NCBI GenBank assembly: GCA_009996615.1
Contig: JAACZU010000008.1
Span: 62,001-126,000 of the forward strand
Source: Rhodanobacteraceae bacterium
Lineage (GTDB): Bacteria > Pseudomonadota > Gammaproteobacteria > Xanthomonadales > Rhodanobacteraceae
Length of the DNA: 64,000 nucleotides
Reading direction: 5' to 3'
Positions within the stretch are counted from its first letter, which is position 1; every line of letters starts with the position of its first letter. The notes below the pieces were generated by a model that saw only the letters and a list, made by a program, of their open reading frames with translations, was not told the DNA's origin and ran no database searches. Shown in pieces: positions 1 to 64,000 of the stretch. A program made the position numbers and the translations under genes.

Positions 1-110
1 CGGACCGGAAGGTCGACGAGGTGACCGGCACGCGCGAGACGCGCATCCGCGGAGACAACGTGCGTGAGTACCGCAAGCGCGTGGAGCGGATTCGCGGCGG
101 TAGCGGTTGA
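1..110 (+). CDS. 3' end of an unidentified gene cut by the window edge
   Basis: Frame 3 is open from the first base and ends at a TGA at 108-110, giving a 35-residue charged tail (ending ERIRGGSG). The composition is coding-like, with many Arg and Glu residues, but too little is present to name a family. It lies upstream of the ATPase/PIN/ligase operon and could belong to the same accessory block. A repeat of the CGTCATTCCGG type separates it from the next open frame. Confidence 0.4.
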   Translation, partial: DRKVDEVTGTRETRIRGDNVREYRKRVERIRGGSG

Positions 111-150
111 GCTCGCTTCGCCACTACCGAAGACCTGGACACATCTGCGA

Positions 151-176
151 CGTCATGCCCGCGAACGCGGGCATCC
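151..176. repeat. CGTCATGCCCGCGAA-type palindromic repeat
   Basis: A short palindrome (GCCCGCGAACGCGGGC core) of the family whose other members here are at 10981, 15361, 26888 and 33530. It is intergenic. Function is unknown; it may be a REP-like element or a weak terminator hairpin. Confidence 0.5.
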
Positions 177-191
177 TTTGAAAAAGACGTC

Positions 192-321
192 ATGGGCGAG
201 GACTACCCCAGCGAAACCTTCCGCGCCCTCAAGAACAACGAGCTGCGCGAATTCGGCGAATACCGCACCCGCCGCCTGATGCCGGAGGCGTGGACACGCT
301 GCAATCAGGAGAGCTGCACTG
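192..321 (+). pseudogene. Possible short or broken open frame before the ATPase gene
   Basis: The frame opens with ATG at 192 and encodes a plausible start (MGEDYPSETFRALKNNELRE), but it runs without a stop into the ATPase gene in another frame. I recognise no family. It could be a decayed gene fragment left by the repeat insertion just upstream, or a leader region. Only the first 40 or so residues look protein-like. Confidence 0.2.
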
Positions 322-1719
322 ATGCTCACGCACCTGCACATCAAGAATTTCAAGGCCTGGCAGGACACCGGGCCGATCCGCCTTGCACCGTTGACCGTGA
401 TCTTCGGCGCCAACAGCGCCGGCAAGAGCAGCCTGGGCCACCTGTTGCTCGGTCTCAAGCAAACGACCCTGTTGGCGGACAGAAGCCGCGCGCTGCATCT
501 GGGCGATGCGCACTCGCTGATCGACCTGGGCAGCTTCGAGGACTGCCTGCACGGCCACAACCTCAAGGCCAAGCTGGAGTTTTCGCTGGGTTGGCGCCTG
601 CCGCGAGCGGTTGAGATACGCGATCCCCTGACGCCGGGAAAAACGTATGCAGGCGAGCGGATGCGGCTGGAATCCGTGCTTCGCGCCGGAACCCGCCACC
701 AGCCCGAACTGGAGTCGTTCGGCTACCTGCTCGAGGATGGGAGCGGCGCCGAACAGCTGCACGTGCGTCATGGCGTCCATGAAAATGGCAAGGCCTATCT
801 CGACGTCGAGCCAATGAAGCTCGTCAAGAAGCAGGGGCGCACGTGGCCCATCGAAGCACCGGAAAAGTTCTACCGCTTTTCCGATGTGACGTTGGCGCGC
901 TACCAGAACGCCGATGCGCTCAGCCAGTTTCCGCTCGAACTGGAACGGCTGCTGGCCGGCCTGACCTATCTCGGCCCGCTGCGCGAGCCGCCGCGGCGAA
1001 CCTACTCGTGGGCAGGCGACACCGTGCCGGATGTGGGCGCGCGCGGCGAGTTTGCGATTCCCGCCTTGCTGGCCGCCGCGCAAGCGGGGCGATCATTGAA
1101 TCGCGGCTACAAGAAGGCCAAGGCGAGATTCGACACGTTCATCGCGGGCTGGCTGCACGAGCTCGGCGTGATCGACAGCTTTCGGGTGCAACCGCTCGGC
1201 AAGGGGCGCAAGGAGTACGAGGTGCTGGTGCGCTCCCGCAACGGCTCGTCGGAAGTGAAACTGACGGATGTCGGCTTTGGCGTGTCGCAGGTGCTGCCCG
1301 CGCTGGTGCAGGCGTTCTATGCCCCGGCCAATGCCACGGTGTGGATGGAGCAGCCGGAAATCCACCTGCACCCGCAGGTGCAGGCGGAGCTTGCAGATGC
1401 CTTCATCAGCGCGGTGCAGGCTTACGAGAACGGCGCGCCGCGCAACGTCCAGCTCATCGTTGAAAGCCATTCCGAGCATTTCCTGATGCGACTCCAGCGC
1501 CGGATTGCCGAAGGCGTCATTTCGCCGGACGAGGTTGCCGTGTACTTCGCAAGGCAGTCGAAGGAAGGGCTTGATCTGGAGGCACTCAGGCTGGATCGAT
1601 ACGGCGACATTGAAAACTGGCCCGACGACTTCTTCGGCGACGAGATGGCCGAGATTGCGGCACGGACGCAGGCCGCGGTGAATCGGCGCATCAAGGAACG
1701 GGGAACGAATCGTGGCTGA
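322..1719 (+). CDS. AAA15-type ATPase with DUF3696-like C-terminus
   Basis: 465 residues. The sequence shows a Walker A loop GANSAGKSS (Lys35) after a short N-terminal strand, a Walker B-like WMEQPEIHLHP near residue 343, a switch region SHSEHFLMRLQRRI near 388, and a DUF3696-like C-terminus with GDIENWPDDFFGDE. Proteins of this class are soluble ATP-dependent sensors or regulators, often paired with a nuclease. The ATG at 322 follows a GGAG ribosome site. The gene overlaps the PIN gene by 8 nt, and that gene overlaps an RNA ligase gene by 4 nt, so all three are probably translationally coupled. It resembles OLD/AriA-like defence ATPases in layout, but family membership beyond AAA15/DUF3696 is inference. 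Confidence 0.85.
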   Translation: MLTHLHIKNFKAWQDTGPIRLAPLTVIFGANSAGKSSLGHLLLGLKQTTLLADRSRALHLGDAHSLIDLGSFEDCLHGHNLKAKLEFSLGWRLPRAVEIRDPLTPGKTYAGERMRLESVLRAGTRHQPELESFGYLLEDGSGAEQLHVRHGVHENGKAYLDVEPMKLVKKQGRTWPIEAPEKFYRFSDVTLARYQNADALSQFPLELERLLAGLTYLGPLREPPRRTYSWAGDTVPDVGARGEFAIPALLAAAQAGRSLNRGYKKAKARFDTFIAGWLHELGVIDSFRVQPLGKGRKEYEVLVRSRNGSSEVKLTDVGFGVSQVLPALVQAFYAPANATVWMEQPEIHLHPQVQAELADAFISAVQAYENGAPRNVQLIVESHSEHFLMRLQRRIAEGVISPDEVAVYFARQSKEGLDLEALRLDRYGDIENWPDDFFGDEMAEIAARTQAAVNRRIKERGTNRG

Positions 1720-2242
1720 GGTCGTGGTGGATACGAACGTGCTTTTGGTCGCCGAGGGCAAGCACGAGGACGCCAGTGAAGAGTGCGTTCTATCATGCGT
1801 GGCCCGGCTGCAGAAGATCATGCAGGGCGAGATCGTGGTACTGGACGACGGTTATCGCATGCTCGGCGAATACCAGCACAAACTCGACGCCAGGCGCGGC
1901 AAGGGCGTGGGCACGGTGTTCCTGAAGTGGTTGTTGCAACGGCAGTCCAATGCGAATCACGTAGTGCAGGTGGCCATTACCGAGCACGCCAACGACTGCT
2001 ACAAGGAGTTTCCGGTGGCACGACTGGAGCCGGAATTCGATCCGTCCGATCGCAAGTTTCCTGCCGTATCCAACGCGCACCCGTCAAAGCCACCGATCCT
2101 GCAGGCCGCCGATTGCAAGTGGCTGCGCTGGTGGCCCGAGCTGCGAGCCGCCGGGATTTCCGTCCACTTTCTGTGCCCCGATGACGTTTGCCGGTTCTAC
2201 GAGAAGAAGTTTCCGCAAGAGCCGGTGCCTGTGTTGCCATGA
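1712..2242 (+). CDS. PIN-domain-like nuclease
   Basis: 176 residues. The N-terminus VVVDTNVLL carries the first PIN acid (Asp7). Further candidate catalytic acids are Glu53, Asp113 (PSDRKF) and Asp134 (AADCKW), the spacing expected of a PIN ribonuclease fold. PIN proteins are metal-dependent RNases, common as toxins and defence effectors. The gene starts inside the 3' end of the ATPase gene and its TGA overlaps the ligase ATG (ATGA, 2239-2242). The probable role is an RNA-cutting effector controlled by the ATPase. No antitoxin-like gene is visible unless the ATPase or the ligase takes that role. Confidence 0.75.
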   Translation: MAEVVVDTNVLLVAEGKHEDASEECVLSCVARLQKIMQGEIVVLDDGYRMLGEYQHKLDARRGKGVGTVFLKWLLQRQSNANHVVQVAITEHANDCYKEFPVARLEPEFDPSDRKFPAVSNAHPSKPPILQAADCKWLRWWPELRAAGISVHFLCPDDVCRFYEKKFPQEPVPVLP

Positions 2243-2943
2243 CTGACGACTTCTTCCGCTTCCCCCACACCCCCCACATCGCCTGGCTCGGCGAGGGCAT
2301 GCCACGCGACGACAAGGTGCTTGCGCCCGATGAGGTCGCCGCGCTGTTGTCCGGCCCGGTGGTGGTGGAGGAAAAGCTCGATGGCGCCAACCTCGGGTTC
2401 TCCATCAACCCGGACGGCCAGTTGCGAGCGCAGAACCGGGGCCAGTACCTGTATCACCCGCATGCCGGGCAGTTCCAACGCCTTGACGAATGGATGGCGC
2501 TGCATGGTGCGGGCTTGATCGAGGCGCTGGGCGAGAACCTGATCGCGTTTGGCGAATGGTGTGCCGCACGGCATTCCCTGGATTACCCGGCGCTGCCGGA
2601 CTGGTGGCTGCTGTTCGACGTGTATGACCGGCACGAGGGGCGCTTCTGGAGCACGCGGCGCCGTGATGCGCTGGCATCGACGCTTGGGCTGGCCACCGTC
2701 CCTCGCCTGGCCGATGGCTGCTACACGCTGGCAATGCTCAAGGACGGCGTGGAGCACTGGAAGAGCCGTCACCGCGACGGTGGACTGGAGGGCGTGGTCG
2801 TACGCCGCGAGGATGATGACTGGCTGCTGGGCCGCGGCAAGCTGGTGCGCGCGGACTTCACCCAAGCCATCGACACGCACTGGCGCGGCCGCCGGATCGA
2901 GTGGAACAGGGTGAGCTGGTCGGCGCTGGCTCGAGCCGACTGA
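2239..2943 (+). CDS. RNA ligase family protein
   Basis: 234 residues. Nucleotidyltransferase motifs are visible in order: motif I EKLDGANLG with the adenylated Lys46, motif III-like LLFDVYD, motif IV LEGVVVR near residue 188, and motif V GRGKLVRADF. An N-terminal FPHTPHI resembles the TPH signature of this ligase group. Such enzymes seal RNA 5'-phosphate and 3'-hydroxyl ends using ATP. There is no visible extra C-terminal domain, so it is a minimal ligase. The start is fixed by the ATGA overlap with the PIN gene. In this operon it plausibly repairs RNA cut by the PIN protein. That link is inference. Confidence 0.8.
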   Translation: MTDDFFRFPHTPHIAWLGEGMPRDDKVLAPDEVAALLSGPVVVEEKLDGANLGFSINPDGQLRAQNRGQYLYHPHAGQFQRLDEWMALHGAGLIEALGENLIAFGEWCAARHSLDYPALPDWWLLFDVYDRHEGRFWSTRRRDALASTLGLATVPRLADGCYTLAMLKDGVEHWKSRHRDGGLEGVVVRREDDDWLLGRGKLVRADFTQAIDTHWRGRRIEWNRVSWSALARAD

Positions 2944-3118
2944 GGGCGACAGGCTCAGCGAAGTGGCACTGGGTGAGGCATTCTCCGGGTTTTCCGAGCC
3001 GCATACCGCCCGACCCGGGCGCGCGGTCATTGGGCGGTCCGATCTGATCGGCAAGCGATAGACGTCCCGCCCCCGCCCATCAGGTCTCGCCCCCATCACG
3101 TCAGCCGCCGGCCTTCCC

Positions 3119-4486
3119 ATGACCGCATCCGGATCCGCACAGTCCATTTCGATTGCAGGACCCGAGGTCGACACCCGCCTTCGCCGCTCGATCTCCAACA
3201 CGCTCAAGGGCTCGGCGGGCAACCTGGTCGAGTGGTACGACGTCTACGTCTATTCGGTCTTCGCCGGCTACTTCGAGTCGCAGTTCTTTTCGCCCGAGGA
3301 CAAGCACGCGACCTTGTTCATCTGGGCGATCTTCGCCATGACCTTCCTGATGCGGCCGATCGGCGCGTGGTTCTTCGGCCGCTTTGCCGATCGCCATGGC
3401 CGCCGGCTGGCGCTGACGGTGTCGGTCACGATCATGGCCGGCTGCTCGTTCGCCATCGCGATCACGCCCACCGTGGCCACCATCGGCATGGCGGCGCCGA
3501 TGCTCCTGCTGCTGGCGCGCCTGATCCAGGGCTTCGCCACCGGCGGCGAGTACGGCAGCAGCGCCACCTACATGTCCGAAGCGGCCATGCCCGGCCGACG
3601 CGGCCTCCTGTCCTCGTTCCATTACGTCACCCTGGTCGGCGGCCACGTGCTGGCGCAGCTCACCCTGCTGGTGATGCTGAAGTTCCTCGACGCCGCGCAG
3701 ATCGCGCAATGGGGCTGGCGCGTCGCCTTCGCCATCGGCGGCATCGCGGCCATCGTCGTGTTCTGGATGCGGCGGACGATGGACGAATCGCTCCGATCCG
3801 ACGCCATCCAGGCCGCCCGCAGCGGCCAGGCGCCGGCATCGGGCTCTCTGCGCGAGCTGCTCGTCCACCAGTGGCGTGCCCTGCTGCTGTGTTTCCTGAT
3901 AACCGCCGGCGGCACCGTCGCGTTCTATACCTACTCGGTGGTCGGCCCGAAAATGGTCCAGGGCCTGTTCGCCGGCGGCGACGCGATGACCGGCGTCGTC
4001 ATCAACCTGATCGCCTTGAGCGTGCTGATGCTGCTGCAGCCGGTCGGCGGCTGGCTGTCGGACATCGTCGGGCGCAAGAGCCTGCTGGTGTTCTTCGGCG
4101 TCGGCGGCGTGCTCTATACCGGCTTCCTGGTGCTGGCGCTGCCGCAACAGACTTACTGGCTGCCCGCGTTCGCGATCCTCGCCCTCGGCTTCGTCATCCT
4201 GACCGGCTACACCTCGATCAACGCCGTGGTGAAGGCCGAGCTGTTCCCCACGCACGTGCGCGCACTCGGCGTCGGGCTGGGCTATGCGCTGGCCAATTCC
4301 GCGTTCGGCGGCACCGCGCCGCTGCTATACCAAGCCGCGCTGCACACCGACAAGGTGAGGCTGTTCGCGGTGTACGTCACCGCGGTGATCGCGGCCTCGT
4401 TGTTCGTGTACGCCTTCTTCCTGAAGAACAAGGGTGCGAACTGGCTGGATGATGCCGCGGCCATGGATCGACGGAGCGTGCGCTGA
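3119..4486 (+). CDS. MFS transporter of the metabolite:H+ symporter (MHS) group
   Basis: 455 residues with about twelve hydrophobic segments. The N-terminal signature GNLVEWYDVYVY (34-45) and the loop 2-3 motif GRFADRHGRR (87-96) place it in the MHS subfamily with KgtP, ProP and citrate carriers. GFATGGEYGSS is another typical stretch. It is an inner-membrane proton symporter for an organic acid or betaine; the substrate cannot be read from sequence. It stands alone, 175 nt after the ligase gene, and its downstream flank carries a degenerate REP. Confidence 0.85.
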   Translation: MTASGSAQSISIAGPEVDTRLRRSISNTLKGSAGNLVEWYDVYVYSVFAGYFESQFFSPEDKHATLFIWAIFAMTFLMRPIGAWFFGRFADRHGRRLALTVSVTIMAGCSFAIAITPTVATIGMAAPMLLLLARLIQGFATGGEYGSSATYMSEAAMPGRRGLLSSFHYVTLVGGHVLAQLTLLVMLKFLDAAQIAQWGWRVAFAIGGIAAIVVFWMRRTMDESLRSDAIQAARSGQAPASGSLRELLVHQWRALLLCFLITAGGTVAFYTYSVVGPKMVQGLFAGGDAMTGVVINLIALSVLMLLQPVGGWLSDIVGRKSLLVFFGVGGVLYTGFLVLALPQQTYWLPAFAILALGFVILTGYTSINAVVKAELFPTHVRALGVGLGYALANSAFGGTAPLLYQAALHTDKVRLFAVYVTAVIAASLFVYAFFLKNKGANWLDDAAAMDRRSVR

Positions 4487-4505
4487 AGCGGTCCGCATCC
4501 AAACC

Positions 4506-4526
4506 GGGGGCAGAGTCGACTTTCCG
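4506..4526. repeat. Degenerate copy of the RAYT-associated REP
   Basis: The stretch beginning GGGGGCAGAGTCGACTTTCC matches, with a few changes, the arm GGGGTCAGAGTCACTTTTCG found inside icmF and related to the RAYT flanks. It lies 20 nt after the MFS stop codon. The match is by eye. Confidence 0.35.
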
Positions 4527-4599
4527 TCGCGCCATCGAAGCGCAACTCGGCCGCGCCGTTGGCCCGCGCAAGAGCGGGCGTGTCCTAGTCCCGGTCAGG

Positions 4600-6111
4600 T
4601 CACTGAATCGCGACGCTGTCGACGTAGAACCCGGCGAAGTTGCCTGAAGAGTCACTCTGGAAGGCAAACCGCAGACGGACGATGCGGCCGACGTAAGCTG
4701 ACAAATCGGCCTGGACGGCCTGCCAGCCGAGCGCCCCCTGGTGACCGCCCCACGCGGGCTGGCCGGCGATCAGCAGTGGATATGCCGGAGTGACGCTGGT
4801 GACGACCGAGTAGCTGGCGCCGCCATCGATGCTGATCTGCAGATTTCCGCCATCGTACGTGGCGCCCTCGGTATCGACCCACATCCGGAAGGTGAGCGTC
4901 GCGTTTTTCACGCCCCTGAGGTCGACATCGGGAGACGTGGCGGTCGTACCTGCCCAGGTATCGTTGCCGGAATAGTTGCCCGCGATCTGCGTGCCGAGGC
5001 ACTGGTTTCCCTCAAACGCTGCGGCGGGTCCGACGTTCTGAGGAACGCCGCATTGCCAGTCGCCGGTGAGCGTCCAGCCGTCCGGGCAGGTCTCGAAACC
5101 GTAGAAGACCGATAAAGGTGGCTCAAACCCATTCAAGAAAATGTAGTCACCGAATTCAACGGAGCCCATGTCGCAGTGCGAGCCGATCGGCCGCGTGACG
5201 CCGCGCTGATCGCGACCGTTGATCGGCGGCGCGGCGCACGTCGCATCGTCGCCATTGTTGATCGCATGACTACCCGGATTCGGCGAATAGGTTTGCGTCG
5301 GCCCGCCGTTGTCCGCCAGGGGACCGAGCAGCGGGTCGGCGTAGACGGGGTTCGTGTTGACAATGCACCCATCGCAATCGAGGCCCTGAGGGCCGCTGCT
5401 GTCGGAATTGTTCCAATAAAGATTGTGGTCGGCAGCGATGGAGTTGAACGGATCGCTGATGCTGCCGCCTCTCTGGGTCGCCGTGTTCCCCAGAAAGAGG
5501 TTGTTGGTCACGGTGGATTGAGAGGACGAGGATGAGCGAATTCCGCCTCCGTAATGCGCGGAGTTGTTCACGAACGTGTTGTTCGTGATCGTTGCCGATC
5601 CTGAAGCGATATAGATGCCGCCGCCCAGCGTGAGGGCGGCATTTCCCGAGAACGTGCTATTCGCCACGGCCAGCGTACCGTTGCTGGATATGCCGATGTT
5701 CGAGTTGCCGAGAAGCGTGCAATTCGAAACGGTCAATGTGCCGCCCTGATTGACGATGCCGGTCATTGCGTTGGCAATGGTCAGGTTGGAAACCGTTGCA
5801 GCGACACCCGTGTCGATTTGCAGGGCCGACACCGCATTGTTGCCGCTTATCGTCAATCCGAAGGTGCCAGCGCCATCGATCTTCAGGTTCTTCGTCACCG
5901 CCAAGGTACTGGCCAGCGTGATTGTCGAGCCAGCCGGCAGGGAAAACACGATCGTGTCGTCGGCATTTGCGTTCGCCAGGGCATCGCGCAAGGTGTTGGG
6001 TCCGCCGTCGGCGGCACTCGTGACGGTGACATTCGCGGACCATGCGTTCGCGGCGCACGAGAGGAGGAACAGCGAAATGACGCGCGCAACCATAACGGCC
6101 GGTTTCCTCAT
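4600..6111 (-). CDS. Secreted parallel beta-helix protein with C-terminal lectin-like domain
   Basis: 503 residues from the ATG at 6111, chosen because it starts a clear signal peptide (MRKPAVMVARVISLFLLSC then AANAWSA). Residues about 30-320 are beta-helix repeats rich in Asn, Ser and Thr (NNTFVNNSAHYGG type), like the choice-of-anchor Q group. An NGFEPP motif follows near residue 330, the kind normally found at the very C-terminus of secreted Lysobacterales proteins. Here it is followed by a 170-residue beta-sandwich-like segment ending FAGFYVDSVAIQ (choice-of-anchor J-like). The layout suggests a domain added after an original end. Function is probably cell-surface or extracellular; substrate unknown. 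Confidence 0.75.
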   Translation of the reverse strand: MRKPAVMVARVISLFLLSCAANAWSANVTVTSAADGGPNTLRDALANANADDTIVFSLPAGSTITLASTLAVTKNLKIDGAGTFGLTISGNNAVSALQIDTGVAATVSNLTIANAMTGIVNQGGTLTVSNCTLLGNSNIGISSNGTLAVANSTFSGNAALTLGGGIYIASGSATITNNTFVNNSAHYGGGIRSSSSSQSTVTNNLFLGNTATQRGGSISDPFNSIAADHNLYWNNSDSSGPQGLDCDGCIVNTNPVYADPLLGPLADNGGPTQTYSPNPGSHAINNGDDATCAAPPINGRDQRGVTRPIGSHCDMGSVEFGDYIFLNGFEPPLSVFYGFETCPDGWTLTGDWQCGVPQNVGPAAAFEGNQCLGTQIAGNYSGNDTWAGTTATSPDVDLRGVKNATLTFRMWVDTEGATYDGGNLQISIDGGASYSVVTSVTPAYPLLIAGQPAWGGHQGALGWQAVQADLSAYVGRIVRLRFAFQSDSSGNFAGFYVDSVAIQ

Positions 6112-6149
6112 ACATTCCCCCTCTCGCTCGAACCGCGTATTCGCGTAGT

Positions 6150-6380
6150 CTGGCGCCGGCCCCCGACTCCGAACCCCCGGCATTGTTCGCAAGCGCGCTC
6201 GAGCCGATCAGCGGGCTGGCCGTTCCCTGGTTGGCGACCAGTTGGATCGCACCGCCCTACGCGCTCGCCACGTTGCCGGTGAAGTGCAGGTTGGTCAGCG
6301 TCGGGCTGCAGCCGTAACCAACGCCGAGGCCATTGCAGTATAGCCCGCCGCCGGCGCTGTCCGGCGTGGTGGCGGGCGAA
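6150..6380 (-). pseudogene. Broken fragment of a second beta-helix protein
   Basis: The minus strand reads SPATTPDSAGGGLYCNG, then CSPTLTNLHFTGNVASA, a TAG stop (6257-6259), then GGAIQLVANQGTASPLIGSS. The Gly-rich, Asn-rich turn pattern is that of polymorphic or parallel beta-helix proteins. The frame is interrupted by the stop and ends abruptly at the RAYT flank at 6382, so it looks like a remnant cut by the mobile unit. It neighbours an intact beta-helix gene and may be a former duplicate. Confidence 0.6.
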
Positions 6381-6381
6381 G

Positions 6382-7215
6382 AAACGGGGTCAGGTTCACT
6401 TTAGGCGGATTCGCTGACGGGACGCCGAGCAGATATCCGACTCGAAAATCGGCATCCGCCGCTGACGCTGGCTGCCGCACGCCGACGAAACTCGCCGCAT
6501 GGCACGCCTGCCCCGACTCGATCTTCCACACATACCGCAGCACATCGTCCAGCGCGGCAACAATCGCCTGCCCTGCTTTCTAGATGACGCCGACCGGAGG
6601 CGCTATCTGCATTTGCTGCGCGAAGCCCTGCTCGACACCGACGTCGCGCTGCATGCCTATGTACTGATGGACAACCACGTCCATCTGCTCGTCACGCCAC
6701 CCGAAGTCGGCGCCGTGTCGCGCCTTATGCAAAAACTCGGACGCCAGTATGTCGGCCACTTCAACGCTCGCTACCGGCGCACCGGCACCTTGTGGGAAGG
6801 CCGCTACAAGTCCTGCCTGGTCGACAGCGAGAACTACGTGCTGCACTGCAGCCGTTACATCGACCTGAACCCGGTTCGCGCCCGCATGACCGACGATCCA
6901 GCGCGCTTCGCATGGTCCAGTTGTGCGCCGCTGTGCGGCCAGCGCGACGATCCGCTGCTGTCGCCCCATCCCGCCTACGCGAAGCTCGGCGCCACGCGCG
7001 CCGAACGCGCCGCGGCTTATCGATCCCTGCTCCGCGAAGCGCTATCGGGCGACGATCTCGAAGCCATCCGCACCTACCTGCAGCAGCAACGCGCATGGGG
7101 CCGGGACGACTTCCGCGCCATGGTCGAAGCCAAAACCCACCGCTTCGCAGGCACCCGACCCGCGCATCGGCCACGCACCCGACCCACCCCTCAGTAAGTG
7201 AACCTGACCCCGTTT
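6382..7215 (+). mobile_element. RAYT/REP unit with 20-bp perfect inverted ends
   Basis: AAACGGGGTCAGGTTCACTT at 6382-6401 is repeated exactly in inverse orientation at 7196-7215, flanking the tyrosine transposase gene. The right copy starts within the transposase stop codon (TAA 7195-7197). Both outer junctions abut broken genes: a beta-helix remnant on the left and an IS256-type remnant on the right. Such REP-flanked single-gene units are the expected form of RAYT loci, which mobilise REP sequences through single-stranded DNA. Confidence 0.8.
6499..7197 (+). CDS. REP-associated tyrosine transposase (RAYT, Y1_Tnp family)
   Basis: 232 residues. The HUH metal motif is NHVHLL (His60, His62), and the conserved RYIDLNPVRA holds the candidate catalytic Tyr120. 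QHIVQRGNNR near the N-terminus and GTLWEGRYKS (96-105) are family signatures. RAYTs nick and join REP hairpins as single strands and are usually domesticated single-copy genes. It appears intact and is flanked by its probable REP substrate on both sides. A related REP hairpin sits inside icmF at 13903-13988. Confidence 0.9.
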   Translation: MARLPRLDLPHIPQHIVQRGNNRLPCFLDDADRRRYLHLLREALLDTDVALHAYVLMDNHVHLLVTPPEVGAVSRLMQKLGRQYVGHFNARYRRTGTLWEGRYKSCLVDSENYVLHCSRYIDLNPVRARMTDDPARFAWSSCAPLCGQRDDPLLSPHPAYAKLGATRAERAAAYRSLLREALSGDDLEAIRTYLQQQRAWGRDDFRAMVEAKTHRFAGTRPAHRPRTRPTPQ

Positions 7216-7222
7216 TCCCTCG

Positions 7223-7582
7223 GCCACGATCGAGGACGCAGCGCGCGAACTGGATGCGTTCGAGGGCGCATGGGGCGAGAAGTACCGCGCCGCCGTGCGC
7301 GTGTGGCGCACCGCCTGGGCCAACGTCGTGCCGTTCTTCCAGTTCCCGCCGGAGATCCGCAAGATCACCTATACGACCAATGCGATCGAGTCGCTGAACA
7401 TGACGATGCGCAAGTACACGCGCAACCGGCGCATCTTCCCGAACGACGACTCGGCGCTGAAGTCGCTGTATCTGGCCATCCGCGAGGCGAGCAAGCGTTG
7501 GCGCGGCGTACATCACTGGAAGCCCGCGATGCAGGTGTTCCAGATCCTGTTCGGCGAGGAACGCGTGCCGATCGGCGCGTGA
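7223..7582 (+). pseudogene. C-terminal remnant of an IS256-family (mutator) transposase
   Basis: The frame reads TIEDAARELDAFEGAWGEKY, then PPEIRKITYTTNAIESLNM, then RRIFPNDDSALKSLYLAIRE. These are the signature C-terminal blocks of IS256-type transposases. About 120 residues remain of roughly 400, so the catalytic N-terminal part is missing. The truncation point coincides with the right end of the RAYT unit, suggesting that insertion or a linked rearrangement removed the rest. The remnant cannot be active alone. Confidence 0.75.
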
Positions 7583-7595
7583 GGTCAAACGGCAG

Positions 7596-8570
7596 TTACA
7601 CAGTTAGATTGACAGACCCCAGGACGGCCTTGGCCGGAGCAACTCCATCATAGACGATCAATGCGGCCCAATCGTCGAGAAACGTTGATAGCGACTGAGG
7701 AACTGACACCCGACTGCAAAGAAAGCCAACCGCCGTGTCAGCTGAAAAATTAAACCTGACAACCGCTCGACTCGGCTCCTTTCGAGATCCAAGCGCAGCC
7801 TTCATACGAGAGAAAAAAATTACGGCGTACCAAAGCAAAAACTTTCCTCGCAACCATGACCTATAGTCCTCTGATGACAGATCGTAGCGAGCCGCCCGAA
7901 TGTCACTCTTTGAAGGCGTCGCATCAAAAAATACATTGGAATACGACGAGCTGGGGTGCCGACGACTGCGTCGACCTACATCACCGACGGGTGAAATTAC
8001 GATCAACTCGTCGAGTTTAACCTGATCGAAGTCAACTCTGCCGCCGCTTCGCTTATAAGCAACGGCCATATAAATCATTGGAAACAACAAGCGAGCGAGC
8101 TTTCTTGAACCATCATAAAAAGCGCGTTTCCACACTTCTCTTCTAACATCAGTCATTGATAAACGAAAGAAGTCTTGCCACACGTTATCGAAGAAATCTT
8201 GATCGACCACATGACTCTCTATCGAATAGCAATCAGTGAGGTAAAGTTGGGAACTAGATAGATTGCCAGCCAGGTAATCATCCAAGTCCCTATCGACAAA
8301 GAAACCAAGCCTCGCAAGGTTCCAAGACATATTCTTTACCCACCCCAAAAGGGTAAGAACTATGCCCTTTCCGCCACAGTTCAAAAAATCAACGCGCTCA
8401 CGATGCAGAGCAAGACGCTGCCTCACGTGAGGCAGGTAAAATTCAACGTCATCGCCACCCTCAAAGCAACAGACGACATCGATATCATTATTCCAATATT
8501 TAAGACGAAGCTCATGAAATTTCGCAGCTGGCGACCTGCCGGCTATAGCAAGATCAGCAACCCGGCTCAT
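7596..8570 (-). CDS. ariB: DUF4435 nuclease, AriB-like component of PARIS defence
   Basis: 324 residues. TOPRIM-like acids are visible: FEGGDD (Glu37) and FFVDRDLDD (Asp93, Asp95), plus the DUF4435 motif NCGGKG (64-69). In characterised PARIS systems AriB is held by the AriA ATPase and, after a phage anti-restriction trigger, is released and cleaves host tRNA to abort infection. The gene follows ariA with a 1-nt overlap (TAATG). The pair is markedly AT-richer than the rest of the window, with different codon use, consistent with horizontal gain. The PARIS assignment rests on domain pairing, order and motifs. Confidence 0.75.
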   Translation of the reverse strand: MSRVADLAIAGRSPAAKFHELRLKYWNNDIDVVCCFEGGDDVEFYLPHVRQRLALHRERVDFLNCGGKGIVLTLLGWVKNMSWNLARLGFFVDRDLDDYLAGNLSSSQLYLTDCYSIESHVVDQDFFDNVWQDFFRLSMTDVRREVWKRAFYDGSRKLARLLFPMIYMAVAYKRSGGRVDFDQVKLDELIVISPVGDVGRRSRRHPSSSYSNVFFDATPSKSDIRAARYDLSSEDYRSWLRGKFLLWYAVIFFSRMKAALGSRKEPSRAVVRFNFSADTAVGFLCSRVSVPQSLSTFLDDWAALIVYDGVAPAKAVLGSVNLTV

Positions 8571-9958
8571 TAGCCAGCCCTCTGCAGCTCAGCAAGATCC
8601 CTTGCACAATCGAAGAGCTCATTGTCATAGATAAAAGGCGAATGTGTGACAGCAGCCAAAAAGCAACACCGGCCAGACGAAACTATATCCGGAAGCAAAG
8701 TCTTCTGCCATTCAACCGAAAGTGAAAGTTCCGGCTCATCAATGATTAAACTATAGCTTTCGGCATCGCCGAGGTAGATCTGCGCAAAAAGTGAAACAAT
8801 TTGCTTCTCACCTGATGAAAGACCGCGCATTTCGATAGTTCCGCCGCGATCCAGCTCCAAAGTCAACCTATAGCCGACATCGTCAAACTCGAAGCGCTTC
8901 GCTTGCAAGTATTTGTTGCACACCTCCATAAACTGACGCAACGGAACTTCAGCCTTTTGCTGAATTTCATGAATGGCAACTAGCTTTGAAAAAAAATGCG
9001 CCAACAAATCTTGGTCGCTGTCTAGCGCCTGACGATCTCGGATGCGGTTGATTACCTCAAAGACTTTCCCCTTATCTCTCTCATCCAACTGCTTTTCTTC
9101 GACCCGCGCCAAGATCAAACGAATCTCGTGATCCGGCAGCTGATTTATTTTTTCGCCGGACCATTCCTTCGCCTCGCCGCGAATAACATCCCGCAAGTAA
9201 CTGCCCGCGAGGTTATTGAGCTCGACTCGCGAACCCTCCTTGAGCGCCGCGACCTTTGCCGTCACCCTGGACTCCACATCCTCCATTCCAAACTCAACAA
9301 GCTCGACATACCCAGAACGACCATCGCGCACCACACGCTGCCGGACCGCCTTTCTGAAGTCACCCTCAAATTCAGGAAACAAGCTCTTTAGATCTTGCTC
9401 AATTCGACGATACGTCGGAAGGTAAAGCACCTGACTTGTAAATTTTTCTAAGCGGGCCTCGATATCCAGCAATGCTTTGCTCGTCTTTCGCTGCCTCTTG
9501 CTATTGGCGCGGATAGAATCAAATAGAATTCGCTCGACGTGCGAAACAGGAACCTCGATTCTTCTAGCCACCCTCACCACATCATCCTTTGTTAGATTCG
9601 AAAAGCCGGCCCCCGCATTAAAAACTAGATTCCTGAACTCCTTAGAAGTTCGAATGCGCTCAACATTAGCTATAGGCAGAGATTCAAATATTGATGTTTG
9701 CCAAGAAATATCGGGATAGGCAAGAACTGATTGATTAATTTCAATCTGATCAGAATCCAGTGTTAAATAAATTATATTGAATTCATATTCCAATAATTTC
9801 TGCCACTGACGGGTAAGCACAAAGTACAACATGCTTACGATTGTCGTTTTCCCAAGACCATTAACACCGACCAAGATTACTTTTCCATCGCTAATAGGAA
9901 CATCAACGTCGATGGAACCGTGAAGGCCTTTTATTGAGAAGCCAGTAATTTGCGACAT
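8570..9958 (-). CDS. ariA: AAA15 ATPase, AriA-like component of PARIS defence
   Basis: 462 residues. The Walker A loop is VGVNGLGKTT (Lys37). The ABC-type signature LSSGEKQIVSLFAQIY lies near residue 380, and Walker B with D-loop follows as YSLIIDEPELSLS. A late AAVTHSPFIYDNE gives the H-loop. This is the arrangement of AriA, the sensor ATPase that forms a cage holding AriB in PARIS. A GAGGGGAG ribosome site precedes the ATG at 9958. It is the first gene of a two-gene AT-rich operon. A different DUF4435/ATPase pair remains possible but less likely. Confidence 0.75.
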   Translation of the reverse strand: MSQITGFSIKGLHGSIDVDVPISDGKVILVGVNGLGKTTIVSMLYFVLTRQWQKLLEYEFNIIYLTLDSDQIEINQSVLAYPDISWQTSIFESLPIANVERIRTSKEFRNLVFNAGAGFSNLTKDDVVRVARRIEVPVSHVERILFDSIRANSKRQRKTSKALLDIEARLEKFTSQVLYLPTYRRIEQDLKSLFPEFEGDFRKAVRQRVVRDGRSGYVELVEFGMEDVESRVTAKVAALKEGSRVELNNLAGSYLRDVIRGEAKEWSGEKINQLPDHEIRLILARVEEKQLDERDKGKVFEVINRIRDRQALDSDQDLLAHFFSKLVAIHEIQQKAEVPLRQFMEVCNKYLQAKRFEFDDVGYRLTLELDRGGTIEMRGLSSGEKQIVSLFAQIYLGDAESYSLIIDEPELSLSVEWQKTLLPDIVSSGRCCFLAAVTHSPFIYDNELFDCARDLAELQRAG

Positions 9959-9998
9959 CTACGCTCCCCTCAAAAAAAAAAGAAAGATCCAACATTAC

Positions 9999-10015
9999 GT
10001 ACCATCTAGTGGTAC
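9999..10015. promoter_or_regulatory. Palindrome upstream of the PARIS pair
   Basis: GTACCA and TGGTAC form a perfect inverted repeat around a 5-nt spacer, 41-57 nt before the ariA start. It lies in the short AT-rich promoter region (9959-10025). It may be an operator, or chance. Confidence 0.3.
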
Positions 10016-10025
10016 TGCATGGGGT

Positions 10026-10214
10026 CTATACCTGGCCGGCCATGGCATACGGATTGACCGGCTGGCCGGCCTGCTGCGGACGCGGCTTTTCGGCCGCCTG
10101 GTCCGACGCGCGCTGCTGGCAGGCCGCGAGACAGAACGCGACCAAGCCGATCAGCGTGATGTTGAAAAGCGTGCGCAGTGCTCCCCGGCACTGAAACCCT
10201 GCAACGGAATCCAT
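10026..10214 (-). CDS. Small putative lipoprotein
   Basis: 62 residues. A hydrophobic stretch LFNITLIGLVAFCLAAC ends in a good lipobox (LAAC), followed by a short polar tail rich in Gln and Pro. The N-terminal extension before the hydrophobic part is long for a signal peptide, so the true start may lie further in. I do not recognise a family. It sits between the PARIS promoter and a repeat, with no evident partner. Confidence 0.4.
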   Translation of the reverse strand: MDSVAGFQCRGALRTLFNITLIGLVAFCLAACQQRASDQAAEKPRPQQAGQPVNPYAMAGQV

Positions 10215-10361
10215 CCCGAATCTTCGCCCCCTGAAGCGTCGATCGGTCGAGTAGGCAACAAACGCGGCGGATGTTCAAGCTGCAGTGCAATTGCGCTGGC
10301 TAACGCGTGGGCGACGCGTGCCACTGGCATGCTTGGGATTGGATCTTGTGCTTCGCCCGAA

Positions 10362-10403
10362 CCCTCTCCCCAACCCCTCTCCCGGCGGGAGAGGGGCTTG
10401 AAG
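10362..10403. repeat. Hairpin repeat of the CTCTCCCGGCGGGAGAG type
   Basis: A 10-bp perfect stem (CCCCTCTCCC and GGGAGAGGGG, 10374-10396) is followed by CTTGAAG, the tail shared with the CCTCCCCTTGAAGGGGAGG family at 15508, 18320 and 45839. It lies downstream of hicA. Confidence 0.6.
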
Positions 10404-10428
10404 CAGCCAAGCGCCGTCGCCGATCAAG

Positions 10429-10674
10429 TCATGGCTCGAGCAACAGCCGAAGCAGATCATCCCTGCTGATCCCGCGCCGTTGGGCGACATCCGCGAGGAT
10501 CGCCGCAAGCGTTCCCACCTTGAGCGGGGAGTGATTGGGAATCGTCAGCGCATGCGGTTTCGGCGCATCGCACTGCAAGCGGACGTGGCTACCCGTCTGC
10601 CGCACGACGCGGTAGCCGATGCGCTGCATCGCCTTGATCAGATCGGGAGCATCCATCTCCCGGGGCAGCTTCAC
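10429..10674 (-). CDS. hicA: HicA-like mRNA interferase toxin
   Basis: 81 residues with the HicA core VVRQTGSHVRLQ (catalytic-type His30) and the C-terminal HSPLKVGTLAAILADV. HicA toxins are small double-stranded-RNA-binding-fold RNases that cut mRNA or tmRNA and are neutralised by HicB. Its start overlaps the stop of the upstream HicB-like gene by 4 nt, so antitoxin and toxin are coupled with the antitoxin first. The family call is strong; activity is unproven. Confidence 0.8.
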   Translation of the reverse strand: MKLPREMDAPDLIKAMQRIGYRVVRQTGSHVRLQCDAPKPHALTIPNHSPLKVGTLAAILADVAQRRGISRDDLLRLLLEP

Positions 10675-10877
10675 GCCGCGAGCACCTCGTCGCGCACGTA
10701 GTGCAGGCGAATCAGCCCAGGGCCGGTTCCTTCGTCGAAATGGCAGCGAACGGCATCCCGGACCTGTTCGCGCAACTCTTCGTAGGTGTCGGCCTGGGTA
10801 TGGATGGATTCGCCGAGCGCACGCGCGGAATAGCCGCCTTCGGCGGCTTCCTCGACCAGAAAGACGATTTCCTTCAT
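10671..10877 (-). CDS. HicB-like antitoxin (short form)
   Basis: 68 residues from the ATG at 10877, which is preceded by a GAGG site. The sequence has the partial RNase H-like HicB fold (FLVEEAAEGGYSARALGES, then YEELREQVRDAV). No C-terminal HTH or arrow domain is visible, unlike longer HicB proteins, so it may not regulate its own promoter. It immediately precedes hicA and overlaps it by 4 nt. Its role is toxin neutralisation by inference from position and fold. Confidence 0.7.
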   Translation of the reverse strand: MKEIVFLVEEAAEGGYSARALGESIHTQADTYEELREQVRDAVRCHFDEGTGPGLIRLHYVRDEVLAA

Positions 10878-10980
10878 GCGCACCTCCTCGGTTCCGGCGA
10901 TGTTACCCGCCATGGGAGGATGTTCAAGGTGGCCGGCGGGTGCCGGGATCCGGCATCGCGTGAACTGCAAGCAAGGAGCT

Positions 10981-11064
10981 GGGTTCCGGATTTCGCCGGA
11001 ACGACGAGCTGGGGCGGCGCTTGCCTGGGTCTGGAGATTGAGCCCCTCGCCCGGGCGGGAGAGG
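10981..11064. repeat. Two adjacent repeat copies
   Basis: GGGTTCCGGATTTCGCCGGA (10981 on) is an inverted member of the CGTCATTCCGG family. CCCCTCGCCC with a pairing GGGAGAGGG (11043-11064) is a member of the CTCTCCC hairpin family. Both lie between hicB and the icmF tail fragment. Confidence 0.5.
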
Positions 11065-11080
11065 GACTCGAGGTCTCGGC

Positions 11081-11178
11081 TTACATGTTGAGGCGGAACT
11101 CGCCGCCCAATTCATGGCGCTGACTTCGAGACTGTGCGTCTTGACCGCCCCCGTCACCGTCGCAAACACGGTGCTGTC
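11081..11178 (-). pseudogene. Decayed duplicate of the icmF 3' end
   Basis: On the minus strand the segment reads GTGTTTGCGACG, then GCGGTCAAGACGCACAGT, and ends with CAACATGTAA. It aligns with the true icmF end (GTGTTCGCCGCG, GCGGTCAAGACGCACAGC, CAACATGTAA) with small indels. The frame is shifted, so it is not coding. It sits 480 nt beyond the intact icmF stop, in the same orientation, with the DUF2283 gene pair between them. Confidence 0.65.
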
Positions 11179-11215
11179 CGTCCAAGGCGAGCAAAGCTCG
11201 AGCGCGCACGCCGCG

Positions 11216-11413
11216 TCAGGCAGCGATCTGTTCGAATGACAGCCGCCGTGCATCGGTGCGCTGGCTGGCGTGCTCGAGGGTCATCGCGCAAAGACGCCCG
11301 CTCGCGTCAAATTCGACCAACGTGTTCTCGTCGAGATCGCGCGTTTCCGCGACGTCGCCATCGGAAAACACGATGTAGAGCGTGTCGGTGTCCTCGAAGT
11401 ACTTGATCTTCAT
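11216..11413 (-). CDS. DUF2283 family small protein
   Basis: 65 residues starting MKIKYFEDTDTLYIVFSDGD, the signature of DUF2283, followed by AETRDLDENTLVEFDASGR. These proteins are small and soluble, often found beside DUF4258-like or other toxin-like partners, and are widely suspected antitoxins. The start overlaps the stop of the upstream gene by 4 nt. Base composition is less GC-rich than the neighbours. Confidence 0.75.
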   Translation of the reverse strand: MKIKYFEDTDTLYIVFSDGDVAETRDLDENTLVEFDASGRLCAMTLEHASQRTDARRLSFEQIAA

Positions 11414-11646
11414 GGCGTGAAATCCCGGTCGAAGAAGGCGTTGTGCACAGTCTCGCCATCATCCAGCAACACGACCCGCAGATATCGCCCCTCCGCTTCG
11501 TCGATGCTTGCCCAGCGACGGATGCGGCCATCGGCCTGCACGTGTTCACGAACTGGCGAGCGAATCGCACGCTCGATCCATTCGTCACGGATCATCGCAC
11601 GATCCGGCCGGATGCGCGTGGCGAGAAAGTATCGCGTGGTCTTCAT
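11410..11646 (-). CDS. Small protein paired with DUF2283, possible toxin
   Basis: 78 residues, basic and aromatic: MKTTRYFLATRIRPDRAMIR, then VREHVQADGRIRRWA and a terminal NAFFDRDF. It resembles small DUF4258/BrnT-like partners that precede DUF2283 genes, but I cannot assign it firmly. The overlap of 4 nt with the DUF2283 gene makes a two-gene unit. It ends the accessory zone next to icmF. Function is unknown; a toxin-antitoxin role is inferred from size and pairing. Confidence 0.6.
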   Translation of the reverse strand: MKTTRYFLATRIRPDRAMIRDEWIERAIRSPVREHVQADGRIRRWASIDEAEGRYLRVVLLDDGETVHNAFFDRDFTP

Positions 11647-11661
11647 CCCACACCGATCCGA

Positions 11662-14600
11662 TTACATGTTGCGGCGGTACTCGCCACCGACGTCGTACAG
11701 CGCATGGCTGATCTGGCCGAGGCTGTGCGTCTTGACCGCTTCCATCAGCGCGGCGAACACGTTCTGGCGGGCGCGGGCGGTGTCTTGCAGGTAGGCGAGG
11801 CCCGTGCCGCCCGGTCGCGGCTGCGCCGCTCCTACAACGGCGCTGTTGCGGGCCTGCTGGTACGCGCGCACGTTGTCGATCTGCTGGCCCTTCTCTTCCT
11901 CCGTCGAGCGGATCAGCTCGATCTCGGTGACGATGTCGCCGCCGTGTTCCTTCGGCAGGAACGTGTTGACGCCGACCAGCGGCAGGCTGCCGTCGTGCTT
12001 CTTGTGCTCGTAGTAGAGGCTCTCTTCCTGGATCTTGCCGCGCTGGTACATCGTGTCCATCGCGCCGAGCACGCCGCCGCGCTCGCTGATCGCCTCGAAC
12101 TCCTTGTACACGGCCTCTTCGACGATATCCGTCAGCTTGTCGACGATGAAGCTGCCCTGCCACGGGTTCTCGTTGAAGTTGAGGCCCAGTTCCTTGTTGA
12201 TGATCATCTGGATCGCGACCGCGCGGCGCACGCTTTCCTCGGTCGGCGTGGTGATCGCCTCGTCGTAGGCGTTGGTGTGCAGGCTGTTGCAGTTGTCGAA
12301 CAGCGCGTACAGCGCCTGCAGCGTGGTGCGGATGTCGTTGAACTGGATCTCTTGCGCGTGCAGCGAGCGGCCGGAGGTCTGGATGTGGTACTTCATCATC
12401 TGGCTGCGCTCGTTCGCGCCGTAGCGCTCGCGCATCGCGCGCGCCCAGATGCGCCGCGCGACGCGGCCGATCACGGTGTACTCGGGGTCCATGCCGTTGG
12501 AGAAGAAGAACGACAGGTTCGGCGCGAAGTCGTCGATCTTCATGCCGCGCGCGAGGTAGTACTCGACGATCGTGAAACCGTTGGACAGCGTGAAGGCGAG
12601 CTGGCTGATCGGGTTCGCGCCGGCCTCGGCGATGTGGTAGCCGGAGATCGACACCGAGTAGAAGTTGCGCACCTTGTGGTCGACGAAGTACTGCTGGATG
12701 TCGCCCATCATGCGCAGCGCGAACTCGGTCGAGAAGATGCAGGTGTTCTGCGCCTGGTCTTCCTTCAGGATGTCGGCCTGCACGGTGCCGCGCACGGTGG
12801 TGAGCGTGTGCGCCTTGATCCTGGCGTAGGTCTCGGCGTCGACGACCTGGTCGCCGGTCACGCCGAGCAGGCCCAGGCCGAGGCCGTCATTGCCGGCCGG
12901 CAGCGGGCCGGAGTACTCGGGGCGCGGGCGGCCGTCGAACAGGCGCGCGATCTTCCGCTCCGCCTCGGCCCAGCGCGTGGCGTCTTCCTTCAGGTACTTC
13001 TCCACCTGCTGGTCGACCGCGGTGTTCATGAACATCGCGAGGATGATCGGCGCCGGACCGTTGATCGTCATCGAGACGGAGGTGGTCGGCGCGCACAGGT
13101 CGAAGCCGGAGTAAAGCTTCTTCATGTCGTCCAGCGTCGGCACGTTGACGCCGGAGTTGCCGATCTTGCCGTAGATGTCCGGGCGCGGCGCCGGGTCCTC
13201 GCCGTACAGCGTGACGCTGTCGAACGCGGTCGACAGGCGCGCGGCCGGCAGGCCCTGGCTGAGGTAATGGAAGCGGCGATTGGTGCGCTCGGGCGTGCCC
13301 TCGCCGGCGAACATGCGGATCGGGTCCTCGCCGGTGCGGCGGTACGGGTAGACGCCGCCGGTGTACGGGTAGGAGCCGGGCAGGTTTTCCTTCTGCAGGA
13401 AGGTCAGCAGCTCGCCCCAGCTCTTGTAGGTCGGCGCGGCGATCTTCGGGATCTTCTGGTGCGACAGCGATTCGCGGTAGTTCTCGACGCGGATCGTCTT
13501 GCCGCGCACCTCGTATTCGTTGACCTCGTCGGTGATCGACTTCAGCCGCGCCGGCCATTCACGCAGGAGCTTCAGCGCCTCGGACGACAGCGACTGGATC
13601 GCGTCGTTGTAGCGCTGACGGAGGGTCTTGAGCGAGCGGTCGTCGCCCTCGAGCAGATCGTCGGCGGCGTAGAGGTCGAGCGCCTTCGGCAGCTTCGGAT
13701 CGTCGAGGTCGCGCAGCGACTGCCAGTAGCTCTGCGCGCGGTCGGCGACCTCGGCCTGCGTGTCGATGCCGGCGTTGATCGCGCGGCCCTGCTCGGCGAT
13801 CTCGGCGAGGTAGCGCACGCGGCTGCCGGGGATCAGCACGGTCGCGCGCGGTTCCTTGAGCGTGGTGTCGAGGTGTGGGGTCCAGTCGCAGCGCGGGGAG
13901 GAAGAAATGGGGTCAGAGTCACTTTTCGACTCATGCCCCAAACCACCGCTCACCGCCTCGCCCGAAAAGTGACTCTGACCCCACTTCTTCTCGCGCAACA
14001 ACCGGCACAGGTTGGTGAACATCCAGGTCACGCCCGGATCGTTGAACTGGCTGGCGATGGTCGGGTAGACCGGCACCTCGTCGTCGCTGAGCTTGAACGC
14101 GACGCGGTTGCGCTTCCACTGCTTGCGCACGTCGCGCAGCGCGTCCTCGGCGCCGCGCTTGTCGAACTTGTTCAGCACGATCAGCTCGGCGAAGTCGATC
14201 ATGTCGATCTTCTCGAGCTGGCTGGCCGCGCCGTAGTCGCTGGTCATCACGTACATCGGGAAGTCGACGAGGTCGACGATCTCCGAGTCGGACTGGCCGA
14301 TGCCGGCGGTCTCGACGATGACGAGGTCGTAGCTCTGCCCCTTCAGGAACGCGATGCAGTCCTTCAGCACGGCGTTGGTGGCCACGTGCTGGCGGCGCGT
14401 GGCCATCGAGCGCATGAACACGCGCTTGGAGCGCAGCGAGTTCATGCGGATGCGGTCGCCGAGCAGCGCGCCGCCGGAGCGGCGGCGGGTCGGGTCGACC
14501 GCGAGCACGGCGACGCGCATCTGCGGGAATGCGTGCAGGAAGCGCAGCAGCAGCTCGTCGACGACCGACGACTTGCCGGCGCCGCCGGTGCCTGTGATTC

Positions 14601-15279
14601 CCACGACGGGGGTCGTGGGAATTTGGGAATGGGGAATGGGGAATGGGGAATCGGAAGAGCCGCGCGCCCATTGCTTGCGCAGCTTCGCGAGCTCCGCCTC
14701 GCTGAACTCGCCGTTCTCGATCGCGCTGAGCATGCGCCCGACCGCGATCTCGTCCTCGATGTCGACGGCCTGCGTGGCTTCCGCCTTGGACGATTCCCGA
14801 TTCCCGATTCCCGACTCCCGGCTGCGCGCTGCGCGCGCAACCACGTCCTCGATCATCGCGACCAGGCCCATGTGCATGCCGTCGTTCGGATGGTAGATGC
14901 GCTCGACGCCGTAGGCCTGCAGCTCACGGATCTCCTCCGGCGTGATCGTGCCGCCGCCGCCGCCGAACACGCGGATGTGGCTGGCGCCGCGCTCCTTGAG
15001 CATGTCGACCATGTACTTGAAGTACTCGACGTGGCCGCCCTGGTAGGACGACAGCGCGATCGCGTCGGCGTCCTCCTGCAGCGCGGCACGCACGACGTCC
15101 TCGACCGAGCGGTTGTGGCCGAGATGGATCACCTCCGCGCCCTGCGCCTGGATCAGGCGGCGCATGATGTTGATCGCGGCGTCATGGCCGTCGAACAGGC
15201 TGGCCGCGGTCACGAAGCGCAGCGGCGCCTTCTCGGCGGGAAGTTCGCGGGCGGGGACGTTCTGGGCGGGCGTACTCAT
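11662..15279 (-). CDS. icmF: Fused isobutyryl-CoA-type mutase (IcmF) with translated repeats
   Basis: 1205 residues, against about 1090 for typical IcmF. The order is: B12-binding domain with [11 protein letters not shown] (cobalt ligand His32), MeaB-like GTPase chaperone with [12 protein letters not shown] near residue 230, and an acyl-CoA mutase domain with [17 protein letters not shown]. IcmF interconverts isobutyryl- and butyryl-CoA (some forms pivalyl- or isovaleryl-CoA) by a radical mechanism. Four stretches match chromosomal repeats: residues about 153-163 ([11 protein letters not shown]), 209-221 ([13 protein letters not shown]), 431-459 (GQSHFSGEA to SDSDPISS) and 1145-1155 ([10 protein letters not shown]). 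The first three lie in interdomain linkers, the fourth near the C-terminus. The frame is intact, so the protein may still work. Confidence 0.9.
11814..11837. repeat. GGAGCGGC-type repeat inside icmF
   Basis: On the minus strand TTGTAGGAGCGGCGCAGCCG is a member of the GGAGCGGC/GCCGCGATG family seen at 29653 and 56784. It encodes VVGAAQPRP in frame near the icmF C-terminus. Confidence 0.55.
13903..13988. repeat. REP hairpin (BIME-like) inserted in icmF
   Basis: GGGGTCAGAGTCACTTTTCG (13909-13928) and its perfect inverse (13963-13982) flank a 34-nt loop. The arms share the GGGGTCAG(N2)TCACTT core with the RAYT flanks at 6382 and 7196. The whole element is translated within the linker between the GTPase and mutase domains. 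Confidence 0.75.
14617..14654. repeat. GGGAAT tract inside icmF (arm 1)
   Basis: Four GGGAAT-type units in a row (TTGGGAATGGGGAATGGGGA core). It is inverted relative to the tract at 14793-14822 and related to those at 17031-17130. It encodes [13 protein letters not shown] just before the GTPase Walker A strand. Confidence 0.65.
14793..14822. repeat. ATTCCCG tract inside icmF (arm 2)
   Basis: ATTCCCGATTCCCGATTCCC and a degenerate fourth unit, in inverse orientation to 14617-14654, with 138 nt of ordinary icmF linker between. It encodes [11 protein letters not shown]. Confidence 0.65.
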
Positions 15280-15923
15280 GGAGCATCCGGTCGATTCAAG
15301 GACTGACCGGAGATTGTAACGCGCCGCGCGGGCCGGGCCGCCTGCGGCGGCCTCCAAGCCCGTCGTTCCGGCGCAGGCCGGAACCCGGCGTCTTGCCTTG
15401 GCCCGCACGGTGCGAGCCGTCCCCATCCAACCTCTCGCGCATCCCTGCCCTCGCAAGCCCGGTCCGCACATCCGTGTGCGGCCGTTCGCCGGCGATCGCT
15501 GCTTTAAAGTCCTCCCCTCCAATGGGAGGATTCAGGAGAGGATGGCGTTCGCTTGTGGAGCGGGCGTTCATTGACACCATCCCCACCCAACCCTCCCCTT
15601 GAAGGGGAGGGCTAAAGCGGCGCGCGGCCACGCGCTCGCTGCTTGGAAGTCCTCCCCTTCAAGGGGAGGATTCAGGAGGGGATGGCGTTCGCTTGCGGAG
15701 CGCGCGCGCGCTTCGCCGCCGTCACGCCGATCGCCGGCGACAGCCGGCCGCACAGCACTGTCCACTGCGCCCCCTCGGGGCTACACTACGCGCCGCAAAG
15801 CACGGGCGCTCGCCGCTGCGACGCCCGTTTTTTCCAGCCAATCCAGTGTCTTACACCCCGCCGCAGGCGCTGCGCGATGCGCAGCTGCGTGCGGCCGGGC
15901 TTTTCCGTTCCGCAGGAGCAGCC
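15280..15923. other. Gene-free stretch filled with repeats between icmF and the amino acid dehydrogenase gene
   Basis: It separates divergent icmF and the leucine-type dehydrogenase gene and must hold both promoters, which I cannot place. Repeats are a CGTCGTTCCGG palindrome (15361-15392) and three CTCCCCTTGAAGGGGAG-type elements in alternating orientation (about 15508-15560, 15571-15616, 15646-15700), two of them carrying the extended tail GGATGGCGTTCGCTTG. Short frames here are translations of repeats, not genes. Confidence 0.7.
15508..15700. repeat. Triple cluster of CTCCCCTTGAAGGGGAG elements
   Basis: The three units alternate in direction. The outer two share GTCCTCCCCT, GGGAGGATTCAGGAG and ATGGCGTTCGCTTG; the middle one has CACCATCCCCACCCAACCC before the hairpin. 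Single copies at 18320 and 45839 match the middle form. Confidence 0.7.
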
Positions 15924-17027
15924 ATGATTTTCGAAACCGTCGACCAGACCGGCCACGAGCAGGTCGTCTACTGCCACAACAAGGACGCCGGCCTCAAGGC
16001 GATCATCGCGATCCACAACAGCGTGCTCGGCCCGGCCCTTGGCGGCCTGCGCATGTGGCCGTACAAGTCGGAGGCCGAGGCGCTGAACGACGTGCTGCGC
16101 CTGTCGCGCGGCATGACCTACAAGAACGCGGTCGCCGGCCTGAACCTGGGCGGCGGCAAGGCTGTCATCATCGGCGACCCGTCCAAGGACAAGTCCGAGG
16201 CGCTGTTCCGCGCGTTCGGCCGCTTCGTCAACTCGCTCAACGGCCGCTACATCACGGCCGAGGACGTCGGCATCGACGTCAACGACATGGAATACGTGTT
16301 CCGCGAGACCGAGTTCGTGACCGGCGTGCACCAGGTCCACGGCGGCTCGGGCGATCCGTCGCCGTTCACCGCGTTCGGTACGCTGCAGGGCCTGATGGCC
16401 GCGCTGCACCACAAGTTCGGCAACGAGGAAGTGGGCAAGTACAGCTTCGCCGTGCAGGGCCTCGGCCACGTCGGCATGGAGTTCGTGAAGCTGCTGCGCG
16501 AGCAGGGCGCGAAGGTGTTCGTCACCGACATCAACAAGGACCTCGTGCAGAAGGCGGTCGACGAGCACGGCTGCACCGCGGTCGGCCTGGACGAGATCTA
16601 CGACGTCGACGCCGACGTCTACAGCCCGTGCGCGCTCGGCGGCACGCTGAACGAGCAGACCATCGACCGCATCAAGGCCAAGATCGTCTGCGGCGCGGCG
16701 AACAACCAGCTCGCCACCGACGCGATCGGCGACGAACTGGCCCGCCGCGGCGTGCTGTACGCGCCGGACTACGCGGTCAACGCCGGCGGCGTCATGAACG
16801 TGTCGCTCGAGATCGACGGCTACAACCGCGAGCGCGCGATGCGCATGATGCGCACGATCTACTACAACCTGTCGCGCATCTTCCAGATCGCCGATCGCGA
16901 CGGCATCCCGACCTACAAGGCCGCCGACCGCATGGCCGAGGAGCGCATCAGCGCGATCGGCAAGCTGAAGTTGCCGAACATGGGCAACCACGGCCCGCGC
17001 TTCCTGGGTCGCATGCGCGGCCAGTAA
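15924..17027 (+). CDS. Leucine/valine-type amino acid dehydrogenase
   Basis: 367 residues from the ATG at 15924, after an AGGAG site. GPALGGLRMWPY and NLGGGKAVIIGD (catalytic-type Lys in the Gly-rich motif) mark the Glu/Leu/Phe/Val dehydrogenase family, followed by the NAD-binding GLGHVGMEFVKLL. It reversibly deaminates leucine, valine or isoleucine to 2-oxo acids with NAD, in the cytosol. Length and motifs fit leucine dehydrogenase. It is followed by an isovaleryl-CoA dehydrogenase gene, consistent with leucine breakdown. The longer open frame upstream is repeat-derived and rejected as N-terminus. Confidence 0.85.
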   Translation: MIFETVDQTGHEQVVYCHNKDAGLKAIIAIHNSVLGPALGGLRMWPYKSEAEALNDVLRLSRGMTYKNAVAGLNLGGGKAVIIGDPSKDKSEALFRAFGRFVNSLNGRYITAEDVGIDVNDMEYVFRETEFVTGVHQVHGGSGDPSPFTAFGTLQGLMAALHHKFGNEEVGKYSFAVQGLGHVGMEFVKLLREQGAKVFVTDINKDLVQKAVDEHGCTAVGLDEIYDVDADVYSPCALGGTLNEQTIDRIKAKIVCGAANNQLATDAIGDELARRGVLYAPDYAVNAGGVMNVSLEIDGYNRERAMRMMRTIYYNLSRIFQIADRDGIPTYKAADRMAEERISAIGKLKLPNMGNHGPRFLGRMRGQ

Positions 17028-17030
17028 CAG

Positions 17031-17130
17031 GCCGGGAATCGGGAATGGAGAATCGGGAATCGCAAGGGCAACCGCGATTCCCGGCGCGCCGTTTCCGATT
17101 CCCTACTCCCCATTCCCCATTCCCGGCTCC
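17031..17130. repeat. Inverted pair of GGGAAT tracts
   Basis: CGGGAATCGGGAATGGAGAA at 17035 on is answered by ATTCCC-type units ending at about 17127 (CCCCATTCCCCATTCCCGGC). The same pair architecture occurs inside icmF (14617 and 14793). It fills the gap between two catabolic genes. Confidence 0.7.
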
Positions 17131-17136
17131 TGAACC

Positions 17137-18294
17137 ATGCAGCCATTCCCGCTCGGTGAAGACCTCGACCTGTTGCGCGAAACCGTGCGCGCGTTCGCGG
17201 AGAAGGAAATCGCCCCGCGCGCGGACCTGATCGACCGCGACAACGCGTTCCCGGCCGACCTGTGGCGCAAGTTCGGCGAGATGGGCCTGCTCGGCATCAC
17301 CGTGTCGGGCGACTACGGCGGCTCGGAGATGGGCTACCTCGCGCACCTGGTCGCGATGGAGGAGATCTCGCGCGCGTCCGGTTCGGTCGGCCTGTCCTAC
17401 GGCGCGCACTCGAACCTGTGCGTCAACAACATCTTCCACAACGGCAACGCGGCGCAGAAGCAGAAGTACCTGCCGAAGCTGTGCAGCGGCGAGTACGTCG
17501 GCGCGCTGGCGATGAGCGAGCCGGGCGCCGGTTCCGACGTGGTCGGCTCGATGACCTGCCGCGCCGAGCAGAAGGGCGACGTGTGGATCGCCAACGGCTC
17601 GAAGATGTGGATCACCAACGGCCCCGACGCCGACGTGCTGCTGGTCTACATGCGCACCGCGCACCGCCCGGCCGGCAGCCGCTGCATGACCGCGTTCATC
17701 GTCGAGAAGGGCATGAAGGGCTTCTCGACCGCGCAGAAGCTCGACAAGCTCGGCATGCGCGGCTCCAACACCTGCGAGCTGGTGTTCGACAATTGCGAGA
17801 TCCCCGACGAGAACCGCGTCGGCGAGGTCAACGAAGGCGTGCGCGTGCTGATGAGCGGCCTCGACACCGAACGCCTGGTGCTCTCCGGCGGCCCGATCGG
17901 CCTGATGCAGGCCGCGCTCGACATCACCCTGCCCTACGTGCGCGAGCGCAAGCAGTTCAACGCGCCGATCGGCACGTTCGGCCTGATGCAGGGCAAGATC
18001 GCCGACATGTACACCGCGCTGCAGTCCTCGCGCGCCTACGCCTACCTCGTCGCGCAGAACTACGATGCCGGCGTGAAGTCGCGCATCGATCCGGCCTCGT
18101 GCCTGCTGCACTGCTCGCAGAACGCGGTGCAGGTCGCACTGGAAGCGATCCAGTCGCTCGGCGGCAACGGCTACATCAATGAATACCCGGCCGGCCGCCT
18201 GCTGCGCGACGCCAAGCTGTACGAGATCGGCGCCGGCACCAACGAGATCCGCCGCATGCTGATCGGGCGCGAGCTGTTCCACGGCAAGTCGTAA
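17137..18294 (+). CDS. ivd: Isovaleryl-CoA dehydrogenase
   Basis: 385 residues of the acyl-CoA dehydrogenase family: N-terminal helices, then [15 protein letters not shown] (FAD/substrate loop), [17 protein letters not shown], and the C-terminal [21 protein letters not shown]. The C-terminal region [19 protein letters not shown] is typical. It oxidises isovaleryl-CoA to 3-methylcrotonyl-CoA and passes electrons to ETF, the third step of leucine breakdown. The ATG at 17137 lies directly after a repeat cluster, so its promoter or ribosome site is compressed. Isovaleryl specificity is inferred from similarity and context. Confidence 0.85.
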
Positions 18295-18319
18295 GCCTGC
18301 GGCCGGCGATTCGTTGCAA

Positions 18320-18364
18320 CACCATCCCCCTCCAACCTCCCCCTTGAAGGGGGAGGCTGAAGCG
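18320..18364. repeat. CTCCCCCTTGAAGGGGGAG hairpin repeat
   Basis: ACACCATCCCCCTCC leads into CCTCCCCC-TTGAA-GGGGGAGG. It lies 25 nt after ivd and could also end transcription, although no T-run follows. Confidence 0.65.
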
Positions 18365-18372
18365 CCTGCTCG

Positions 18373-18603
18373 ATGACCTCCTGCGCGCCATTGACCGAGC
18401 ACGTGCTGCGCACGCTGGCACAGGCCGAGCGCGGCAGTTTTTCGCGCCTCGACGCCGCGGCGCAGCATGACCTCGACTACGCGAAGTCGCTCTCGCCCGG
18501 GCAGCGCCTGGCCGCGCTGAACGAGATCCTGCTGCGCGCCGAGGCGCTCGGCCTGCCGCCGGTCTCGCGCGAACCGATCGTCCACGGCCCGCTGCGGCTG
18601 TGA
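18373..18603 (+). CDS. Small hypothetical protein
   Basis: 76 residues, mostly helical by composition: TEHVLRTLAQAERGSFSRLD, then LDYAKSLSPGQRLAALNEIL and LGLPPVSREPIV. No membrane segment or signal peptide is seen. The amphipathic pattern looks like a real small protein, but I recognise no family. It lies between ivd and the thiolase gene, same strand, after a hairpin repeat. Codon use matches its neighbours. Confidence 0.45.
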   Translation: MTSCAPLTEHVLRTLAQAERGSFSRLDAAAQHDLDYAKSLSPGQRLAALNEILLRAEALGLPPVSREPIVHGPLRL

Positions 18604-18607
18604 CGCC

Positions 18608-18633
18608 GGTCGCGCACAGGGTGCGCTCCTACC
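18608..18633. repeat. GTCGCGCACAGGGTGCGCTCC repeat
   Basis: GGTCGCGCACAGGGTGCGCT is the inverse of the element at 45768-45793. It starts 5 nt after the small gene's stop. A degenerate partner (GGAGCCCACCCTGTAGGCGA) follows about 30 nt later. Confidence 0.55.
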
Positions 18634-18795
18634 GGGTCATGGAAGCTCCACGCCGGAACGCAGGAGCCCACCCTGTAGGCGACCGTGAGCCTCGCCGATC
18701 GCAAGCGCCCGTTTGCCGCGGCGCAACAGCGGCGCGATAATTGGCCGATCCCATGCGGCGCGTCCCGCGCCGCGTCTTCCGCAAGAGGTCTTCCC

Positions 18796-19974
18796 ATGTC
18801 CGATATCGTCATCGTCGGCGCCAAGCGCACCGCGATCGGTTCCTTCCTCGGCCAGTTCACCGGCGTGCCGACGCCGACGCTCGGTGCCACCGCGATCAAG
18901 GCCGCGCTCGAGCAGGCCGGCGTGCCGGCCGGCGACGTGTCGGAGGTCATCATGGGCTGCGTGCTGCCGGCCAACCTCGGCCAGGCGCCGGCGCGCCAGG
19001 CCTCGCTCGCGGCCGGACTGCCGCCAGCGACCGGCTGCACCACGATCAACAAGGTTTGCGGCTCGGGCATGAAGGCGATCATGCTCGGCAACGACCTGAT
19101 CAAGGCCGGCTCGGCCGCGATCGTCGTCGCCGGCGGCATGGAGTCGATGACCAACGCGCCGCACATGCTGCCGAACTCGCGCACCGGCAACCGCTACGGC
19201 AACTTCGAGGCGGTCGACCACATGGCCTGGGACGGCCTGACCAATCCGTACGACGGCCAGGCGATGGGCGTGTTCGGCGAGCTGTGCGCCGACAAGTACG
19301 CGTTCACGCGCGAGCAGCAGGACGCGTTCGCGACCGAGTCGGTCAAGCGCGCGCAGGCCGCGACCGCCTCCGGCGCGTTCGCCGACGAGATCGTTCCGGT
19401 CAAGGTCGCCACGCGCAAGGGCGAGGTCGAATACGCCACCGACGAGCAGCCGGGCCGCTCCGACATCGCCAAGATCCCGACCCTGAAGCCGGCGTTCCGC
19501 AAGGAAAACGGCACGATCACCGCGGCGAGCTCGTCGAGCATCTCCGACGGCGCCGCCGCGACCGTGCTGATGAGCGCCGACGAAGCGGCCAAGCGCGACC
19601 TCAAGCCGCTCGCGCGCATCGTCGCGCACGCGACGCATTCGCAGGAGCCGCAGTGGTTCACGACCGCGCCGGTCGGCGCGATCCAGCAGGTGCTGGCCAA
19701 GGCCGGCTGGAACGTCGCCGACGTCGACCTGTTCGAGGTCAACGAGGCGTTCGCGGTGGTCGCGATGGCGCCGATCAAGGAGCTGGGCATCGCGCACGAC
19801 AAGCTCAACGTGCACGGCGGCGCCTGCGCGCTCGGCCATCCGATCGGCGCCAGCGGCGCGCGCATCGTGGTCACGCTGATCAACGCGCTGCGCCAGCGCG
19901 GCGGCAAGCGTGGCGTCGCGTCGCTGTGCATCGGCGGCGGCGAGGCGACCGCGATCGCAATCGAAATCGCCTGA
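18796..19974 (+). CDS. Acetyl-CoA C-acetyltransferase (thiolase)
   Basis: 392 residues from the ATG at 18796, after AAGAGG. Thiolase marks are VCGSGMKAI (acyl-accepting Cys near 92), VAGGMESMTNAP, NEAFAVV, GGACALGHPIGASGA and the C-terminal LCIGGGEATA with the second Cys. It joins two acetyl-CoA or splits acetoacetyl-CoA. Beside leucine-degradation genes it can process the acetoacetate formed from HMG-CoA cleavage. The longer frame start at 18685 lies in repeats and is not used. Confidence 0.9.
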   Translation: MSDIVIVGAKRTAIGSFLGQFTGVPTPTLGATAIKAALEQAGVPAGDVSEVIMGCVLPANLGQAPARQASLAAGLPPATGCTTINKVCGSGMKAIMLGNDLIKAGSAAIVVAGGMESMTNAPHMLPNSRTGNRYGNFEAVDHMAWDGLTNPYDGQAMGVFGELCADKYAFTREQQDAFATESVKRAQAATASGAFADEIVPVKVATRKGEVEYATDEQPGRSDIAKIPTLKPAFRKENGTITAASSSSISDGAAATVLMSADEAAKRDLKPLARIVAHATHSQEPQWFTTAPVGAIQQVLAKAGWNVADVDLFEVNEAFAVVAMAPIKELGIAHDKLNVHGGACALGHPIGASGARIVVTLINALRQRGGKRGVASLCIGGGEATAIAIEIA

Positions 19975-20078
19975 ATTGCACGTATCCTAGGGTCCGGCGG
20001 ATCGGTCGATCCGCAGCAAGCGGGGAGCGCCGCGCGCGTGCGCGGCGCAAGCCGGTCATCATCAACGGGAGGGTAGCA

Positions 20079-20531
20079 ATGGTGAATACGAAGAATGTCG
20101 CGCGCCTGGCTCTGGGCGTCGCCCTGGCAGCCGGCCTGGTCGCCTGCTCCGACAACAGCCAGCAGCAGGCGCAGGAAGCGGCGGACAAGGCCGCGGCTGC
20201 CGCCAAGCAGGCCGCCGAGGACGCGAAGGCGCTGACCGAGAAGGCGGCCGACGCCACGCAGAAGGCCGCCGAGGACGCCAAGCAGGCCGCCGCCGAAGCC
20301 GGCGAGGCGGTGCAGCAGGCCGCCGACGCCACGCAGGGCGCGATGGACCAGGCCAAGGAAGCCGCCGGCAACGCCGTCGATGCGACCAAGGACGCCGCCG
20401 CCACGACCACCGACGCGGTCAAGGCCGCCGGCCACGAGGTCAAGGAAGGCGCCAAGGAAGTCGGCCACGACGTCGCCGAGACCGCCAAGAAGGCCAAGGA
20501 AGCGGCCGAGTCCGCCGCCGACAAGCACTGA
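20079..20531 (+). CDS. Lipoprotein with long Ala/Lys helical repeats
   Basis: 150 residues. A signal peptide ends at lipobox LAAGLVAC (Cys24), then about 120 residues of 11-residue-like repeats ([51 protein letters not shown]). The pattern resembles LEA or apolipoprotein-like amphipathic helices, expected to lie as a long coil at the membrane. A GGGAGG ribosome site precedes the ATG. Function is unknown; envelope or stress protection is a guess. It stands between thiolase and carboxylase genes on the same strand. Confidence 0.75.
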
Positions 20532-20679
20532 ACCGGCGCGGCGGACCACCGCCGCTTCCCGTGTACGCACCGGCCGCCCCGCGCGGCCGGTTGCGTTTCC
20601 GGCCCCCGTCCCGCGCACAGGCTGGCCTCGACCGTCCCCCTGTGCTTACATCGCCGCCCTGCCCGCCACCATCATCGCC

Positions 20680-22287
20680 ATGCTCCCGATCCGTTCGCAC
20701 GTCGACGTCCGCTCCCCCGAATTCCAGGCCAACGCCGCGCACCTGCGCGCGACGGTCGACGACCTCCAGGCCGAGCTGGCGAAGGCAGCCCTCGGCGGGG
20801 GTGAAAAGGCGCGCGCCAGGCACACCGAGCGCGGCAAGCTGCTGCCGCGCGAGCGCATCCGCGCGCTGCTCGATCCGGGCTCGCCGTTCCTGGAGCTGTC
20901 GCCGCTCGCCGCGTACGGCATGTACGACGGCGCCGCGCCGTGCGCCGGCCTGATCACCGGCATCGGCCGCGTCGACGGCACCGAGGTGCTGGTCATCGCC
21001 AACGACGCGACCGTCAAGGGCGGCACCTACTTCCCGATGACGGTGAAGAAGCACCTGCGCGCGCAGGAAGTCGCACTGGAAAACCGCCTGACCTGCGTGT
21101 ACCTGGTCGACTCCGGCGGCGCGTTCCTGCCGCTGCAGGACGAGGTGTTCCCGGACAAGGAGCATTTCGGCCGCATCTTCTACAACCAGGCGCGCATGAG
21201 CGCGCTCGGCATCCCGCAGATCGCGGTCGTGATGGGCTCGTGCACGGCCGGCGGCGCCTACGTGCCGGCGATGAGCGACGAGACGATCATCGTCAAGGAA
21301 CAGGGCACGATCTTCCTCGGCGGCCCGCCGCTGGTGAAGGCCGCGACCGGCGAGGTCGTCGACGCGGAAACGCTCGGTGGCGCGGACGTGCATACGTCCA
21401 TCTCGGGCGTGGCCGACCACTTCGCCGAGAACGACGCGCACGCGCTTTCGATCGCGCGCGACATCGTCGCCAGCCTCAACCGCAAGAAATCCGTCGCGCT
21501 CGCGCTGCGCACGCCGCGCGAACCGCTCTACCCGGCCGAGGAACTGTACGGCTGCGTGCCGCGCGACACGCGCATCCCGTTCGACATCCGCGAGGTGATC
21601 GCGCGCATCGTCGACGGCTCCGAACTGCAGGAGTTCAAGGCGCGCTACGGCAAGACGCTGGTGACCGGCTTCGCGCACATCCACGGCTACCCGGTCGGCA
21701 TCGTCGCCAACAACGGCATCCTGTTCGCCGAGAGCGCGCTCAAGGGCGCGCACTTCATCGAGCTGTGCAACCAGCGCAACGTGCCGCTGGTGTTCCTGCA
21801 GAACATCACCGGCTTCATGGTCGGCAAGAAGTACGAGCAGGCCGGCATCGCCAAGGACGGCGCCAAGATGGTCACCGCGGTCGCCTGCTCGCATGTGCCG
21901 AAGTTCACCGTCGTCATCGGCGGCAGCTTCGGCGCCGGCAACTACGCGATGTGCGGCCGCGGCTACCAGCCGCGCTTCCTGTGGATGTGGCCGAACGCGC
22001 GCATCAGCGTGATGGGCGGCGAGCAGGCCGCCAGCGTGCTGGCGACGGTCAAGCGCGACGGCCTCGAGGCCGCCGGCAAGACCTGGTCGCAGGACGACGA
22101 GGACGCCTTCAAGGCGCCGATCCGCGAACAGTACGAGCGCCAGGGCCATCCCTACTACGCCAGCGCGCGCCTGTGGGACGACGGCATCATCGACCCGGCC
22201 GACACGCGCCGCGTGCTCGGCCTGGCGCTGTCGGCGAGCCTGAACGCGCCGGTCGAACCGGGCCGCTTCGGCGTATTCCGCATGTAG
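20680..22287 (+). CDS. Acyl-CoA carboxylase beta subunit, methylcrotonyl-CoA type
   Basis: 535 residues of the carboxyltransferase family. Motifs include [35 protein letters not shown] (carboxybiotin/acyl-CoA oxyanion region), [16 protein letters not shown] and [17 protein letters not shown]. Length and [10 protein letters not shown] fit 3-methylcrotonyl-CoA carboxylase beta (MccB/LiuB), which carboxylates the product of Ivd. The biotin-bearing alpha subunit is not in this window. The ATG at 20680 matches the family N-terminus ([10 protein letters not shown]). Specificity among MCC and geranyl-CoA forms is not settled by sequence alone. Confidence 0.85.
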
Positions 22288-22418
22288 CGCGGACACACGC
22301 GGGCCGCGCCATCGCGTGGCCTGCGACGCCGGCCCCGCGGCCGTACGAACCCATCGCAACAGACCCGCGCTCGCCCCACTGGCGGGCCCGCTCCGGCGGC
22401 GTGCGGCCGCCCGCAAGC

Positions 22419-22432
22419 TTGACGCACGTCAG
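22419..22432. promoter_or_regulatory. FNR/DNR-like box upstream of qNor
   Basis: TTGACGCACGTCAG fits TTGAY-N4-RTCAA with one end mismatch. Its centre is 63 nt before the qNor ATG, compatible with a class II activator site and a short leader. Confidence 0.6.
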
Positions 22433-22488
22433 TGCACGGGCTATGTGGGACGCGCACGATCCCTTCGCCACCTGAAAGGAGTGTTGCG

Positions 22489-24759
22489 ATGTCCACAACT
22501 ACCCGTTTATGGATCGCCCTCGGCAGCTTGCTCGGCATTACGTTCGCCGTGCTGCTGTGGATGGGCCGAGAGATCTACCAGCAGGCACCACCGGTGCCCG
22601 AGCGCGTGGTGACCACCAGCGGCCAGACCCTGTTCACGCGTGCCGACATCGAAGCCGGCCGCCAGGTCTGGCAGAGCATCGGCGGCCAGCAGCTCGGTTC
22701 GATCTGGGGCCACGGCGCGCTGATCGCGCCGGACTGGAGCGCGGACTGGCTGCACCGCGAGGCCGACGACCTGCTCGGCCAGTGGGCGCGCCGCGACGGC
22801 GCGCTGTGGAAGGACCTCGACGAGGGCCGGCAGGAGGCGCTGAAGGCGCGCCTGCGCAAGGAGCTGCGCACGAACAGCTACGACGCGGCCAGCGGCACGC
22901 TCGCCGTGTCCGACGACCGCGCGATCGCGATCTCCAACGTCGCCGCGCATTACGAGAGCGTGTTCAGCAACGACCCGGCGACGGCCAAGCTGCGCGAGAC
23001 CTATGCGATGCGCGACGGCACGGTCGACACGCCCGAGCACCGCCGCCAGCTGTCCGCGTTCTTCTTCTGGAGCGCGTGGGCAACCGTGACGACGCGGCCC
23101 GGCGCGGCGATGAGCTACACCAGCAACTGGCCGTACGATCCGGTGGTCGGCAACACGCCGACGCCGAGCGCGTTCCTGTGGACCGTGTTCAGCGTGCTGT
23201 TCATGATCGCCGGCATCGGCCTGCTTGCCTGGCACTATGCGGTGTGGCACAGCAAGGAGCCACACCTGGCGCCGCCGGCGGCCGATCCGCTGGCGAAGCT
23301 GGCCATCACGCCGTCGATGCGCGCGACCGCGAAGTACTTCTGGGTCGTGATCGCGCTGTTCCTGACCCAGATCCTGCTCGGCGCGATCACCGCGCACTAC
23401 CAGGTCGAGAAGGATTTCTACGGCTTCGCGATCTCCGATGTCCTGCCCTATTCGCTGACGCGCTCGTGGCACACGGAGCTCGCCGTGCTGTGGATCGCCA
23501 CCGCCTGGCTCGGCACCGGCCTGTACATCGCGCCGGCCGTGTCCGGGCATGAGCCGAAGTACCAGCGCCTCGGCGTGAATTTCCTCTGGGTGTGCCTGCT
23601 GATCATCGTCGTCGGCGCGTTCGCCGGGCAGTGGTTCGCGGTGATGCAGAAACTCGGCCTCGCCAACAACTTCTGGTTCGGCCACCAGGGCTGGGAATAC
23701 GTCGACCTCGGCCGCTTCTGGCAGATCTTCCTGTTCATCGGCCTGATCCTGTGGCTGGTGCTGATGGGCCGCGCGCTGTGGCCGGCCCTGCGGCGCAAGG
23801 ACGACCTCGCCTCGATCGTCGGCCTGCTGTTCCTGTCCACCGTCGCGATCGCCGCGTTCTACGGCGCCGGCCTGATGTGGGGCGAGCACACGCACCTGGC
23901 GGTGGTCGAGTACTGGCGCTGGTGGGTCGTGCACCTGTGGGTCGAGGGCTTCTTCGAGGTGTTCGCTGTCGCGGTGATCTCGTTCCTGTTCGTCAAGCTC
24001 GGCCTGGTGCGCGCACGCACGGCGACGGTCAACGTGCTGTTCGCGACGATCGTGTTCATGGCCGGCGGCGTGCTCGGCACGTTCCATCACCTGTACTTCG
24101 CCGGCACCACCACCGCAGTGATCGCGCTCGGCGCGTCGTTCTCGGCGCTGGAAGTCGTGCCGCTCGCGCTGATCGGCATGGAGGCGTACGAAACCTGGTC
24201 GCACGGCCGCGCCACGCCGTGGATGGCGCGCTACCGCTGGCCGATCATGTTCTTCCTCGCGGTGTCGTTCTGGAACCTGGTCGGCGCCGGCCTGTTCGGC
24301 TTCCTGATCAACACGCCGCTCGCGCTGTACTACATGCAGGGCCTGAACCTGACCCCGCTGCACGGCCACACCGCGCTGTTCGGCGTCTACGGCATGCTCG
24401 GCCTCGGCCTGATGCTGTTCTGCCTGCGTGGCCTGAAGCCGGAGGCGCAGTGGCAAGAAGGCGGCCTGCGCGGCGCGTTCTGGTCGCTCAACATCGGCCT
24501 GTCGCTGATGGCGCTGCTGACCCTGCTGCCGCTCGGCGTCCTGCAGCTGTCGGCCGCGCTCGAGAACGGCTACTGGTTCGCGCGCTCGGAGCACTTCATG
24601 GAGCAGCCGATCGTCAAGCTGCTGGTGTGGATGCGCATGCCGGGCGACACGATCTTCGCCGTCGGCGCGCTGCTGTTCGGCTGGTTCGTGCTGCGCCTGT
24701 GGATCGCGCCGCGCAGCGTGCCGGCGCGCATCGGCGGCGCGGTCGAGGAGCGCGGCTGA
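22489..24759 (+). CDS. norZ: Quinol-dependent nitric oxide reductase (qNor)
   Basis: 756 residues. There is one N-terminal membrane helix (about 9-27), a 200-residue periplasmic domain without heme c motif, and about twelve further membrane helices of the heme-copper oxidase type. Conserved stretches are GHQGWEYVDLGRFWQI, HLWVEGFFEVFAVA near 480 and VLGTFHHLYFAGTTTAV, supplying heme and non-heme iron ligands. It reduces 2 NO to N2O with electrons directly from quinol, at the inner membrane. GAAAGGAGTG gives a strong ribosome site. It pairs functionally with NirK 25 kb away and has an FNR-like box upstream. Confidence 0.95.
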   Translation: MSTTTRLWIALGSLLGITFAVLLWMGREIYQQAPPVPERVVTTSGQTLFTRADIEAGRQVWQSIGGQQLGSIWGHGALIAPDWSADWLHREADDLLGQWARRDGALWKDLDEGRQEALKARLRKELRTNSYDAASGTLAVSDDRAIAISNVAAHYESVFSNDPATAKLRETYAMRDGTVDTPEHRRQLSAFFFWSAWATVTTRPGAAMSYTSNWPYDPVVGNTPTPSAFLWTVFSVLFMIAGIGLLAWHYAVWHSKEPHLAPPAADPLAKLAITPSMRATAKYFWVVIALFLTQILLGAITAHYQVEKDFYGFAISDVLPYSLTRSWHTELAVLWIATAWLGTGLYIAPAVSGHEPKYQRLGVNFLWVCLLIIVVGAFAGQWFAVMQKLGLANNFWFGHQGWEYVDLGRFWQIFLFIGLILWLVLMGRALWPALRRKDDLASIVGLLFLSTVAIAAFYGAGLMWGEHTHLAVVEYWRWWVVHLWVEGFFEVFAVAVISFLFVKLGLVRARTATVNVLFATIVFMAGGVLGTFHHLYFAGTTTAVIALGASFSALEVVPLALIGMEAYETWSHGRATPWMARYRWPIMFFLAVSFWNLVGAGLFGFLINTPLALYYMQGLNLTPLHGHTALFGVYGMLGLGLMLFCLRGLKPEAQWQEGGLRGAFWSLNIGLSLMALLTLLPLGVLQLSAALENGYWFARSEHFMEQPIVKLLVWMRMPGDTIFAVGALLFGWFVLRLWIAPRSVPARIGGAVEERG

Positions 24760-24790
24760 GGCAGCGGCTTCGATCACCGCTGACTTGACG

Positions 24791-24825
24791 AGGGGCGCGG
24801 CGCAGGCCGCGCCCCTTCTTCTTCC
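24791..24825 (+). terminator. Intrinsic terminator after qNor
   Basis: A 10-bp GC stem (GGGGCGCGGC/GCCGCGCCCC, loop GCAG) is followed by TTCTTCTTCC. It lies 32 nt past the qNor stop. Confidence 0.7.
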
Positions 24826-24859
24826 CGCAGCTCCTACAAAAAGTCGCGCCACGCGCGGT

Positions 24860-24873
24860 TTGACTTGGATCAG
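24860..24873. promoter_or_regulatory. FNR/DNR-like box upstream of the decarboxylase operon
   Basis: TTGACTTGGATCAG fits the consensus with one mismatch. Its centre is 30 nt before the ATG at 24897 but 66 nt before an in-frame GTG at 24933, the spacing seen at qNor, ubiU and fabA. Confidence 0.55.
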
Positions 24874-24896
24874 CGCGCCGCACGCGCGCCTGCCGC

Positions 24897-26876
24897 ATGC
24901 TCGGCGCACCGTTCCCAGCGCGCCCGCTCGCCGTGCAGCCGACCTCCGTTCCGCCTTCGTCGCCACCGCGCGACCACACACTTGACGCCTGCTTCCTCGG
25001 CCCGTACGGCGAGAACGACACGCTGCTGGAGAAACTGCTGGTCGAGTTCCTGCGCGACCACGTCTACTGGCGGCGCAACTTCCATCCGGAGGATCCGCCG
25101 GCGATCGGTACCGCGGCCGCGCAGCATCCGGATTACCTCGCGTTCGAGGCGCGCATGCGCCGCGAGCTGCACCAGCTGTCGGCCGCGCTGAAGCGCTCGG
25201 TGCCGTTCCACAGCCCGCGCTACATCGGCCACATGGCGTCCGACCTGCTGCTGCCGGGCCTGGCCGCGCAGATGCTGGCTCTGCCCTACAACCCGAACAA
25301 CGTCAGCGAGGACTCCGCGCCGGTCACGGTCGAGATGGAGGTGCAGGTCGGCCTGCAGCTCGCGCGCATGCTCGGCTACCCGCACGATCCGGCGCAGCCG
25401 GCGTGCGCGTTCGGCCACCTGACCTCGGGCGGCACGCTGGCCAACTACCAGGCGCTGCGCCTCGCGCTCGCGCTGAAGGCGTTCCCGCTTGCGCTGCGCG
25501 CCGCGCGCGTGCCGGAAATCGAGCTGCCGCCGGACGACTGGAGCGCGTTCAACCTCGCCGGCGCCGACGCGATCACGCTGCTGGAAGCCTGGCAGCGCTG
25601 GCTCGCTGCGCAGGCGCCGTCCGCGCGCGTGCGCTGGCTGCGCGCGGTCGAGGCCGAGCGCATCGAGCAGCGCGGCCTCGCCGGCTTCTTCGCCGCGCAC
25701 CCTTCGCTGCGCGTGCCGCGCGTGTTCGCGCCGATCACCGCGCACTACTCGTGGAGCAAGGGCGTCAAGCTGCTCGGCCTCGGCCGCGACCAGCTCGAAC
25801 TCGTGCCCACGCGCGGCATGCGCCTGGACCTCGACGCGTTTGAAGCGCGCCTCGCGCAGTGCGCGCGCGAGCGCGAGCCGGTGCTGATCGCGGTCGCGGT
25901 CCTCGGCAGCACCGAATACGGCACGATCGACCCGGTCGACGGCGTGCTCGCCGCGCGCGAGCGCAGCCGCGCGAGCGGCCTCGATTTCGCCGTGCACGTC
26001 GATGCCGCCTGGGGCGGCTACCTCGCCACGCTGTTCCGCGAGGAGGACGGCACGCTGCGGCCGCACGAGGCGGTCGCGGCCGAGTTCAAGTACTTCCCCT
26101 CGACCGCGCTGCACGCCGCGTTCGGCGCACTCGGCGGCACCGATTCGGTCACGGTCGACCCGCACAAGCTCGGCTACCTGCCGTTCGGCAGCGGCGCGTT
26201 CGTCTGCCGCGACCATCGCGCGATGGCGCTGCTGGCCGAACGCGCCGACTACGTCTTCCACGGCGACGCCGCGCCCGACTACATGACGCGCTACCGCGGC
26301 CTCGGCCAGTACATCCCGGAGGGCTCCAAGTCCGGCGCGGCGGTGGCCGGCGTCTATGTCACGCACAAGGTGCTGCCGCTCGACCATCGCCACTTCGGCC
26401 GCCTGCCGCGCGCGACCGTGCGCGCGGCCGAGGCGTTCTACGAGCGCGCGCTGCGCTTTGCCGGCGAACAGGCCGGGCGCCTCAACGTGCGCGTGCCGTT
26501 CGAGCCGGACAGCAACCTCGTCTGCCTCGCGCTGAACCCGCACGGCAACCGCTCGCCCGCGCGGGCGAACGCGTTCATGCGCCGCCTGCACGCGACGCTG
26601 CGCGTCGATCCGCACCAGCCGCTGCAGGTCAAGGAATTCTTCGGCTCGGTCACGACGCTGCGCCCGGACCTGCTCGGCGGCGAGGAAACCTGCCGCATCC
26701 TCGCCTCGCTCGGGCTCGATCCGGGCGAGGCCGACGAGCCGCTGCTGATCCTGCGCCACACGCTGATGAACCCGTACCTGATCGACCACGAGAACGGCAT
26801 CAGCTACATCGAGCGCTACTTCGACTTCCTTGGCCGCTGCACGGCGGCGTTGATGACCGAGGAGCGCGCGGCATGA
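24897..26876 (+). CDS. PLP-dependent group II amino acid decarboxylase
   Basis: 659 residues, long for the family. HVDAAWGGYLATLF (near 370) and TVDPHKLGYLPFG (PLP Lys near 423) mark the glutamate/aromatic decarboxylase group; HLTSGGTLANYQAL carries the cofactor phosphate loop. It should release CO2 from an amino acid; the substrate is unknown. The first 12 residues look non-coding, and a GTG at 24933 may be the real start. The ATGA overlap at 26873-26876 links it to a second PLP enzyme, then to a UbiD-type decarboxylase, giving a three-gene operon behind an FNR-like box. Confidence 0.8.
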   Translation: MLGAPFPARPLAVQPTSVPPSSPPRDHTLDACFLGPYGENDTLLEKLLVEFLRDHVYWRRNFHPEDPPAIGTAAAQHPDYLAFEARMRRELHQLSAALKRSVPFHSPRYIGHMASDLLLPGLAAQMLALPYNPNNVSEDSAPVTVEMEVQVGLQLARMLGYPHDPAQPACAFGHLTSGGTLANYQALRLALALKAFPLALRAARVPEIELPPDDWSAFNLAGADAITLLEAWQRWLAAQAPSARVRWLRAVEAERIEQRGLAGFFAAHPSLRVPRVFAPITAHYSWSKGVKLLGLGRDQLELVPTRGMRLDLDAFEARLAQCAREREPVLIAVAVLGSTEYGTIDPVDGVLAARERSRASGLDFAVHVDAAWGGYLATLFREEDGTLRPHEAVAAEFKYFPSTALHAAFGALGGTDSVTVDPHKLGYLPFGSGAFVCRDHRAMALLAERADYVFHGDAAPDYMTRYRGLGQYIPEGSKSGAAVAGVYVTHKVLPLDHRHFGRLPRATVRAAEAFYERALRFAGEQAGRLNVRVPFEPDSNLVCLALNPHGNRSPARANAFMRRLHATLRVDPHQPLQVKEFFGSVTTLRPDLLGGEETCRILASLGLDPGEADEPLLILRHTLMNPYLIDHENGISYIERYFDFLGRCTAALMTEERAA

Positions 26877-28048
26877 TCCAACCTGCCCGTCATCCCGGCG
26901 AAGGCCGGGATCCAGCTTGCCAGCGCCCGACCATCGATCCGGGCTTGCACCGCGATGATGGCGTGCTGGCCGGCAACGACCCGAGCGATCGCGCGTGGCT
27001 CCACGAGGCGATCGGCAGGCTCGCGCAGGAAACCGCGCGCTCGGCCGACACGCACCTGCTCAAGCTCGACTTCGCCGGCTTCCCCGGCATCGACTTCTAC
27101 TTCAAGGACGAGGCCGCGCATCCGACCGGCAGCCTGAAGCACCGCCTGGCGCGTTCGCTGTACCTGTACGCGCTGTGCAACGGCCGCCTGCGCGTCGGCC
27201 AGGCGGTCGTCGACGCGTCCTCCGGCAGCACCGCGATCGCCGAAGCCTGGTTCGCGCGCCTGCTCGGCCTCGACTTCACTGCCGTAATGCCGGCCTGCAC
27301 CGCGCCGGCGAAGATCCGCGCGGTCGAGGCGCTCGGCGGCGCCTGCGACCTCGTCGACGACCCGGCCACGGTGCACGCACGCGCGGCCTGGCACGCCGCG
27401 CGCGGCGCCTGCCACCTCGACCAGTTCGGCCTGGCCGAACGCGCGACCGACTGGCGCGGCAACAACAACATCGCCGAGTCGATCCTCGGCCAGCTCGCGC
27501 GCGAGGAGCACGCGCAGCCGGCGTGGATCGTCTGCGGCGCCGGCACCGGCGGCACCTCGGCGACGATCGGCCGCTATCTGCGCTATCGCCGCCTGCCGAC
27601 GCGCCTGTGCGTGGCCGAGCCGAGCGGCAGCGGTTTCGTGCACGGCTGGCGCACGCGCGATCCGGCCGCCTGCGCGAGCCAGCCGACCGTGATCGAGGGC
27701 ATCGGCCGGCCGCGCGTCGAGCCGGGCTTCCTGTTCGACGTCGTCGACGCGGTCGCCGAAGTGCCCGACGCCGCCTCGATCGCCGCGATGAACCTGCTCG
27801 AGGACCTGTTCGGCCGCCGCTACGGCGGCTCGTCCGGCACGAACCTGGTCGCCTGCCTGCAACTGGCGGCGGACATGCGCGCGCGCGGCGAGCGCGGCAG
27901 CATCGTCAGCCTCCTGAGCGACCGCGGCGAGCGCTACGCCGAAACGCTGTTCGATCCGGCGTGGCTGGCCGCGCGCGGCCTCGATCCGCGGCCGTGGCGC
28001 GGCGCGCTCGATGCCTGCCTCGCCGACGGCCACTGGCACACGCCGTGA
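26873..28048 (+). CDS. PLP-dependent cysteine synthase-family enzyme
   Basis: 391 residues. [11 protein letters not shown] holds the PLP Lys89, ASSGSTA (115-121) the substrate loop and [16 protein letters not shown] the phosphate-binding Gly loop. These are fold type II beta-replacement or lyase features; the reaction could be cysteine synthesis, cysteine desulfhydration or another beta-elimination. The start is set by the ATGA overlap with the decarboxylase gene. Residues 5-16 ([12 protein letters not shown]) are encoded by a chromosomal CGTCATCCCGG repeat, so the N-terminus is an acquired extension. The stop overlaps the GTG of the next gene. Confidence 0.8.
26888..26915. repeat. CGTCATCCCGGCGAAGGCCGGG repeat inside a gene start
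   Basis: A palindrome of the same family as 33530 and 15361, lying 15 nt after the ATG at 26873. It is translated as RHPGEGRDP at the N-terminus of the cysteine synthase-family protein. Confidence 0.7.
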
Positions 28049-29535
28049 GCTTCCACGACCTGCGCGGCTTCCTCGCGCACTTGGAGCGCGAACGCCAGCT
28101 CGTCCGCGTCGCCGCGCCGGTCGACCCGCACCTCGAATCGACCGCGCTGTGCCTGCGCGCGCTGCGCGAAGGCGGCCCGGCGCTGCTGATGGAGCAGCCG
28201 ACCGGCTCGCGCCATGCGCTGCTCGGCAACCTGTTCGGCCACCGCCGGCGCATCGAGCTGGCGCTGGCCGGCCGCCCGCTCGCCTCCCTGCGCGAGCTCG
28301 GCCGCCTGCTCGCCGCGGTGAAGGAGCCGCGCTGGCCGTCCAGCCTGCGCGAGGCGCTGGCGCAGTGGCCGGAGCTGGCCCAGCTCGCGCACGTCGCGCC
28401 GCAGGCGGTGCGCGAGGCGGTCTTCCTCGACGAAACACTGGAAGGCACCGACGTCGACCTCGCGCGCCTGCCGATCCAGCACTGCTGGCCGGCCGACGCC
28501 GGCAAGCTGATCACGCTCGGCCTCGTCGTCACGCGCGGCACGCGCCAGCGCCGCCAGAACGTGGCGATCTACCGCCAGCAGGTGATTGGGCCGAACCGCG
28601 TGATCATGCGCTGGCTGCCGCATCGCGGCGGCGCGCTCGATTACGCCGACTGGCGCGCCGCGCATCCGGAGCGGCCGTTCCCGGTGCTGGTCGCGCTCGG
28701 CGCCGATCCGGCGACCGTGCTCGCCGCGGTCGCGCCGGTGCCGGACACCTTGTCCGAATACGAATTCGCCGGCCTGCTGCGCGGCCAGCGCACGCGCCTG
28801 TGGCGCAGCGAACTGACCGGCCTCGACGCGCCGGCCGGCGCCGAGATCCTGCTCGAAGGCTTCATCCATCCGGATGACACCGCGCTCGAAGGCCCGTTCG
28901 GCGACCACACCGGCTACTACAACGCGCAGGACCATTTCCCGGTGCTGACGATCGAGCGCATGCACCTGCGTCGCGGCGCGATCTACCACGGCAGCTACAT
29001 GGGCCGCGCGCCGCACGACGAACCGTCGGTGCTGGCGGCGGCGCTGAACGAGGTGTTCGTGCCGATCCTGCAGAAGGTGTTCCCGGAGATCGTCGACTTC
29101 CACCTGCCGCCGGAAGCGTGCTCGTACCGCGTCGCGGTGGTGGCGATCCGCAAGCAGTACGCCGGCCACGCACGTCGCGTGATGATGGGCGTGTGGTCGT
29201 ACCTGCGCCAGTTCACCTACACCAAGTTCGTGATCGTGGTCGACGCTGACATCGACGCACGCGACTGGTCGCAGGTGATCTGGGCGATCGCCACGCGCGT
29301 CGACCCCGCGCGCGACGCGCTGCTGGTCGAGCACACGCCGATCGACTACCTCGATTTCGCCAGCCCGGTCGCCGGCCTCGGCTCCAAGCTCGGCCTCGAC
29401 GCGACCAACAAGTGGCCGGGCGAGACGAGCCGCGCATGGGGCCGGCCGATCGTGCCGGACGCCGCCGTCGAGCGACGCGTAGAGGCGTTGTGGGCCGGGT
29501 TGATGACGACTCGCGCGTCCGGTGGGCCGCCGTAG
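28045..29535 (+). CDS. UbiD-family prFMN-dependent decarboxylase
   Basis: 496 residues from a GTG overlapping the previous stop (GTGA). UbiD features: N-terminal [47 protein letters not shown] with conserved Glu, and HAGRVMM-like [19 protein letters not shown]. Members decarboxylate aromatic or alpha,beta-unsaturated acids using prenylated FMN supplied by UbiX, which is not in this window. It could act on polyprenyl-hydroxybenzoate in ubiquinone synthesis, which would suit the nearby ubiU, ubiV and ubiT. Its operon with two PLP enzymes argues for a dedicated substrate instead. Both remain open. Confidence 0.85.
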
Positions 29536-29717
29536 GGTGGGCCGCAGCCGCGCAGCGGCGAGTCCCACCGCCCGTGCATGCCAACGGTGGGACTCGCCGC
29601 TGCGCGGCTGCGTCCCACCCTGCATGAGTCGCACGAGCTCCTGGCTTTTGTGGGAGCGGCGGAAGCCGCGATGCTTCTGCGTTCGGACGCGAAGAGCATC
29701 GCGGCTTCCGCCGCTCC
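29535..29717. repeat. Two large inverted-repeat hairpins
   Basis: Arms at 29535-29570 and 29585-29620 pair over 35 of 36 positions (CAGCCGCGCAGCGGCGAGTC core). A second perfect 23-bp pair lies at 29653-29675 and 29695-29717 (GGAGCGGCGGAAGCCGCGAT core). They fill the 186 nt between the UbiD-type gene and the convergent DnrP-like gene and may block read-through. Confidence 0.75.
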
Positions 29718-29721
29718 AACA

Positions 29722-30018
29722 TCATGTTTTTCCCGCCTCCCCCGCCAGCGCCGCACGCACCTCGCGCACCTGCGCCTGCAGCGCCTGGTACGAACGCTCC
29801 CACTGTCCCTCGTGCGGCGTCGCGCGCTCGAAGCGCAGCAGCAGCGCGGCGGCGTGGTCGAGCTGCGCGCGCAGGCGCGCGATCTCGGCCAGCGCGGCCT
29901 CGTGCTCGTCCTTGCCGACGAAGAACACCTTGCGGTCGCGGCAGACGCCGATGCAGGTCTGCGGCGCCTCGATCTTGCCGCAGCCGATGCATTGCCAGGC
30001 CTGGATGTAGTGGGTCAT
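29722..30018 (-). CDS. Small zinc-ribbon protein, DnrP-like
   Basis: 98 residues. The N-terminus WQCIGCGKIEAPQTCIGVC has four cysteines in a zinc-ribbon-like spacing; the rest is a coiled helix (EAALAEIARLRAQLDHAAAL). It resembles proteins called DnrP in denitrifiers of this order, which I recall without being able to check. It follows the DnrO-like gene by 35 nt on the same strand, so the two form a unit. It is probably a cytosolic metal or nucleic-acid-binding accessory of nitrogen-oxide metabolism. Confidence 0.6.
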   Translation of the reverse strand: MTHYIQAWQCIGCGKIEAPQTCIGVCRDRKVFFVGKDEHEAALAEIARLRAQLDHAAALLLRFERATPHEGQWERSYQALQAQVREVRAALAGEAGKT

Positions 30019-30053
30019 CGAGCGGTCCCGGCGCTGCCGCCGTGGAGAAAACG

Positions 30054-30557
30054 TCAGTGCGCGTGCTGCGTGTGTCCGCCATTGGGTTCCGCGGCGGTAG
30101 CGCGCGGCCATTGCGGGTCGTCGAACTGGTCCGAATAGCCGGCCACCGCGTCGCGCATCGCGGCGACGGCGCTGAGGTCGGACGGCTCCTTGTCGAGCCG
30201 CTGCGCGGCGGCCAGCAGCGGCACCAGGATGCGATGCAGCGCGCCATCCGGCTCCGGCGCCAGCTTGCAGTGGGCGAACATGAACTTCACCGCGTCCTCG
30301 ACCGTGACCGCGCGCTCGCGCGCCATGTCCGCGGTCATGTGGCCCATCTCGTAGTGGCGCAGGTCGTCGAGCGCCTCGCGCACGCGGCCCATGCCTTCGC
30401 GCAGCGGCGCATCGGTCGCCCAGCGCTGCGCCGGTGCGGTCGTCGAGACCGGCGCGGCATGTGCCGCGTGGTCGTGGTGATCGTGCGCGGACGGCGCGGC
30501 CTGCGCGCCGGCGGCGGCGAGGCTGCAGGCGAGAACGACGACGGAATGCATACGCAT
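30054..30557 (-). CDS. Periplasmic His-rich protein, DnrO-like
   Basis: 167 residues. A signal peptide (MRMHSVVVLACSLAAAGAQA) is followed by a His-rich stretch HDHHDHAAHAAP, then RWATDAPLREGMGRVREALD, and a C-terminal GGHTQHAH. It resembles DnrO proteins associated with denitrification. His clusters at both ends suggest copper or other metal binding. It is divergent from the DUF2946/copper-receptor genes, and both directions share an FNR-like box at 30625. Confidence 0.65.
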   Translation of the reverse strand: MRMHSVVVLACSLAAAGAQAAPSAHDHHDHAAHAAPVSTTAPAQRWATDAPLREGMGRVREALDDLRHYEMGHMTADMARERAVTVEDAVKFMFAHCKLAPEPDGALHRILVPLLAAAQRLDKEPSDLSAVAAMRDAVAGYSDQFDDPQWPRATAAEPNGGHTQHAH

Positions 30558-30624
30558 GACGCAAGACCTCCGGCAACGGGCAGTCGACGATGGCGCAGTC
30601 TGCACCCTGCCGACGCCGGCCGCC

Positions 30625-30638
30625 TTGATCCATGTCAG
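30625..30638. promoter_or_regulatory. FNR/DNR-like box between divergent copper/denitrification genes
   Basis: TTGATCCATGTCAG, one mismatch to the consensus. Its centre lies 75 nt from the DnrO-like start and 78 nt from the DUF2946 start, so it could serve either or both. Confidence 0.6.
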
Positions 30639-30708
30639 CCTGCACCGGGCGCCGACGCGACCGCGCGCCGCAGCGACGGCACGCGCGGCGTATGCGATCA
30701 TTTGCACA

Positions 30709-31209
30709 ATGCGCCGACACCGGGGACTTCGCGCGATCGTGAGCCACCACCGCTTCCAACGCCCTGCCGTCGCCTGGCTCGGCCTGCTGGCGATCTGGCT
30801 CAGCGTGCTCGCGCCGGTGGTGTCGCAGACGCTGACCGGATGGCGCGCCGATGCGCAGCGAACGGTGGCGATCCACGCCGACACGCACTCGGCCCACGGC
30901 GCGCACCACGCACACGACGCGCACGGCGCCCACGCGGCAAACCACGTGCAGCACGACGCGCACCAACACGCGGCAGCCGACCCGCACGCCGGCCACCACG
31001 ACGCGCACGCCGGCGATCCGCTGCACGCCTGCGGCTACTGCGACCTGTTCGCGCACAGCCCGGTCACGGGCGACGTGCCGCACCTGGCGTCGCTGCTGCC
31101 GACGCCGCCGCTCGCGCCGGTGCCCCTGCCGGCCGCGCCGGCCACTCGCCCGGTTTCGATCCTCACCGCCGCGCCGCGCGGCCCTCCGGACATGGCTGCG
31201 ATCGCCTGA
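30709..31209 (+). CDS. DUF2946 family His-rich protein
   Basis: 166 residues. One membrane helix (VAWLGLLAIWLSVLAPVVSQ) is followed by a very His-rich loop (HAHDAHGAHAANH and similar) and the DUF2946 motif HACGYCDLFAHSP. These proteins commonly precede TonB-dependent copper receptors and probably bind copper in the periplasm. The receptor gene starts 57 nt downstream. The open frame extends upstream of 30709, but that part lacks protein character. Confidence 0.75.
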   Translation: MRRHRGLRAIVSHHRFQRPAVAWLGLLAIWLSVLAPVVSQTLTGWRADAQRTVAIHADTHSAHGAHHAHDAHGAHAANHVQHDAHQHAAADPHAGHHDAHAGDPLHACGYCDLFAHSPVTGDVPHLASLLPTPPLAPVPLPAAPATRPVSILTAAPRGPPDMAAIA

Positions 31210-31266
31210 TCCGCCCGGCGCCCGCGCCTTCGCGCGCGCCGAGTTTTCACCTGTCCGAGGATTGCC

Positions 31267-33495
31267 ATGCTTTCGTACGCCTTGCGTGCGCGCGCCGTCG
31301 CGTGCCCGCTGTTTACTTTTGCGATCCGTCCGGGATCGCCGCAACCGGGTGCGGTTGCTCGTCCCCATGTGATGTCGCCTTCGGCTGCTCTACCCGCGGC
31401 CATCCATGGCCGCACTTTCCAAAAAAGCCCTTTACCGGTTTTCCTGCTGTCGGCCGTGCTGTCCGCGGCCTGCGCGCCGCTGCACGCCGACGAGGCCGGC
31501 GAGCAGACGCTCGATCCGATCGTCGTCACCGCCGTGCTGCCGAGCACGCCACTGACGGTCGAGATCGACCCGAAGGCGCCGCGCCAGCCGGTGCCGGCCA
31601 GCGACGGCGCCGACCTGCTGAAATCGATTCCCGGCTTCAGCCTGATCCGCAAGGGCGGCAGCAACGGCGACCCGCTGCTGCGCGGCATGGCCGGCTCGCG
31701 CCTGGGCCTGTCGTTCGACGGCGGCCAGCTCGCCGGCGGTTGCCCGTCGCGCATGGACCCGCCCACCGCCTACGTCGCGCCGGCGCTGTACGACCGCGTG
31801 ACGGTCATCAAGGGCCCGCAGAGCGTGCTGCACGGCCCGGGCAATTCGGCCGGCACGGTGCTGTTCGAGCGCGATGCGCCGCGCTATGTCGCACCGGCGT
31901 TCGCGCTTGACGGCAGCCTGCTCGGCGGCTCGTGGGGCCGCTTCGACCAGATGCTCGACCTGCGCGCCGGCCGTCCGGACGGCTATCTCGGCCTTGCGCT
32001 CGACCATACGCGCTCGGGCGACTACGCCGACGGCGACGGCAACCGCGTGCACTCGTCGTGGGACCGCTGGAGCGCCGATGCGCGCGTGGGCTGGACGCCG
32101 GACGAACGCACGCGCGTGGAGCTGTCCGCCGGCAAGGGCGATGGCCAAGCCGCCTACGCGTTCAGCGGCATGGACGGCGCGAAGTTCCTGCGGGAGAGCG
32201 TCGCGCTGAAGGTCACGCGCCAGCCGCTGCGCGGCCCGGCCGACTCGATCGAGGCGCAGGTCTATTCCAACTACGCCGATCACGTGATGGACAACTACAC
32301 GCTGCGCGAACCCGATCCAAACAGCATGATGCCCAAGCCGATGGCCAGCAACGTCGCGCGGCGCACGAACGGCGGCCGCCTCGTGGCCGGCTTCGACTGG
32401 AACGGCTCATTGCACCTCGACGCCGGTCTCGATGCCTCGACCAGCACGCACAGCGGGCGCAGCGGCGGCCTGCCCGGCAGCATGATGGGCGACTGGCGCA
32501 CGAAGCCACGCCTGCGCGATGCACGCATGGAGCAGGCCGGCGCGTTCGGCGAGCTGACCTGGCACCTGGCGGACGACCGCCGCATCGTCGGCGGCCTGCG
32601 CGCCGACCACGACCATGCGCATGGCTATCAGCTCGCCATGCCGATGGACCACGACGACGCCGGCATGGGCCACGGCATGCACGATCCGGCGCCGGCGATG
32701 ACGGTCGCGGCGAGCCGCGCGTCGTGGCTGCCGAGCGGCTTCGTGCGCTGGGAGCAGGATCTGGCCGCAAGCACCACCCTGAACGTCGGCCTCGGCCACG
32801 CGCAGCGCTTCCCCGACTACTGGGAGCTGTTCGGCCGCTACGCCGACAGCAGCGTCAGTGCGTTCCGCGCGCTCGCGCCGGAGAAGACCACCCAGCTCGA
32901 CCTCGGCCTGCAGCATCGCGGCGAGCGCATCGACGCATGGGTGTCGGCCTACGCCGGGATCGTGCACGACTTCATCGTGATCGACCGCGGCAGCGGCATG
33001 ATGGCGGCGAGCAAGGCCGCCAACATCGACGCGCGCATCGCCGGCGCCGAGGCCGGCGTGAAATACCGCTTCGCCGGGTCCTGGAGCGCCGACGCGAGCC
33101 TGGCCTGGGCCTGGGGCGCCGACCGCACGCGCCATCGCCCGCTGCCGCAGATGCCGCCGCTGGAGGGCCGCTTCGGCCTCGTGCGCGACAACGGCCGCTG
33201 GTCCGTCGGCGCGCTCGCGCGCGTCGTCGCGGCACAGCACCGCGTCGCGGTCGGCTCCGGCAACATCGTCGGCCAGGACCTCGGGCCGAGCGCCGGCTTC
33301 GCGGTGCTCTCGCTCAACGGCGGCTACCGCTTCAGCGACCGCGTCAAGCTCGCCGCCGGCATCGACAACCTGTTCGACCGCACCTACGCCGAGCACGTCA
33401 ACGCCGCCAGCGTGGAACTGGCCGGCTACGTCAACACGCTGCGCGTGAACGAACCGGGCCGCACGGCGTGGATGGAGCTGCGTTACGCGTTCTGA
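31267..33495 (+). CDS. TonB-dependent copper receptor (OprC/NosA type)
   Basis: 742 residues. The plug contains RKGGSNGDPLLRGMAGSRLG, LAGGCPSRMDPPTAYVAP and VTVIKGPQSVLHGPGNSAG, the OprC/NosA signature; the C-terminus ends in Phe after an aromatic strand as in outer-membrane barrels. A Met/His-rich loop (MPMDHDDAGMGHGMHD) fits copper capture. It imports copper across the outer membrane, needed here by NirK. GAGGATTGCC precedes the ATG, but the signal peptide (FQKSPLPVFLLSAVLSAACA) sits about 55 residues in, after a repeat-like stretch. A start at 31372 is the alternative. Confidence 0.85.
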   Translation: MLSYALRARAVACPLFTFAIRPGSPQPGAVARPHVMSPSAALPAAIHGRTFQKSPLPVFLLSAVLSAACAPLHADEAGEQTLDPIVVTAVLPSTPLTVEIDPKAPRQPVPASDGADLLKSIPGFSLIRKGGSNGDPLLRGMAGSRLGLSFDGGQLAGGCPSRMDPPTAYVAPALYDRVTVIKGPQSVLHGPGNSAGTVLFERDAPRYVAPAFALDGSLLGGSWGRFDQMLDLRAGRPDGYLGLALDHTRSGDYADGDGNRVHSSWDRWSADARVGWTPDERTRVELSAGKGDGQAAYAFSGMDGAKFLRESVALKVTRQPLRGPADSIEAQVYSNYADHVMDNYTLREPDPNSMMPKPMASNVARRTNGGRLVAGFDWNGSLHLDAGLDASTSTHSGRSGGLPGSMMGDWRTKPRLRDARMEQAGAFGELTWHLADDRRIVGGLRADHDHAHGYQLAMPMDHDDAGMGHGMHDPAPAMTVAASRASWLPSGFVRWEQDLAASTTLNVGLGHAQRFPDYWELFGRYADSSVSAFRALAPEKTTQLDLGLQHRGERIDAWVSAYAGIVHDFIVIDRGSGMMAASKAANIDARIAGAEAGVKYRFAGSWSADASLAWAWGADRTRHRPLPQMPPLEGRFGLVRDNGRWSVGALARVVAAQHRVAVGSGNIVGQDLGPSAGFAVLSLNGGYRFSDRVKLAAGIDNLFDRTYAEHVNAASVELAGYVNTLRVNEPGRTAWMELRYAF

Positions 33496-33529
33496 GGTCG
33501 ATTGGACCTACCGCAAGCCCACTTGAGCT

Positions 33530-33612
33530 CGTCGTCCCGGCGAATGCCGGGACCCAGCGTCTCTTGCGCGAAGAGCCAGGAACCGGGTTCCGGCGCTCGC
33601 CGGAACGACGAG
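33530..33612. repeat. Two opposed CGTCGTCCCGG palindromes
   Basis: CGTCGTCCCGGCGAATGCCG (33530 on) and an inverted copy ending CCGGAACGACGAG (33579-33612). They separate the copper receptor from ubiU. Confidence 0.65.
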
Positions 33613-33675
33613 CCAAACCGCGGACGTGGAGCCGCAATCCCACGCTCGGGGGAACCCCGAGACGCCCACCGCGCC

Positions 33676-33689
33676 TTGACCCCGGTCAA
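33676..33689. promoter_or_regulatory. FNR/DNR-like box upstream of ubiU
   Basis: TTGACCCCGGTCAA fits TTGAY-N4-RTCAA without mismatch. Its centre is 65 nt before the ubiU ATG. Confidence 0.7.
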
Positions 33690-33747
33690 GGACGAATCGC
33701 CGCCCTGCCCCGCACGATCCGCGCCACACTCCCGCGACGAGGTGCGC

Positions 33748-34746
33748 ATGCAACTGGTCTGTCCCGCCGGCAACCTGCCGGCCCTGCAGGCGGCGATCGA
33801 CGCCGGTGCCGATGCGGTCTACGCGGGCTTGCGCGACCAGACCAATGCGCGCGCGTTCCCGGGTCTGAACTTCAGCGACGAGGAATTGCGCCGAGGCATC
33901 GCTTGGGCGCATGCGCGCGGGCGCAAGGTCTACCTCGCGCTGAACACCTATCCCGACAGCGCGCGCCTGGCGCACTGGCAGGCGGCGGTCGACAAGGCGG
34001 CCGAGCTCGGCTGCGACGCGATCATCGCCGCCGAGCTGGCCGTGCTCGACTACGCCGCGCGCACGCATCCGCTGCTGCCGCGGCACCTGTCGGTGCAGGG
34101 CTCGGCCACCACCGCGCCGGCGCTGCGCTACATGCACGAACGCTTCGGCATCGCGCGCGCGGTGCTGCCGCGCGTGCTGTCGATCCAGCAGGTCGAACGG
34201 CTGTGCGAGAGCAGCCCGGTGCCGCTGGAAGTGTTCGCGTTCGGTAGCCTGTGCATCATGGTCGAAGGCCGCTGCCAGTTGTCGAGCTACGTCACCGGCG
34301 CCTCGCCGAACCGCCACGGCGTCTGCTCGCCGGCGAGCTTCGTGCGCTGGGAGGAACACGCCGACGGCGGCCGCAGCGTGCGCCTGAACCAGGTATTGAT
34401 CGACCGCTTCGCGCCGGCCGAGCCGGCCGGCTATCCGACCGTCTGCAAGGGCCGCTTCGACGTGCGCGGCGAGGTGTTCCATGCGCTCGAGGAACCGACC
34501 AGCCTGAACACGCTGGAGCTGCTGCCGCGCCTCGCGCAGGCCGGCGTGGCGGCGTTGAAGATCGAAGGCCGCCAGCGCGGCGTCGCCTACGTCGCCTCGG
34601 TCACGCGCACCTGGCGCGAGGCGCTCGACCGCCTCGCCGCCGCGCCGGACGCCTGGCAGGCGCAGCCGGCGTGGCAGCAGGAGCTCGCGCGCCATGCCGA
34701 AGGCCACCAGACCACGCTCGGTCCCTACCACCGCCACTGGCACTGA
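33748..34746 (+). CDS. ubiU: O2-independent ubiquinone hydroxylase subunit UbiU (peptidase U32 family)
   Basis: 332 residues. The iron-sulfur cysteines have the UbiU spacing: GSLCIMVEGRC (C-x6-C), a third Cys after 16 residues (NRHGVC) and a fourth 39 residues later (PTVCKG). N-terminal LVCPAGNLPALQAAIDAGAD is typical of the U32 TIM-barrel. UbiU works with UbiV and prephenate as oxygen donor to hydroxylate the ubiquinone ring when O2 is absent; UbiT assists. The gene is 10 nt upstream of ubiV and behind a perfect FNR-like box. Confidence 0.9.
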   Translation: MQLVCPAGNLPALQAAIDAGADAVYAGLRDQTNARAFPGLNFSDEELRRGIAWAHARGRKVYLALNTYPDSARLAHWQAAVDKAAELGCDAIIAAELAVLDYAARTHPLLPRHLSVQGSATTAPALRYMHERFGIARAVLPRVLSIQQVERLCESSPVPLEVFAFGSLCIMVEGRCQLSSYVTGASPNRHGVCSPASFVRWEEHADGGRSVRLNQVLIDRFAPAEPAGYPTVCKGRFDVRGEVFHALEEPTSLNTLELLPRLAQAGVAALKIEGRQRGVAYVASVTRTWREALDRLAAAPDAWQAQPAWQQELARHAEGHQTTLGPYHRHWH

Positions 34747-34756
34747 AGGAACGCCG

Positions 34757-35629
34757 ATGAAGCTCAGCCTCGGACCGCTGCAGTACCTCTGGTCGCGCGA
34801 GCGCACGCTCGCGTTCTACCGCGCCGCCGCCGACTGGCCGGTCGAGATCGTGTACCTGGGCGAGACCGTCTGCAGCAAGCGGCGCGAACTCGGCACGCGC
34901 GACTGGATCGCACTCGCGCACGAGCTGGCCGAAAGCGGCAAGGAGGTGGTGCTGTCCTCGCTCGCGCTGGTCGAGGCCGAGTCGGAACTCGGCGCGCTCA
35001 AGCGCTTGGTCGAGGACGGCGGATTGATGATCGAGGCGAACGACCTGTCCGCGGTGCAGCTGTGCGCCGAGCGCGCGGTGCCGTTCGTCGCCGGCCCCAC
35101 GCTCAACGTCTACAACCATCGCGCGCTGGCGCTGCTGGCCGAGGACGGCATGCGCCGCTGGGTGCCCGGCGTCGAGCAGGGCCAGGCGCTGCTGCGCGAA
35201 CTGCGCGAGGCGGTGCTCGCCGACGGCAACGGCATGCCGGAGCTGGAAGTGATCGCCTACGGCCGCCTGCCGCTGGCGTACTCGGCGCGCTGCTTCACCG
35301 CGCGCGCGCTCGACCTGCCCAAGGACCAGTGCGGCTTCCGCTGCATCGAATATCCGGACGGCCTGCCGCTGGCGACGCGCGAAGGCGCGCCGTTCCTGCG
35401 CATCAACGGCATCCAGATCCAGGGCGAGGACGTGACTGACCTCGGTCCCGAACTGCCGGCGCTGCGCGAGCTCGGCGTCGACATCCTGCGCCTGTACCCG
35501 CAGGCCGACGGCATGACGCGCGTCATCGCGCACTTCGACCTGGTCCGCCACGTCGCCGCAACGCCACCGCCGATCGGCCAGCGCAATGGATACTGGCATG
35601 GCGAGCCGGGGATGCACGTCGGGAACTGA
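34757..35629 (+). CDS. ubiV: O2-independent ubiquinone hydroxylase subunit UbiV
   Basis: 290 residues from the ATG at 34757, after AAGGAA. YLGETVCSKRRE gives Cys39, and the later YSARCFTARALDLPKDQCGFRC supplies three more cysteines for a 4Fe-4S cluster, the UbiV pattern. N-terminal LSLGPLQYLWSRERTLAFY matches the family. It forms a heterodimer with UbiU in the cytosol. The tight spacing shows one operon, so both should respond to the upstream FNR-like box. Confidence 0.9.
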   Translation: MKLSLGPLQYLWSRERTLAFYRAAADWPVEIVYLGETVCSKRRELGTRDWIALAHELAESGKEVVLSSLALVEAESELGALKRLVEDGGLMIEANDLSAVQLCAERAVPFVAGPTLNVYNHRALALLAEDGMRRWVPGVEQGQALLRELREAVLADGNGMPELEVIAYGRLPLAYSARCFTARALDLPKDQCGFRCIEYPDGLPLATREGAPFLRINGIQIQGEDVTDLGPELPALRELGVDILRLYPQADGMTRVIAHFDLVRHVAATPPPIGQRNGYWHGEPGMHVGN

Positions 35630-35671
35630 AGCCACAGGAAGCGGCAACGGCGCCGCGCACGACCACGGGCC

Positions 35672-36697
35672 TTAGCGCTCGAACGCCCCGAGCACGCCGG
35701 CCACGTTGGTGCCGATCTCCTTCACCGCGTAGCCGCCCTCCTGCACCAGCACGCTCGGCAGGCCGAGTGCGGCCAGGCGCGCGCCGAGCTGCGGGAAGCG
35801 CTCCTGGCCGAGCTTGAACGCGCTGATCGGGTCGCCCTCGTAGGTGTCCACGCCCAGCGACACCACCAGCGCGTCCGCGCCGAAGTCGGCGATCGCGCGC
35901 AGCGCCGTGTCGAGCGCGGCCACATAGCCGTCCCAGCCGGTGCCGCGCGGCAGCGGCAGGTTGAGCGTGCAGCCCTCGCCGGCGCCGGCACCGCGCTCGT
36001 CGGCATAGCCGAGGAAATACGGGTATTCGGTTTCCGGCGTGCCGTGGATCGACACGAACAGCACGTCGTTGCGCTCCCAGAAGATGTCCTGCGTGCCGTT
36101 GCCGTGGTGGTAGTCGACGTCCAGCAGCGCGACCCGGCCGAAGCCGCGCTCGCGCAGGTGCTGGGCGGCCAGCGCGGCGTTGTTGAGGAAGCAGTAGCCG
36201 CCGTAGGTGCCGCGCGCGGCGTGGTGACCGGGCGGTCGGCACAACGCGTAGGCGGCGCGCTTGCCCTCGGCGACCAGCGCGGCCGCGCTCAGCGCGCACT
36301 GGGCCGCGGCCAACGCGGCGTCCCAGGTGCCTTCCACGATCGGCGTGCCGGCATCGAACGCGTAATAGCCCATCGCGCCGTTGATGCCGGTGGGCACGCG
36401 GTCGCGGCGCAGCCCGCGCGCCGGGAAACCGCTCGGCAGCATCGAGCCGCCGCGTCCCTCCTCGCGCCAGCGCGCGTACGCGGTGCGCAGGAACTCGACG
36501 AAGCCGGCGTCGTGCACCCCGAGCAGCGCCTCCGGCCCGAACGCCCGCGGCGCCACCAGCGCGTGGCCGGCCTCGACCAGCGCGTGGCGGATGTAGTCGG
36601 CACGCGCCGGCTGCTCGTAGCACGGCACCAGCTCGCCGCGGTGCAGTTCCATGCCGCCGTCGTGGCGGAGGTGCAAGGGCGAATGGACGATCTGCAT
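35672..36697 (-). CDS. Histone deacetylase-like amidohydrolase
   Basis: 341 residues. Zinc hydrolase signatures are RPPGHHAARGTYGGYCFLNN (His158-His159), LLDVDYHHGNGTQDIFW (Asp193, Asp195, His197) and LGVDTYEGDP. The family removes acetyl groups from acetylated amines such as acetylpolyamines, or acts as acetoin-utilisation AcuC-like enzymes. The substrate here is unknown. The start at 36697 fits the family N-terminus. It is convergent with ubiV and shares no evident operon. Confidence 0.85.
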   Translation of the reverse strand: MQIVHSPLHLRHDGGMELHRGELVPCYEQPARADYIRHALVEAGHALVAPRAFGPEALLGVHDAGFVEFLRTAYARWREEGRGGSMLPSGFPARGLRRDRVPTGINGAMGYYAFDAGTPIVEGTWDAALAAAQCALSAAALVAEGKRAAYALCRPPGHHAARGTYGGYCFLNNAALAAQHLRERGFGRVALLDVDYHHGNGTQDIFWERNDVLFVSIHGTPETEYPYFLGYADERGAGAGEGCTLNLPLPRGTGWDGYVAALDTALRAIADFGADALVVSLGVDTYEGDPISAFKLGQERFPQLGARLAALGLPSVLVQEGGYAVKEIGTNVAGVLGAFER

Positions 36698-36884
36698 GGG
36701 CGCTCCCGGCCGAAGAAGAAAGCCGGCGATTGTAGGCGCCCGTCGGCGGCGAAGGCGAAGGCGCGCGCCACGTCCGGCGCCGGCGTGCAGCCGTCCCGCG
36801 CCCGGCCGTGTAATCACTGCCGCGCGGTGCGGAACAGGCAGATTGCGGACACCTCGTTCGCGCGACAGCCAAGGAGCCCATGCC

Positions 36885-37388
36885 ATGTCCCTGCGCCAGT
36901 TCCTCTCCAGCCTCGCCCTCGGCCTTGCGATCACCACCGCCGGCGCCGCCGACGCACAGGCGACCATCGAATCGAACTCACCGGAGGCCCGCATCGTCGG
37001 CATGTGGCACATGTACGTCAGCGTCGGCTCGTGCACCGATCCCAACGCGCCGCCGAACCAGTTCTTCGCGCTCAACACCTTCCATGCCGGCGGCACGTTG
37101 AGCGACACCAACTCGTTCCCCCCGACCGCGCGTGGACCGGGCCAGGGCGTGTGGTCGTACAACCATCGCACGCGCCAGTTCGTCGCGCACATGAACTTCA
37201 TGCGCTTCGTCAACGGCGCCTTCGACGGCCTGCAGGACGCGACGACGACGATCCCGCTCGGCAACAACCCGCGCTTCCTGCACGGCACGATCCACGCATA
37301 CATGCGCAACGTGGATGGCAGCGTGCGCGCGGAACTGTGCGGTACGGTCGACGGCGAGCGCGTCGGCGTCGACTACCAGCCGCTGTAG
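36885..37388 (+). CDS. Small secreted protein of unknown function
   Basis: 167 residues with a signal peptide (MSLRQFLSSLALGLAITTAG, cleaved near AADA). The mature part starts VGMWHMYVSVGSCTD and contains FHAGGTLSDTNSFPP and ELCGTVDGERVG, a pattern of small beta-barrel-like proteins. Two cysteines could form a disulfide. AAGGAG precedes the ATG. I recognise no named family. It is a single gene facing fabB, with a hairpin terminator between them. Confidence 0.65.
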   Translation: MSLRQFLSSLALGLAITTAGAADAQATIESNSPEARIVGMWHMYVSVGSCTDPNAPPNQFFALNTFHAGGTLSDTNSFPPTARGPGQGVWSYNHRTRQFVAHMNFMRFVNGAFDGLQDATTTIPLGNNPRFLHGTIHAYMRNVDGSVRAELCGTVDGERVGVDYQPL

Positions 37389-37401
37389 GCGCGCCGAAGG
37401 A

Positions 37402-37437
37402 CCTCGTGGCTGCATCCGGACGGTCGCAGCCACGAGG
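37402..37437. terminator. Hairpin between convergent genes
   Basis: A perfect 12-bp stem (CCTCGTGGCTGC/GCAGCCACGAGG) with a 12-nt loop, placed 14 nt after the secreted-protein stop and 16 nt after fabB. No long T-run follows, so it may act in both directions weakly. Confidence 0.55.
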
Positions 37438-37452
37438 CTCGTCCGCGCGCGC

Positions 37453-38661
37453 CTATACGCGCGCGAACACCAGGCTTGCGTTGGTGCCGCCGAAGCCGAA
37501 GCTGTTGGACATGACCGTGCGCAGCGACGCCTCGCGGCTCTCGCGCAGGATCGGAAAGCCTTCTGCGCGCGGGTCGAGTTCGTCGATGTTGGCCGAGCCG
37601 GCCATGAAGCCCTCGTTCAACATCAGCAGGCTGTAGATCGCCTCGTGCACGCTGGCGGCGCCGAGCGAGTGGCCGGTCAGCGCCTTGGTCGAGGACAGCG
37701 GAGGCACGTCGGCGCCGAACACTTCGCGCACGGCGTCGAGTTCGATCAGGTCGCCGAGCGGCGTCGCGGTGCCGTGCGTGTTGAGGTAGTCGACCGGTCC
37801 GCTCACGTCCTTCAGCGCCATGCGCATGCAGCGCACCGCGCCCTCGCCGGACGGCGCGACCATGTCGGCGCCATCCGAGGTCACGCCGTAGCCGACCAGT
37901 TCGGCATGGATGCGCGCGCCGCGCGCCCTGGCGTGGTCGTAGTCCTCCAGCACCAGCATGCCGCCGCCGGCGCCGATCACGAAGCCGTCGCGGCCCGCGT
38001 CGTACGGGCGCGAGGCGGCCTGCGGCGTCGCGTTCCAGCCGGTCGACAGCGCGCCCATCGCGTCGAACTGCGCGGTCATGCCCCAGTGCAGTTCCTCGCC
38101 GCCGCCGGCGAACATCACGTCCTGCGCGCCGTGGCGGATCAGGTCGGCGGCGGCGCCGATGCAGTGCGCCGAGGTCGCGCAGGCCGCCGCGATCGAGTAG
38201 CTCAGGCCCTGGATGCCGAACGCGGTCGCGAGCGTGGCCGACACGGTCGAGCACATCGTGCGCGGCACCATGTACGGGCCGACGCGGCGCACACCCTTTT
38301 CGCGCAGCACGTCGCCGGTCTCGATCTGCCACTGCGCCGAACCGCCGCCAGAGCCGGCGATCACGCCGCTGCGCGGATGGCGCACCTGCTCCGGCGCGAG
38401 GCCGGCATCGGCGATCGCGTCGCGCATCGCGACGTAGCTGTAGGCGGCCGCATCGCCCATGAAGCGCTTGAGCTTGCGGTCGATCGCGGCTTCCAGATCG
38501 GTCCGCGGCGCGCCGGCGACCTGGCTGCGCAGGCCGCGCTCGGCGTAGTCGGGCATCGCGCGCAAACCGCTCACGCCGTCGCGCAGCGCGCGCGCCACGT
38601 CGGCGGGCGTGTCGCCGAGGCAGGATGCAATGCCCAGACCGGTCACGACGACCCGGCGCAT
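37453..38661 (-). CDS. fabB: Beta-ketoacyl-ACP synthase I
   Basis: 402 residues. The Cys-His-His triad is visible: [12 protein letters not shown] (Cys161), [11 protein letters not shown] and TGHSLGAAS. FabB elongates cis-unsaturated acyl-ACP made by FabA and is essential for unsaturated fatty acids by the anaerobic pathway. Its ATG overlaps the fabA stop by 1 nt (TGATG), so the two are coupled. The start [13 protein letters not shown] is the family N-terminus. Transcription probably comes from the fabA promoter with its FNR-like box. Confidence 0.92.
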
Positions 38662-39176
38662 CAAAAGCCCTCCGTCGACTGGAACAGGCCCACGCGCAGG
38701 TCCTTGGCGACGTAGATCAAACGATCGTCGACATAGGTGCGGCCGTCGGCGACGACCACCTTGAGGCGGCCGCGGATCACGCGGCTGACGTCGATCTCGT
38801 AGCGCACCAGGCGCGCCGTGCGCAGCACCTGGCCGGTGAACTTGACCTCGCCGACGCCGAGCGCGCGGCCGCGGCCCGGCTCGCCGAGCCACGGCAGGAA
38901 GAAGCCGGCCAGCTGCCACATCGCATCGAGGCCGAGGCAGCCGGGCATGACCGGATCGCCGTCGAAGTGGCAGTCGAAGAACCACAGGTCCGGGCGGATG
39001 TCGAGCTCGGCCTGCAGGTAGCCCTTGCCGTGCGCACCGCCGTGCTCGTCGATGCAGGTCACGCGATCGAACATCAGCATCGGCGGCGACGGCAGGCGTG
39101 CGTTGGCGGCGCCGAACAGCTCGCCGCGCGCGCAGGACAGGAGCTGCTCGTGGTCGAGCGAGGACAATCGGGACAT
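38661..39176 (-). CDS. fabA: 3-hydroxydecanoyl-ACP dehydratase/isomerase
   Basis: 171 residues. The catalytic pair falls at the classical numbering, His70 ([15 protein letters not shown]) and Asp84 ([12 protein letters not shown]). FabA dehydrates 3-hydroxydecanoyl-ACP and isomerises it to cis-3-decenoyl-ACP, the oxygen-free branch point to unsaturated fatty acids. It is first in a fabA-fabB operon, with a perfect FNR-like palindrome centred 66 nt upstream that overlaps the nadB stop codon. This suggests induction of membrane unsaturation when oxygen, and thus desaturase activity, is lost. Confidence 0.93.
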
Positions 39177-39235
39177 GGGAGCACATCGGCAGTGGAACCG
39201 GCGCCGAGTCTGCGTGGCGGCGGGGTGCGGCCGCC

Positions 39236-39249
39236 TTGATTCGGATCAA
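39236..39249. promoter_or_regulatory. Perfect FNR-type box upstream of fabA
   Basis: TTGATTCGGATCAA is the exact FNR consensus TTGAT-N4-ATCAA. The nadB TGA (39246-39248) lies inside it. Its centre is 66 nt before the fabA ATG. Confidence 0.75.
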
Positions 39250-40706
39250 GGCGCGATCGCGGCATGGCGCCGCATGGGTGCCGCATCGACGCGCCAGTGC
39301 GCGCCGAGGCTGTCGCGGCGGCGCAGGGCCGCGGCCAGCACGGCGACCGCGAGCCGCGCCTGCCAGCCCTCGCCGCTCCAGCCGATGCAGGTGTGCAGGG
39401 CGCGACGCAATGCCGCAGCCGAACGCAGCGGTCCGGCCGCGTGCCACAGCAGCGTGCGCAACGCGGCCAGGCGCGCCGGCGCGAGGCCGGCGCCGAGTCC
39501 GTGGCAACACTCCTCGCCGTGCACCGGCGGCGGCGACAGGTCCGCCAGCAGCGCGCCGAGGCGGCGCCCGCACGCCACGCCCTCCAGCAGCGAATTGCTG
39601 GCCAGCCGGTTGGCGCCGTGCACGCCGCTGCAGGCGACTTCGCCGACCGCGTACAGCCCCGGCAAGGAGGTGCGGCCGTCGGCGTCGACCGCCACGCCGC
39701 CCATGTGGAAGTGCGCCGCCGGCGTCACCGGGATCGGCGTCGTGCGCGGATCGATGCCGTGAGCCAGGCACGCCGCCAGCACGGTCGGAAAACGCTGCGT
39801 CCAGTCGCCGGCGACGCGCGTCGCATCGAGCAGCACGCGCACGCCGTCGCGCAACGCCTGCCACACGCGCCGCGCGACCACGTCGCGCGGCGCGAGGTCG
39901 CCGGGCGCATGCGCGCCGTCCAGCAGCGGCCGCCCGGCCGCGTCGACCAGACGTGCGCCGGCGCCGCGCAGGGCCTCGGTGACCAGCGGCAAGCTGGCGC
40001 GGTCCGGAAGATCGAGCGCAGTCGGATGGAACTGCACGAATTCGAGGTCGCGCGCCCGCGCACCGGCTGCGAGTGCGAGCGCCAGACCGGTGCCGTCCGC
40101 GCCGGGTGGATTGCTGCTGCGCGCGAACAACGCGCCGAGGCCGCCGGTCGCAAGCACCACCGCGGCGGCGTCGATGTCTTCGCGCGCACCATCGGCCGTG
40201 CGCACGCGCACGCCACAGACGCGGCCGCCGCGCAGGCGCAGCGCCTCGACCTCGACGCCGTCCTGCCAGCACACGTGCGGCGCGGCCCGCACGCGCGCGG
40301 CGAGCGTGCGCAGCAGCGCCGCGCCGCTCGCATCGCCGCCGGCGTGCACGATGCGCGCGGCACCGTGGCCCCCCTCGCGGCCGAGCTGCAGGCGGCCGGC
40401 GCCGTCGCGGTCGAACTCGACGCCCTGCCCGGCCAGCCACTCGACCACCGCCGGCGCCTGCGCGCACAGCCAGCGCACGCGCGCGGCGTCGTTGTGGAAC
40501 GCGCCGGCGGCGAGCGTGTCGGCGACGTGCGCCTCGACGCTGTCGCCGTCGCCGAGCGCAGCGGCGAGGCCGCCCTGCGCCAGCGCGCTCGCGCTGCCGG
40601 CGCCGGCGACGCCGCGGCACAGCAGCCGCACCGGTCTCGACGCGGCCGCCAGCGCGGTGGCCAGTCCCGCCACGCCGGCGCCGACGATCACGACCGGCAC
40701 GCTCAC
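39246..40706 (-). CDS. nadB: L-aspartate oxidase
   Basis: 486 residues. The FAD motif [16 protein letters not shown] opens the protein; [14 protein letters not shown] and [20 protein letters not shown] are typical of NadB, as is the [22 protein letters not shown] block. It oxidises L-aspartate to iminoaspartate, using O2 or, without oxygen, fumarate as acceptor, for NAD synthesis. The GTG start overlaps the nadA stop by 4 nt. The gene belongs to a minus-strand run DUF2249, membrane protein, CM-UbiT, nadA, nadB. Confidence 0.92.
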
Positions 40707-41728
40707 ACGCGCTCGGCGCGGCCGACCGCGAGCATGTGCATCAGCGCACGGCGCGCGCGCTCTGCGATGCCTTCGGGCACCTGGATTTCATGGCGCAGGT
40801 CGCGCAGGCAGGCGTAGATGTTCTGCAGCGTGATGCGCTGCATGTGCGGGCACAGGTTGCACGGTTTGATGAACTCGGTCGCCGGGAACTGCGCGCGCAG
40901 GTTGTCGGCCATCGAACATTCGGTGATCAGCGCCACGCGCGCGGGCCGTTCCTTCGCCAGCCAGCGTCCCATCGCGCTGGTCGAGCCGACGAAGTCGGCC
41001 TCCGCCAGCACCTCGGGCGGGCATTCCGGGTGCGCGACCAGCTTGGCGTCGTAACGCTCGCGCGCGTGGCGCGCCTCGCCGGCGGTGAATTTCTCGTGCA
41101 CCTCGCAGCGACCGTCCCACAGGATCAGCTCGACCTCGGTTTGCGTGGCGACATGCGCGCCGAGGAAACGATCGGGCAGGAAGATGACCTTGTCCATGCC
41201 GAGCGACTCGACCACCTGCACGGCGTTGGCCGAGGTGCAACAGATGTGCGACTCGGCCTTCACCTCGGCCGAGGTGTTGACGTAGCTGACCACCGGCACG
41301 CCCGGATGCTCCAGGCGCAGCGCGTGCACGTCGGCGCCGGTGATCGAGGAGGCCAGCGAGCAGCCGGCGTCGAGGTCGGGGATCAGCACGGTCTTGTGCG
41401 GCGCGAGGATCTTCGCGCTCTCGGCCATGAAGTGGACGCCGCACAACACGATGAGGTCGGCCTCGCAATCGGCCGCCGCCTGCGCCAGCGCGAGCGAGTC
41501 GCCGGTGACGTCGGCGACGCCGTGGAAGATCTCCGGCGACTGGTAGCTGTGCGCCATGATGACCGCGCCGCGCTCCCGCTTGAGGCGGTTGATCGCCTCG
41601 ATCCACGGCAGGTGCAGCGGCCATTCCAGGCATGGCACGAGGTGCTCGATGCGCGCGCGCAGCGCGGCGTATTCGTGTTCGAGGTCGTCGCGCCAGGCCG
41701 GCGCGGGCGATTGGCTGGTTTGGCTCAT
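40703..41728 (-). CDS. nadA: Quinolinate synthase A
   Basis: 341 residues. Three cluster cysteines are seen in [28 protein letters not shown] and [12 protein letters not shown], as in NadA with its oxygen-sensitive 4Fe-4S cluster. It condenses iminoaspartate from NadB with dihydroxyacetone phosphate to quinolinate. Early [20 protein letters not shown] holds the substrate loop. It overlaps nadB by 4 nt, and lies 79 nt after the CM-UbiT gene. An oxygen-sensitive enzyme in an anaerobic cluster is a sensible placement. Confidence 0.93.
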
Positions 41729-41800
41729 CGTGCTCCCCCACGAATGGGCATCTGCCCGGGCGTCCCCGCAGACCCGCTGCGTTTCGCGTGCCCGGGCTAC

Positions 41801-41835
41801 TCGTTTCTCACTTCTCGTTTCTCACTTCTCGTTTG
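41801..41835. repeat. Tandem TCGTTTCTCACTTC repeat at a gene end
   Basis: Two and a half copies of a 14-nt unit (TTTCTCACTTCTCG). On the minus strand they encode the last residues GKREVRNEK of the CM-UbiT protein and provide its stop codon. Confidence 0.7.
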
Positions 41836-42683
41836 CCGTTCCTCGCTCCGCGCGCCGCACGCGCGAGACGCGCGCCGCGGTTCAGCGCAATGCGCAGGCC
41901 GAGCGGCACGTCCTCCCACGGCAGGCGGTCAAGCACGTTGCGCGCGGTCAGGCCGAGCTCGGTGTCGCCGGTCAGCGTCAGGCGGCGCTGGAAGAACAGC
42001 GTGTCAGCGTCCTCCAGCCGGCTCGCCAGCAGCAACAGGTCGGTCGCGCTGCCGCGCACGCTCGCCTCCGCCGGCGCGTCGCTCGCGCACAGGCGCCCGT
42101 CGCGCAGTTCGACGACGAAGGCCAGGCGCAGATCGGTCACCTCGATGCCGAGGCGCCGGCCGTGCATGAAATCGAGCGCGCCGTCGCGCAGCGGCGCGGC
42201 GAGCACGCGCGCCATCGCCACTTCCAGCGCCTGCCGTTGCCAGCGCCGCGGCAGCAGGCGCAACAGCGGCGCGAGCCGCGCCGGTGGCGGCAGCCGGCGC
42301 AGGATGCGCCCGGTGCGGTCGGATGGAATCGCGGCGGTCGGCGTCATGGCCGGCATCATGCGCGGTAGCGTCGCGCCGTCGCCTTGATCCAGGTCAGGCG
42401 GGCAACCCTGCTGGCGGCGCGCGTCCGCGATCGCAATGTCGAGCACGCCGCGCGCGGTCGCCGCCGGCACGTCCAGGCGCGCGGCGAGCGCCTGCGCGCG
42501 TGCATGTACGTGGCGCTCGCGCGCGGCATCGTGCGCGCCATGGCCGCTGCGCCGCTTGACCGCGGCGACCATGCGCACCAGCCGACGACGCACGGCCAAC
42601 AGCGCGATCAGGCCATCGTCGACGCCGTCGATCGCGCCGCGCAGGCCGGCCAGCGCCAGCGTGACCGGATCGGGCGGACTCAT
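41808..42683 (-). CDS. ubiT: Chorismate mutase-UbiT (SCP2) fusion
   Basis: 291 residues in one uninterrupted frame. Residues 10-95 are an AroQ-type chorismate mutase: LRGAIDGVDDGLIALLAVRR with Arg15, Arg32-34, Lys43 (AVKRRSG) and Asp52/Arg55/Glu56 (HDAARERHV). Residues about 130-285 match UbiT/SCP2: LDFMHGRRLGIEVTDLRLAF, DADTLFFQRRLTLTGDTELG, NVLDRLP. Known UbiT is about 170 residues without this domain. UbiT is the lipid-binding accessory of O2-independent ubiquinone synthesis, whose hydroxylase UbiUV uses prephenate, the chorismate mutase product. A separate UbiT start (ATG 42359 or 42347) is possible. The ATG at 42683 overlaps the upstream stop. Confidence 0.8.
   Translation of the reverse strand: MSPPDPVTLALAGLRGAIDGVDDGLIALLAVRRRLVRMVAAVKRRSGHGAHDAARERHVHARAQALAARLDVPAATARGVLDIAIADARRQQGCPPDLDQGDGATLPRMMPAMTPTAAIPSDRTGRILRRLPPPARLAPLLRLLPRRWQRQALEVAMARVLAAPLRDGALDFMHGRRLGIEVTDLRLAFVVELRDGRLCASDAPAEASVRGSATDLLLLASRLEDADTLFFQRRLTLTGDTELGLTARNVLDRLPWEDVPLGLRIALNRGARLARAARGARNGKREVRNEK
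42384..42397. promoter_or_regulatory. FNR-like box inside the CM-UbiT linker
   Basis: TTGATCCAGGTCAG, one mismatch. It lies within the coding frame, between the chorismate mutase and SCP2 parts, 25 nt before an internal ATG pair. It may drive an internal ubiT transcript or be fortuitous. Confidence 0.4.
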
Positions 42684-43930
42684 GGAGAAACTCCGGCCAG
42701 GAACTGCGCCGCGCGCCGGCGCACGCCGCGCAGCGTCCACCACAGCAGGGCGCGCGAGGCCAGCAGTGCCAGCGCGGCCGCGCGCACGAGTCCATCCGAT
42801 GGCCACAGCAACGACGCCGGCAGCAGCAGCGCGACGGCGAGGAACAGGCCGAGCACGCGCCACTTGTCCGCCTCCGGCAGCAGGCGCTGCACGCCGGGCA
42901 GGCGTACGCCGCGGCCGCAGCGGCGATGCAGGTCGATCCAGCCTAGGAACGCGACGATCTCCAGTTGCATGCCGCCGGTCAGCAGCGGCAGCGCGACGGC
43001 GATGCCGAGCACGCCGGCGAGCAGGCCGTGGCCGGCCAGCAGCGCCGCCGCCGCGGCGAGCAGCGCGAGCGCGCCGGCGCGCCAGAACGCGCGCAGCGGT
43101 GCGTTGCGCGGATGCGGCGTGCGCGCCTGCAAGGCCAGCACGGCCAGCGCGAACGCGAGCGCGGCCAGCGCGACGAGCAGGCGCAGCGGCGCGCCCTGCC
43201 CGGCCGCGAGCCATGCCGCCGACGCCAGCGGCAGCAGCAATCCGACGCCGCCGAGCCAGGCTGCCTGCGCGCGCGCCGGCAGCGTCGCGGTGCCCTGGAA
43301 CATCGGCATGACCACGCGCGCGACCACCAGCAGCGTCAACAGCACCCAGCCGAGCAGGCCCCACGCCGCGTGCACGTCGACCAGCACCGGCAGCGGCCAA
43401 GGCAACGCGAGATGGCCGCCCAGCGCGAATGCGAGGCCGACGCCGCAGGCGGCGGTGACCAGCGCCGCCGCGAGTCCCGTGCCGAGGCCGGCGCGCAGCA
43501 GGCGCGGGCCGTGCGCGGCGAGCAGGCCCGGCGCGGTCATCGCCGCGAACAGCGCGAACGCGGCAGCCAGCAGCGCCGCGGCCGGCGCCAGCAGCGCCGG
43601 CCGCGCGAAGTAAAACCCGCCGACCAGCGCCAGCGTGCCGAGGTTCAGCAGCGCGTGCAGCAGCGGCCCGCCACGCGCCGCGCCACGCACGCGCACGCCG
43701 GCCGCGGCCGGCAGGAACTGCAGCAGGCTGCCGAACAGCAGGTTGCCGAACACGCCGAGCGTGAACGCATGCGTCGCGGCGAGCGTGGCCGGATGCCAGC
43801 GCGCGCGCAGCAGGTCGCCGCCGTCGACCAGCAGCAACGCACCGGCGAGCACGCCCCAGATCGGCGCGGTCTCGAGGAAGCGGCGCGGCAGCGTGACCGC
43901 CGGCGCCGCCTCAAGCGCCAGCCGCGCCAT
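42680..43930 (-). CDS. Polytopic membrane protein of a denitrification cluster
   Basis: 416 residues with about twelve hydrophobic helices and almost no soluble loops. HPATLAATHAFTLGVFGNLLFGSLLQFLP and VVARVVMPMFQGT resemble NnrS-like or related heme/copper-associated membrane proteins of denitrifiers, with His in the helices as possible metal ligands. It is not the classical NnrS, which is encoded divergently at 44414. It overlaps the DUF2249 gene by 20 nt and the CM-UbiT gene by 4 nt. Function is unknown. Confidence 0.65.
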   Translation of the reverse strand: MARLALEAAPAVTLPRRFLETAPIWGVLAGALLLVDGGDLLRARWHPATLAATHAFTLGVFGNLLFGSLLQFLPAAAGVRVRGAARGGPLLHALLNLGTLALVGGFYFARPALLAPAAALLAAAFALFAAMTAPGLLAAHGPRLLRAGLGTGLAAALVTAACGVGLAFALGGHLALPWPLPVLVDVHAAWGLLGWVLLTLLVVARVVMPMFQGTATLPARAQAAWLGGVGLLLPLASAAWLAAGQGAPLRLLVALAALAFALAVLALQARTPHPRNAPLRAFWRAGALALLAAAAALLAGHGLLAGVLGIAVALPLLTGGMQLEIVAFLGWIDLHRRCGRGVRLPGVQRLLPEADKWRVLGLFLAVALLLPASLLWPSDGLVRAAALALLASRALLWWTLRGVRRRAAQFLAGVSP

Positions 43931-44171
43931 CGGCGGGACGTTCGATCAGCACGCGCGCGCCGCCGGCCGGCAGCACCTCGGCGCGGTAGTGCAGGCCGCT
44001 GCCGACCAGCGCGTCCAGCAATGGCAGCGGCAGCAGCGGCGTCAGCACGCACACGCGCTCGCCCGCCGCCAGCGCCTCGGCCGCGGCCAGCGCGCGCAGC
44101 AGCGGCTCCGGCGCGACCAGGCCGCGCAGGTCCAGTTCGGGCAGATCAAAGGCAGGCATCGCATCGTTCAT
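43911..44171 (-). CDS. DUF2249 family protein
   Basis: 86 residues; ELDLRGLVAPEPLLRALAA and ERVCVLTPLLPLPLLDAL show the TusA-like DUF2249 fold (LDVRxLxPPEP motif variant). Such proteins occur in denitrification clusters and are thought to take part in electron or sulfur handling, without firm function. A second ATG (44159) is an alternative start. It opens the minus-strand run leading to ubiT, nadA and nadB, with an FNR-like box at 44206. Confidence 0.7.
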   Translation of the reverse strand: MNDAMPAFDLPELDLRGLVAPEPLLRALAAAEALAAGERVCVLTPLLPLPLLDALVGSGLHYRAEVLPAGGARVLIERPADGAAGA

Positions 44172-44205
44172 GCCGCCATCTCAGCGCGGCCGCCGCCGCG
44201 GCGCG

Positions 44206-44219
44206 CTGATCCAGGTCAA
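44206..44219. promoter_or_regulatory. FNR/DNR-like box upstream of the DUF2249 gene
   Basis: On the minus strand TTGACCTGGATCAG, one mismatch. Its centre is 41 nt from the ATG at 44171 and 53 nt from the ATG at 44159. Confidence 0.55.
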
Positions 44220-44387
44220 GGCCGCGCGCCGCGACCAGCGGGATCTCGGCGCTCCGGAACGAATTCGGACTCCCATGGCCAGCGATTCGGGATCGAAGCC
44301 GGTTTGCGGCCGCGCCGAAATGCTCACCCGCGATGAGGAAACCTGATGCTTCCGCAAGCCGGTTGCCGCTGCGCACGCATGTGGCCT

Positions 44388-44401
44388 CCTGACCTGGGTC
44401 A
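44388..44401. promoter_or_regulatory. FNR/DNR-like box upstream of nnrS
   Basis: CTGACCTGGGTCAA, one mismatch. Its centre is 43 nt before the ATG at 44438 and 73 nt before an in-frame GTG at 44468. Confidence 0.5.
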
Positions 44402-44413
44402 AGGCATCATCCG

Positions 44414-45772
44414 ATGCGACTGATTCACACTTGCGCCATGAACGAGCACAGTGCAAGTCCGGGTTCGGTGCGCGGGATTCCGCTGCGCGTGGAAATGGGT
44501 ACGCCGGCGGCGCGCACGGCCGGCACCGGCGACGAGGCGGAGGCGCGCACGCTGCGCGCCGCGCTGGCGGACCTGCCGGCGCTGCTGGCGAGCGCGCCGC
44601 ATCGGCTGATGTTCTTCGCCGGTGCCTCGGCGGTGCTCGTGTCGATGCTGTGGTGGGCGTGCTTCCTCGCGGCGGGCTTCTTCGGCCACGCATTTCCGGC
44701 CGCGCCGGTGCCGGCCGGCTGGGCGCATGCGGTGTTCACGCAGTACGGCATGCTGCCGTTCTTCATGTTCGGCTTCCTGCTGACCGTGTTTCCGCGCTGG
44801 ATGGGCCAGCCGGCGCTGACGCGGCGGCACTACGTGCCGGTGTTCGCCGGCGTGTTCGGCGGTTATCTCCTGGCGCACGTCGGCCTGCTCGGGCTGAAGC
44901 CGCTGCTGCTCGCCGGCCTGGCGCTGATGCTGGCCGGCTGGATCGCCGCGCTGGTCGCGCTCGGCGGCGTGCTGGCGCGCAACGGCGCACGCGACATGCA
45001 TGCGCTGTCGTGCTTCGTCGCGCTGGTGCTCGGCGCGTGCGGGCTGGCCGCGTTCGGCGCGTTCGCGCTCGGCGCGCCGTGGCAGTTCGCGTTTGTGGCG
45101 ATCAAGCTCGGCACGTTCGGCCTGCTGCTGCCGATCTATTTCACGGTCTGCCACCGCATGGTGCCGTTCTTCAGCATGAACGTGGTTGGCCGCAGCTACC
45201 GCGTGTTCAAGCCGGCCTGGAGCCTGCCGCTGGCGTGGGCGCTGCTGCTGGTGCACCTCGGCTTGGACCTGACCCATCACCAGGACTGGCTGTGGCTGGT
45301 CGATGCGCCGCTGGCCGCGCTGTTCCTCGTGCACGCGCTCGGCTGGCAGCCGTGGAAATGCATGAAGCCGGGCCTGCTGGCGGCGCTGCACCTGGCATTC
45401 GCGTGGCTGCCGGTCGCGTTCGCGCTGTACGCGGCGCAGAGCCTGCTCGCGTTCACCGACCACGGCTTCCTGCTCGGCCGCGCGCCGGTGCATGCGCTGA
45501 CGATCGGCTTCTTCGGCTCGATGCTGGTGGCAATGGTCACGCGCGTGACGCAGGGTCACTCCGGCCGGCCGCTCGAAATGGGCCGGATACCTTGGCTGAC
45601 GTTCGCGCTGCTGCAACTGGTCGCGCTGTCTCGCCTGTGGGCCGAGGTGTCGACCGATGCGCCGCTGTGGCTGGTGATCGCGGCGTTCGGCTGGCTGGTC
45701 GCGTTCGCGCCGTGGGTGCTGCGCTCGCTGTGGATCTACCTGACGCCGCGCGTGGATGGCCAGGCGGGGTAG
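44414..45772 (+). CDS. nnrS: NnrS family heme-copper membrane protein
   Basis: 452 residues with about twelve membrane helices. SAPHRLMFFAGASAVLVSMLWW, FTQYGMLPFFMFGFLLTVFPRWM and VGHS-like TRVTQGHSGRPLEM are NnrS signatures. NnrS is an inner-membrane heme- and copper-containing protein that protects cells against nitric oxide stress. The first residues look weak, and ATG 44438 is a likely alternative start. The stop codon TAG (45770-45772) lies within a GTAGGAGCGCACC repeat. It is divergent from the DUF2249 gene, with an FNR-like box on each side of the gap. Confidence 0.88.
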   Translation: MRLIHTCAMNEHSASPGSVRGIPLRVEMGTPAARTAGTGDEAEARTLRAALADLPALLASAPHRLMFFAGASAVLVSMLWWACFLAAGFFGHAFPAAPVPAGWAHAVFTQYGMLPFFMFGFLLTVFPRWMGQPALTRRHYVPVFAGVFGGYLLAHVGLLGLKPLLLAGLALMLAGWIAALVALGGVLARNGARDMHALSCFVALVLGACGLAAFGAFALGAPWQFAFVAIKLGTFGLLLPIYFTVCHRMVPFFSMNVVGRSYRVFKPAWSLPLAWALLLVHLGLDLTHHQDWLWLVDAPLAALFLVHALGWQPWKCMKPGLLAALHLAFAWLPVAFALYAAQSLLAFTDHGFLLGRAPVHALTIGFFGSMLVAMVTRVTQGHSGRPLEMGRIPWLTFALLQLVALSRLWAEVSTDAPLWLVIAAFGWLVAFAPWVLRSLWIYLTPRVDGQAG

Positions 45773-45884
45773 GAGCGCACCCTGTGCGCGACCGATCTGC
45801 GGTATCAATACGCGCCGGGTCGCCTCACGGCGCAATCAACACCATCCCCACCCGACCCTCCCCTTGAAGGGGAGGGCTTGAAGC
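45768..45884. repeat. Two repeats between nnrS and the SirB2 gene
   Basis: GGTAGGAGCGCACCCTGTGC (45768 on) supplies the nnrS stop codon and is the inverse of 18608. ACACCATCCCCACCCGACCC followed by CTCCCCTTGAAGGGGAG (45839-45884) is a copy of the family at 15571. Confidence 0.65.
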
Positions 45885-45898
45885 GACCAGCGAGACGT

Positions 45899-46300
45899 AT
45901 GGCCATCTATTACCTGCAGATCAAATGGGTCCACATCTGGGCCGTGATCCTCTCCGGCAGCCTGTTCGCGCTGCGCGGGCTGCTGATGCTGGCGCGCTCG
46001 CGCCTGACCAACCACGCCGCGCTGCGCTACCTGTCCTACGCGATCGACACCACGCTGCTGACCGCGGCGCTGATGCTGGTGACGATCCTGCACCAGTATC
46101 CGTTCGTGCAGGCGTGGCTGACGGTCAAGGTGCTGCTGCTGGTGGCCTACATCGTGCTCGGCACGCTGGCCTTGAAGCGCGGGCGCACGCGCGGCGTGCA
46201 GGTGGCCTGCTATGTCGCGGCGCTGGCCGTGTTCGCCTTCATCGCCAGCGTGGCGCGCGCGCACAACCCATGGGGCGTGTTCGCGCCGCTGCTATCCTGA
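45899..46300 (+). CDS. SirB2 family membrane protein
   Basis: 133 residues with four hydrophobic helices. MAIYYLQIKWVHIWAVILSG and LRYLSYAIDTTLLTAALML are the SirB2 pattern (helix with His, then SYxIDT). Despite its name the family is not a proven invasion regulator; a heme- or redox-linked role is suspected from the buried His. The ATG at 45899 is preferred over a TTG further up that lies in a repeat. It sits between nnrS and a DUF4010 gene, same strand. Confidence 0.75.
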   Translation: MAIYYLQIKWVHIWAVILSGSLFALRGLLMLARSRLTNHAALRYLSYAIDTTLLTAALMLVTILHQYPFVQAWLTVKVLLLVAYIVLGTLALKRGRTRGVQVACYVAALAVFAFIASVARAHNPWGVFAPLLS

Positions 46301-46328
46301 GCAGCCGTTCCGGCTGGCAGGATGCGCG

Positions 46329-47573
46329 ATGGAGTTCGATGGAATACCGCTGTCCGGCTTCCTCGCCGCGCTCGGCGGTGGCCTGCTGGTCGGCATCGAG
46401 CGCGAGCGCAGCAAGGGCGAAAGCCCCGAGCGCGCCGCGGCCGGCGTGCGCACGTTCACGTTGGCGGCGCTGGCCGGTGCCGTCGGCGCCCTGCTAGGCC
46501 CGGTGGCGCTGGCGCTGGCCGGACTCGCGGTCATCGCGCTGGTCTTTGCCGGTTACCAGGTCAGCCGCCACGACGATCCCGGCCTGACGACCGAACTGGC
46601 GCTGGTGCTGGTCTTCCTGCTCGGTGCCGAAGCGATGCAGGCGGCGCAGTTCGCCGCCGCGCTGTTCGTGCTGCTGGCGGTGCTGCTCGCCAGCAAGCAG
46701 GCGCTGCACCGTTTCACGCGCCAGGTCCTGAGCAATGCCGAACTGGCCGACCTGCTGCTGCTGGCCGCCTCGGCGCTGATCGTGCTGCCGCTGCTGCCCG
46801 ACCAGGCGATCGATCCGTTCAACGTGCTCAACCCGCGCAAGCTGTGGCTGCTGGTGGTGCTGGTAATGGCGATCAACGCGGCCGGCTACATCGCGTTGCG
46901 CATCGTCGGTGGCGGCCGCGGCCTGCTGCTGGCCGGCCTGCTCGGCGGCTTCGTGTCGAGCACGGCGACGATCGGCGGCATGGGTCAGCGTGCGCGCGCG
47001 CTGCCGGCCTTGCGACGCTCGGCGGTGGCCGGCGCGTTGCTGTCGAACGTCGCGACGGTGATCCAGCTGGCGTTGATCCTCGCCGCGCTGGCACCGGCGT
47101 TGCTGCGCGCGTTCGCGCCGGCACTGGTCGCCGCCGGCGTTGTCGCCGCGCTGGTCGCGCTGGCATTCGCGCTGCGCGCGCGGAACGAGCGGCACGACGA
47201 CGGCTCGATGCCGGCCGCGACGCGGCCGTTCGACCTGCGTCATGCGCTGCTGTTCGCCACGATCGTCGGCGTGGCGTTGCTGCTGTCGGCCGCGTTGAAT
47301 GCCTGGATCGGCGCCGGCGGCGTATTCGCGGCCGCCGCGGCCAGCGGCCTGGCCGACGTGCACGCCGCGGCGGTGTCGATCGGCCAGCTCGCCGCCACCG
47401 CGACGATCCCGCTCGCCGACGCGCGCCTCGCGCTCGCGGTCGCGTTCGTCACCAATTCGGTGATGAAGTGCGTGGCGGCGCTCGGTGGCGGCGGCGCGGA
47501 CTATGCGCGCGCGCTGGTCGGCGGCGTGCTGCTGATCGACGTTGCACTGGTTGCCGCATTGTGGCTTTCTTGA
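46329..47573 (+). CDS. MgtC/SapB N-terminal and DUF4010 membrane protein
   Basis: 414 residues, about twelve helices. GGGLLVGIERERSKGES is the MgtC-type signature near the N-terminus, followed by GVRTFTLAALAGAVG. The C-terminal DUF4010 part contains GGFVSSTATIGGMGQRAR and FVTNSVMKC. The family lies in the inner membrane; transport of a small solute or metal is suspected but unproven. The start at 46329 gives the usual N-terminus. It is upstream of nirK by 125 nt with the nirK FNR-like box between. Confidence 0.8.
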   Translation: MEFDGIPLSGFLAALGGGLLVGIERERSKGESPERAAAGVRTFTLAALAGAVGALLGPVALALAGLAVIALVFAGYQVSRHDDPGLTTELALVLVFLLGAEAMQAAQFAAALFVLLAVLLASKQALHRFTRQVLSNAELADLLLLAASALIVLPLLPDQAIDPFNVLNPRKLWLLVVLVMAINAAGYIALRIVGGGRGLLLAGLLGGFVSSTATIGGMGQRARALPALRRSAVAGALLSNVATVIQLALILAALAPALLRAFAPALVAAGVVAALVALAFALRARNERHDDGSMPAATRPFDLRHALLFATIVGVALLLSAALNAWIGAGGVFAAAAASGLADVHAAAVSIGQLAATATIPLADARLALAVAFVTNSVMKCVAALGGGGADYARALVGGVLLIDVALVAALWLS

Positions 47574-47613
47574 CCCGGTGCGGCACCGCGCCGCACCACC
47601 CGGGGCCTCACGC

Positions 47614-47627
47614 TTGACCCACGTCAG
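47614..47627. promoter_or_regulatory. FNR/DNR-like box upstream of nirK
   Basis: TTGACCCACGTCAG, one mismatch, nearly identical to the qNor box (TTGACGCACGTCAG). Its centre is 78 nt before the nirK ATG. Confidence 0.65.
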
Positions 47628-47698
47628 CCATGCCGCGCGCCGGCAGGACTAGGCTGCAGCCAACGCTTCACCCTATCCGTCAGCCACGGGGATCCACC

Positions 47699-49207
47699 AT
47701 GAAACGAATCCTGCTTGTCCTGGCCATCGCCGCTTCGGCAGGCCTGACCGCGTGCTCTTCGTCATCGACGCCCGCGGTCATGGCAACGGCGAACGCGGCC
47801 ACCACCGGCGGTTCGGCCAAGGGCGATTTCGGCCCGCCGCAGGGCGAGCCGATCCACGCCGTGCTGACCAGCCCGCCGCACGTGCCACCGCCGGTCAACC
47901 GCAACTATCCGGCCAAGGTCATCGTCGATCTCGAAGTGATCGAGAAGGAGATGCCGATCTCCGAAGGAGTGACCTACACGTTCTGGACCTTCGGCGGCAC
48001 CGTGCCGGGCAGCTTCATCCGCGTGCGCCAAGGCGACACGGTCGAGTTCCACCTGAAGAACGCGCCCGACAGCAAGATGCCGCACAACATCGACCTGCAC
48101 GGCGTGACCGGCCCGGGCGGCGGCGCCGCGTCGAGCTTCACCGCGCCGGGGCACGAGTCGCAGTTCACGTTCAAGGCGCTCAACCAGGGCATCTACGTCT
48201 ACCACTGCGCGACCGCGCCGGTCGGCATGCACGTCGCCAACGGCATGTACGGCCTGATCCTGGTCGAGCCGCCCGAGGGCCTGTCGAAGGTCGACCACGA
48301 GTACTACGTGATGCAGGGCGACTTCTACACGACCGGCAAGTACCGCGAGAAGGGCCACCAGCCGTTCGACATGGAGAAGGCGATCGACGAGAACCCGACC
48401 TATGTCCTGTTCAACGGCGCCGAGGGTGCGCTGACCGGCGACAAGGCGCTGGCCGCGAAGACGGGCGAGACGGTGCGCCTGTTCGTCGGCAACGGCGGCC
48501 CGAACCTGGTGTCGAGCTTCCACGTGATCGGCGAGATCTTCGACAAGGTGCAGCCGGAAGGCGGCACGCATCCGCAGGAGAACGTGCAGACCACGCTGAT
48601 CCCGGCCGGCGGCGCGGCGACGGTCGAGTTCCATCTCGAAGTCCCGGGCAGCTACGTGCTGGTCGACCACTCGATCTTCCGCGCGTTCAACAAGGGCGCG
48701 CTGGCGATCCTCAAGGTCGACGGGCCGGAGAACAAGGCGATCTACTCGGGCAAGGAAGTCGACGCGGTGTACCTGGGCGATCGCTCGGAGCCGAACCTGA
48801 AGGCGGTCAGCACGGCGGCCACGGCGCACGCGGCCGGCACGCTGACGAAGGAGGAGCAGATCGCGGCCGGCAAGCAGCTGTTCACGGGCACCTGCTCGGT
48901 CTGCCACCAGGCCAACGGCCAGGGCCTGCCCAGCGTGTTCCCGCCGCTGGCCAAGTCCGACTACATCGCGGCCGATCCGAAGCGCATCATCGACGTCGTG
49001 CTGCACGGCCTGAACGGCAAGGTCAAGGTCAACGGCACCGAGTACAACTCGGTCATGCCGCCGATGACGCAGCTGACCGACGACGAGGTCGCCAACATCG
49101 CCACCTATGTCCTCAACAGCTGGGACAACCCGGGCGGCCGCGTGGCCAAGGAAGAGGTGGCGACAGTGCGCGCCAACCCGCCGGCCAGCAAGCCGGCCGA
49201 ACACTGA
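47699..49207 (+). CDS. nirK: Copper nitrite reductase with C-terminal cytochrome c, lipoprotein
   Basis: 502 residues. The signal peptide ends in a lipobox LTAC (Cys19), as in membrane-anchored AniA. Two cupredoxin domains follow: His129 (PHN), Asp132, His134, His169-Cys170 (YHCATAP), His178 and Met183 give type 1 and type 2 copper ligands, with SFHVIGE and VDHSIFRAF in the second domain. A cytochrome c domain with CSVCH (near 399) and a later Met (MPPMTQ) is fused at the end. It reduces nitrite to NO in the periplasm. The fused heme can accept electrons directly. Next are NirV-like and SCO genes. Confidence 0.95.
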
Positions 49208-49265
49208 CGCACGTGCTGGACGCGCTGCCGCCACGCCGGCGGCAGCGCACGAATCGAGGGCTGTG

Positions 49266-50099
49266 ATGATGCAACGTGGACGTCCAGGCCGGTCTCTCCC
49301 CCGCCCCGTGGCGCGCATCGGCGCATCGCTCGCAGCCCTCGGCCTGCTGCTCGCCGGCGCCGCCGTGGCGGCGCCGGCCGAGCCGGCCTATGTCGAGATC
49401 CCGGCCACCTCGTTCCTCAGCGTGATCGAGAGCGAACCGGGCGCCAAGCCGACGCCGATCGCCACCTATGCGCTGCGCCGCGAGCCGGTCACGAATGCCG
49501 AGTTCCTCGCCTTCGTCACCGCGCACCCGGAATGGCGGCGCGACCGCGTGCCGGCGCTGTTCGCCGACCGCCAGTACCTGGCGCACTGGAGCGCGCCCGA
49601 TGCGCTCGGCGCGGACGCCCTGCCCGCGCAGCCGGTCACGCGCGTGAGCTGGTTCGCCGCGCAGGCCTACTGCGAATCGGAAAACGCGCGCCTGCCGACG
49701 TGGCTGGAGTGGGAGCGCGCCGCCGCCGCCAGCGAGACGGTTGCCGACGCGCGCGGCGACGCGGCCTGGCGCCGGCGCCTGCTCGACTGGTACGCCAAGC
49801 CGTCGAGCGGCGCGCTCGGCACGGTCGGCGGGTCGCCAAACCTCTACGGCGTGCGCGACCTGCACGGCCTGGTGTGGGAATGGGTTGACGACTACGCGGC
49901 GATGATGGTCACCGCCGACAGCCGCGACCAGAACGACCCCGACCGCCTGAAATTCTGCGGCGCCGGCGCGATGAGCCTGCGCGACCGCGACAACTACGCG
50001 CTGCTCATGCGCATCGCGATGCTGTCCTCGCTGAAGGCGGCCGACACGACCGCCAACCTCGGCTTCCGCTGCGCGCGCGACCCAGGAGATACCCCATGA
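49266..50099 (+). CDS. nirV: NirV-like SUMF1/formylglycine-enzyme-fold protein
   Basis: 277 residues. A membrane or signal segment (ARIGASLAALGLLLAGAAVA) is followed by a SUMF1-like domain: EPVTNAEFLAFVTAHPEW, PVTRVSWFAAQAYCESENAR, LPTWLEWERAAAA, DLHGLVWEWVDDY and NLGFRCARD. Proteins of this kind next to nirK are called NirV; their role in NirK maturation is unproven. The usual formylglycine-enzyme active-site cysteine pair is not evident, so it is probably not an oxidase. It overlaps the SCO gene by 4 nt. Confidence 0.8.
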   Translation: MMQRGRPGRSLPRPVARIGASLAALGLLLAGAAVAAPAEPAYVEIPATSFLSVIESEPGAKPTPIATYALRREPVTNAEFLAFVTAHPEWRRDRVPALFADRQYLAHWSAPDALGADALPAQPVTRVSWFAAQAYCESENARLPTWLEWERAAAASETVADARGDAAWRRRLLDWYAKPSSGALGTVGGSPNLYGVRDLHGLVWEWVDDYAAMMVTADSRDQNDPDRLKFCGAGAMSLRDRDNYALLMRIAMLSSLKAADTTANLGFRCARDPGDTP

Positions 50100-50701
50100 A
50101 CACGATCCGTCCGTTCGTCTGCATGCTCGTGCTCGCACTCGCCGCGACGCTGTCGCCCGCCCCGCTGCACGCGGCCGATGCCGCACCGGCCGCGGTGGCC
50201 GCGCTGCCCGGCGATTCGGCCTACCAGCTGGCCGTGCCGCTGGTCGACCAGGACGGCAAGGGACTCCAATTTGCCGACGGCCGCGGCCGGCCGCGCGTGG
50301 TCAGCATGTTCTACACCTCGTGCAAGTTCGTCTGCCCGCTGATCATCGACACCGTGCTCAAGACCGAGCGCGCGCTGCCCGAGGCCGACCGCGCCCGCTT
50401 CGACGTGCTGCTGGTCAGCCTCGACCCGGACCGCGACACGCCGGCCGCGCTCAAGCAGGTCGCCGACAAGCGCCGCCTCGACACGTCGCGCTGGCGCCTG
50501 GCGCGCACCGACAAGAGCCACGTGCGCCGCCTCGCCGCCGTGCTCGGCATCCAGTACAAGCAGCTCGAGGATGGCGAGTTCAGCCATTCGAGCGCGCTGG
50601 TGCTGCTCGATGCGGACGGCCGCATCGTCGCGCGCACCGAGAAGCTTGGCGCGGCCGATCCGGAGTTCGTCGCGGCGGTCGCGCGCACGCTGGCGCGCTA
50701 G
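50096..50701 (+). CDS. SCO1/SenC copper chaperone
   Basis: 201 residues. After a signal peptide (ending PAPLHAADA), the thioredoxin-like domain carries the copper motif FYTSCKFVCP (Cys76, Cys80) and the conserved distal His in EDGEFSHSSALVLL. SCO proteins insert copper into oxidases and other periplasmic copper enzymes. Its place behind nirK and nirV, translationally coupled, suggests it serves NirK. The protein is presumably anchored in or exported across the inner membrane. Confidence 0.88.
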   Translation: MNTIRPFVCMLVLALAATLSPAPLHAADAAPAAVAALPGDSAYQLAVPLVDQDGKGLQFADGRGRPRVVSMFYTSCKFVCPLIIDTVLKTERALPEADRARFDVLLVSLDPDRDTPAALKQVADKRRLDTSRWRLARTDKSHVRRLAAVLGIQYKQLEDGEFSHSSALVLLDADGRIVARTEKLGAADPEFVAAVARTLAR

Positions 50702-50716
50702 CACCGCATCGTGCGC

Positions 50717-50742
50717 GCCTTGCCCTGCATGCCGGGCAAGGC
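50717..50742 (+). terminator. Hairpin after the SCO gene
   Basis: A 9-bp stem GCCTTGCCC/GGGCAAGGC with an 8-nt loop, 16 nt after the stop. There is no T-run; it may end the nirK operon with help from Rho. Confidence 0.4.
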
Positions 50743-50895
50743 CACGGCCTTGCTGCCTGCATCCTGGTCTCCACGCACCGTGGCGCAGCGGCTTGCGCAA
50801 GGCGGGAGCTCGGCGGCATGCTATCGAGCACGGCGCCGTCGAGGTGGCCGCAACCGCCTGTACCAGGCGCCGGCCACCGAGGACACCGCCCGCGC

Positions 50896-51603
50896 ATGAT
50901 CGAGTTTGGACACCGCACCCACGTCGGCCTGCGCCGCGAGCACAACGAAGACACCTATTACGCGGACGGCGACCTCGGCCTGTGGCTGGTCGCCGACGGC
51001 ATGGGCGGTCACGAGCATGGCGAAGTCGCCAGCGCGCTCGCGCGCGACGTGCTCGTGCGCGAAGTCGGCAACGGCGTCGAGCTGGTGCGCGCGATCCAGA
51101 TCGCCGACGAGGAGATCATCCGCCACTCCACGCGCCGCTCCGAGGCGCTGCCGATGGGCACCACGATCGCCGCGCTGCGCGTGACGATGGGCAACCAGTT
51201 CGAGGTCGCCTGGGTCGGCGACAGCCGCGTCTACGTGTGGGACGAGGGCGGCCTGCGGCAGCTGTCGCAGGACCATTCCTACGTGCAGGAACTGGTCGCC
51301 CAGGGCGCGATCACGAGCGAGCAGGCGCGCAGCCACCCGCATCGCAACGTCGTCACGCAGGCGCTCGGCGTGACCGATCCGCAGTCGCTGCGCGTGGAGA
51401 GCCTGCGCGGCGAACTGCGGCCCGGCATGCAGATGCTGCTATGCAGCGACGGCCTGACCGAGGAAGTCAAGGACGGCGCGATCGCCGCGATCGTCGCGCG
51501 CCAGGACCTGACGCCGCAGGAATGCGTCGAGCACCTGATCCTGGCCGCGCTCGACGGCGGCGGCTCGGACAACGTCACCGTGATCCTGGTGCGGGTGCGC
51601 TGA
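50896..51603 (+). CDS. PP2C-type Ser/Thr protein phosphatase
   Basis: 235 residues. Metal-binding acids are in REHNEDTYY (Asp19), LVADGMGGHEHGEVAS (Asp34) and the C-terminal GGGSDNVTVILVRV, with CSDGLTEEV in between. These are bacterial Stp-like phosphatases that reverse Hanks-type kinase phosphorylation. No kinase gene is adjacent. The start at 50896 gives the family N-terminus (FGHRTHVGLRREHNED). Confidence 0.9.
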   Translation: MIEFGHRTHVGLRREHNEDTYYADGDLGLWLVADGMGGHEHGEVASALARDVLVREVGNGVELVRAIQIADEEIIRHSTRRSEALPMGTTIAALRVTMGNQFEVAWVGDSRVYVWDEGGLRQLSQDHSYVQELVAQGAITSEQARSHPHRNVVTQALGVTDPQSLRVESLRGELRPGMQMLLCSDGLTEEVKDGAIAAIVARQDLTPQECVEHLILAALDGGGSDNVTVILVRVR

Positions 51604-51646
51604 AGGGCCGGGATTGGGGATTCGAAGAAGCCCCCGGCGATGTAGT

Positions 51647-51680
51647 GTGGGACGCAGCCGCGCAGCGGCGAGTCCCACCG
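51647..51680. repeat. GTGGGACGCAGCCGCGCAGC repeat
   Basis: A single copy of the arm found as an inverted pair at 29535-29620. It lies between the phosphatase gene and convergent dnaQ. Confidence 0.65.
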
Positions 51681-51747
51681 CTGCGCGTCAATCTTGGCGA
51701 AGGCTCTGGCCGGCCGCGCGGAGCGCGCCCAGCCTACGTGTATCTGT

Positions 51748-52491
51748 TCACGCCGACGCCACTTCAGCCGGGATTTCCACCGGCACATCGAGGCGCTTCC
51801 ACACGCAGGCACCACGGCTGGCCTTGTCGATCGCGTCGAGGCGGGCGGCATGCAGCACGAGTTCGGCATCGAGCGCGCGCAGCACGCGCGGGCGCACGCG
51901 GATGCGCACCTCGACCGGCGCCGCTGCCGACGTGCCGGGCGCGGCCGCCTCGTCGAAGAAGCCGAGACTGCCCTGCCCGGCGGTCAGCGCGAGGTAGACC
52001 TCGGCGAGCAGGTTCGCGTCGAGCAGCGCGCCGTGCAGGCCGCGGTGGCTGTTGTCGACGTCCAGGCGCTTGCACAGCGCATCGAGGCTGTTGCGTTGGC
52101 CCGGAAACTTCTCGCGCGCCAGCGCCAGCGTGTCGAGGATCTCCGCGCGCTCGGCCATGCGCGGGCGCTCGACGCCGGCACGCGCCAGCTCGGCGTCGAG
52201 GAAGCCGACGTCGAACGCGGCGTTGTGCGCGATGACCTCGGCGCCGTCGATGAAGGCGAGGAACTCGTGGACGATGTCGGCGAAGCGCGGCTTGTCGCGC
52301 AGGAACTCGTCGCTGATGCCGGTGACCGCGCGCGCGCCCTCGTCGATCTCGCGGTCGGGATTGAGGTAATGGTGGAACGTGCGCCCGGTCGGCCGCCGCT
52401 GCACCAGCTCCACGCAGCCGATCTCGATGATGCGATGGCCGCGCTGGACCTCCAGGCCGGTGGTTTCGGTGTCGAGGATGACCTGCCTCAT
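51748..52491 (-). CDS. dnaQ: DNA polymerase III epsilon subunit
   Basis: 247 residues. Exonuclease motifs: ILDTETTG (Asp7, Glu9), [11 protein letters not shown] and the HxxxxD-type [19 protein letters not shown]. It is the proofreading 3'-5' exonuclease of the replicase. The start overlaps the rnhA stop by 4 nt (ATGA), the usual rnhA-dnaQ pairing of proteobacteria, here both on the minus strand. Confidence 0.93.
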
Positions 52492-52961
52492 GCGTGCTCC
52501 CGTTGCTCCTTGAACGCCAGCGCGGCATCGCGCGCGAGCGTGTCGACGCGCTCGTTCTCGGCATGGCCGGCGTGGCCCCGGACCCAGTGCCAGCGCACGT
52601 GGTGCGCGGCGAGCGCGGCGGACAGGCGCTCCCACAGGTCGCGGTTCTTGACCGGCTGCTTGTCGCTGGTGCGCCAGCCGTTCGCGCGCCAGCGCGCCAT
52701 CCATTCCTCGACGCCGCGCTTGACGTATTGCGAGTCGGTGGTCAGCACGACCTCGCACGGACGCTTGAGCGCCTCCAGGCCGGCGATCGCGGCCATCAGC
52801 TCCATGCGGTTGTTGGTGGTCAGCGCCTCGCCGCCGGACAGTTCCTTCTCGTGCGCGCCGGTGCGCAGCAACACGCCCCAGCCGCCGGGACCGGGATTGC
52901 CGAGGCAGGCGCCGTCGGTGAACAGTTCGACGCGCGGCGCGCGCGCGGCCGCCGTGCTCAT
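52488..52961 (-). CDS. rnhA: Ribonuclease HI
   Basis: 157 residues from the ATG at 52961, chosen for its 4-nt ATGA overlap with the methyltransferase stop. Catalytic acids: [11 protein letters not shown] (Asp16), [10 protein letters not shown] (Glu54), TTDSQYV and the late Asp in [10 protein letters not shown]. It degrades RNA in RNA-DNA hybrids. The gene is in a coupled unit methyltransferase-rnhA-dnaQ. Confidence 0.93.
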
Positions 52962-53647
52962 GCGCATGCACGCTGGCTGGGGGTGCCGGCCAGATGCGGC
53001 CGGATCGCGACGCGAGCGCGCGCGACGCGCGGCCGCAACGGCGTCAGCACGGCGCGCTGGCGCGTCGCGGCGAGCAGGTAGGCCGCACGCAGGCGCGCGA
53101 GTGGACCTGCGCTGGCGTCGTCGCGGCGCGGCCAGCAGCTGCCCAGATACTCGACATCGCCCGCGGCGAGCCGGTGCTGCACGAAGCGTCGGCGCATGAA
53201 GTCGGCCGGGGCCGTGCGCGGCACCGCCAGGCCCCGCCGTGCCTGCCAATGCAGCCAGGCCAGCCACGGGCTCCACGGATTGAAGCCATACCAGAGCAGC
53301 ACGCCGCCCGGTGCGAGCACGCGGCCAAGCTCGGCCAGCATCCGCTCGTCCGGCACGACGTCGCCGACATGCTGCGCCAGCACCAGCTGGAACGCCTCGT
53401 CCTCCCACGGCAGCGCCTGCGGCGCGCAGGCGACATCGCCCGACAGCGTCCCCGCGTCCAGATGCAGGCGCACGGCGGCGAGATGGCGCGTGTCGGGCGC
53501 CAGCGCGTGATGGCCGGCGCAGGCCTGCAGCACCAGCGCGCGCCCGGCGGGGCGGCGCGCGGCGTGCGTGGGCACGCACGCGAGTTCCTCGCGCAGCAGT
53601 GCCGCCACTTCGGGCAGGGCGAACAGGTTGTCGGAACCGAGGATCAC
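52958..53647 (-). CDS. SAM-dependent methyltransferase
   Basis: 229 residues. The fold is class I methyltransferase-like, but the Gly-rich SAM loop is modified ([13 protein letters not shown]). Later strands [20 protein letters not shown] and [20 protein letters not shown] fit the family. The substrate is unknown. It precedes rnhA and is divergent from gloB, the order commonly seen in Lysobacterales. The region upstream holds a TATAGT-like -10 for gloB. Confidence 0.75.
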
Positions 53648-53750
53648 GGGAGAGTGCGTGCCAATGACGGCGGAAGTGTAGCGCGTCCACTACGCATCTA
53701 ATGTTCTTTTAACCATTGCACGCGACAGCGGTCGCTATAGTCGCGCCGCC

Positions 53751-54524
53751 ATGGAAGACCTCCGCCTCAGCGCGCTGCCAGCGCTCGCCGACAACTACAT
53801 CTGGCTGCTCGCCGACGCGGGTGGCGACGCGCTGGTCGTCGATCCGGGCGAGGCGGCGCCGGTGCAGCGCGCGCTCGCGCGCGAGCAGTTGCGCCTGCGC
53901 GCGATCCTGCTGACGCACCACCACCCCGATCATGTCGGCGCCACAGCCGAGCTGGCCGCGGCGACGGGCGCGCGCATCCATGCGCCGCACGACGCGCGCA
54001 TCGCCGCGTCCGACGTGCGCGTCGGCGACGGCGATGTCGTGCAGCTGGCCACACCGGCCCTGCGCTTCGACGTGCTTGCCGTGCCCGGCCACACGTCCAG
54101 CCACGTCGCCTATCACGGCCACGGCCTGCTGTTCTGCGGCGACACGCTGTTCAGCGTCGGCTGCGGCCGCCTGTTCGAGGGCACGCCGGCGCAGATGCTG
54201 GCCTCACTGGAACGGCTCGCCGCACTGCCCGGCGACACGCTGGTCTGCTGCGGCCACGAATACACCGTCGCCAACTGCGCGTTCGCGCGCACGCTTGATC
54301 CGGACAACGCCGCGCTGGCCGCGCGCGCGGCACAGGCCGCCGCGCTGCGCCAGCGCGGGCTCGCGACCGTGCCGGTTTCGCTGGCCGAGGAGCGCGCCTG
54401 CAATCCGTTCCTGCGCATCGACGCGCCGGCGCTGGTCGCCGCGCTCGGGCATGCCGATGACCGCGTCGCGCGCTTCGCCGCCCTGCGGCAGCGCAAGGAC
54501 GATTTCCGGATGCCCGCCGCGTGA
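53751..54524 (+). CDS. gloB: Hydroxyacylglutathione hydrolase (glyoxalase II)
   Basis: 257 residues. The metallo-beta-lactamase motif THHHPDHVGA (His56 to His61) binds two metals; PGHTSSHVAY, FCGDTLFSVGCGRLFEG and CCGHEYTVANCAFA are glyoxalase II signatures. It hydrolyses S-lactoylglutathione to lactate and glutathione, the second step of methylglyoxal removal. The 3' end overlaps the mltD GTG. Confidence 0.93.
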   Translation: MEDLRLSALPALADNYIWLLADAGGDALVVDPGEAAPVQRALAREQLRLRAILLTHHHPDHVGATAELAAATGARIHAPHDARIAASDVRVGDGDVVQLATPALRFDVLAVPGHTSSHVAYHGHGLLFCGDTLFSVGCGRLFEGTPAQMLASLERLAALPGDTLVCCGHEYTVANCAFARTLDPDNAALAARAAQAAALRQRGLATVPVSLAEERACNPFLRIDAPALVAALGHADDRVARFAALRQRKDDFRMPAA

Positions 54525-55864
54525 GGTGCCCGGCCCGCCTGCGGCACGCACCGCTCGGTGCCGCCTTGCTGCTGGCCGCCTGCACCGCGCCGCCGGTGCG
54601 CCCGCCACCGCCTGCCGCGCCCGCGCCGACCCCGCCAACGGCCGAGCAGCCGACGCCATCGGCGCCGGCTGCGCCGGTCCCGGACGCGCATGCCACACAA
54701 TCGCCGTGGCCGCGTCTGCGCCAGCGCTTCGCACTGAATGCCTGCGCATACCGCCCCGAGGTGCAACGTTGGGTCACCCAGTACGCCAAGGCTCCGCTGC
54801 AGTTCAATGCGAACTGGACCCGCGCGATGCCGTTCCTGCTGCTGGTGGTCGACGAGATCGAGCGGCGCGACCTGCCGGGCGAGCTGGCGATGCTGCCCTA
54901 CGTCGAGAGCGACTATCGCCCCGTGCCGGCGCGTGGCGGCGACCGCCCCGCCGGCATGTGGCAGCTGATGCCCGACACCGCGCGAAACGCCGGCCTGGCC
55001 GTGCGCGCCGACTTCGACGAGCGCCTCGACGCGCAGGCCTCGACGCGTGCCGCACTCGACCTGCTCGAGCGCCATCACCGCCAGTTCGACGACTGGCGGC
55101 TCGCCAACATGGCCTTCAACAGCGGCGAATACCGCGTGCGTCGCCTGCTCGGCGGGCGAGATGCGAACACGCTCTCCGCCGCCGAGCTGGCCAAGCTCGC
55201 GCTCAGTCCGACCACGCACGACCATCTCGACCGCCTGCTCGCGCTGGCCTGCATCGTCGAGACGCCGGAGCGCTTCGGGCTGAAACTGCCCGAGCCGGGC
55301 CCGGACGACCGCGTCCGCGCCATCGCGCTCGAGGCGGGCATGGACATCCGCGTGGCGGCCCATCTGGCCGGCATCCCGGTCGAGCTGGCCAGGCGCCTCA
55401 ACGCCGGCTACCGCCGCAACCGCATGCCGCCGGACGGACCGCACCGGCTGCTGCTGCCCGAGTCGTCGCTGGCGCGCTTCCATGCAACCGCCGATGCGAT
55501 CCCGGTGGCACTGTGGAACGACTGGCACGAGGAGCGTGCGGTCCGCACCAGCGGCATCGGCAGCTGGGCCAGCCAGCTCGGCCTGCCGGTCGCGGTGCTG
55601 GCGGCGGCCAATGCGCTCGACCCGAATACATCCGTGAATCCGAGCATGCGCCTGCTGCTGCCCGGGCGCGAAGCGGACCCGCCGCCCGACGACGCCGCGG
55701 CGCGCGCCAGCGCGCGCTCGCCGCGCGTGCACGTCGTGGCCGCCGGCGACACGCTGTCGCACGTCGCGCGGCGCTATTCGATTCCGCTGGCGCGGCTCAA
55801 GCGCCTGAATCCGCAGGCCGGCACGCTGCGCCCGGGCGACCGCCTGCGCCTCTCGGCCGAGTGA
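54521..55864 (+). CDS. mltD: Membrane-bound lytic murein transglycosylase D
   Basis: 447 residues. A lipoprotein signal ends at LLLAAC, followed by a Pro-rich linker. The SLT domain has the catalytic Glu in AMLPYVESDYRP and WQLMPDTARNAGL; the C-terminus carries one LysM domain (HVVAAGDTLSHVARRYSIP). It cleaves peptidoglycan glycan strands. The GTG start overlaps the gloB stop (GTGA). The next gene, fabI, is 51 nt away. Confidence 0.88.
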   Translation: MRCPARLRHAPLGAALLLAACTAPPVRPPPPAAPAPTPPTAEQPTPSAPAAPVPDAHATQSPWPRLRQRFALNACAYRPEVQRWVTQYAKAPLQFNANWTRAMPFLLLVVDEIERRDLPGELAMLPYVESDYRPVPARGGDRPAGMWQLMPDTARNAGLAVRADFDERLDAQASTRAALDLLERHHRQFDDWRLANMAFNSGEYRVRRLLGGRDANTLSAAELAKLALSPTTHDHLDRLLALACIVETPERFGLKLPEPGPDDRVRAIALEAGMDIRVAAHLAGIPVELARRLNAGYRRNRMPPDGPHRLLLPESSLARFHATADAIPVALWNDWHEERAVRTSGIGSWASQLGLPVAVLAAANALDPNTSVNPSMRLLLPGREADPPPDDAAARASARSPRVHVVAAGDTLSHVARRYSIPLARLKRLNPQAGTLRPGDRLRLSAE

Positions 55865-55915
55865 AGCTCGGGTAAACTGCTCGGCCAGCCAACAACTACA
55901 TTTTCTGGAGTAGCC

Positions 55916-56698
55916 ATGGGTTTCCTGCACGGCAAACGCGCCTTGATCACCGGCATCCTCAGCCAGCGCTCGATCGCCTGGGGCATCGCCAACGCGATGC
56001 ACCGCGAAGGCGCGCAGCTCGCCTTCACGTACGTCGACGAGAAGCTGAAGGACCGCGTCGACGAGGCGGCGACGACGTTCGGCTCGAACATCGTGCTGCC
56101 GTGCGACGTGACGCGCGACAGCGACATCGCGGCGCTGTTCGAGAGCCTCGGCCAGCACTGGGACGGCTTCGACATCCTCGTGCACTCGATCGGCTTCGCG
56201 CCGCGCGAGGCGCTGCAGGGCGAGTTCCTCGACGGCCTGACGCGCGAGAGCTTCGCGGTCGCGCACGACATCTCCAGCTACAGCCTGGCCGCGCTGGCCA
56301 AGGCGGCGCGCCCGATGATGAAGGGCCGCGGCGGCGCGATCCTGACCCTGACCTACCTCGGCGCCGAGCGCGCGCTGGCCAGCTACAACGTGATGGGCCT
56401 GGCCAAGGCCAGCCTCGAAGCCAACGTGCGCTACCTCGCCTACAACCTCGGCCCCGAGGGCACGCGCGTGAACGCGATCTCGGCCGGTCCGATCAAGACG
56501 CTGGCCGCGTCGGGCGTGGCGAACTTCCGCAAGATGCTCGACCACGTCGAGCAGAACGCGCCGCTGCGCCGCAGCGTCACGATCGACGAAGTCGGCAACA
56601 CCGCGGCGTTCCTGTGCTCGGACCTGGCCTCCGGCATCACCGGCGAGATCACCTATGTCGACGCCGGCTACAACACGCTCGGCATGACCGGGCTCTGA
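55916..56698 (+). CDS. fabI: Enoyl-ACP reductase (NADH)
   Basis: 260 residues of the short-chain dehydrogenase family, FabI type: [17 protein letters not shown] at the cofactor site and the active-site set Tyr147, Tyr157 and Lys164 ([11 protein letters not shown]). [11 protein letters not shown] is also characteristic. It performs the last reduction of each fatty-acid elongation cycle. A GGAG site precedes the ATG. The gene ends at a run of repeats and a strong hairpin. Confidence 0.93.
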
Positions 56699-56783
56699 CC
56701 ACTGCGTTAGCCCGCGGCGCCCCGGGTCGCCATGGCCCGGGGGCGCCTTCCAAAGGCGTCGCAGGGATTCCGGCAGGCTGCGC

Positions 56784-56806
56784 AGGAGCGGCTTCAGCCG
56801 CGATGC
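56784..56806. repeat. GGAGCGGCTTCAGCCGCGATG repeat
   Basis: AGGAGCGGCTTCAGCCGCGA is a copy of the family seen at 29653 and within icmF at 11814. It is intergenic, between fabI and convergent ppiD. Confidence 0.6.
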
Positions 56807-56883
56807 CTTTCTACCAGCCGCCGCAAACGCATCGGGACCGAAGTCCCTTCCACGGTGGTCGGCGGCGCTCCGGCGAGCAAACG

Positions 56884-56914
56884 AAAAGGGCAGGACTCAT
56901 CGTCCTGCCCTTTT
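56884..56914. terminator. Bidirectional terminator between fabI and ppiD
   Basis: AAAAGGGCAGGAC pairs with GTCCTGCCCTTTT around TCATC; an A-run and a T-run flank the stem, so it can work on both strands. Confidence 0.8.
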
Positions 56915-56941
56915 GCGTTTCCAACCGCTTGCGGCCCGTGC

Positions 56942-58858
56942 TTACAGGTCCTGCAGCTTGTCCTCGTACACCTTGATCTTGGTGTTCTTGCGCAGCACGG
57001 CGATGAAGTCGCGCGTCACGACCGCCACCTCGTCCTGCTGCAGCGTGTTGCGTGCGGCTTCCTTGGTCTTGGCGTCGGCCAGCGCCGGATCGCCGTCGAT
57101 CACGGCATCGAGCTGCAGCAGCGCGTAGCGGTCGTCGCCGAGCGTGACCAGCTGGCTGGACGGCTTGCCGGCCTGCGGGCGCGGCAGCGCGAACGCGGCG
57201 GTGACCAGCGCACTGTCGATGTTCGCCGCATCGCGGCCGATGCCCTTGCCGTCCTCGACGGTGAGATGCTGCGCGGCGGCGAGCTGGTCCAGCGTCTGGC
57301 CCTTGCCGAGATCGGCGAACAGCGCGTCGGCCCTGGCCTTGGCCTGCGTGGCGAGGCGCTCGGCGAGGATCCTGCCGCGCACCTGCTCGCGCACCTCGTC
57401 CAGCGGCATCGGCGTGGCCGGCTTGTGCTCGGCGATGCGCACGACCGCGATGTGCTCCGGACCGAGGTCGATCGGATCGGAGTTGTTGTTCTGCACCAGC
57501 ACGCCGTCGGAGAACGCGGCCTTGACCACGGCCGGGTTCGCGGCGATGCCCTCGCCGCCCTGGCGGCTGAACAGCGCGGTCTTCTGCACGGTCAGGCCGA
57601 GCTCGTGCGCGGCCTGGTCGAGCGAGGACGGGTCCTGGTAGGTCAGGTCGGTCAGCTTGCCGGCCTTCTCGGCATACACGCGCTCGCGCTCGGTCGCGGC
57701 GTATTCGCGCTCGAGCTCGGGCTTGACCTCGTCGAACGAGAGCGTCTTGCCCGGGCGGATGTCGCGCAGCTCGATGATGTGGTAGCCCTCGCTGGTCAGC
57801 ACCGGCGCGGACACCTGGCCCTTGTCGAGCGCGAACAGCGCGTTCTCGAACGCCTCGTCGGTCGTACCCTTGTCGAGCCAGCCGAGATCGCCGCCCTGGT
57901 TCTTCGAACCGAGGTCGTCGGAGTCCTTCTTGGCCAGCTCGGCGAAGCTCTTGCCGGCCTTGAGCTGCTGCTCGATCGCCTCGGCCTTGGCCAGCGCCGT
58001 CTTCTGCTCGTCCGGCGTGCCCTTGCCGCCGACCTTGACGAGGATGTGCGAGGCCAGGCGCTGCTCCGGCGAGACGTAGCGCGCCTTGTTCTTCTCGTAG
58101 CGCTCCTTCAGCGTGGCCTCGTCGGGCGTGGTGTCGACGGCGAGGCCGGCGGCATCGAGCTCGAGGTAGTCGAGGGCGACGCGCTCGGGCGTCATGAACT
58201 CGGCCGTGTGCGCCTTGTAGTAGGCGTCGATCTCGTCGGCGCCGACCTCGTTGTTCTCGAGCGCGGGCTTGTCCAGCTTGACGTAGCGGATGTCGCGGCG
58301 CTGGTCCTTCAGGCGCAGGTAGGCGGCGACGTCGGCGTCGGTGACCAGCGCGGTCGCGCCGATCTGCACCGGCAGCTCGCGCACGCCGAGGTCTTCGCGC
58401 ACGCGCTCCTCGAACGAACGCGGCGACATGCCCTGTCCCGACAACAGCATCTTGTACTGGGTCGGGTCGAAGTGGCCGTCGGTCTGGAACGCCGGGATGT
58501 TCATGATCTCGTCGCGCACGCGCTGGGCCGGGATCGTCACGCCGAGTTTCTCGTTCGCGGCGAGCAGGACCTGCTCGTCGATCATCTGGTCGAGCAGCTG
58601 GCGCTTGATCTCCGGGCGCTCGAAGAATGCGGCGTCGAGCTGGCCGCCGCTCATCTGCTGCATGCGCTGGCGGTACTGGTTCAGGCGATCACGGAACTGG
58701 TCCGGCGTGATCTGCGCGTCGCCGACCTTGGCCACCGCCATGTTCGTGTTCGCGACGAAATATTGCTCGATGCCGAAGAACGAGAATCCGACGACGATCA
58801 CGCCGAGGATGATCTTGACGAGCAGGCTGGATTTCTTTCCGCGTAGCAGTTGCAGCAT
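56942..58858 (-). CDS. ppiD: Periplasmic chaperone PpiD
   Basis: 638 residues. One N-terminal anchor (SSLLVKIILGVIVVGFSFFG, 10-29) is followed by a SurA-like chaperone region (DQFRDRLNQYRQRMQQ), a parvulin domain (ASHILVKVGGKG, then GGDLGWLDKGTTDEAFENALF and GYHIIELRDIRPG), and a long C-terminal chaperone part. It helps outer-membrane and periplasmic proteins fold at the Sec translocon. The start at 58858 is set by MLQLLRGKK, the usual N-terminus; the longer frame upstream is not used. It lies downstream of hupB and tRNA-Val, a conserved order. Confidence 0.9.
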   Translation of the reverse strand: MLQLLRGKKSSLLVKIILGVIVVGFSFFGIEQYFVANTNMAVAKVGDAQITPDQFRDRLNQYRQRMQQMSGGQLDAAFFERPEIKRQLLDQMIDEQVLLAANEKLGVTIPAQRVRDEIMNIPAFQTDGHFDPTQYKMLLSGQGMSPRSFEERVREDLGVRELPVQIGATALVTDADVAAYLRLKDQRRDIRYVKLDKPALENNEVGADEIDAYYKAHTAEFMTPERVALDYLELDAAGLAVDTTPDEATLKERYEKNKARYVSPEQRLASHILVKVGGKGTPDEQKTALAKAEAIEQQLKAGKSFAELAKKDSDDLGSKNQGGDLGWLDKGTTDEAFENALFALDKGQVSAPVLTSEGYHIIELRDIRPGKTLSFDEVKPELEREYAATERERVYAEKAGKLTDLTYQDPSSLDQAAHELGLTVQKTALFSRQGGEGIAANPAVVKAAFSDGVLVQNNNSDPIDLGPEHIAVVRIAEHKPATPMPLDEVREQVRGRILAERLATQAKARADALFADLGKGQTLDQLAAAQHLTVEDGKGIGRDAANIDSALVTAAFALPRPQAGKPSSQLVTLGDDRYALLQLDAVIDGDPALADAKTKEAARNTLQQDEVAVVTRDFIAVLRKNTKIKVYEDKLQDL

Positions 58859-58985
58859 GAGTTTCAGAACCCGTTCTGGTTTGGCGGCCCGCGCCGGGGC
58901 GCAGGTCGTCGAGATGGCGATTCTACGCGGCCGGGCGCGGCGCCGTGCATGGGAATGCGCCGATCCGGGGCGTGCGCAACCCCGC

Positions 58986-59015
58986 AAAAAACAAGGGCGC
59001 CCGGCGGGGCGCCCT
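58986..59015 (-). terminator. Terminator of the tRNA-Val gene
   Basis: On the minus strand AGGGCGCCC and GGGCGCCCT form a stem with a 4-nt loop, followed by TGTTTTTTG. It lies 126 nt beyond the tRNA 3' end. Confidence 0.7.
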
Positions 59016-59140
59016 CGCTGGACATTCGGATGGGGCCGATTCGATGCGCGCCTGCTGCGCCTGGGACAGCCCGTCCGGAACCTGCAACGACCCTGACCCG
59101 GCGATGTCCGGAAAAGGCCAAACGGCCCGTCCGGAAGATT

Positions 59141-59215
59141 TGGTGGGTGCTGAGGGTTTCGAACCCCCGACCCTCGCCTTGTAAGGGCGACGCTCTACCG
59201 CTGAGCTAAGCACCC
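59141..59215 (-). tRNA. tRNA-Val (UAC anticodon)
   Basis: 75 nt with encoded CCA. Reading the minus strand: acceptor GGGTGCT/AGCACCC, D-arm GCTC-AGCGGTA-GAGC, anticodon stem TCGCC/GGCGA with loop CTTACAA (anticodon TAC), 5-nt variable loop, and T-arm with GTTCGAA. It decodes GUA and probably other GUN valine codons. It stands between hupB and ppiD. Confidence 0.97.
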
Positions 59216-59270
59216 GGACCGCAGTGGGAAACCCGGCCCCGCGGGACCGGTTTCCCGGGGCGGTGGGATC

Positions 59271-59543
59271 TTAGCCCACCGCGTCCTTGAGCGCCTTGCC
59301 GGGCTTGAACGCCGGCACCTTGGACGCCTTGATCTTGATCGTATCGCCGGTACGCGGATTGCGACCGGTGCGCGCAGCGCGCTTGCGCACGACGAACGTA
59401 CCGAAACCCACCAGCGAAATCGAGTCGCCCGACTTCAGCGCCTTCTTGACGACCTTGAACATCCCCTCGACGGCACGCTCCGCATCGGCCTTGGTCAGGC
59501 CAGAGGCATCAGCAATCGCACCAACGAATTCGCCTTTGTTCAT
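59271..59543 (-). CDS. hupB: DNA-binding protein HU-beta
   Basis: 90 residues, the family length. MNKGEFVGAIADASGLTKAD, then SLVGFGTFVVRKRAARTGRNPRTG and a C-terminal FKPGKALKDAV give the HU fold with the DNA-binding beta arms and the RNPRTG tip. It bends and compacts DNA as dimer. The order lon-hupB-ppiD is conserved in proteobacteria. Confidence 0.95.
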   Translation of the reverse strand: MNKGEFVGAIADASGLTKADAERAVEGMFKVVKKALKSGDSISLVGFGTFVVRKRAARTGRNPRTGDTIKIKASKVPAFKPGKALKDAVG

Positions 59544-59916
59544 TTATGACTCCCGCTCGGGGACGTCCGCCCCGCAGTGAAATTTATCGGTCGGCATGCG
59601 CTCCCCTGAGGGACATAGCCCCATCTCGGCACATGTCGCTACCCCGCCATCGCCCGGACTCGCGTCACCATGGATCGCGGCGCGCCCTTTATACCAGCGC
59701 CCCGAAAGCCGCGCAACACAAGGCGTGGCGCGCTTTTGCGGGATTCGGATGCGTGCTGCGAAGCGCAATTTTCGCGCCCTGGGGATTGACGCGCGCGAGG
59801 ATATGGGAGTGCGGATGCGCCGCACGCACCGTGCGGCGACTTGCCGGCGATGGCTGCCCAACGGCAGCGATCAGGCCCTCCCCTCCCGGATGAAGGAGAG
59901 GGCCCGGGCAACGCTG
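59544..59916. other. Gene-free stretch between lon and hupB
   Basis: 373 nt that should contain the hupB promoter and the end of the lon transcript. A GC hairpin (GGCCCTC/GAGGGCC, 59874-59904), 13 nt past the lon stop, may be a terminator or a CTCCCC-family repeat. No open frame with protein character is seen. Confidence 0.5.
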
Positions 59917-62382
<2,466 letters not shown>

Positions 62383-62560
62383 CGGGATCGCGGTATGAGT
62401 GGTTGCAAGGCCGGGCGTCCTGCCTCGATGGGCCGGTGGCGTGCGCCGCGATGCACGCTTCAGAGCTGATCGCGGCGACCACCAAGCTTTTCACATCAAG
62501 CACTTGCGCGCTGACTGCGAAAGCTTCTTCAGGCCCGTGGCGCGGGCCGTGTAAACGCAA

Positions 62561-62586
62561 ACGGCAGCGTGGACTCACGCTGCCGT
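62561..62586 (-). terminator. Terminator after clpX
   Basis: ACGGCAGCGTG and CACGCTGCCGT pair around GACT; on the minus strand TTTGCGTTT follows. It separates clpX from lon. Confidence 0.75.
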
Positions 62587-62638
62587 ATCGTCAAGTGAGG
62601 ATGTCGGGCCGCGATTGCAAGAGCGGCCGCCGCGCCGG

Positions 62639-63916
<1,278 letters not shown>

Positions 63917-64000
63917 GCCCCGCCTCGGGAAATCGCCGTGTTCAATGCCGGCTGAGAATAGCACAGCGGGACCGGGCACCCGACCCGGTCCGCGCTGGCG

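Follow-up and report, generated by a model that had tools for sequence, protein, structure and literature searches.

To our knowledge, RNA-cutting defences are either countered by repair enzymes of the phage or held in check by protein partners. PrrC reportedly carries its ATPase and nuclease in one protein. In EcoprrI, this RNA-cutting fail-safe gene is described as lying within a DNA-restriction operon (PMC3874165), and phage T4 is reported to restore the cut tRNA with the kinase Pnk and a ligase (PMC12409363). PARIS places the AriA ATPase beside the Toprim protein AriB, a two-metal RNase for which the same source gives a 3'-hydroxyl end as shown and a 5'-phosphate as expected. Bacterial RNA ligases that reverse ribotoxin cuts have been described in Pnkp1-Rnl-Hen1 (PMC4411300) and RtcAB (PMC7790460), but the closest printed parallel to the locus considered here is the pairing of HARP, a PIN-superfamily RNase, with the ATP-dependent RNA ligase Rnl3 (PMC12153264).

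The window analyzed is a stretch of 64,000 nucleotides from a Rhodanobacteraceae bacterium. Near its start are three genes on one strand, reported in the initial annotation to overlap successively by 8 nucleotides (ATPase/PIN) and 4 nucleotides (PIN/ligase), and open reading frame analysis confirmed each of them at the positions listed in Table 1. The properties observed for this trio are its gene order, its conservation, the folds predicted for it, active-site residues that are intact, and its embedding in an operon. A promoter and terminator scan of window positions 1-3200 found none. The reading favored here, to which we assign about an even chance, takes the trio as a version of HEC-03, a candidate defence system, that carries a ligase: an ATPase-gated PIN RNase would cut RNA and the ligase would reseal it.

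Table 1. Features of the trio and its upstream flank, in window coordinates
Feature	Position	Strand	Details
DrmMI-like / Eco57I-type adenine DNA methyltransferase C-terminal tail remnant	183-322	+	identity search, tail in relatives
HEC-03B-like AAA_15/DUF3696 ABC-type ATPase	322-1719	+	465 aa, ATG start, Walker A Lys35
HEC-03A-like PIN-fold nuclease (predicted)	1712-2242	+	176 aa, GTG start; D7, D45, E53, D110, D113, D134
Minimal ATP-dependent RNA ligase (PF09414)	2239-2943	+	234 aa, ATG start; K46, R67, E106, D127, E184, K201

Two of the three genes have a counterpart in PADLOC-DB. The ATPase matches AAA_15 (3.6e-21) and DUF3696 (1.9e-09) in Pfam, and Lys35 is present in 102 of 103 aligned rows, with a gap in the remaining one. 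Against PADLOC 2.0.0, it scores 418 bits with HEC-03B (E 1.1e-125; residues 1-460 against model positions 1-456 of 458) and matches the AriA models of PARIS far more weakly. The PIN protein scores 99 bits with HEC-03A (E 7e-29; positions 2-157 of 159). Judged by these nearly full-length profile scores and by adjacency, as distinct from PADLOC's own cut-offs and system rules, the pair is the candidate HEC-03 (Hma-embedded candidate 3). The ligase, as third gene, matches no PADLOC 2.0.0 model. The initial proposal of a wholly undescribed system was rejected because HEC-03 already covers the ATPase and the PIN protein, and the proposal survives only for the ligase, which appears to be undescribed as a third component within the literature searched, mostly at abstract level. 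There, HEC-03 was found by name solely within a list in the available part of the source, and the main text of the PADLOC papers does not mention HEC. A search combining RNA ligase, PIN domain and anti-phage defense returned no match, and one for DUF3696 gave nothing related as judged by title. Several HECs, HEC-06 included, are reported to be active (PMC12988326).

The third protein can be placed with some precision. It matches the RNA_ligase family PF09414 at 2.8e-33 (115.9 bits against a cut-off of 27), Lys46 is found in 96 of 97 aligned rows with a gap in the other, and the nucleotidyltransferase motif residues are invariant in every row of the 97 that covers them. Its AlphaFold model strongly matches the RNA-ligase fold, with 43 Foldseek matches at E <= 0.001 and TM-scores of about 0.4-0.6. 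By title, the first 40 are ligases of RNA or tRNA, apart from two chains of 3qwu, which are labelled putative DNA ligase. Identity as a DNA ligase was rejected, since Pfam, PHROGs and structure all place the protein nearest RNA ligases. This placement, with the first clear DNA ligase at Foldseek rank 41, also counts against a DNA-acting module in which a restriction-like system would use the PIN protein as a DNase and the ligase to close nicks in DNA. Such a module would suit the DNA methyltransferase and helicase neighbors, and OLD-class proteins are reported to include DNases (PMC12409363), but we regard it as very unlikely.

The ligase is also short, at 234 amino acids compared with 317-403 for most of the matched full-length ligases. 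Judged from its length and model, little sequence lies outside the matched ligase domain to form an accessory domain, and the protein is apparently a nucleotidyltransferase domain only. Many ligases need an accessory domain, and Rnl1, Rnl2, Rnl3 and Rnl5 are the named classes that we take to have an extra domain beside the nucleotidyltransferase domain. The score against TIGR01209 (Rnl3) is 17.5 bits, for a cut-off of 136.9. An enzyme of this kind might, when alone, perform only RNA adenylation. The resemblance to a lone nucleotidyltransferase domain leads to a different reading, in which the ligase serves as an additional effector or makes a signal, worsening the damage by adenylating 5'-phosphate RNA ends or by joining fragments into dead-end products; the Rnl3 of P. 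pacificus is cited as a strong adenylator and weak ligator (PMC12153264). Every ligase motif residue is conserved, K201 included, and relatives without the ligase indicate that the nuclease can do without it, so this role is judged quite unlikely.

The PIN protein presents more difficulties. It has no Pfam match, and neither DUF4435 nor AriB was matched in searches of Pfam and PADLOC. Its AlphaFold model is confident (mean pLDDT 92.8), and the best Foldseek matches are mostly PIN-superfamily structures, including 1w8i (probability 0.98), 4xgr_C (0.89) and RNA-free RNase P. All E-values are at least 0.02 and thus miss the 0.001 threshold, and other, unrelated folds enter the list at rank 5; the best E-value of the sequence against solved structures is 0.37. 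A PIN fold, which the initial annotation had left to structure modeling to decide, is thus supported by a confident model whose structural matches are statistically weak. The acidic residues are conserved. Asp7 and Asp134 are each found in 99 of 100 aligned rows, Asp45, Glu53, Asp110 and Asp113 occur in all 100, and these residues are also present in four divergent copies. All the residues originally singled out (Lys35 of the ATPase; Asp7, Glu53, Asp113 and Asp134 of the PIN protein; Lys46 of the ligase) are therefore conserved in the alignments of relatives. The PIN gene is flanked by the overlapping ATPase and ligase genes and by no small antitoxin gene of the VapBC type.

The structural matches of the two proteins include RNA-free RNase P and Rnl3-type ligases, which, together with the HARP-Rnl3 linkage (PMC12153264), would fit a processing pair of the kind proposed for HARP-Rnl3. 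In such a pair, a specific RNA would be trimmed or cut by the PIN protein and then circularized or joined by the ligase, with no cycle of toxicity and repair. This reading leaves the ATPase without a role, and a search of window positions 1-12000 found no Rfam family at gathering score. Furthermore, the patchy distribution of the trio and its presence on plasmids, on a predicted viral contig and in restriction-like operons fit defence better than RNA maturation, which makes such a pair unlikely.

Conservation of the trio as a unit, on which the initial annotation had staked its proposal, is borne out by the relatives. The three genes lie on one strand within 300 nucleotides in 94 of the 104 loci examined, some of which are copies of one genome, and the ATPase-PIN junction is -4 nucleotides in 63 of those 94. 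A ligase adjoins the PIN gene in 78 of its 80 best relatives. The same gene order recurs across many Pseudomonadota genera and on a Rhodococcus plasmid, and copies from Cyanobacteria and Chloroflexota come from metagenome-assembled genomes only. A scan of viral contigs with the single protein gave no match, and an alignment-based scan found a match on one predicted viral contig. Among 398 genomes there are 12 strong ligase matches, 11 beside a HEC-03A gene and one an orphan fragment. Chance adjacency of the ligase was rejected on the basis of this proportion and the recurrent gene order.

The same proportion bears on whether the ligase might be a general RNA-repair gene, one that guards the host against cuts by other ribotoxins or by enzymes of phages and has only the operon in common with the PIN gene, for which the ribotoxin-countering RtcAB (PMC7790460) and Pnkp1-Rnl-Hen1 (PMC4411300) operons are precedents. 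PIN and ligase vary together, their identities giving a Spearman coefficient of 0.66, the best of the three pairs (the others 0.55 and 0.43; 91 trios, uncorrected for phylogeny), and a general repair role seems improbable. Related ligases accompany two PIN lineages that lie far apart, from which arises the idea, based on identities alone, that ligases may have been exchanged between lineages; a constrained-tree test of whether the ligases of the divergent loci fall within the main ligase clade favored neither answer (p-AU 0.52). Seven short ATPases were left out of the ATPase tree, and loci L102 (not extracted) and L166 (a fragment) were left out of the PIN tree. The L019 ATPase and the L092 and L128 PIN sequences were omitted owing to a stop inside the extracted sequence. 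L127 and L128 have long, unsure branches.

The ligase is not universal. Of 30 distinct HEC-03A-positive genomes, 20 have a ligase adjoining the PIN gene and 10 have no ligase match there. All five genomes scoring above 120 bits to HEC-03A lack it, and 20 of the 25 below 120 bits carry it. Ligase-less relatives also occur inside the ligase-bearing group (L043, L063 and L098, with only 0.8 kb after the PIN gene in L063), whereas L102 retains the gene. One plasmid has an insertion sequence inside the ligase gene, and in an A. soli plasmid the place of the ligase gene is taken by an HNH gene. Because the gene is absent or interrupted in these relatives, the ligase was rejected as an essential antitoxin.

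The surroundings are rich in defence genes, in line with the accessory block originally suggested, as the open reading frames neighboring the trio match 135 PADLOC families compared with 12 for control frames. The PARIS pair said to lie about 5 kb away was located as a PARIS-like pair at 7596-9958 on the minus strand, 4.65 kb from the trio. A tRNA search found none in loci L002 and L003, and the sole tRNA of the window lies at 59141-59215. Upstream, the methyltransferase remnant has a frame broken shortly before its end, and its stop/start junction with the ATPase gene, TGATG (320-324), is intact. The methyltransferase of locus L026, compared with the genome of the window, matches positions 183-299 at 69% identity, and no methyltransferase body lies there. 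The same tail precedes the trio in relatives, a near-full-length methyltransferase does so in 9 of 85 named loci, and in some relatives, such as the environmental one at the L026 locus, a methyltransferase and a helicase stand beside the trio in restriction-like operons. This arrangement recalls prrC inside its restriction operon, and the sequence context speaks for a unit of cutter and sealer placed among defence genes.

For the favored reading of an RNA-cutting and resealing unit, we infer the RNA substrate, the end chemistry, the gating, the resealing of PIN's own cuts and the anti-phage role. The ABC/OLD-type ATPase would hold and gate the PIN nuclease and would probably sense infection or failure of a neighboring restriction-like system, as PrrC does in EcoprrI. 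Once released, the RNase would halt translation by cutting an essential RNA. The likeliest target would be tRNA, which some VapC toxins and AriB of PARIS also cut. Cleavage by two-metal chemistry would yield a 5'-phosphate and a 3'-hydroxyl. Such ends are substrates for ATP-dependent RNA ligases, and therefore no kinase or phosphatase would be required for the third gene's product to reseal them, mop up leaky cutting and let the cell recover. The initial analogy with T4 repair of PrrC damage has to be amended at this step, since T4 uses a kinase as well as a ligase (PMC12409363), whereas the ends made by a metal-dependent PIN enzyme should be ready for ligation and require no end-healing enzyme. 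A fuller version, in which the antidote is a repair enzyme with matched end chemistry, the outcome is reversible dormancy and not abortive death, and the module travels as cargo between restriction-like operons with a methyltransferase tail, is tentative and falls somewhat short of an even chance. For HARP-Rnl3, the authors are doubtful of a toxin-antitoxin reading, at least in T. kodakarensis, because growth was unimpaired when the ligase was knocked out (PMC12153264).

There are a variety of ways in which the trio would extend the known systems. Like PARIS, it sets an ABC-type ATPase beside a predicted two-metal RNase, but with a PIN protein in place of the Toprim AriB and with an added ligase gene. 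HARP-Rnl3 differs in that its genes are mostly bidirectional and mostly from extremophiles, its ligase is of another family, and no ATPase is reported in the available text (PMC12153264). The ligases of Pnkp1-Rnl-Hen1 and RtcAB work with the end-modifying Pnkp1 and Hen1 or the cyclase RtcA, whereas the partner here is a nuclease and no enzyme that modifies RNA ends is encoded in the trio. If the favored reading is true, the trio would complete HEC-03, whose PIN model best fits the ligase-less branch, and a host-encoded sealer within a defence unit would limit damage by mending the broken bond itself. Three genes would then suffice for a direct test of whether RNA-cutting immunity is reversible. 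The trio would also be a further example, assembled from other enzymes, of a PrrC-like unit embedded in a restriction operon, with a ligase gene of its own where PrrC damage is mended by the kinase and ligase of phage T4.

The three overlapping genes at the start of the window are present as the initial annotation described them, and measurement on the ORFs gave the same overlaps of 8 and 4 nt. The window covers bases 62001-126000 of contig C8 in a 3.9-Mb genome. Two of these genes are already catalogued in PADLOC as HEC-03: the ATPase matches HEC-03B (E 1.1e-125), and HEC-03A is the match (E 7e-29) of the middle protein, here called PIN. No PADLOC model matches the ligase. HEC stands for Hma-embedded candidate, and anti-phage activity is reported for several HECs (PMC12988326), HEC-03 itself being a candidate. 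No description of a ligase as a partner of HEC-03 was found in the literature searched, in an incomplete search with two likely sources outside it. The original interpretation of an undescribed system uniting a cutter and a sealer is partly supported: predicted cutter and sealer form a conserved unit, and its setting is one of defence, but the known candidate already accounts for two of its three genes.

Features in the first 11 kb of the window
Feature	Position	Strand	Basis
AAA_15/DUF3696 ATPase	322-1719	+	ORF and family match
Protein of 176 residues (PIN), GTG start, without Pfam match	1712-2242	+	ORF
RNA ligase of 234 residues	2239-2943	+	ORF and family match
RAYT-like transposase ORF	6499-7197	+	by eye
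Apparent C-terminal fragment of IS256-type transposase	7295-7582	+	by eye
AriB-like DUF4435 of PARIS-like pair	7596-8570	-	family matches
AriA-like ATPase of PARIS-like pair	8570-9958	-	family matches
Two small overlapping ORFs	10429-10970	-	by eye

The expectation that the trio is conserved as a unit was borne out. When genome contigs were searched with an alignment of the PIN, 299 relatives emerged, and among the best 80, a sample biased toward close kin, 78 carry the order ATPase-PIN-ligase by tblastn matches; the two exceptions (L043 and L063; L-numbers denote loci in other genomes, plasmids or viral contigs) have no ligase match. The ATPase is matched by its C-terminal part only in L045, L047 and L051, and a contig end truncates the ATPase or the ligase in L041, L053 and L062. 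All three genes lie on one strand within 300 nt in 94 of 104 loci, some of which are copies of one genome. Junctions of -4 nt, calculated with start codons picked by a simple rule, link ATPase to PIN in 63 and PIN to ligase in 49 of these 94. The ten exceptions are six loci without ligase (L043, L063, L090, L091, L098 and L101), two plasmids (from A. soli and A. caviae), and L099 and L102, where the ligase is present and the PIN is too divergent for tblastn. Because the ligase can be missing, it is not an essential antitoxin, a role that the ligase-less loci rule out.

The HEC-03A model was also run on overlapping sets of 148, 398, 369 and 289 genomes, which yielded 6, 15, 6 and 9 positives and 30 distinct positive genomes. 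When about 1.5 kb on each side was searched by tblastn with the window's proteins, the ATPase was found beside the PIN in 29 of the 30 and the ligase in 20. The ligase is absent from all five genomes scoring above 120 bits to the model and present in 20 of the 25 below. By these scores the ligase-less branch is the one closest to the PADLOC model, and this would account for the lack of a ligase in it. A reverse search with the ligase alignment gave matches in 18 of 398 genomes. Of the 12 strong ones, 11 adjoin a HEC-03A gene and the twelfth is an orphan fragment; the weaker matches have no PIN and no ATPase within about 1.5 kb. The orphan (L114 1507-1860, minus strand) is a truncated trio-type ligase with neither partner near.

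Structure modelling agrees with the PIN fold that had been assigned to the middle protein. The model, built from six sequences, has a mean pLDDT of 92.8. At the top of its Foldseek list stand 5yww and 1w8i, both PIN proteins, and one mycobacterial addiction-module chain, with RNA-free RNase P, Nob1 and the SMG6 PIN domain among the entries further down. The E-values, which start at 0.02, are weak, no match reaches 0.001, and from rank 5 onward unrelated folds are mixed in. The ligase model (pLDDT 89.9, built from 35 sequences) gave 43 matches at E <= 0.001 and strong similarity to RNA ligases: RNA or tRNA ligases fill ranks 1-40, except for two chains that bear the title putative DNA ligase, and a clear DNA ligase first appears at rank 41. 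PIN residues D7, D45, E53, D110, D113 and D134 are present in at least 99 of 100 alignment rows. Ligase residues E44, K46, D48, G49, N51, R67, E184, G185 and K201 occur in 96 of 97 rows and the ATPase Walker A in 102 of 103, the remaining row having a gap in each case, and ligase E106 and D127 occur in all 97. From its length and model, the ligase is predicted to consist of little beyond a nucleotidyltransferase domain. Many ligases need an accessory domain, which seems to be missing here, so the enzyme may depend on a partner or do no more than adenylate RNA.

A PIN tree of 41 rows, made by a quick method that leaves 15 of 37 inner branches open and omits L102, separates seven ligase-less rows from a group of 31 (SH-aLRT 93), in which 28 have the ligase and three, scattered through it, do not. 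Ligase presence or absence changes six times on this tree versus ten on average with shuffled labels. Two of the three members of a distant PIN lineage (L099, L100 and L101) carry the ligase, and so does the related L102. Relative to the window, the ligases of L099, L100 and L102 are 52-58% identical and the ATPases 32-34%, so the ligase may have joined, or been swapped between, far-apart HEC-03 lineages. Across 91 trios, ignoring phylogeny, identities correlate best for PIN-ligase (Spearman 0.66), followed by ATPase-PIN (0.55) and ATPase-ligase (0.43). In L160, L161 and L163, the PIN (50-52%) and ligase (60-61%) resemble those of the window and the ATPase gives a partial match of 42-43%, a hint that a different ATPase can partner the PIN and ligase.

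Bacterial families are intermixed in the ATPase tree, as are phyla if MAG labels hold, a pattern as expected under horizontal transfer. The PIN is found on 12 plasmid records, eight with an adjacent ligase, one with a split ligase and three without. The split ligase gene is that of the A. caviae plasmid (L126 5538-7606), where an IS256-family transposase gene (5781-7034) interrupts it; the ATPase and PIN genes there are annotated whole. Three A. soli plasmids gave no ligase match, and the one examined has an HNH_2 endonuclease gene at the ligase position (L125 5538-6296). A full trio lies on the predicted viral contig IMGVR_UViG_3300046462_000630 (L168 2595-5187). Also, an HNH_2 endonuclease gene directly follows the ligase in L018 (11229-11993), and a CAP12/Pycsar TIR-domain effector gene lies downstream of an actinobacterial trio on a Rhodococcus plasmid (L127 6777-7661).

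The initial annotation did not include the embedding upstream of the trio. A peptide of 40-odd codons directly upstream of the ATPase recurs in relatives. Open frames of about 1,300-1,450 codons have it as their C-terminus in L025, L026, L027, L058 and L072; the frame continues beyond the peptide in L018, L028 and L048, and ends just before the tail's end in L022. The nearest PADLOC models for the two large proteins scanned (L026 and L058) are DISARM DrmMI and type IIG, and an Eco57I-type methyltransferase domain is present in L025, L026 and L058. Among 85 named loci, this methyltransferase tail lies within 60 nt of the ATPase in 16 and 2.5-3.2 kb further up in five, and a methyltransferase of nearly full length, with at least 1,161 aa of its body matched, is kept in nine, including the three from which the search queries came. 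The tail is alone in seven of 16 loci with the tail near the ATPase, counting those with at least 1.5 kb upstream. The window keeps only the tail, with its reading frame broken close to the end, and the body is absent elsewhere in the 3.9-Mb genome, save local matches to other methyltransferases. The TGATG stop/start junction of the window is shared with L027, L026, L022, L065, L017 and L129, and not with L012.

Additional cargo may occupy this slot. In L025, upstream of the trio, two copies of the tail (7211-7321 and 8482-8592) bracket an ORF of 225 aa, as though recombination at the tail had brought in cargo. The gap of about 2.5-3.2 kb between tail and ATPase in L018, L028, L048, L058 and L072 holds an ORF of about 650 aa in L018 (no PADLOC match) and L028 (weak LmuB), which may be more cargo of this kind.

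Other neighbours include a DpdE/DrmD-like helicase upstream in L026, DUF499 and DUF1156-methyltransferase genes (weakly HmaC- and HmaB-like) some kb downstream in L027, a type I methylase and specificity subunit immediately upstream in L011, and GmrSD genes adjoining L066, L078, L073 and L080; housekeeping genes lie beside other loci (e.g. L069, L084 and L089). As supporting evidence only, 100 trio-neighbour ORFs matched 135 PADLOC families at E <= 1e-15 versus 12 for 100 random ORFs; these are counts of families rather than ORFs and are non-independent, as leading families match the same few ORFs (at most five each). The neighbours came from 41 full-length trio loci with 488 ORFs, 100 being taken in order, with one skip, from the nearest 145 (at least 120 aa), and the controls from 20 stretches of six genomes unmatched to the test loci. 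In the window itself, the PARIS-like pair has a G+C of 0.471 versus 0.687 for the whole and thus was probably acquired recently. The two small overlapping ORFs beyond it resemble, by eye, a HicA toxin and HicB antitoxin.

The genes, predicted folds, motifs, linkage and embedding come directly from the analysis, and a mechanism can be proposed on this basis. In PARIS, AriA gates AriB, and the trio ATPase might gate the PIN, which would cut RNA, with tRNA as the putative target. ATP-dependent RNA ligases of this class require 5'-phosphate and 3'-hydroxyl ends. Cuts by the PIN would leave such ends, and the ligase could reseal them, with an anti-phage effect as the proposed net outcome. These ends are expected from two-metal-ion nucleases, and a 3'-hydroxyl is shown for AriB (PMC12409363). 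The three genes include no healing enzyme, which agrees with PIN ends that the ligase can use directly.

The closest printed parallel to the nuclease-ligase pairing is HARP with Rnl3, for which RNA processing is the main interpretation given (PMC12153264). For T. kodakarensis at least, its authors are sceptical of a toxin-antitoxin role, because a ligase knockout had no growth defect, and they add that the two genes are not co-localised in that organism (PMC12153264). This parallel counts against the preferred interpretation, as do the dispensability of the ligase and its apparent lack of an accessory domain. Given the expected end chemistry and the operon embedding, the best reading of the trio is an RNA-cutting fail-safe that carries its own sealer. 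The embedding parallels that of prrC: this gene is part of a type IC restriction operon, and the restriction complex restrains its product (PMC3874165); embedding of the trio in methyltransferase operons suggests a similar logic of restraint. The two systems would differ in repair, since the PrrC break is countered by the T4 kinase, whereas directly ligatable ends would let the trio ligase act without one.
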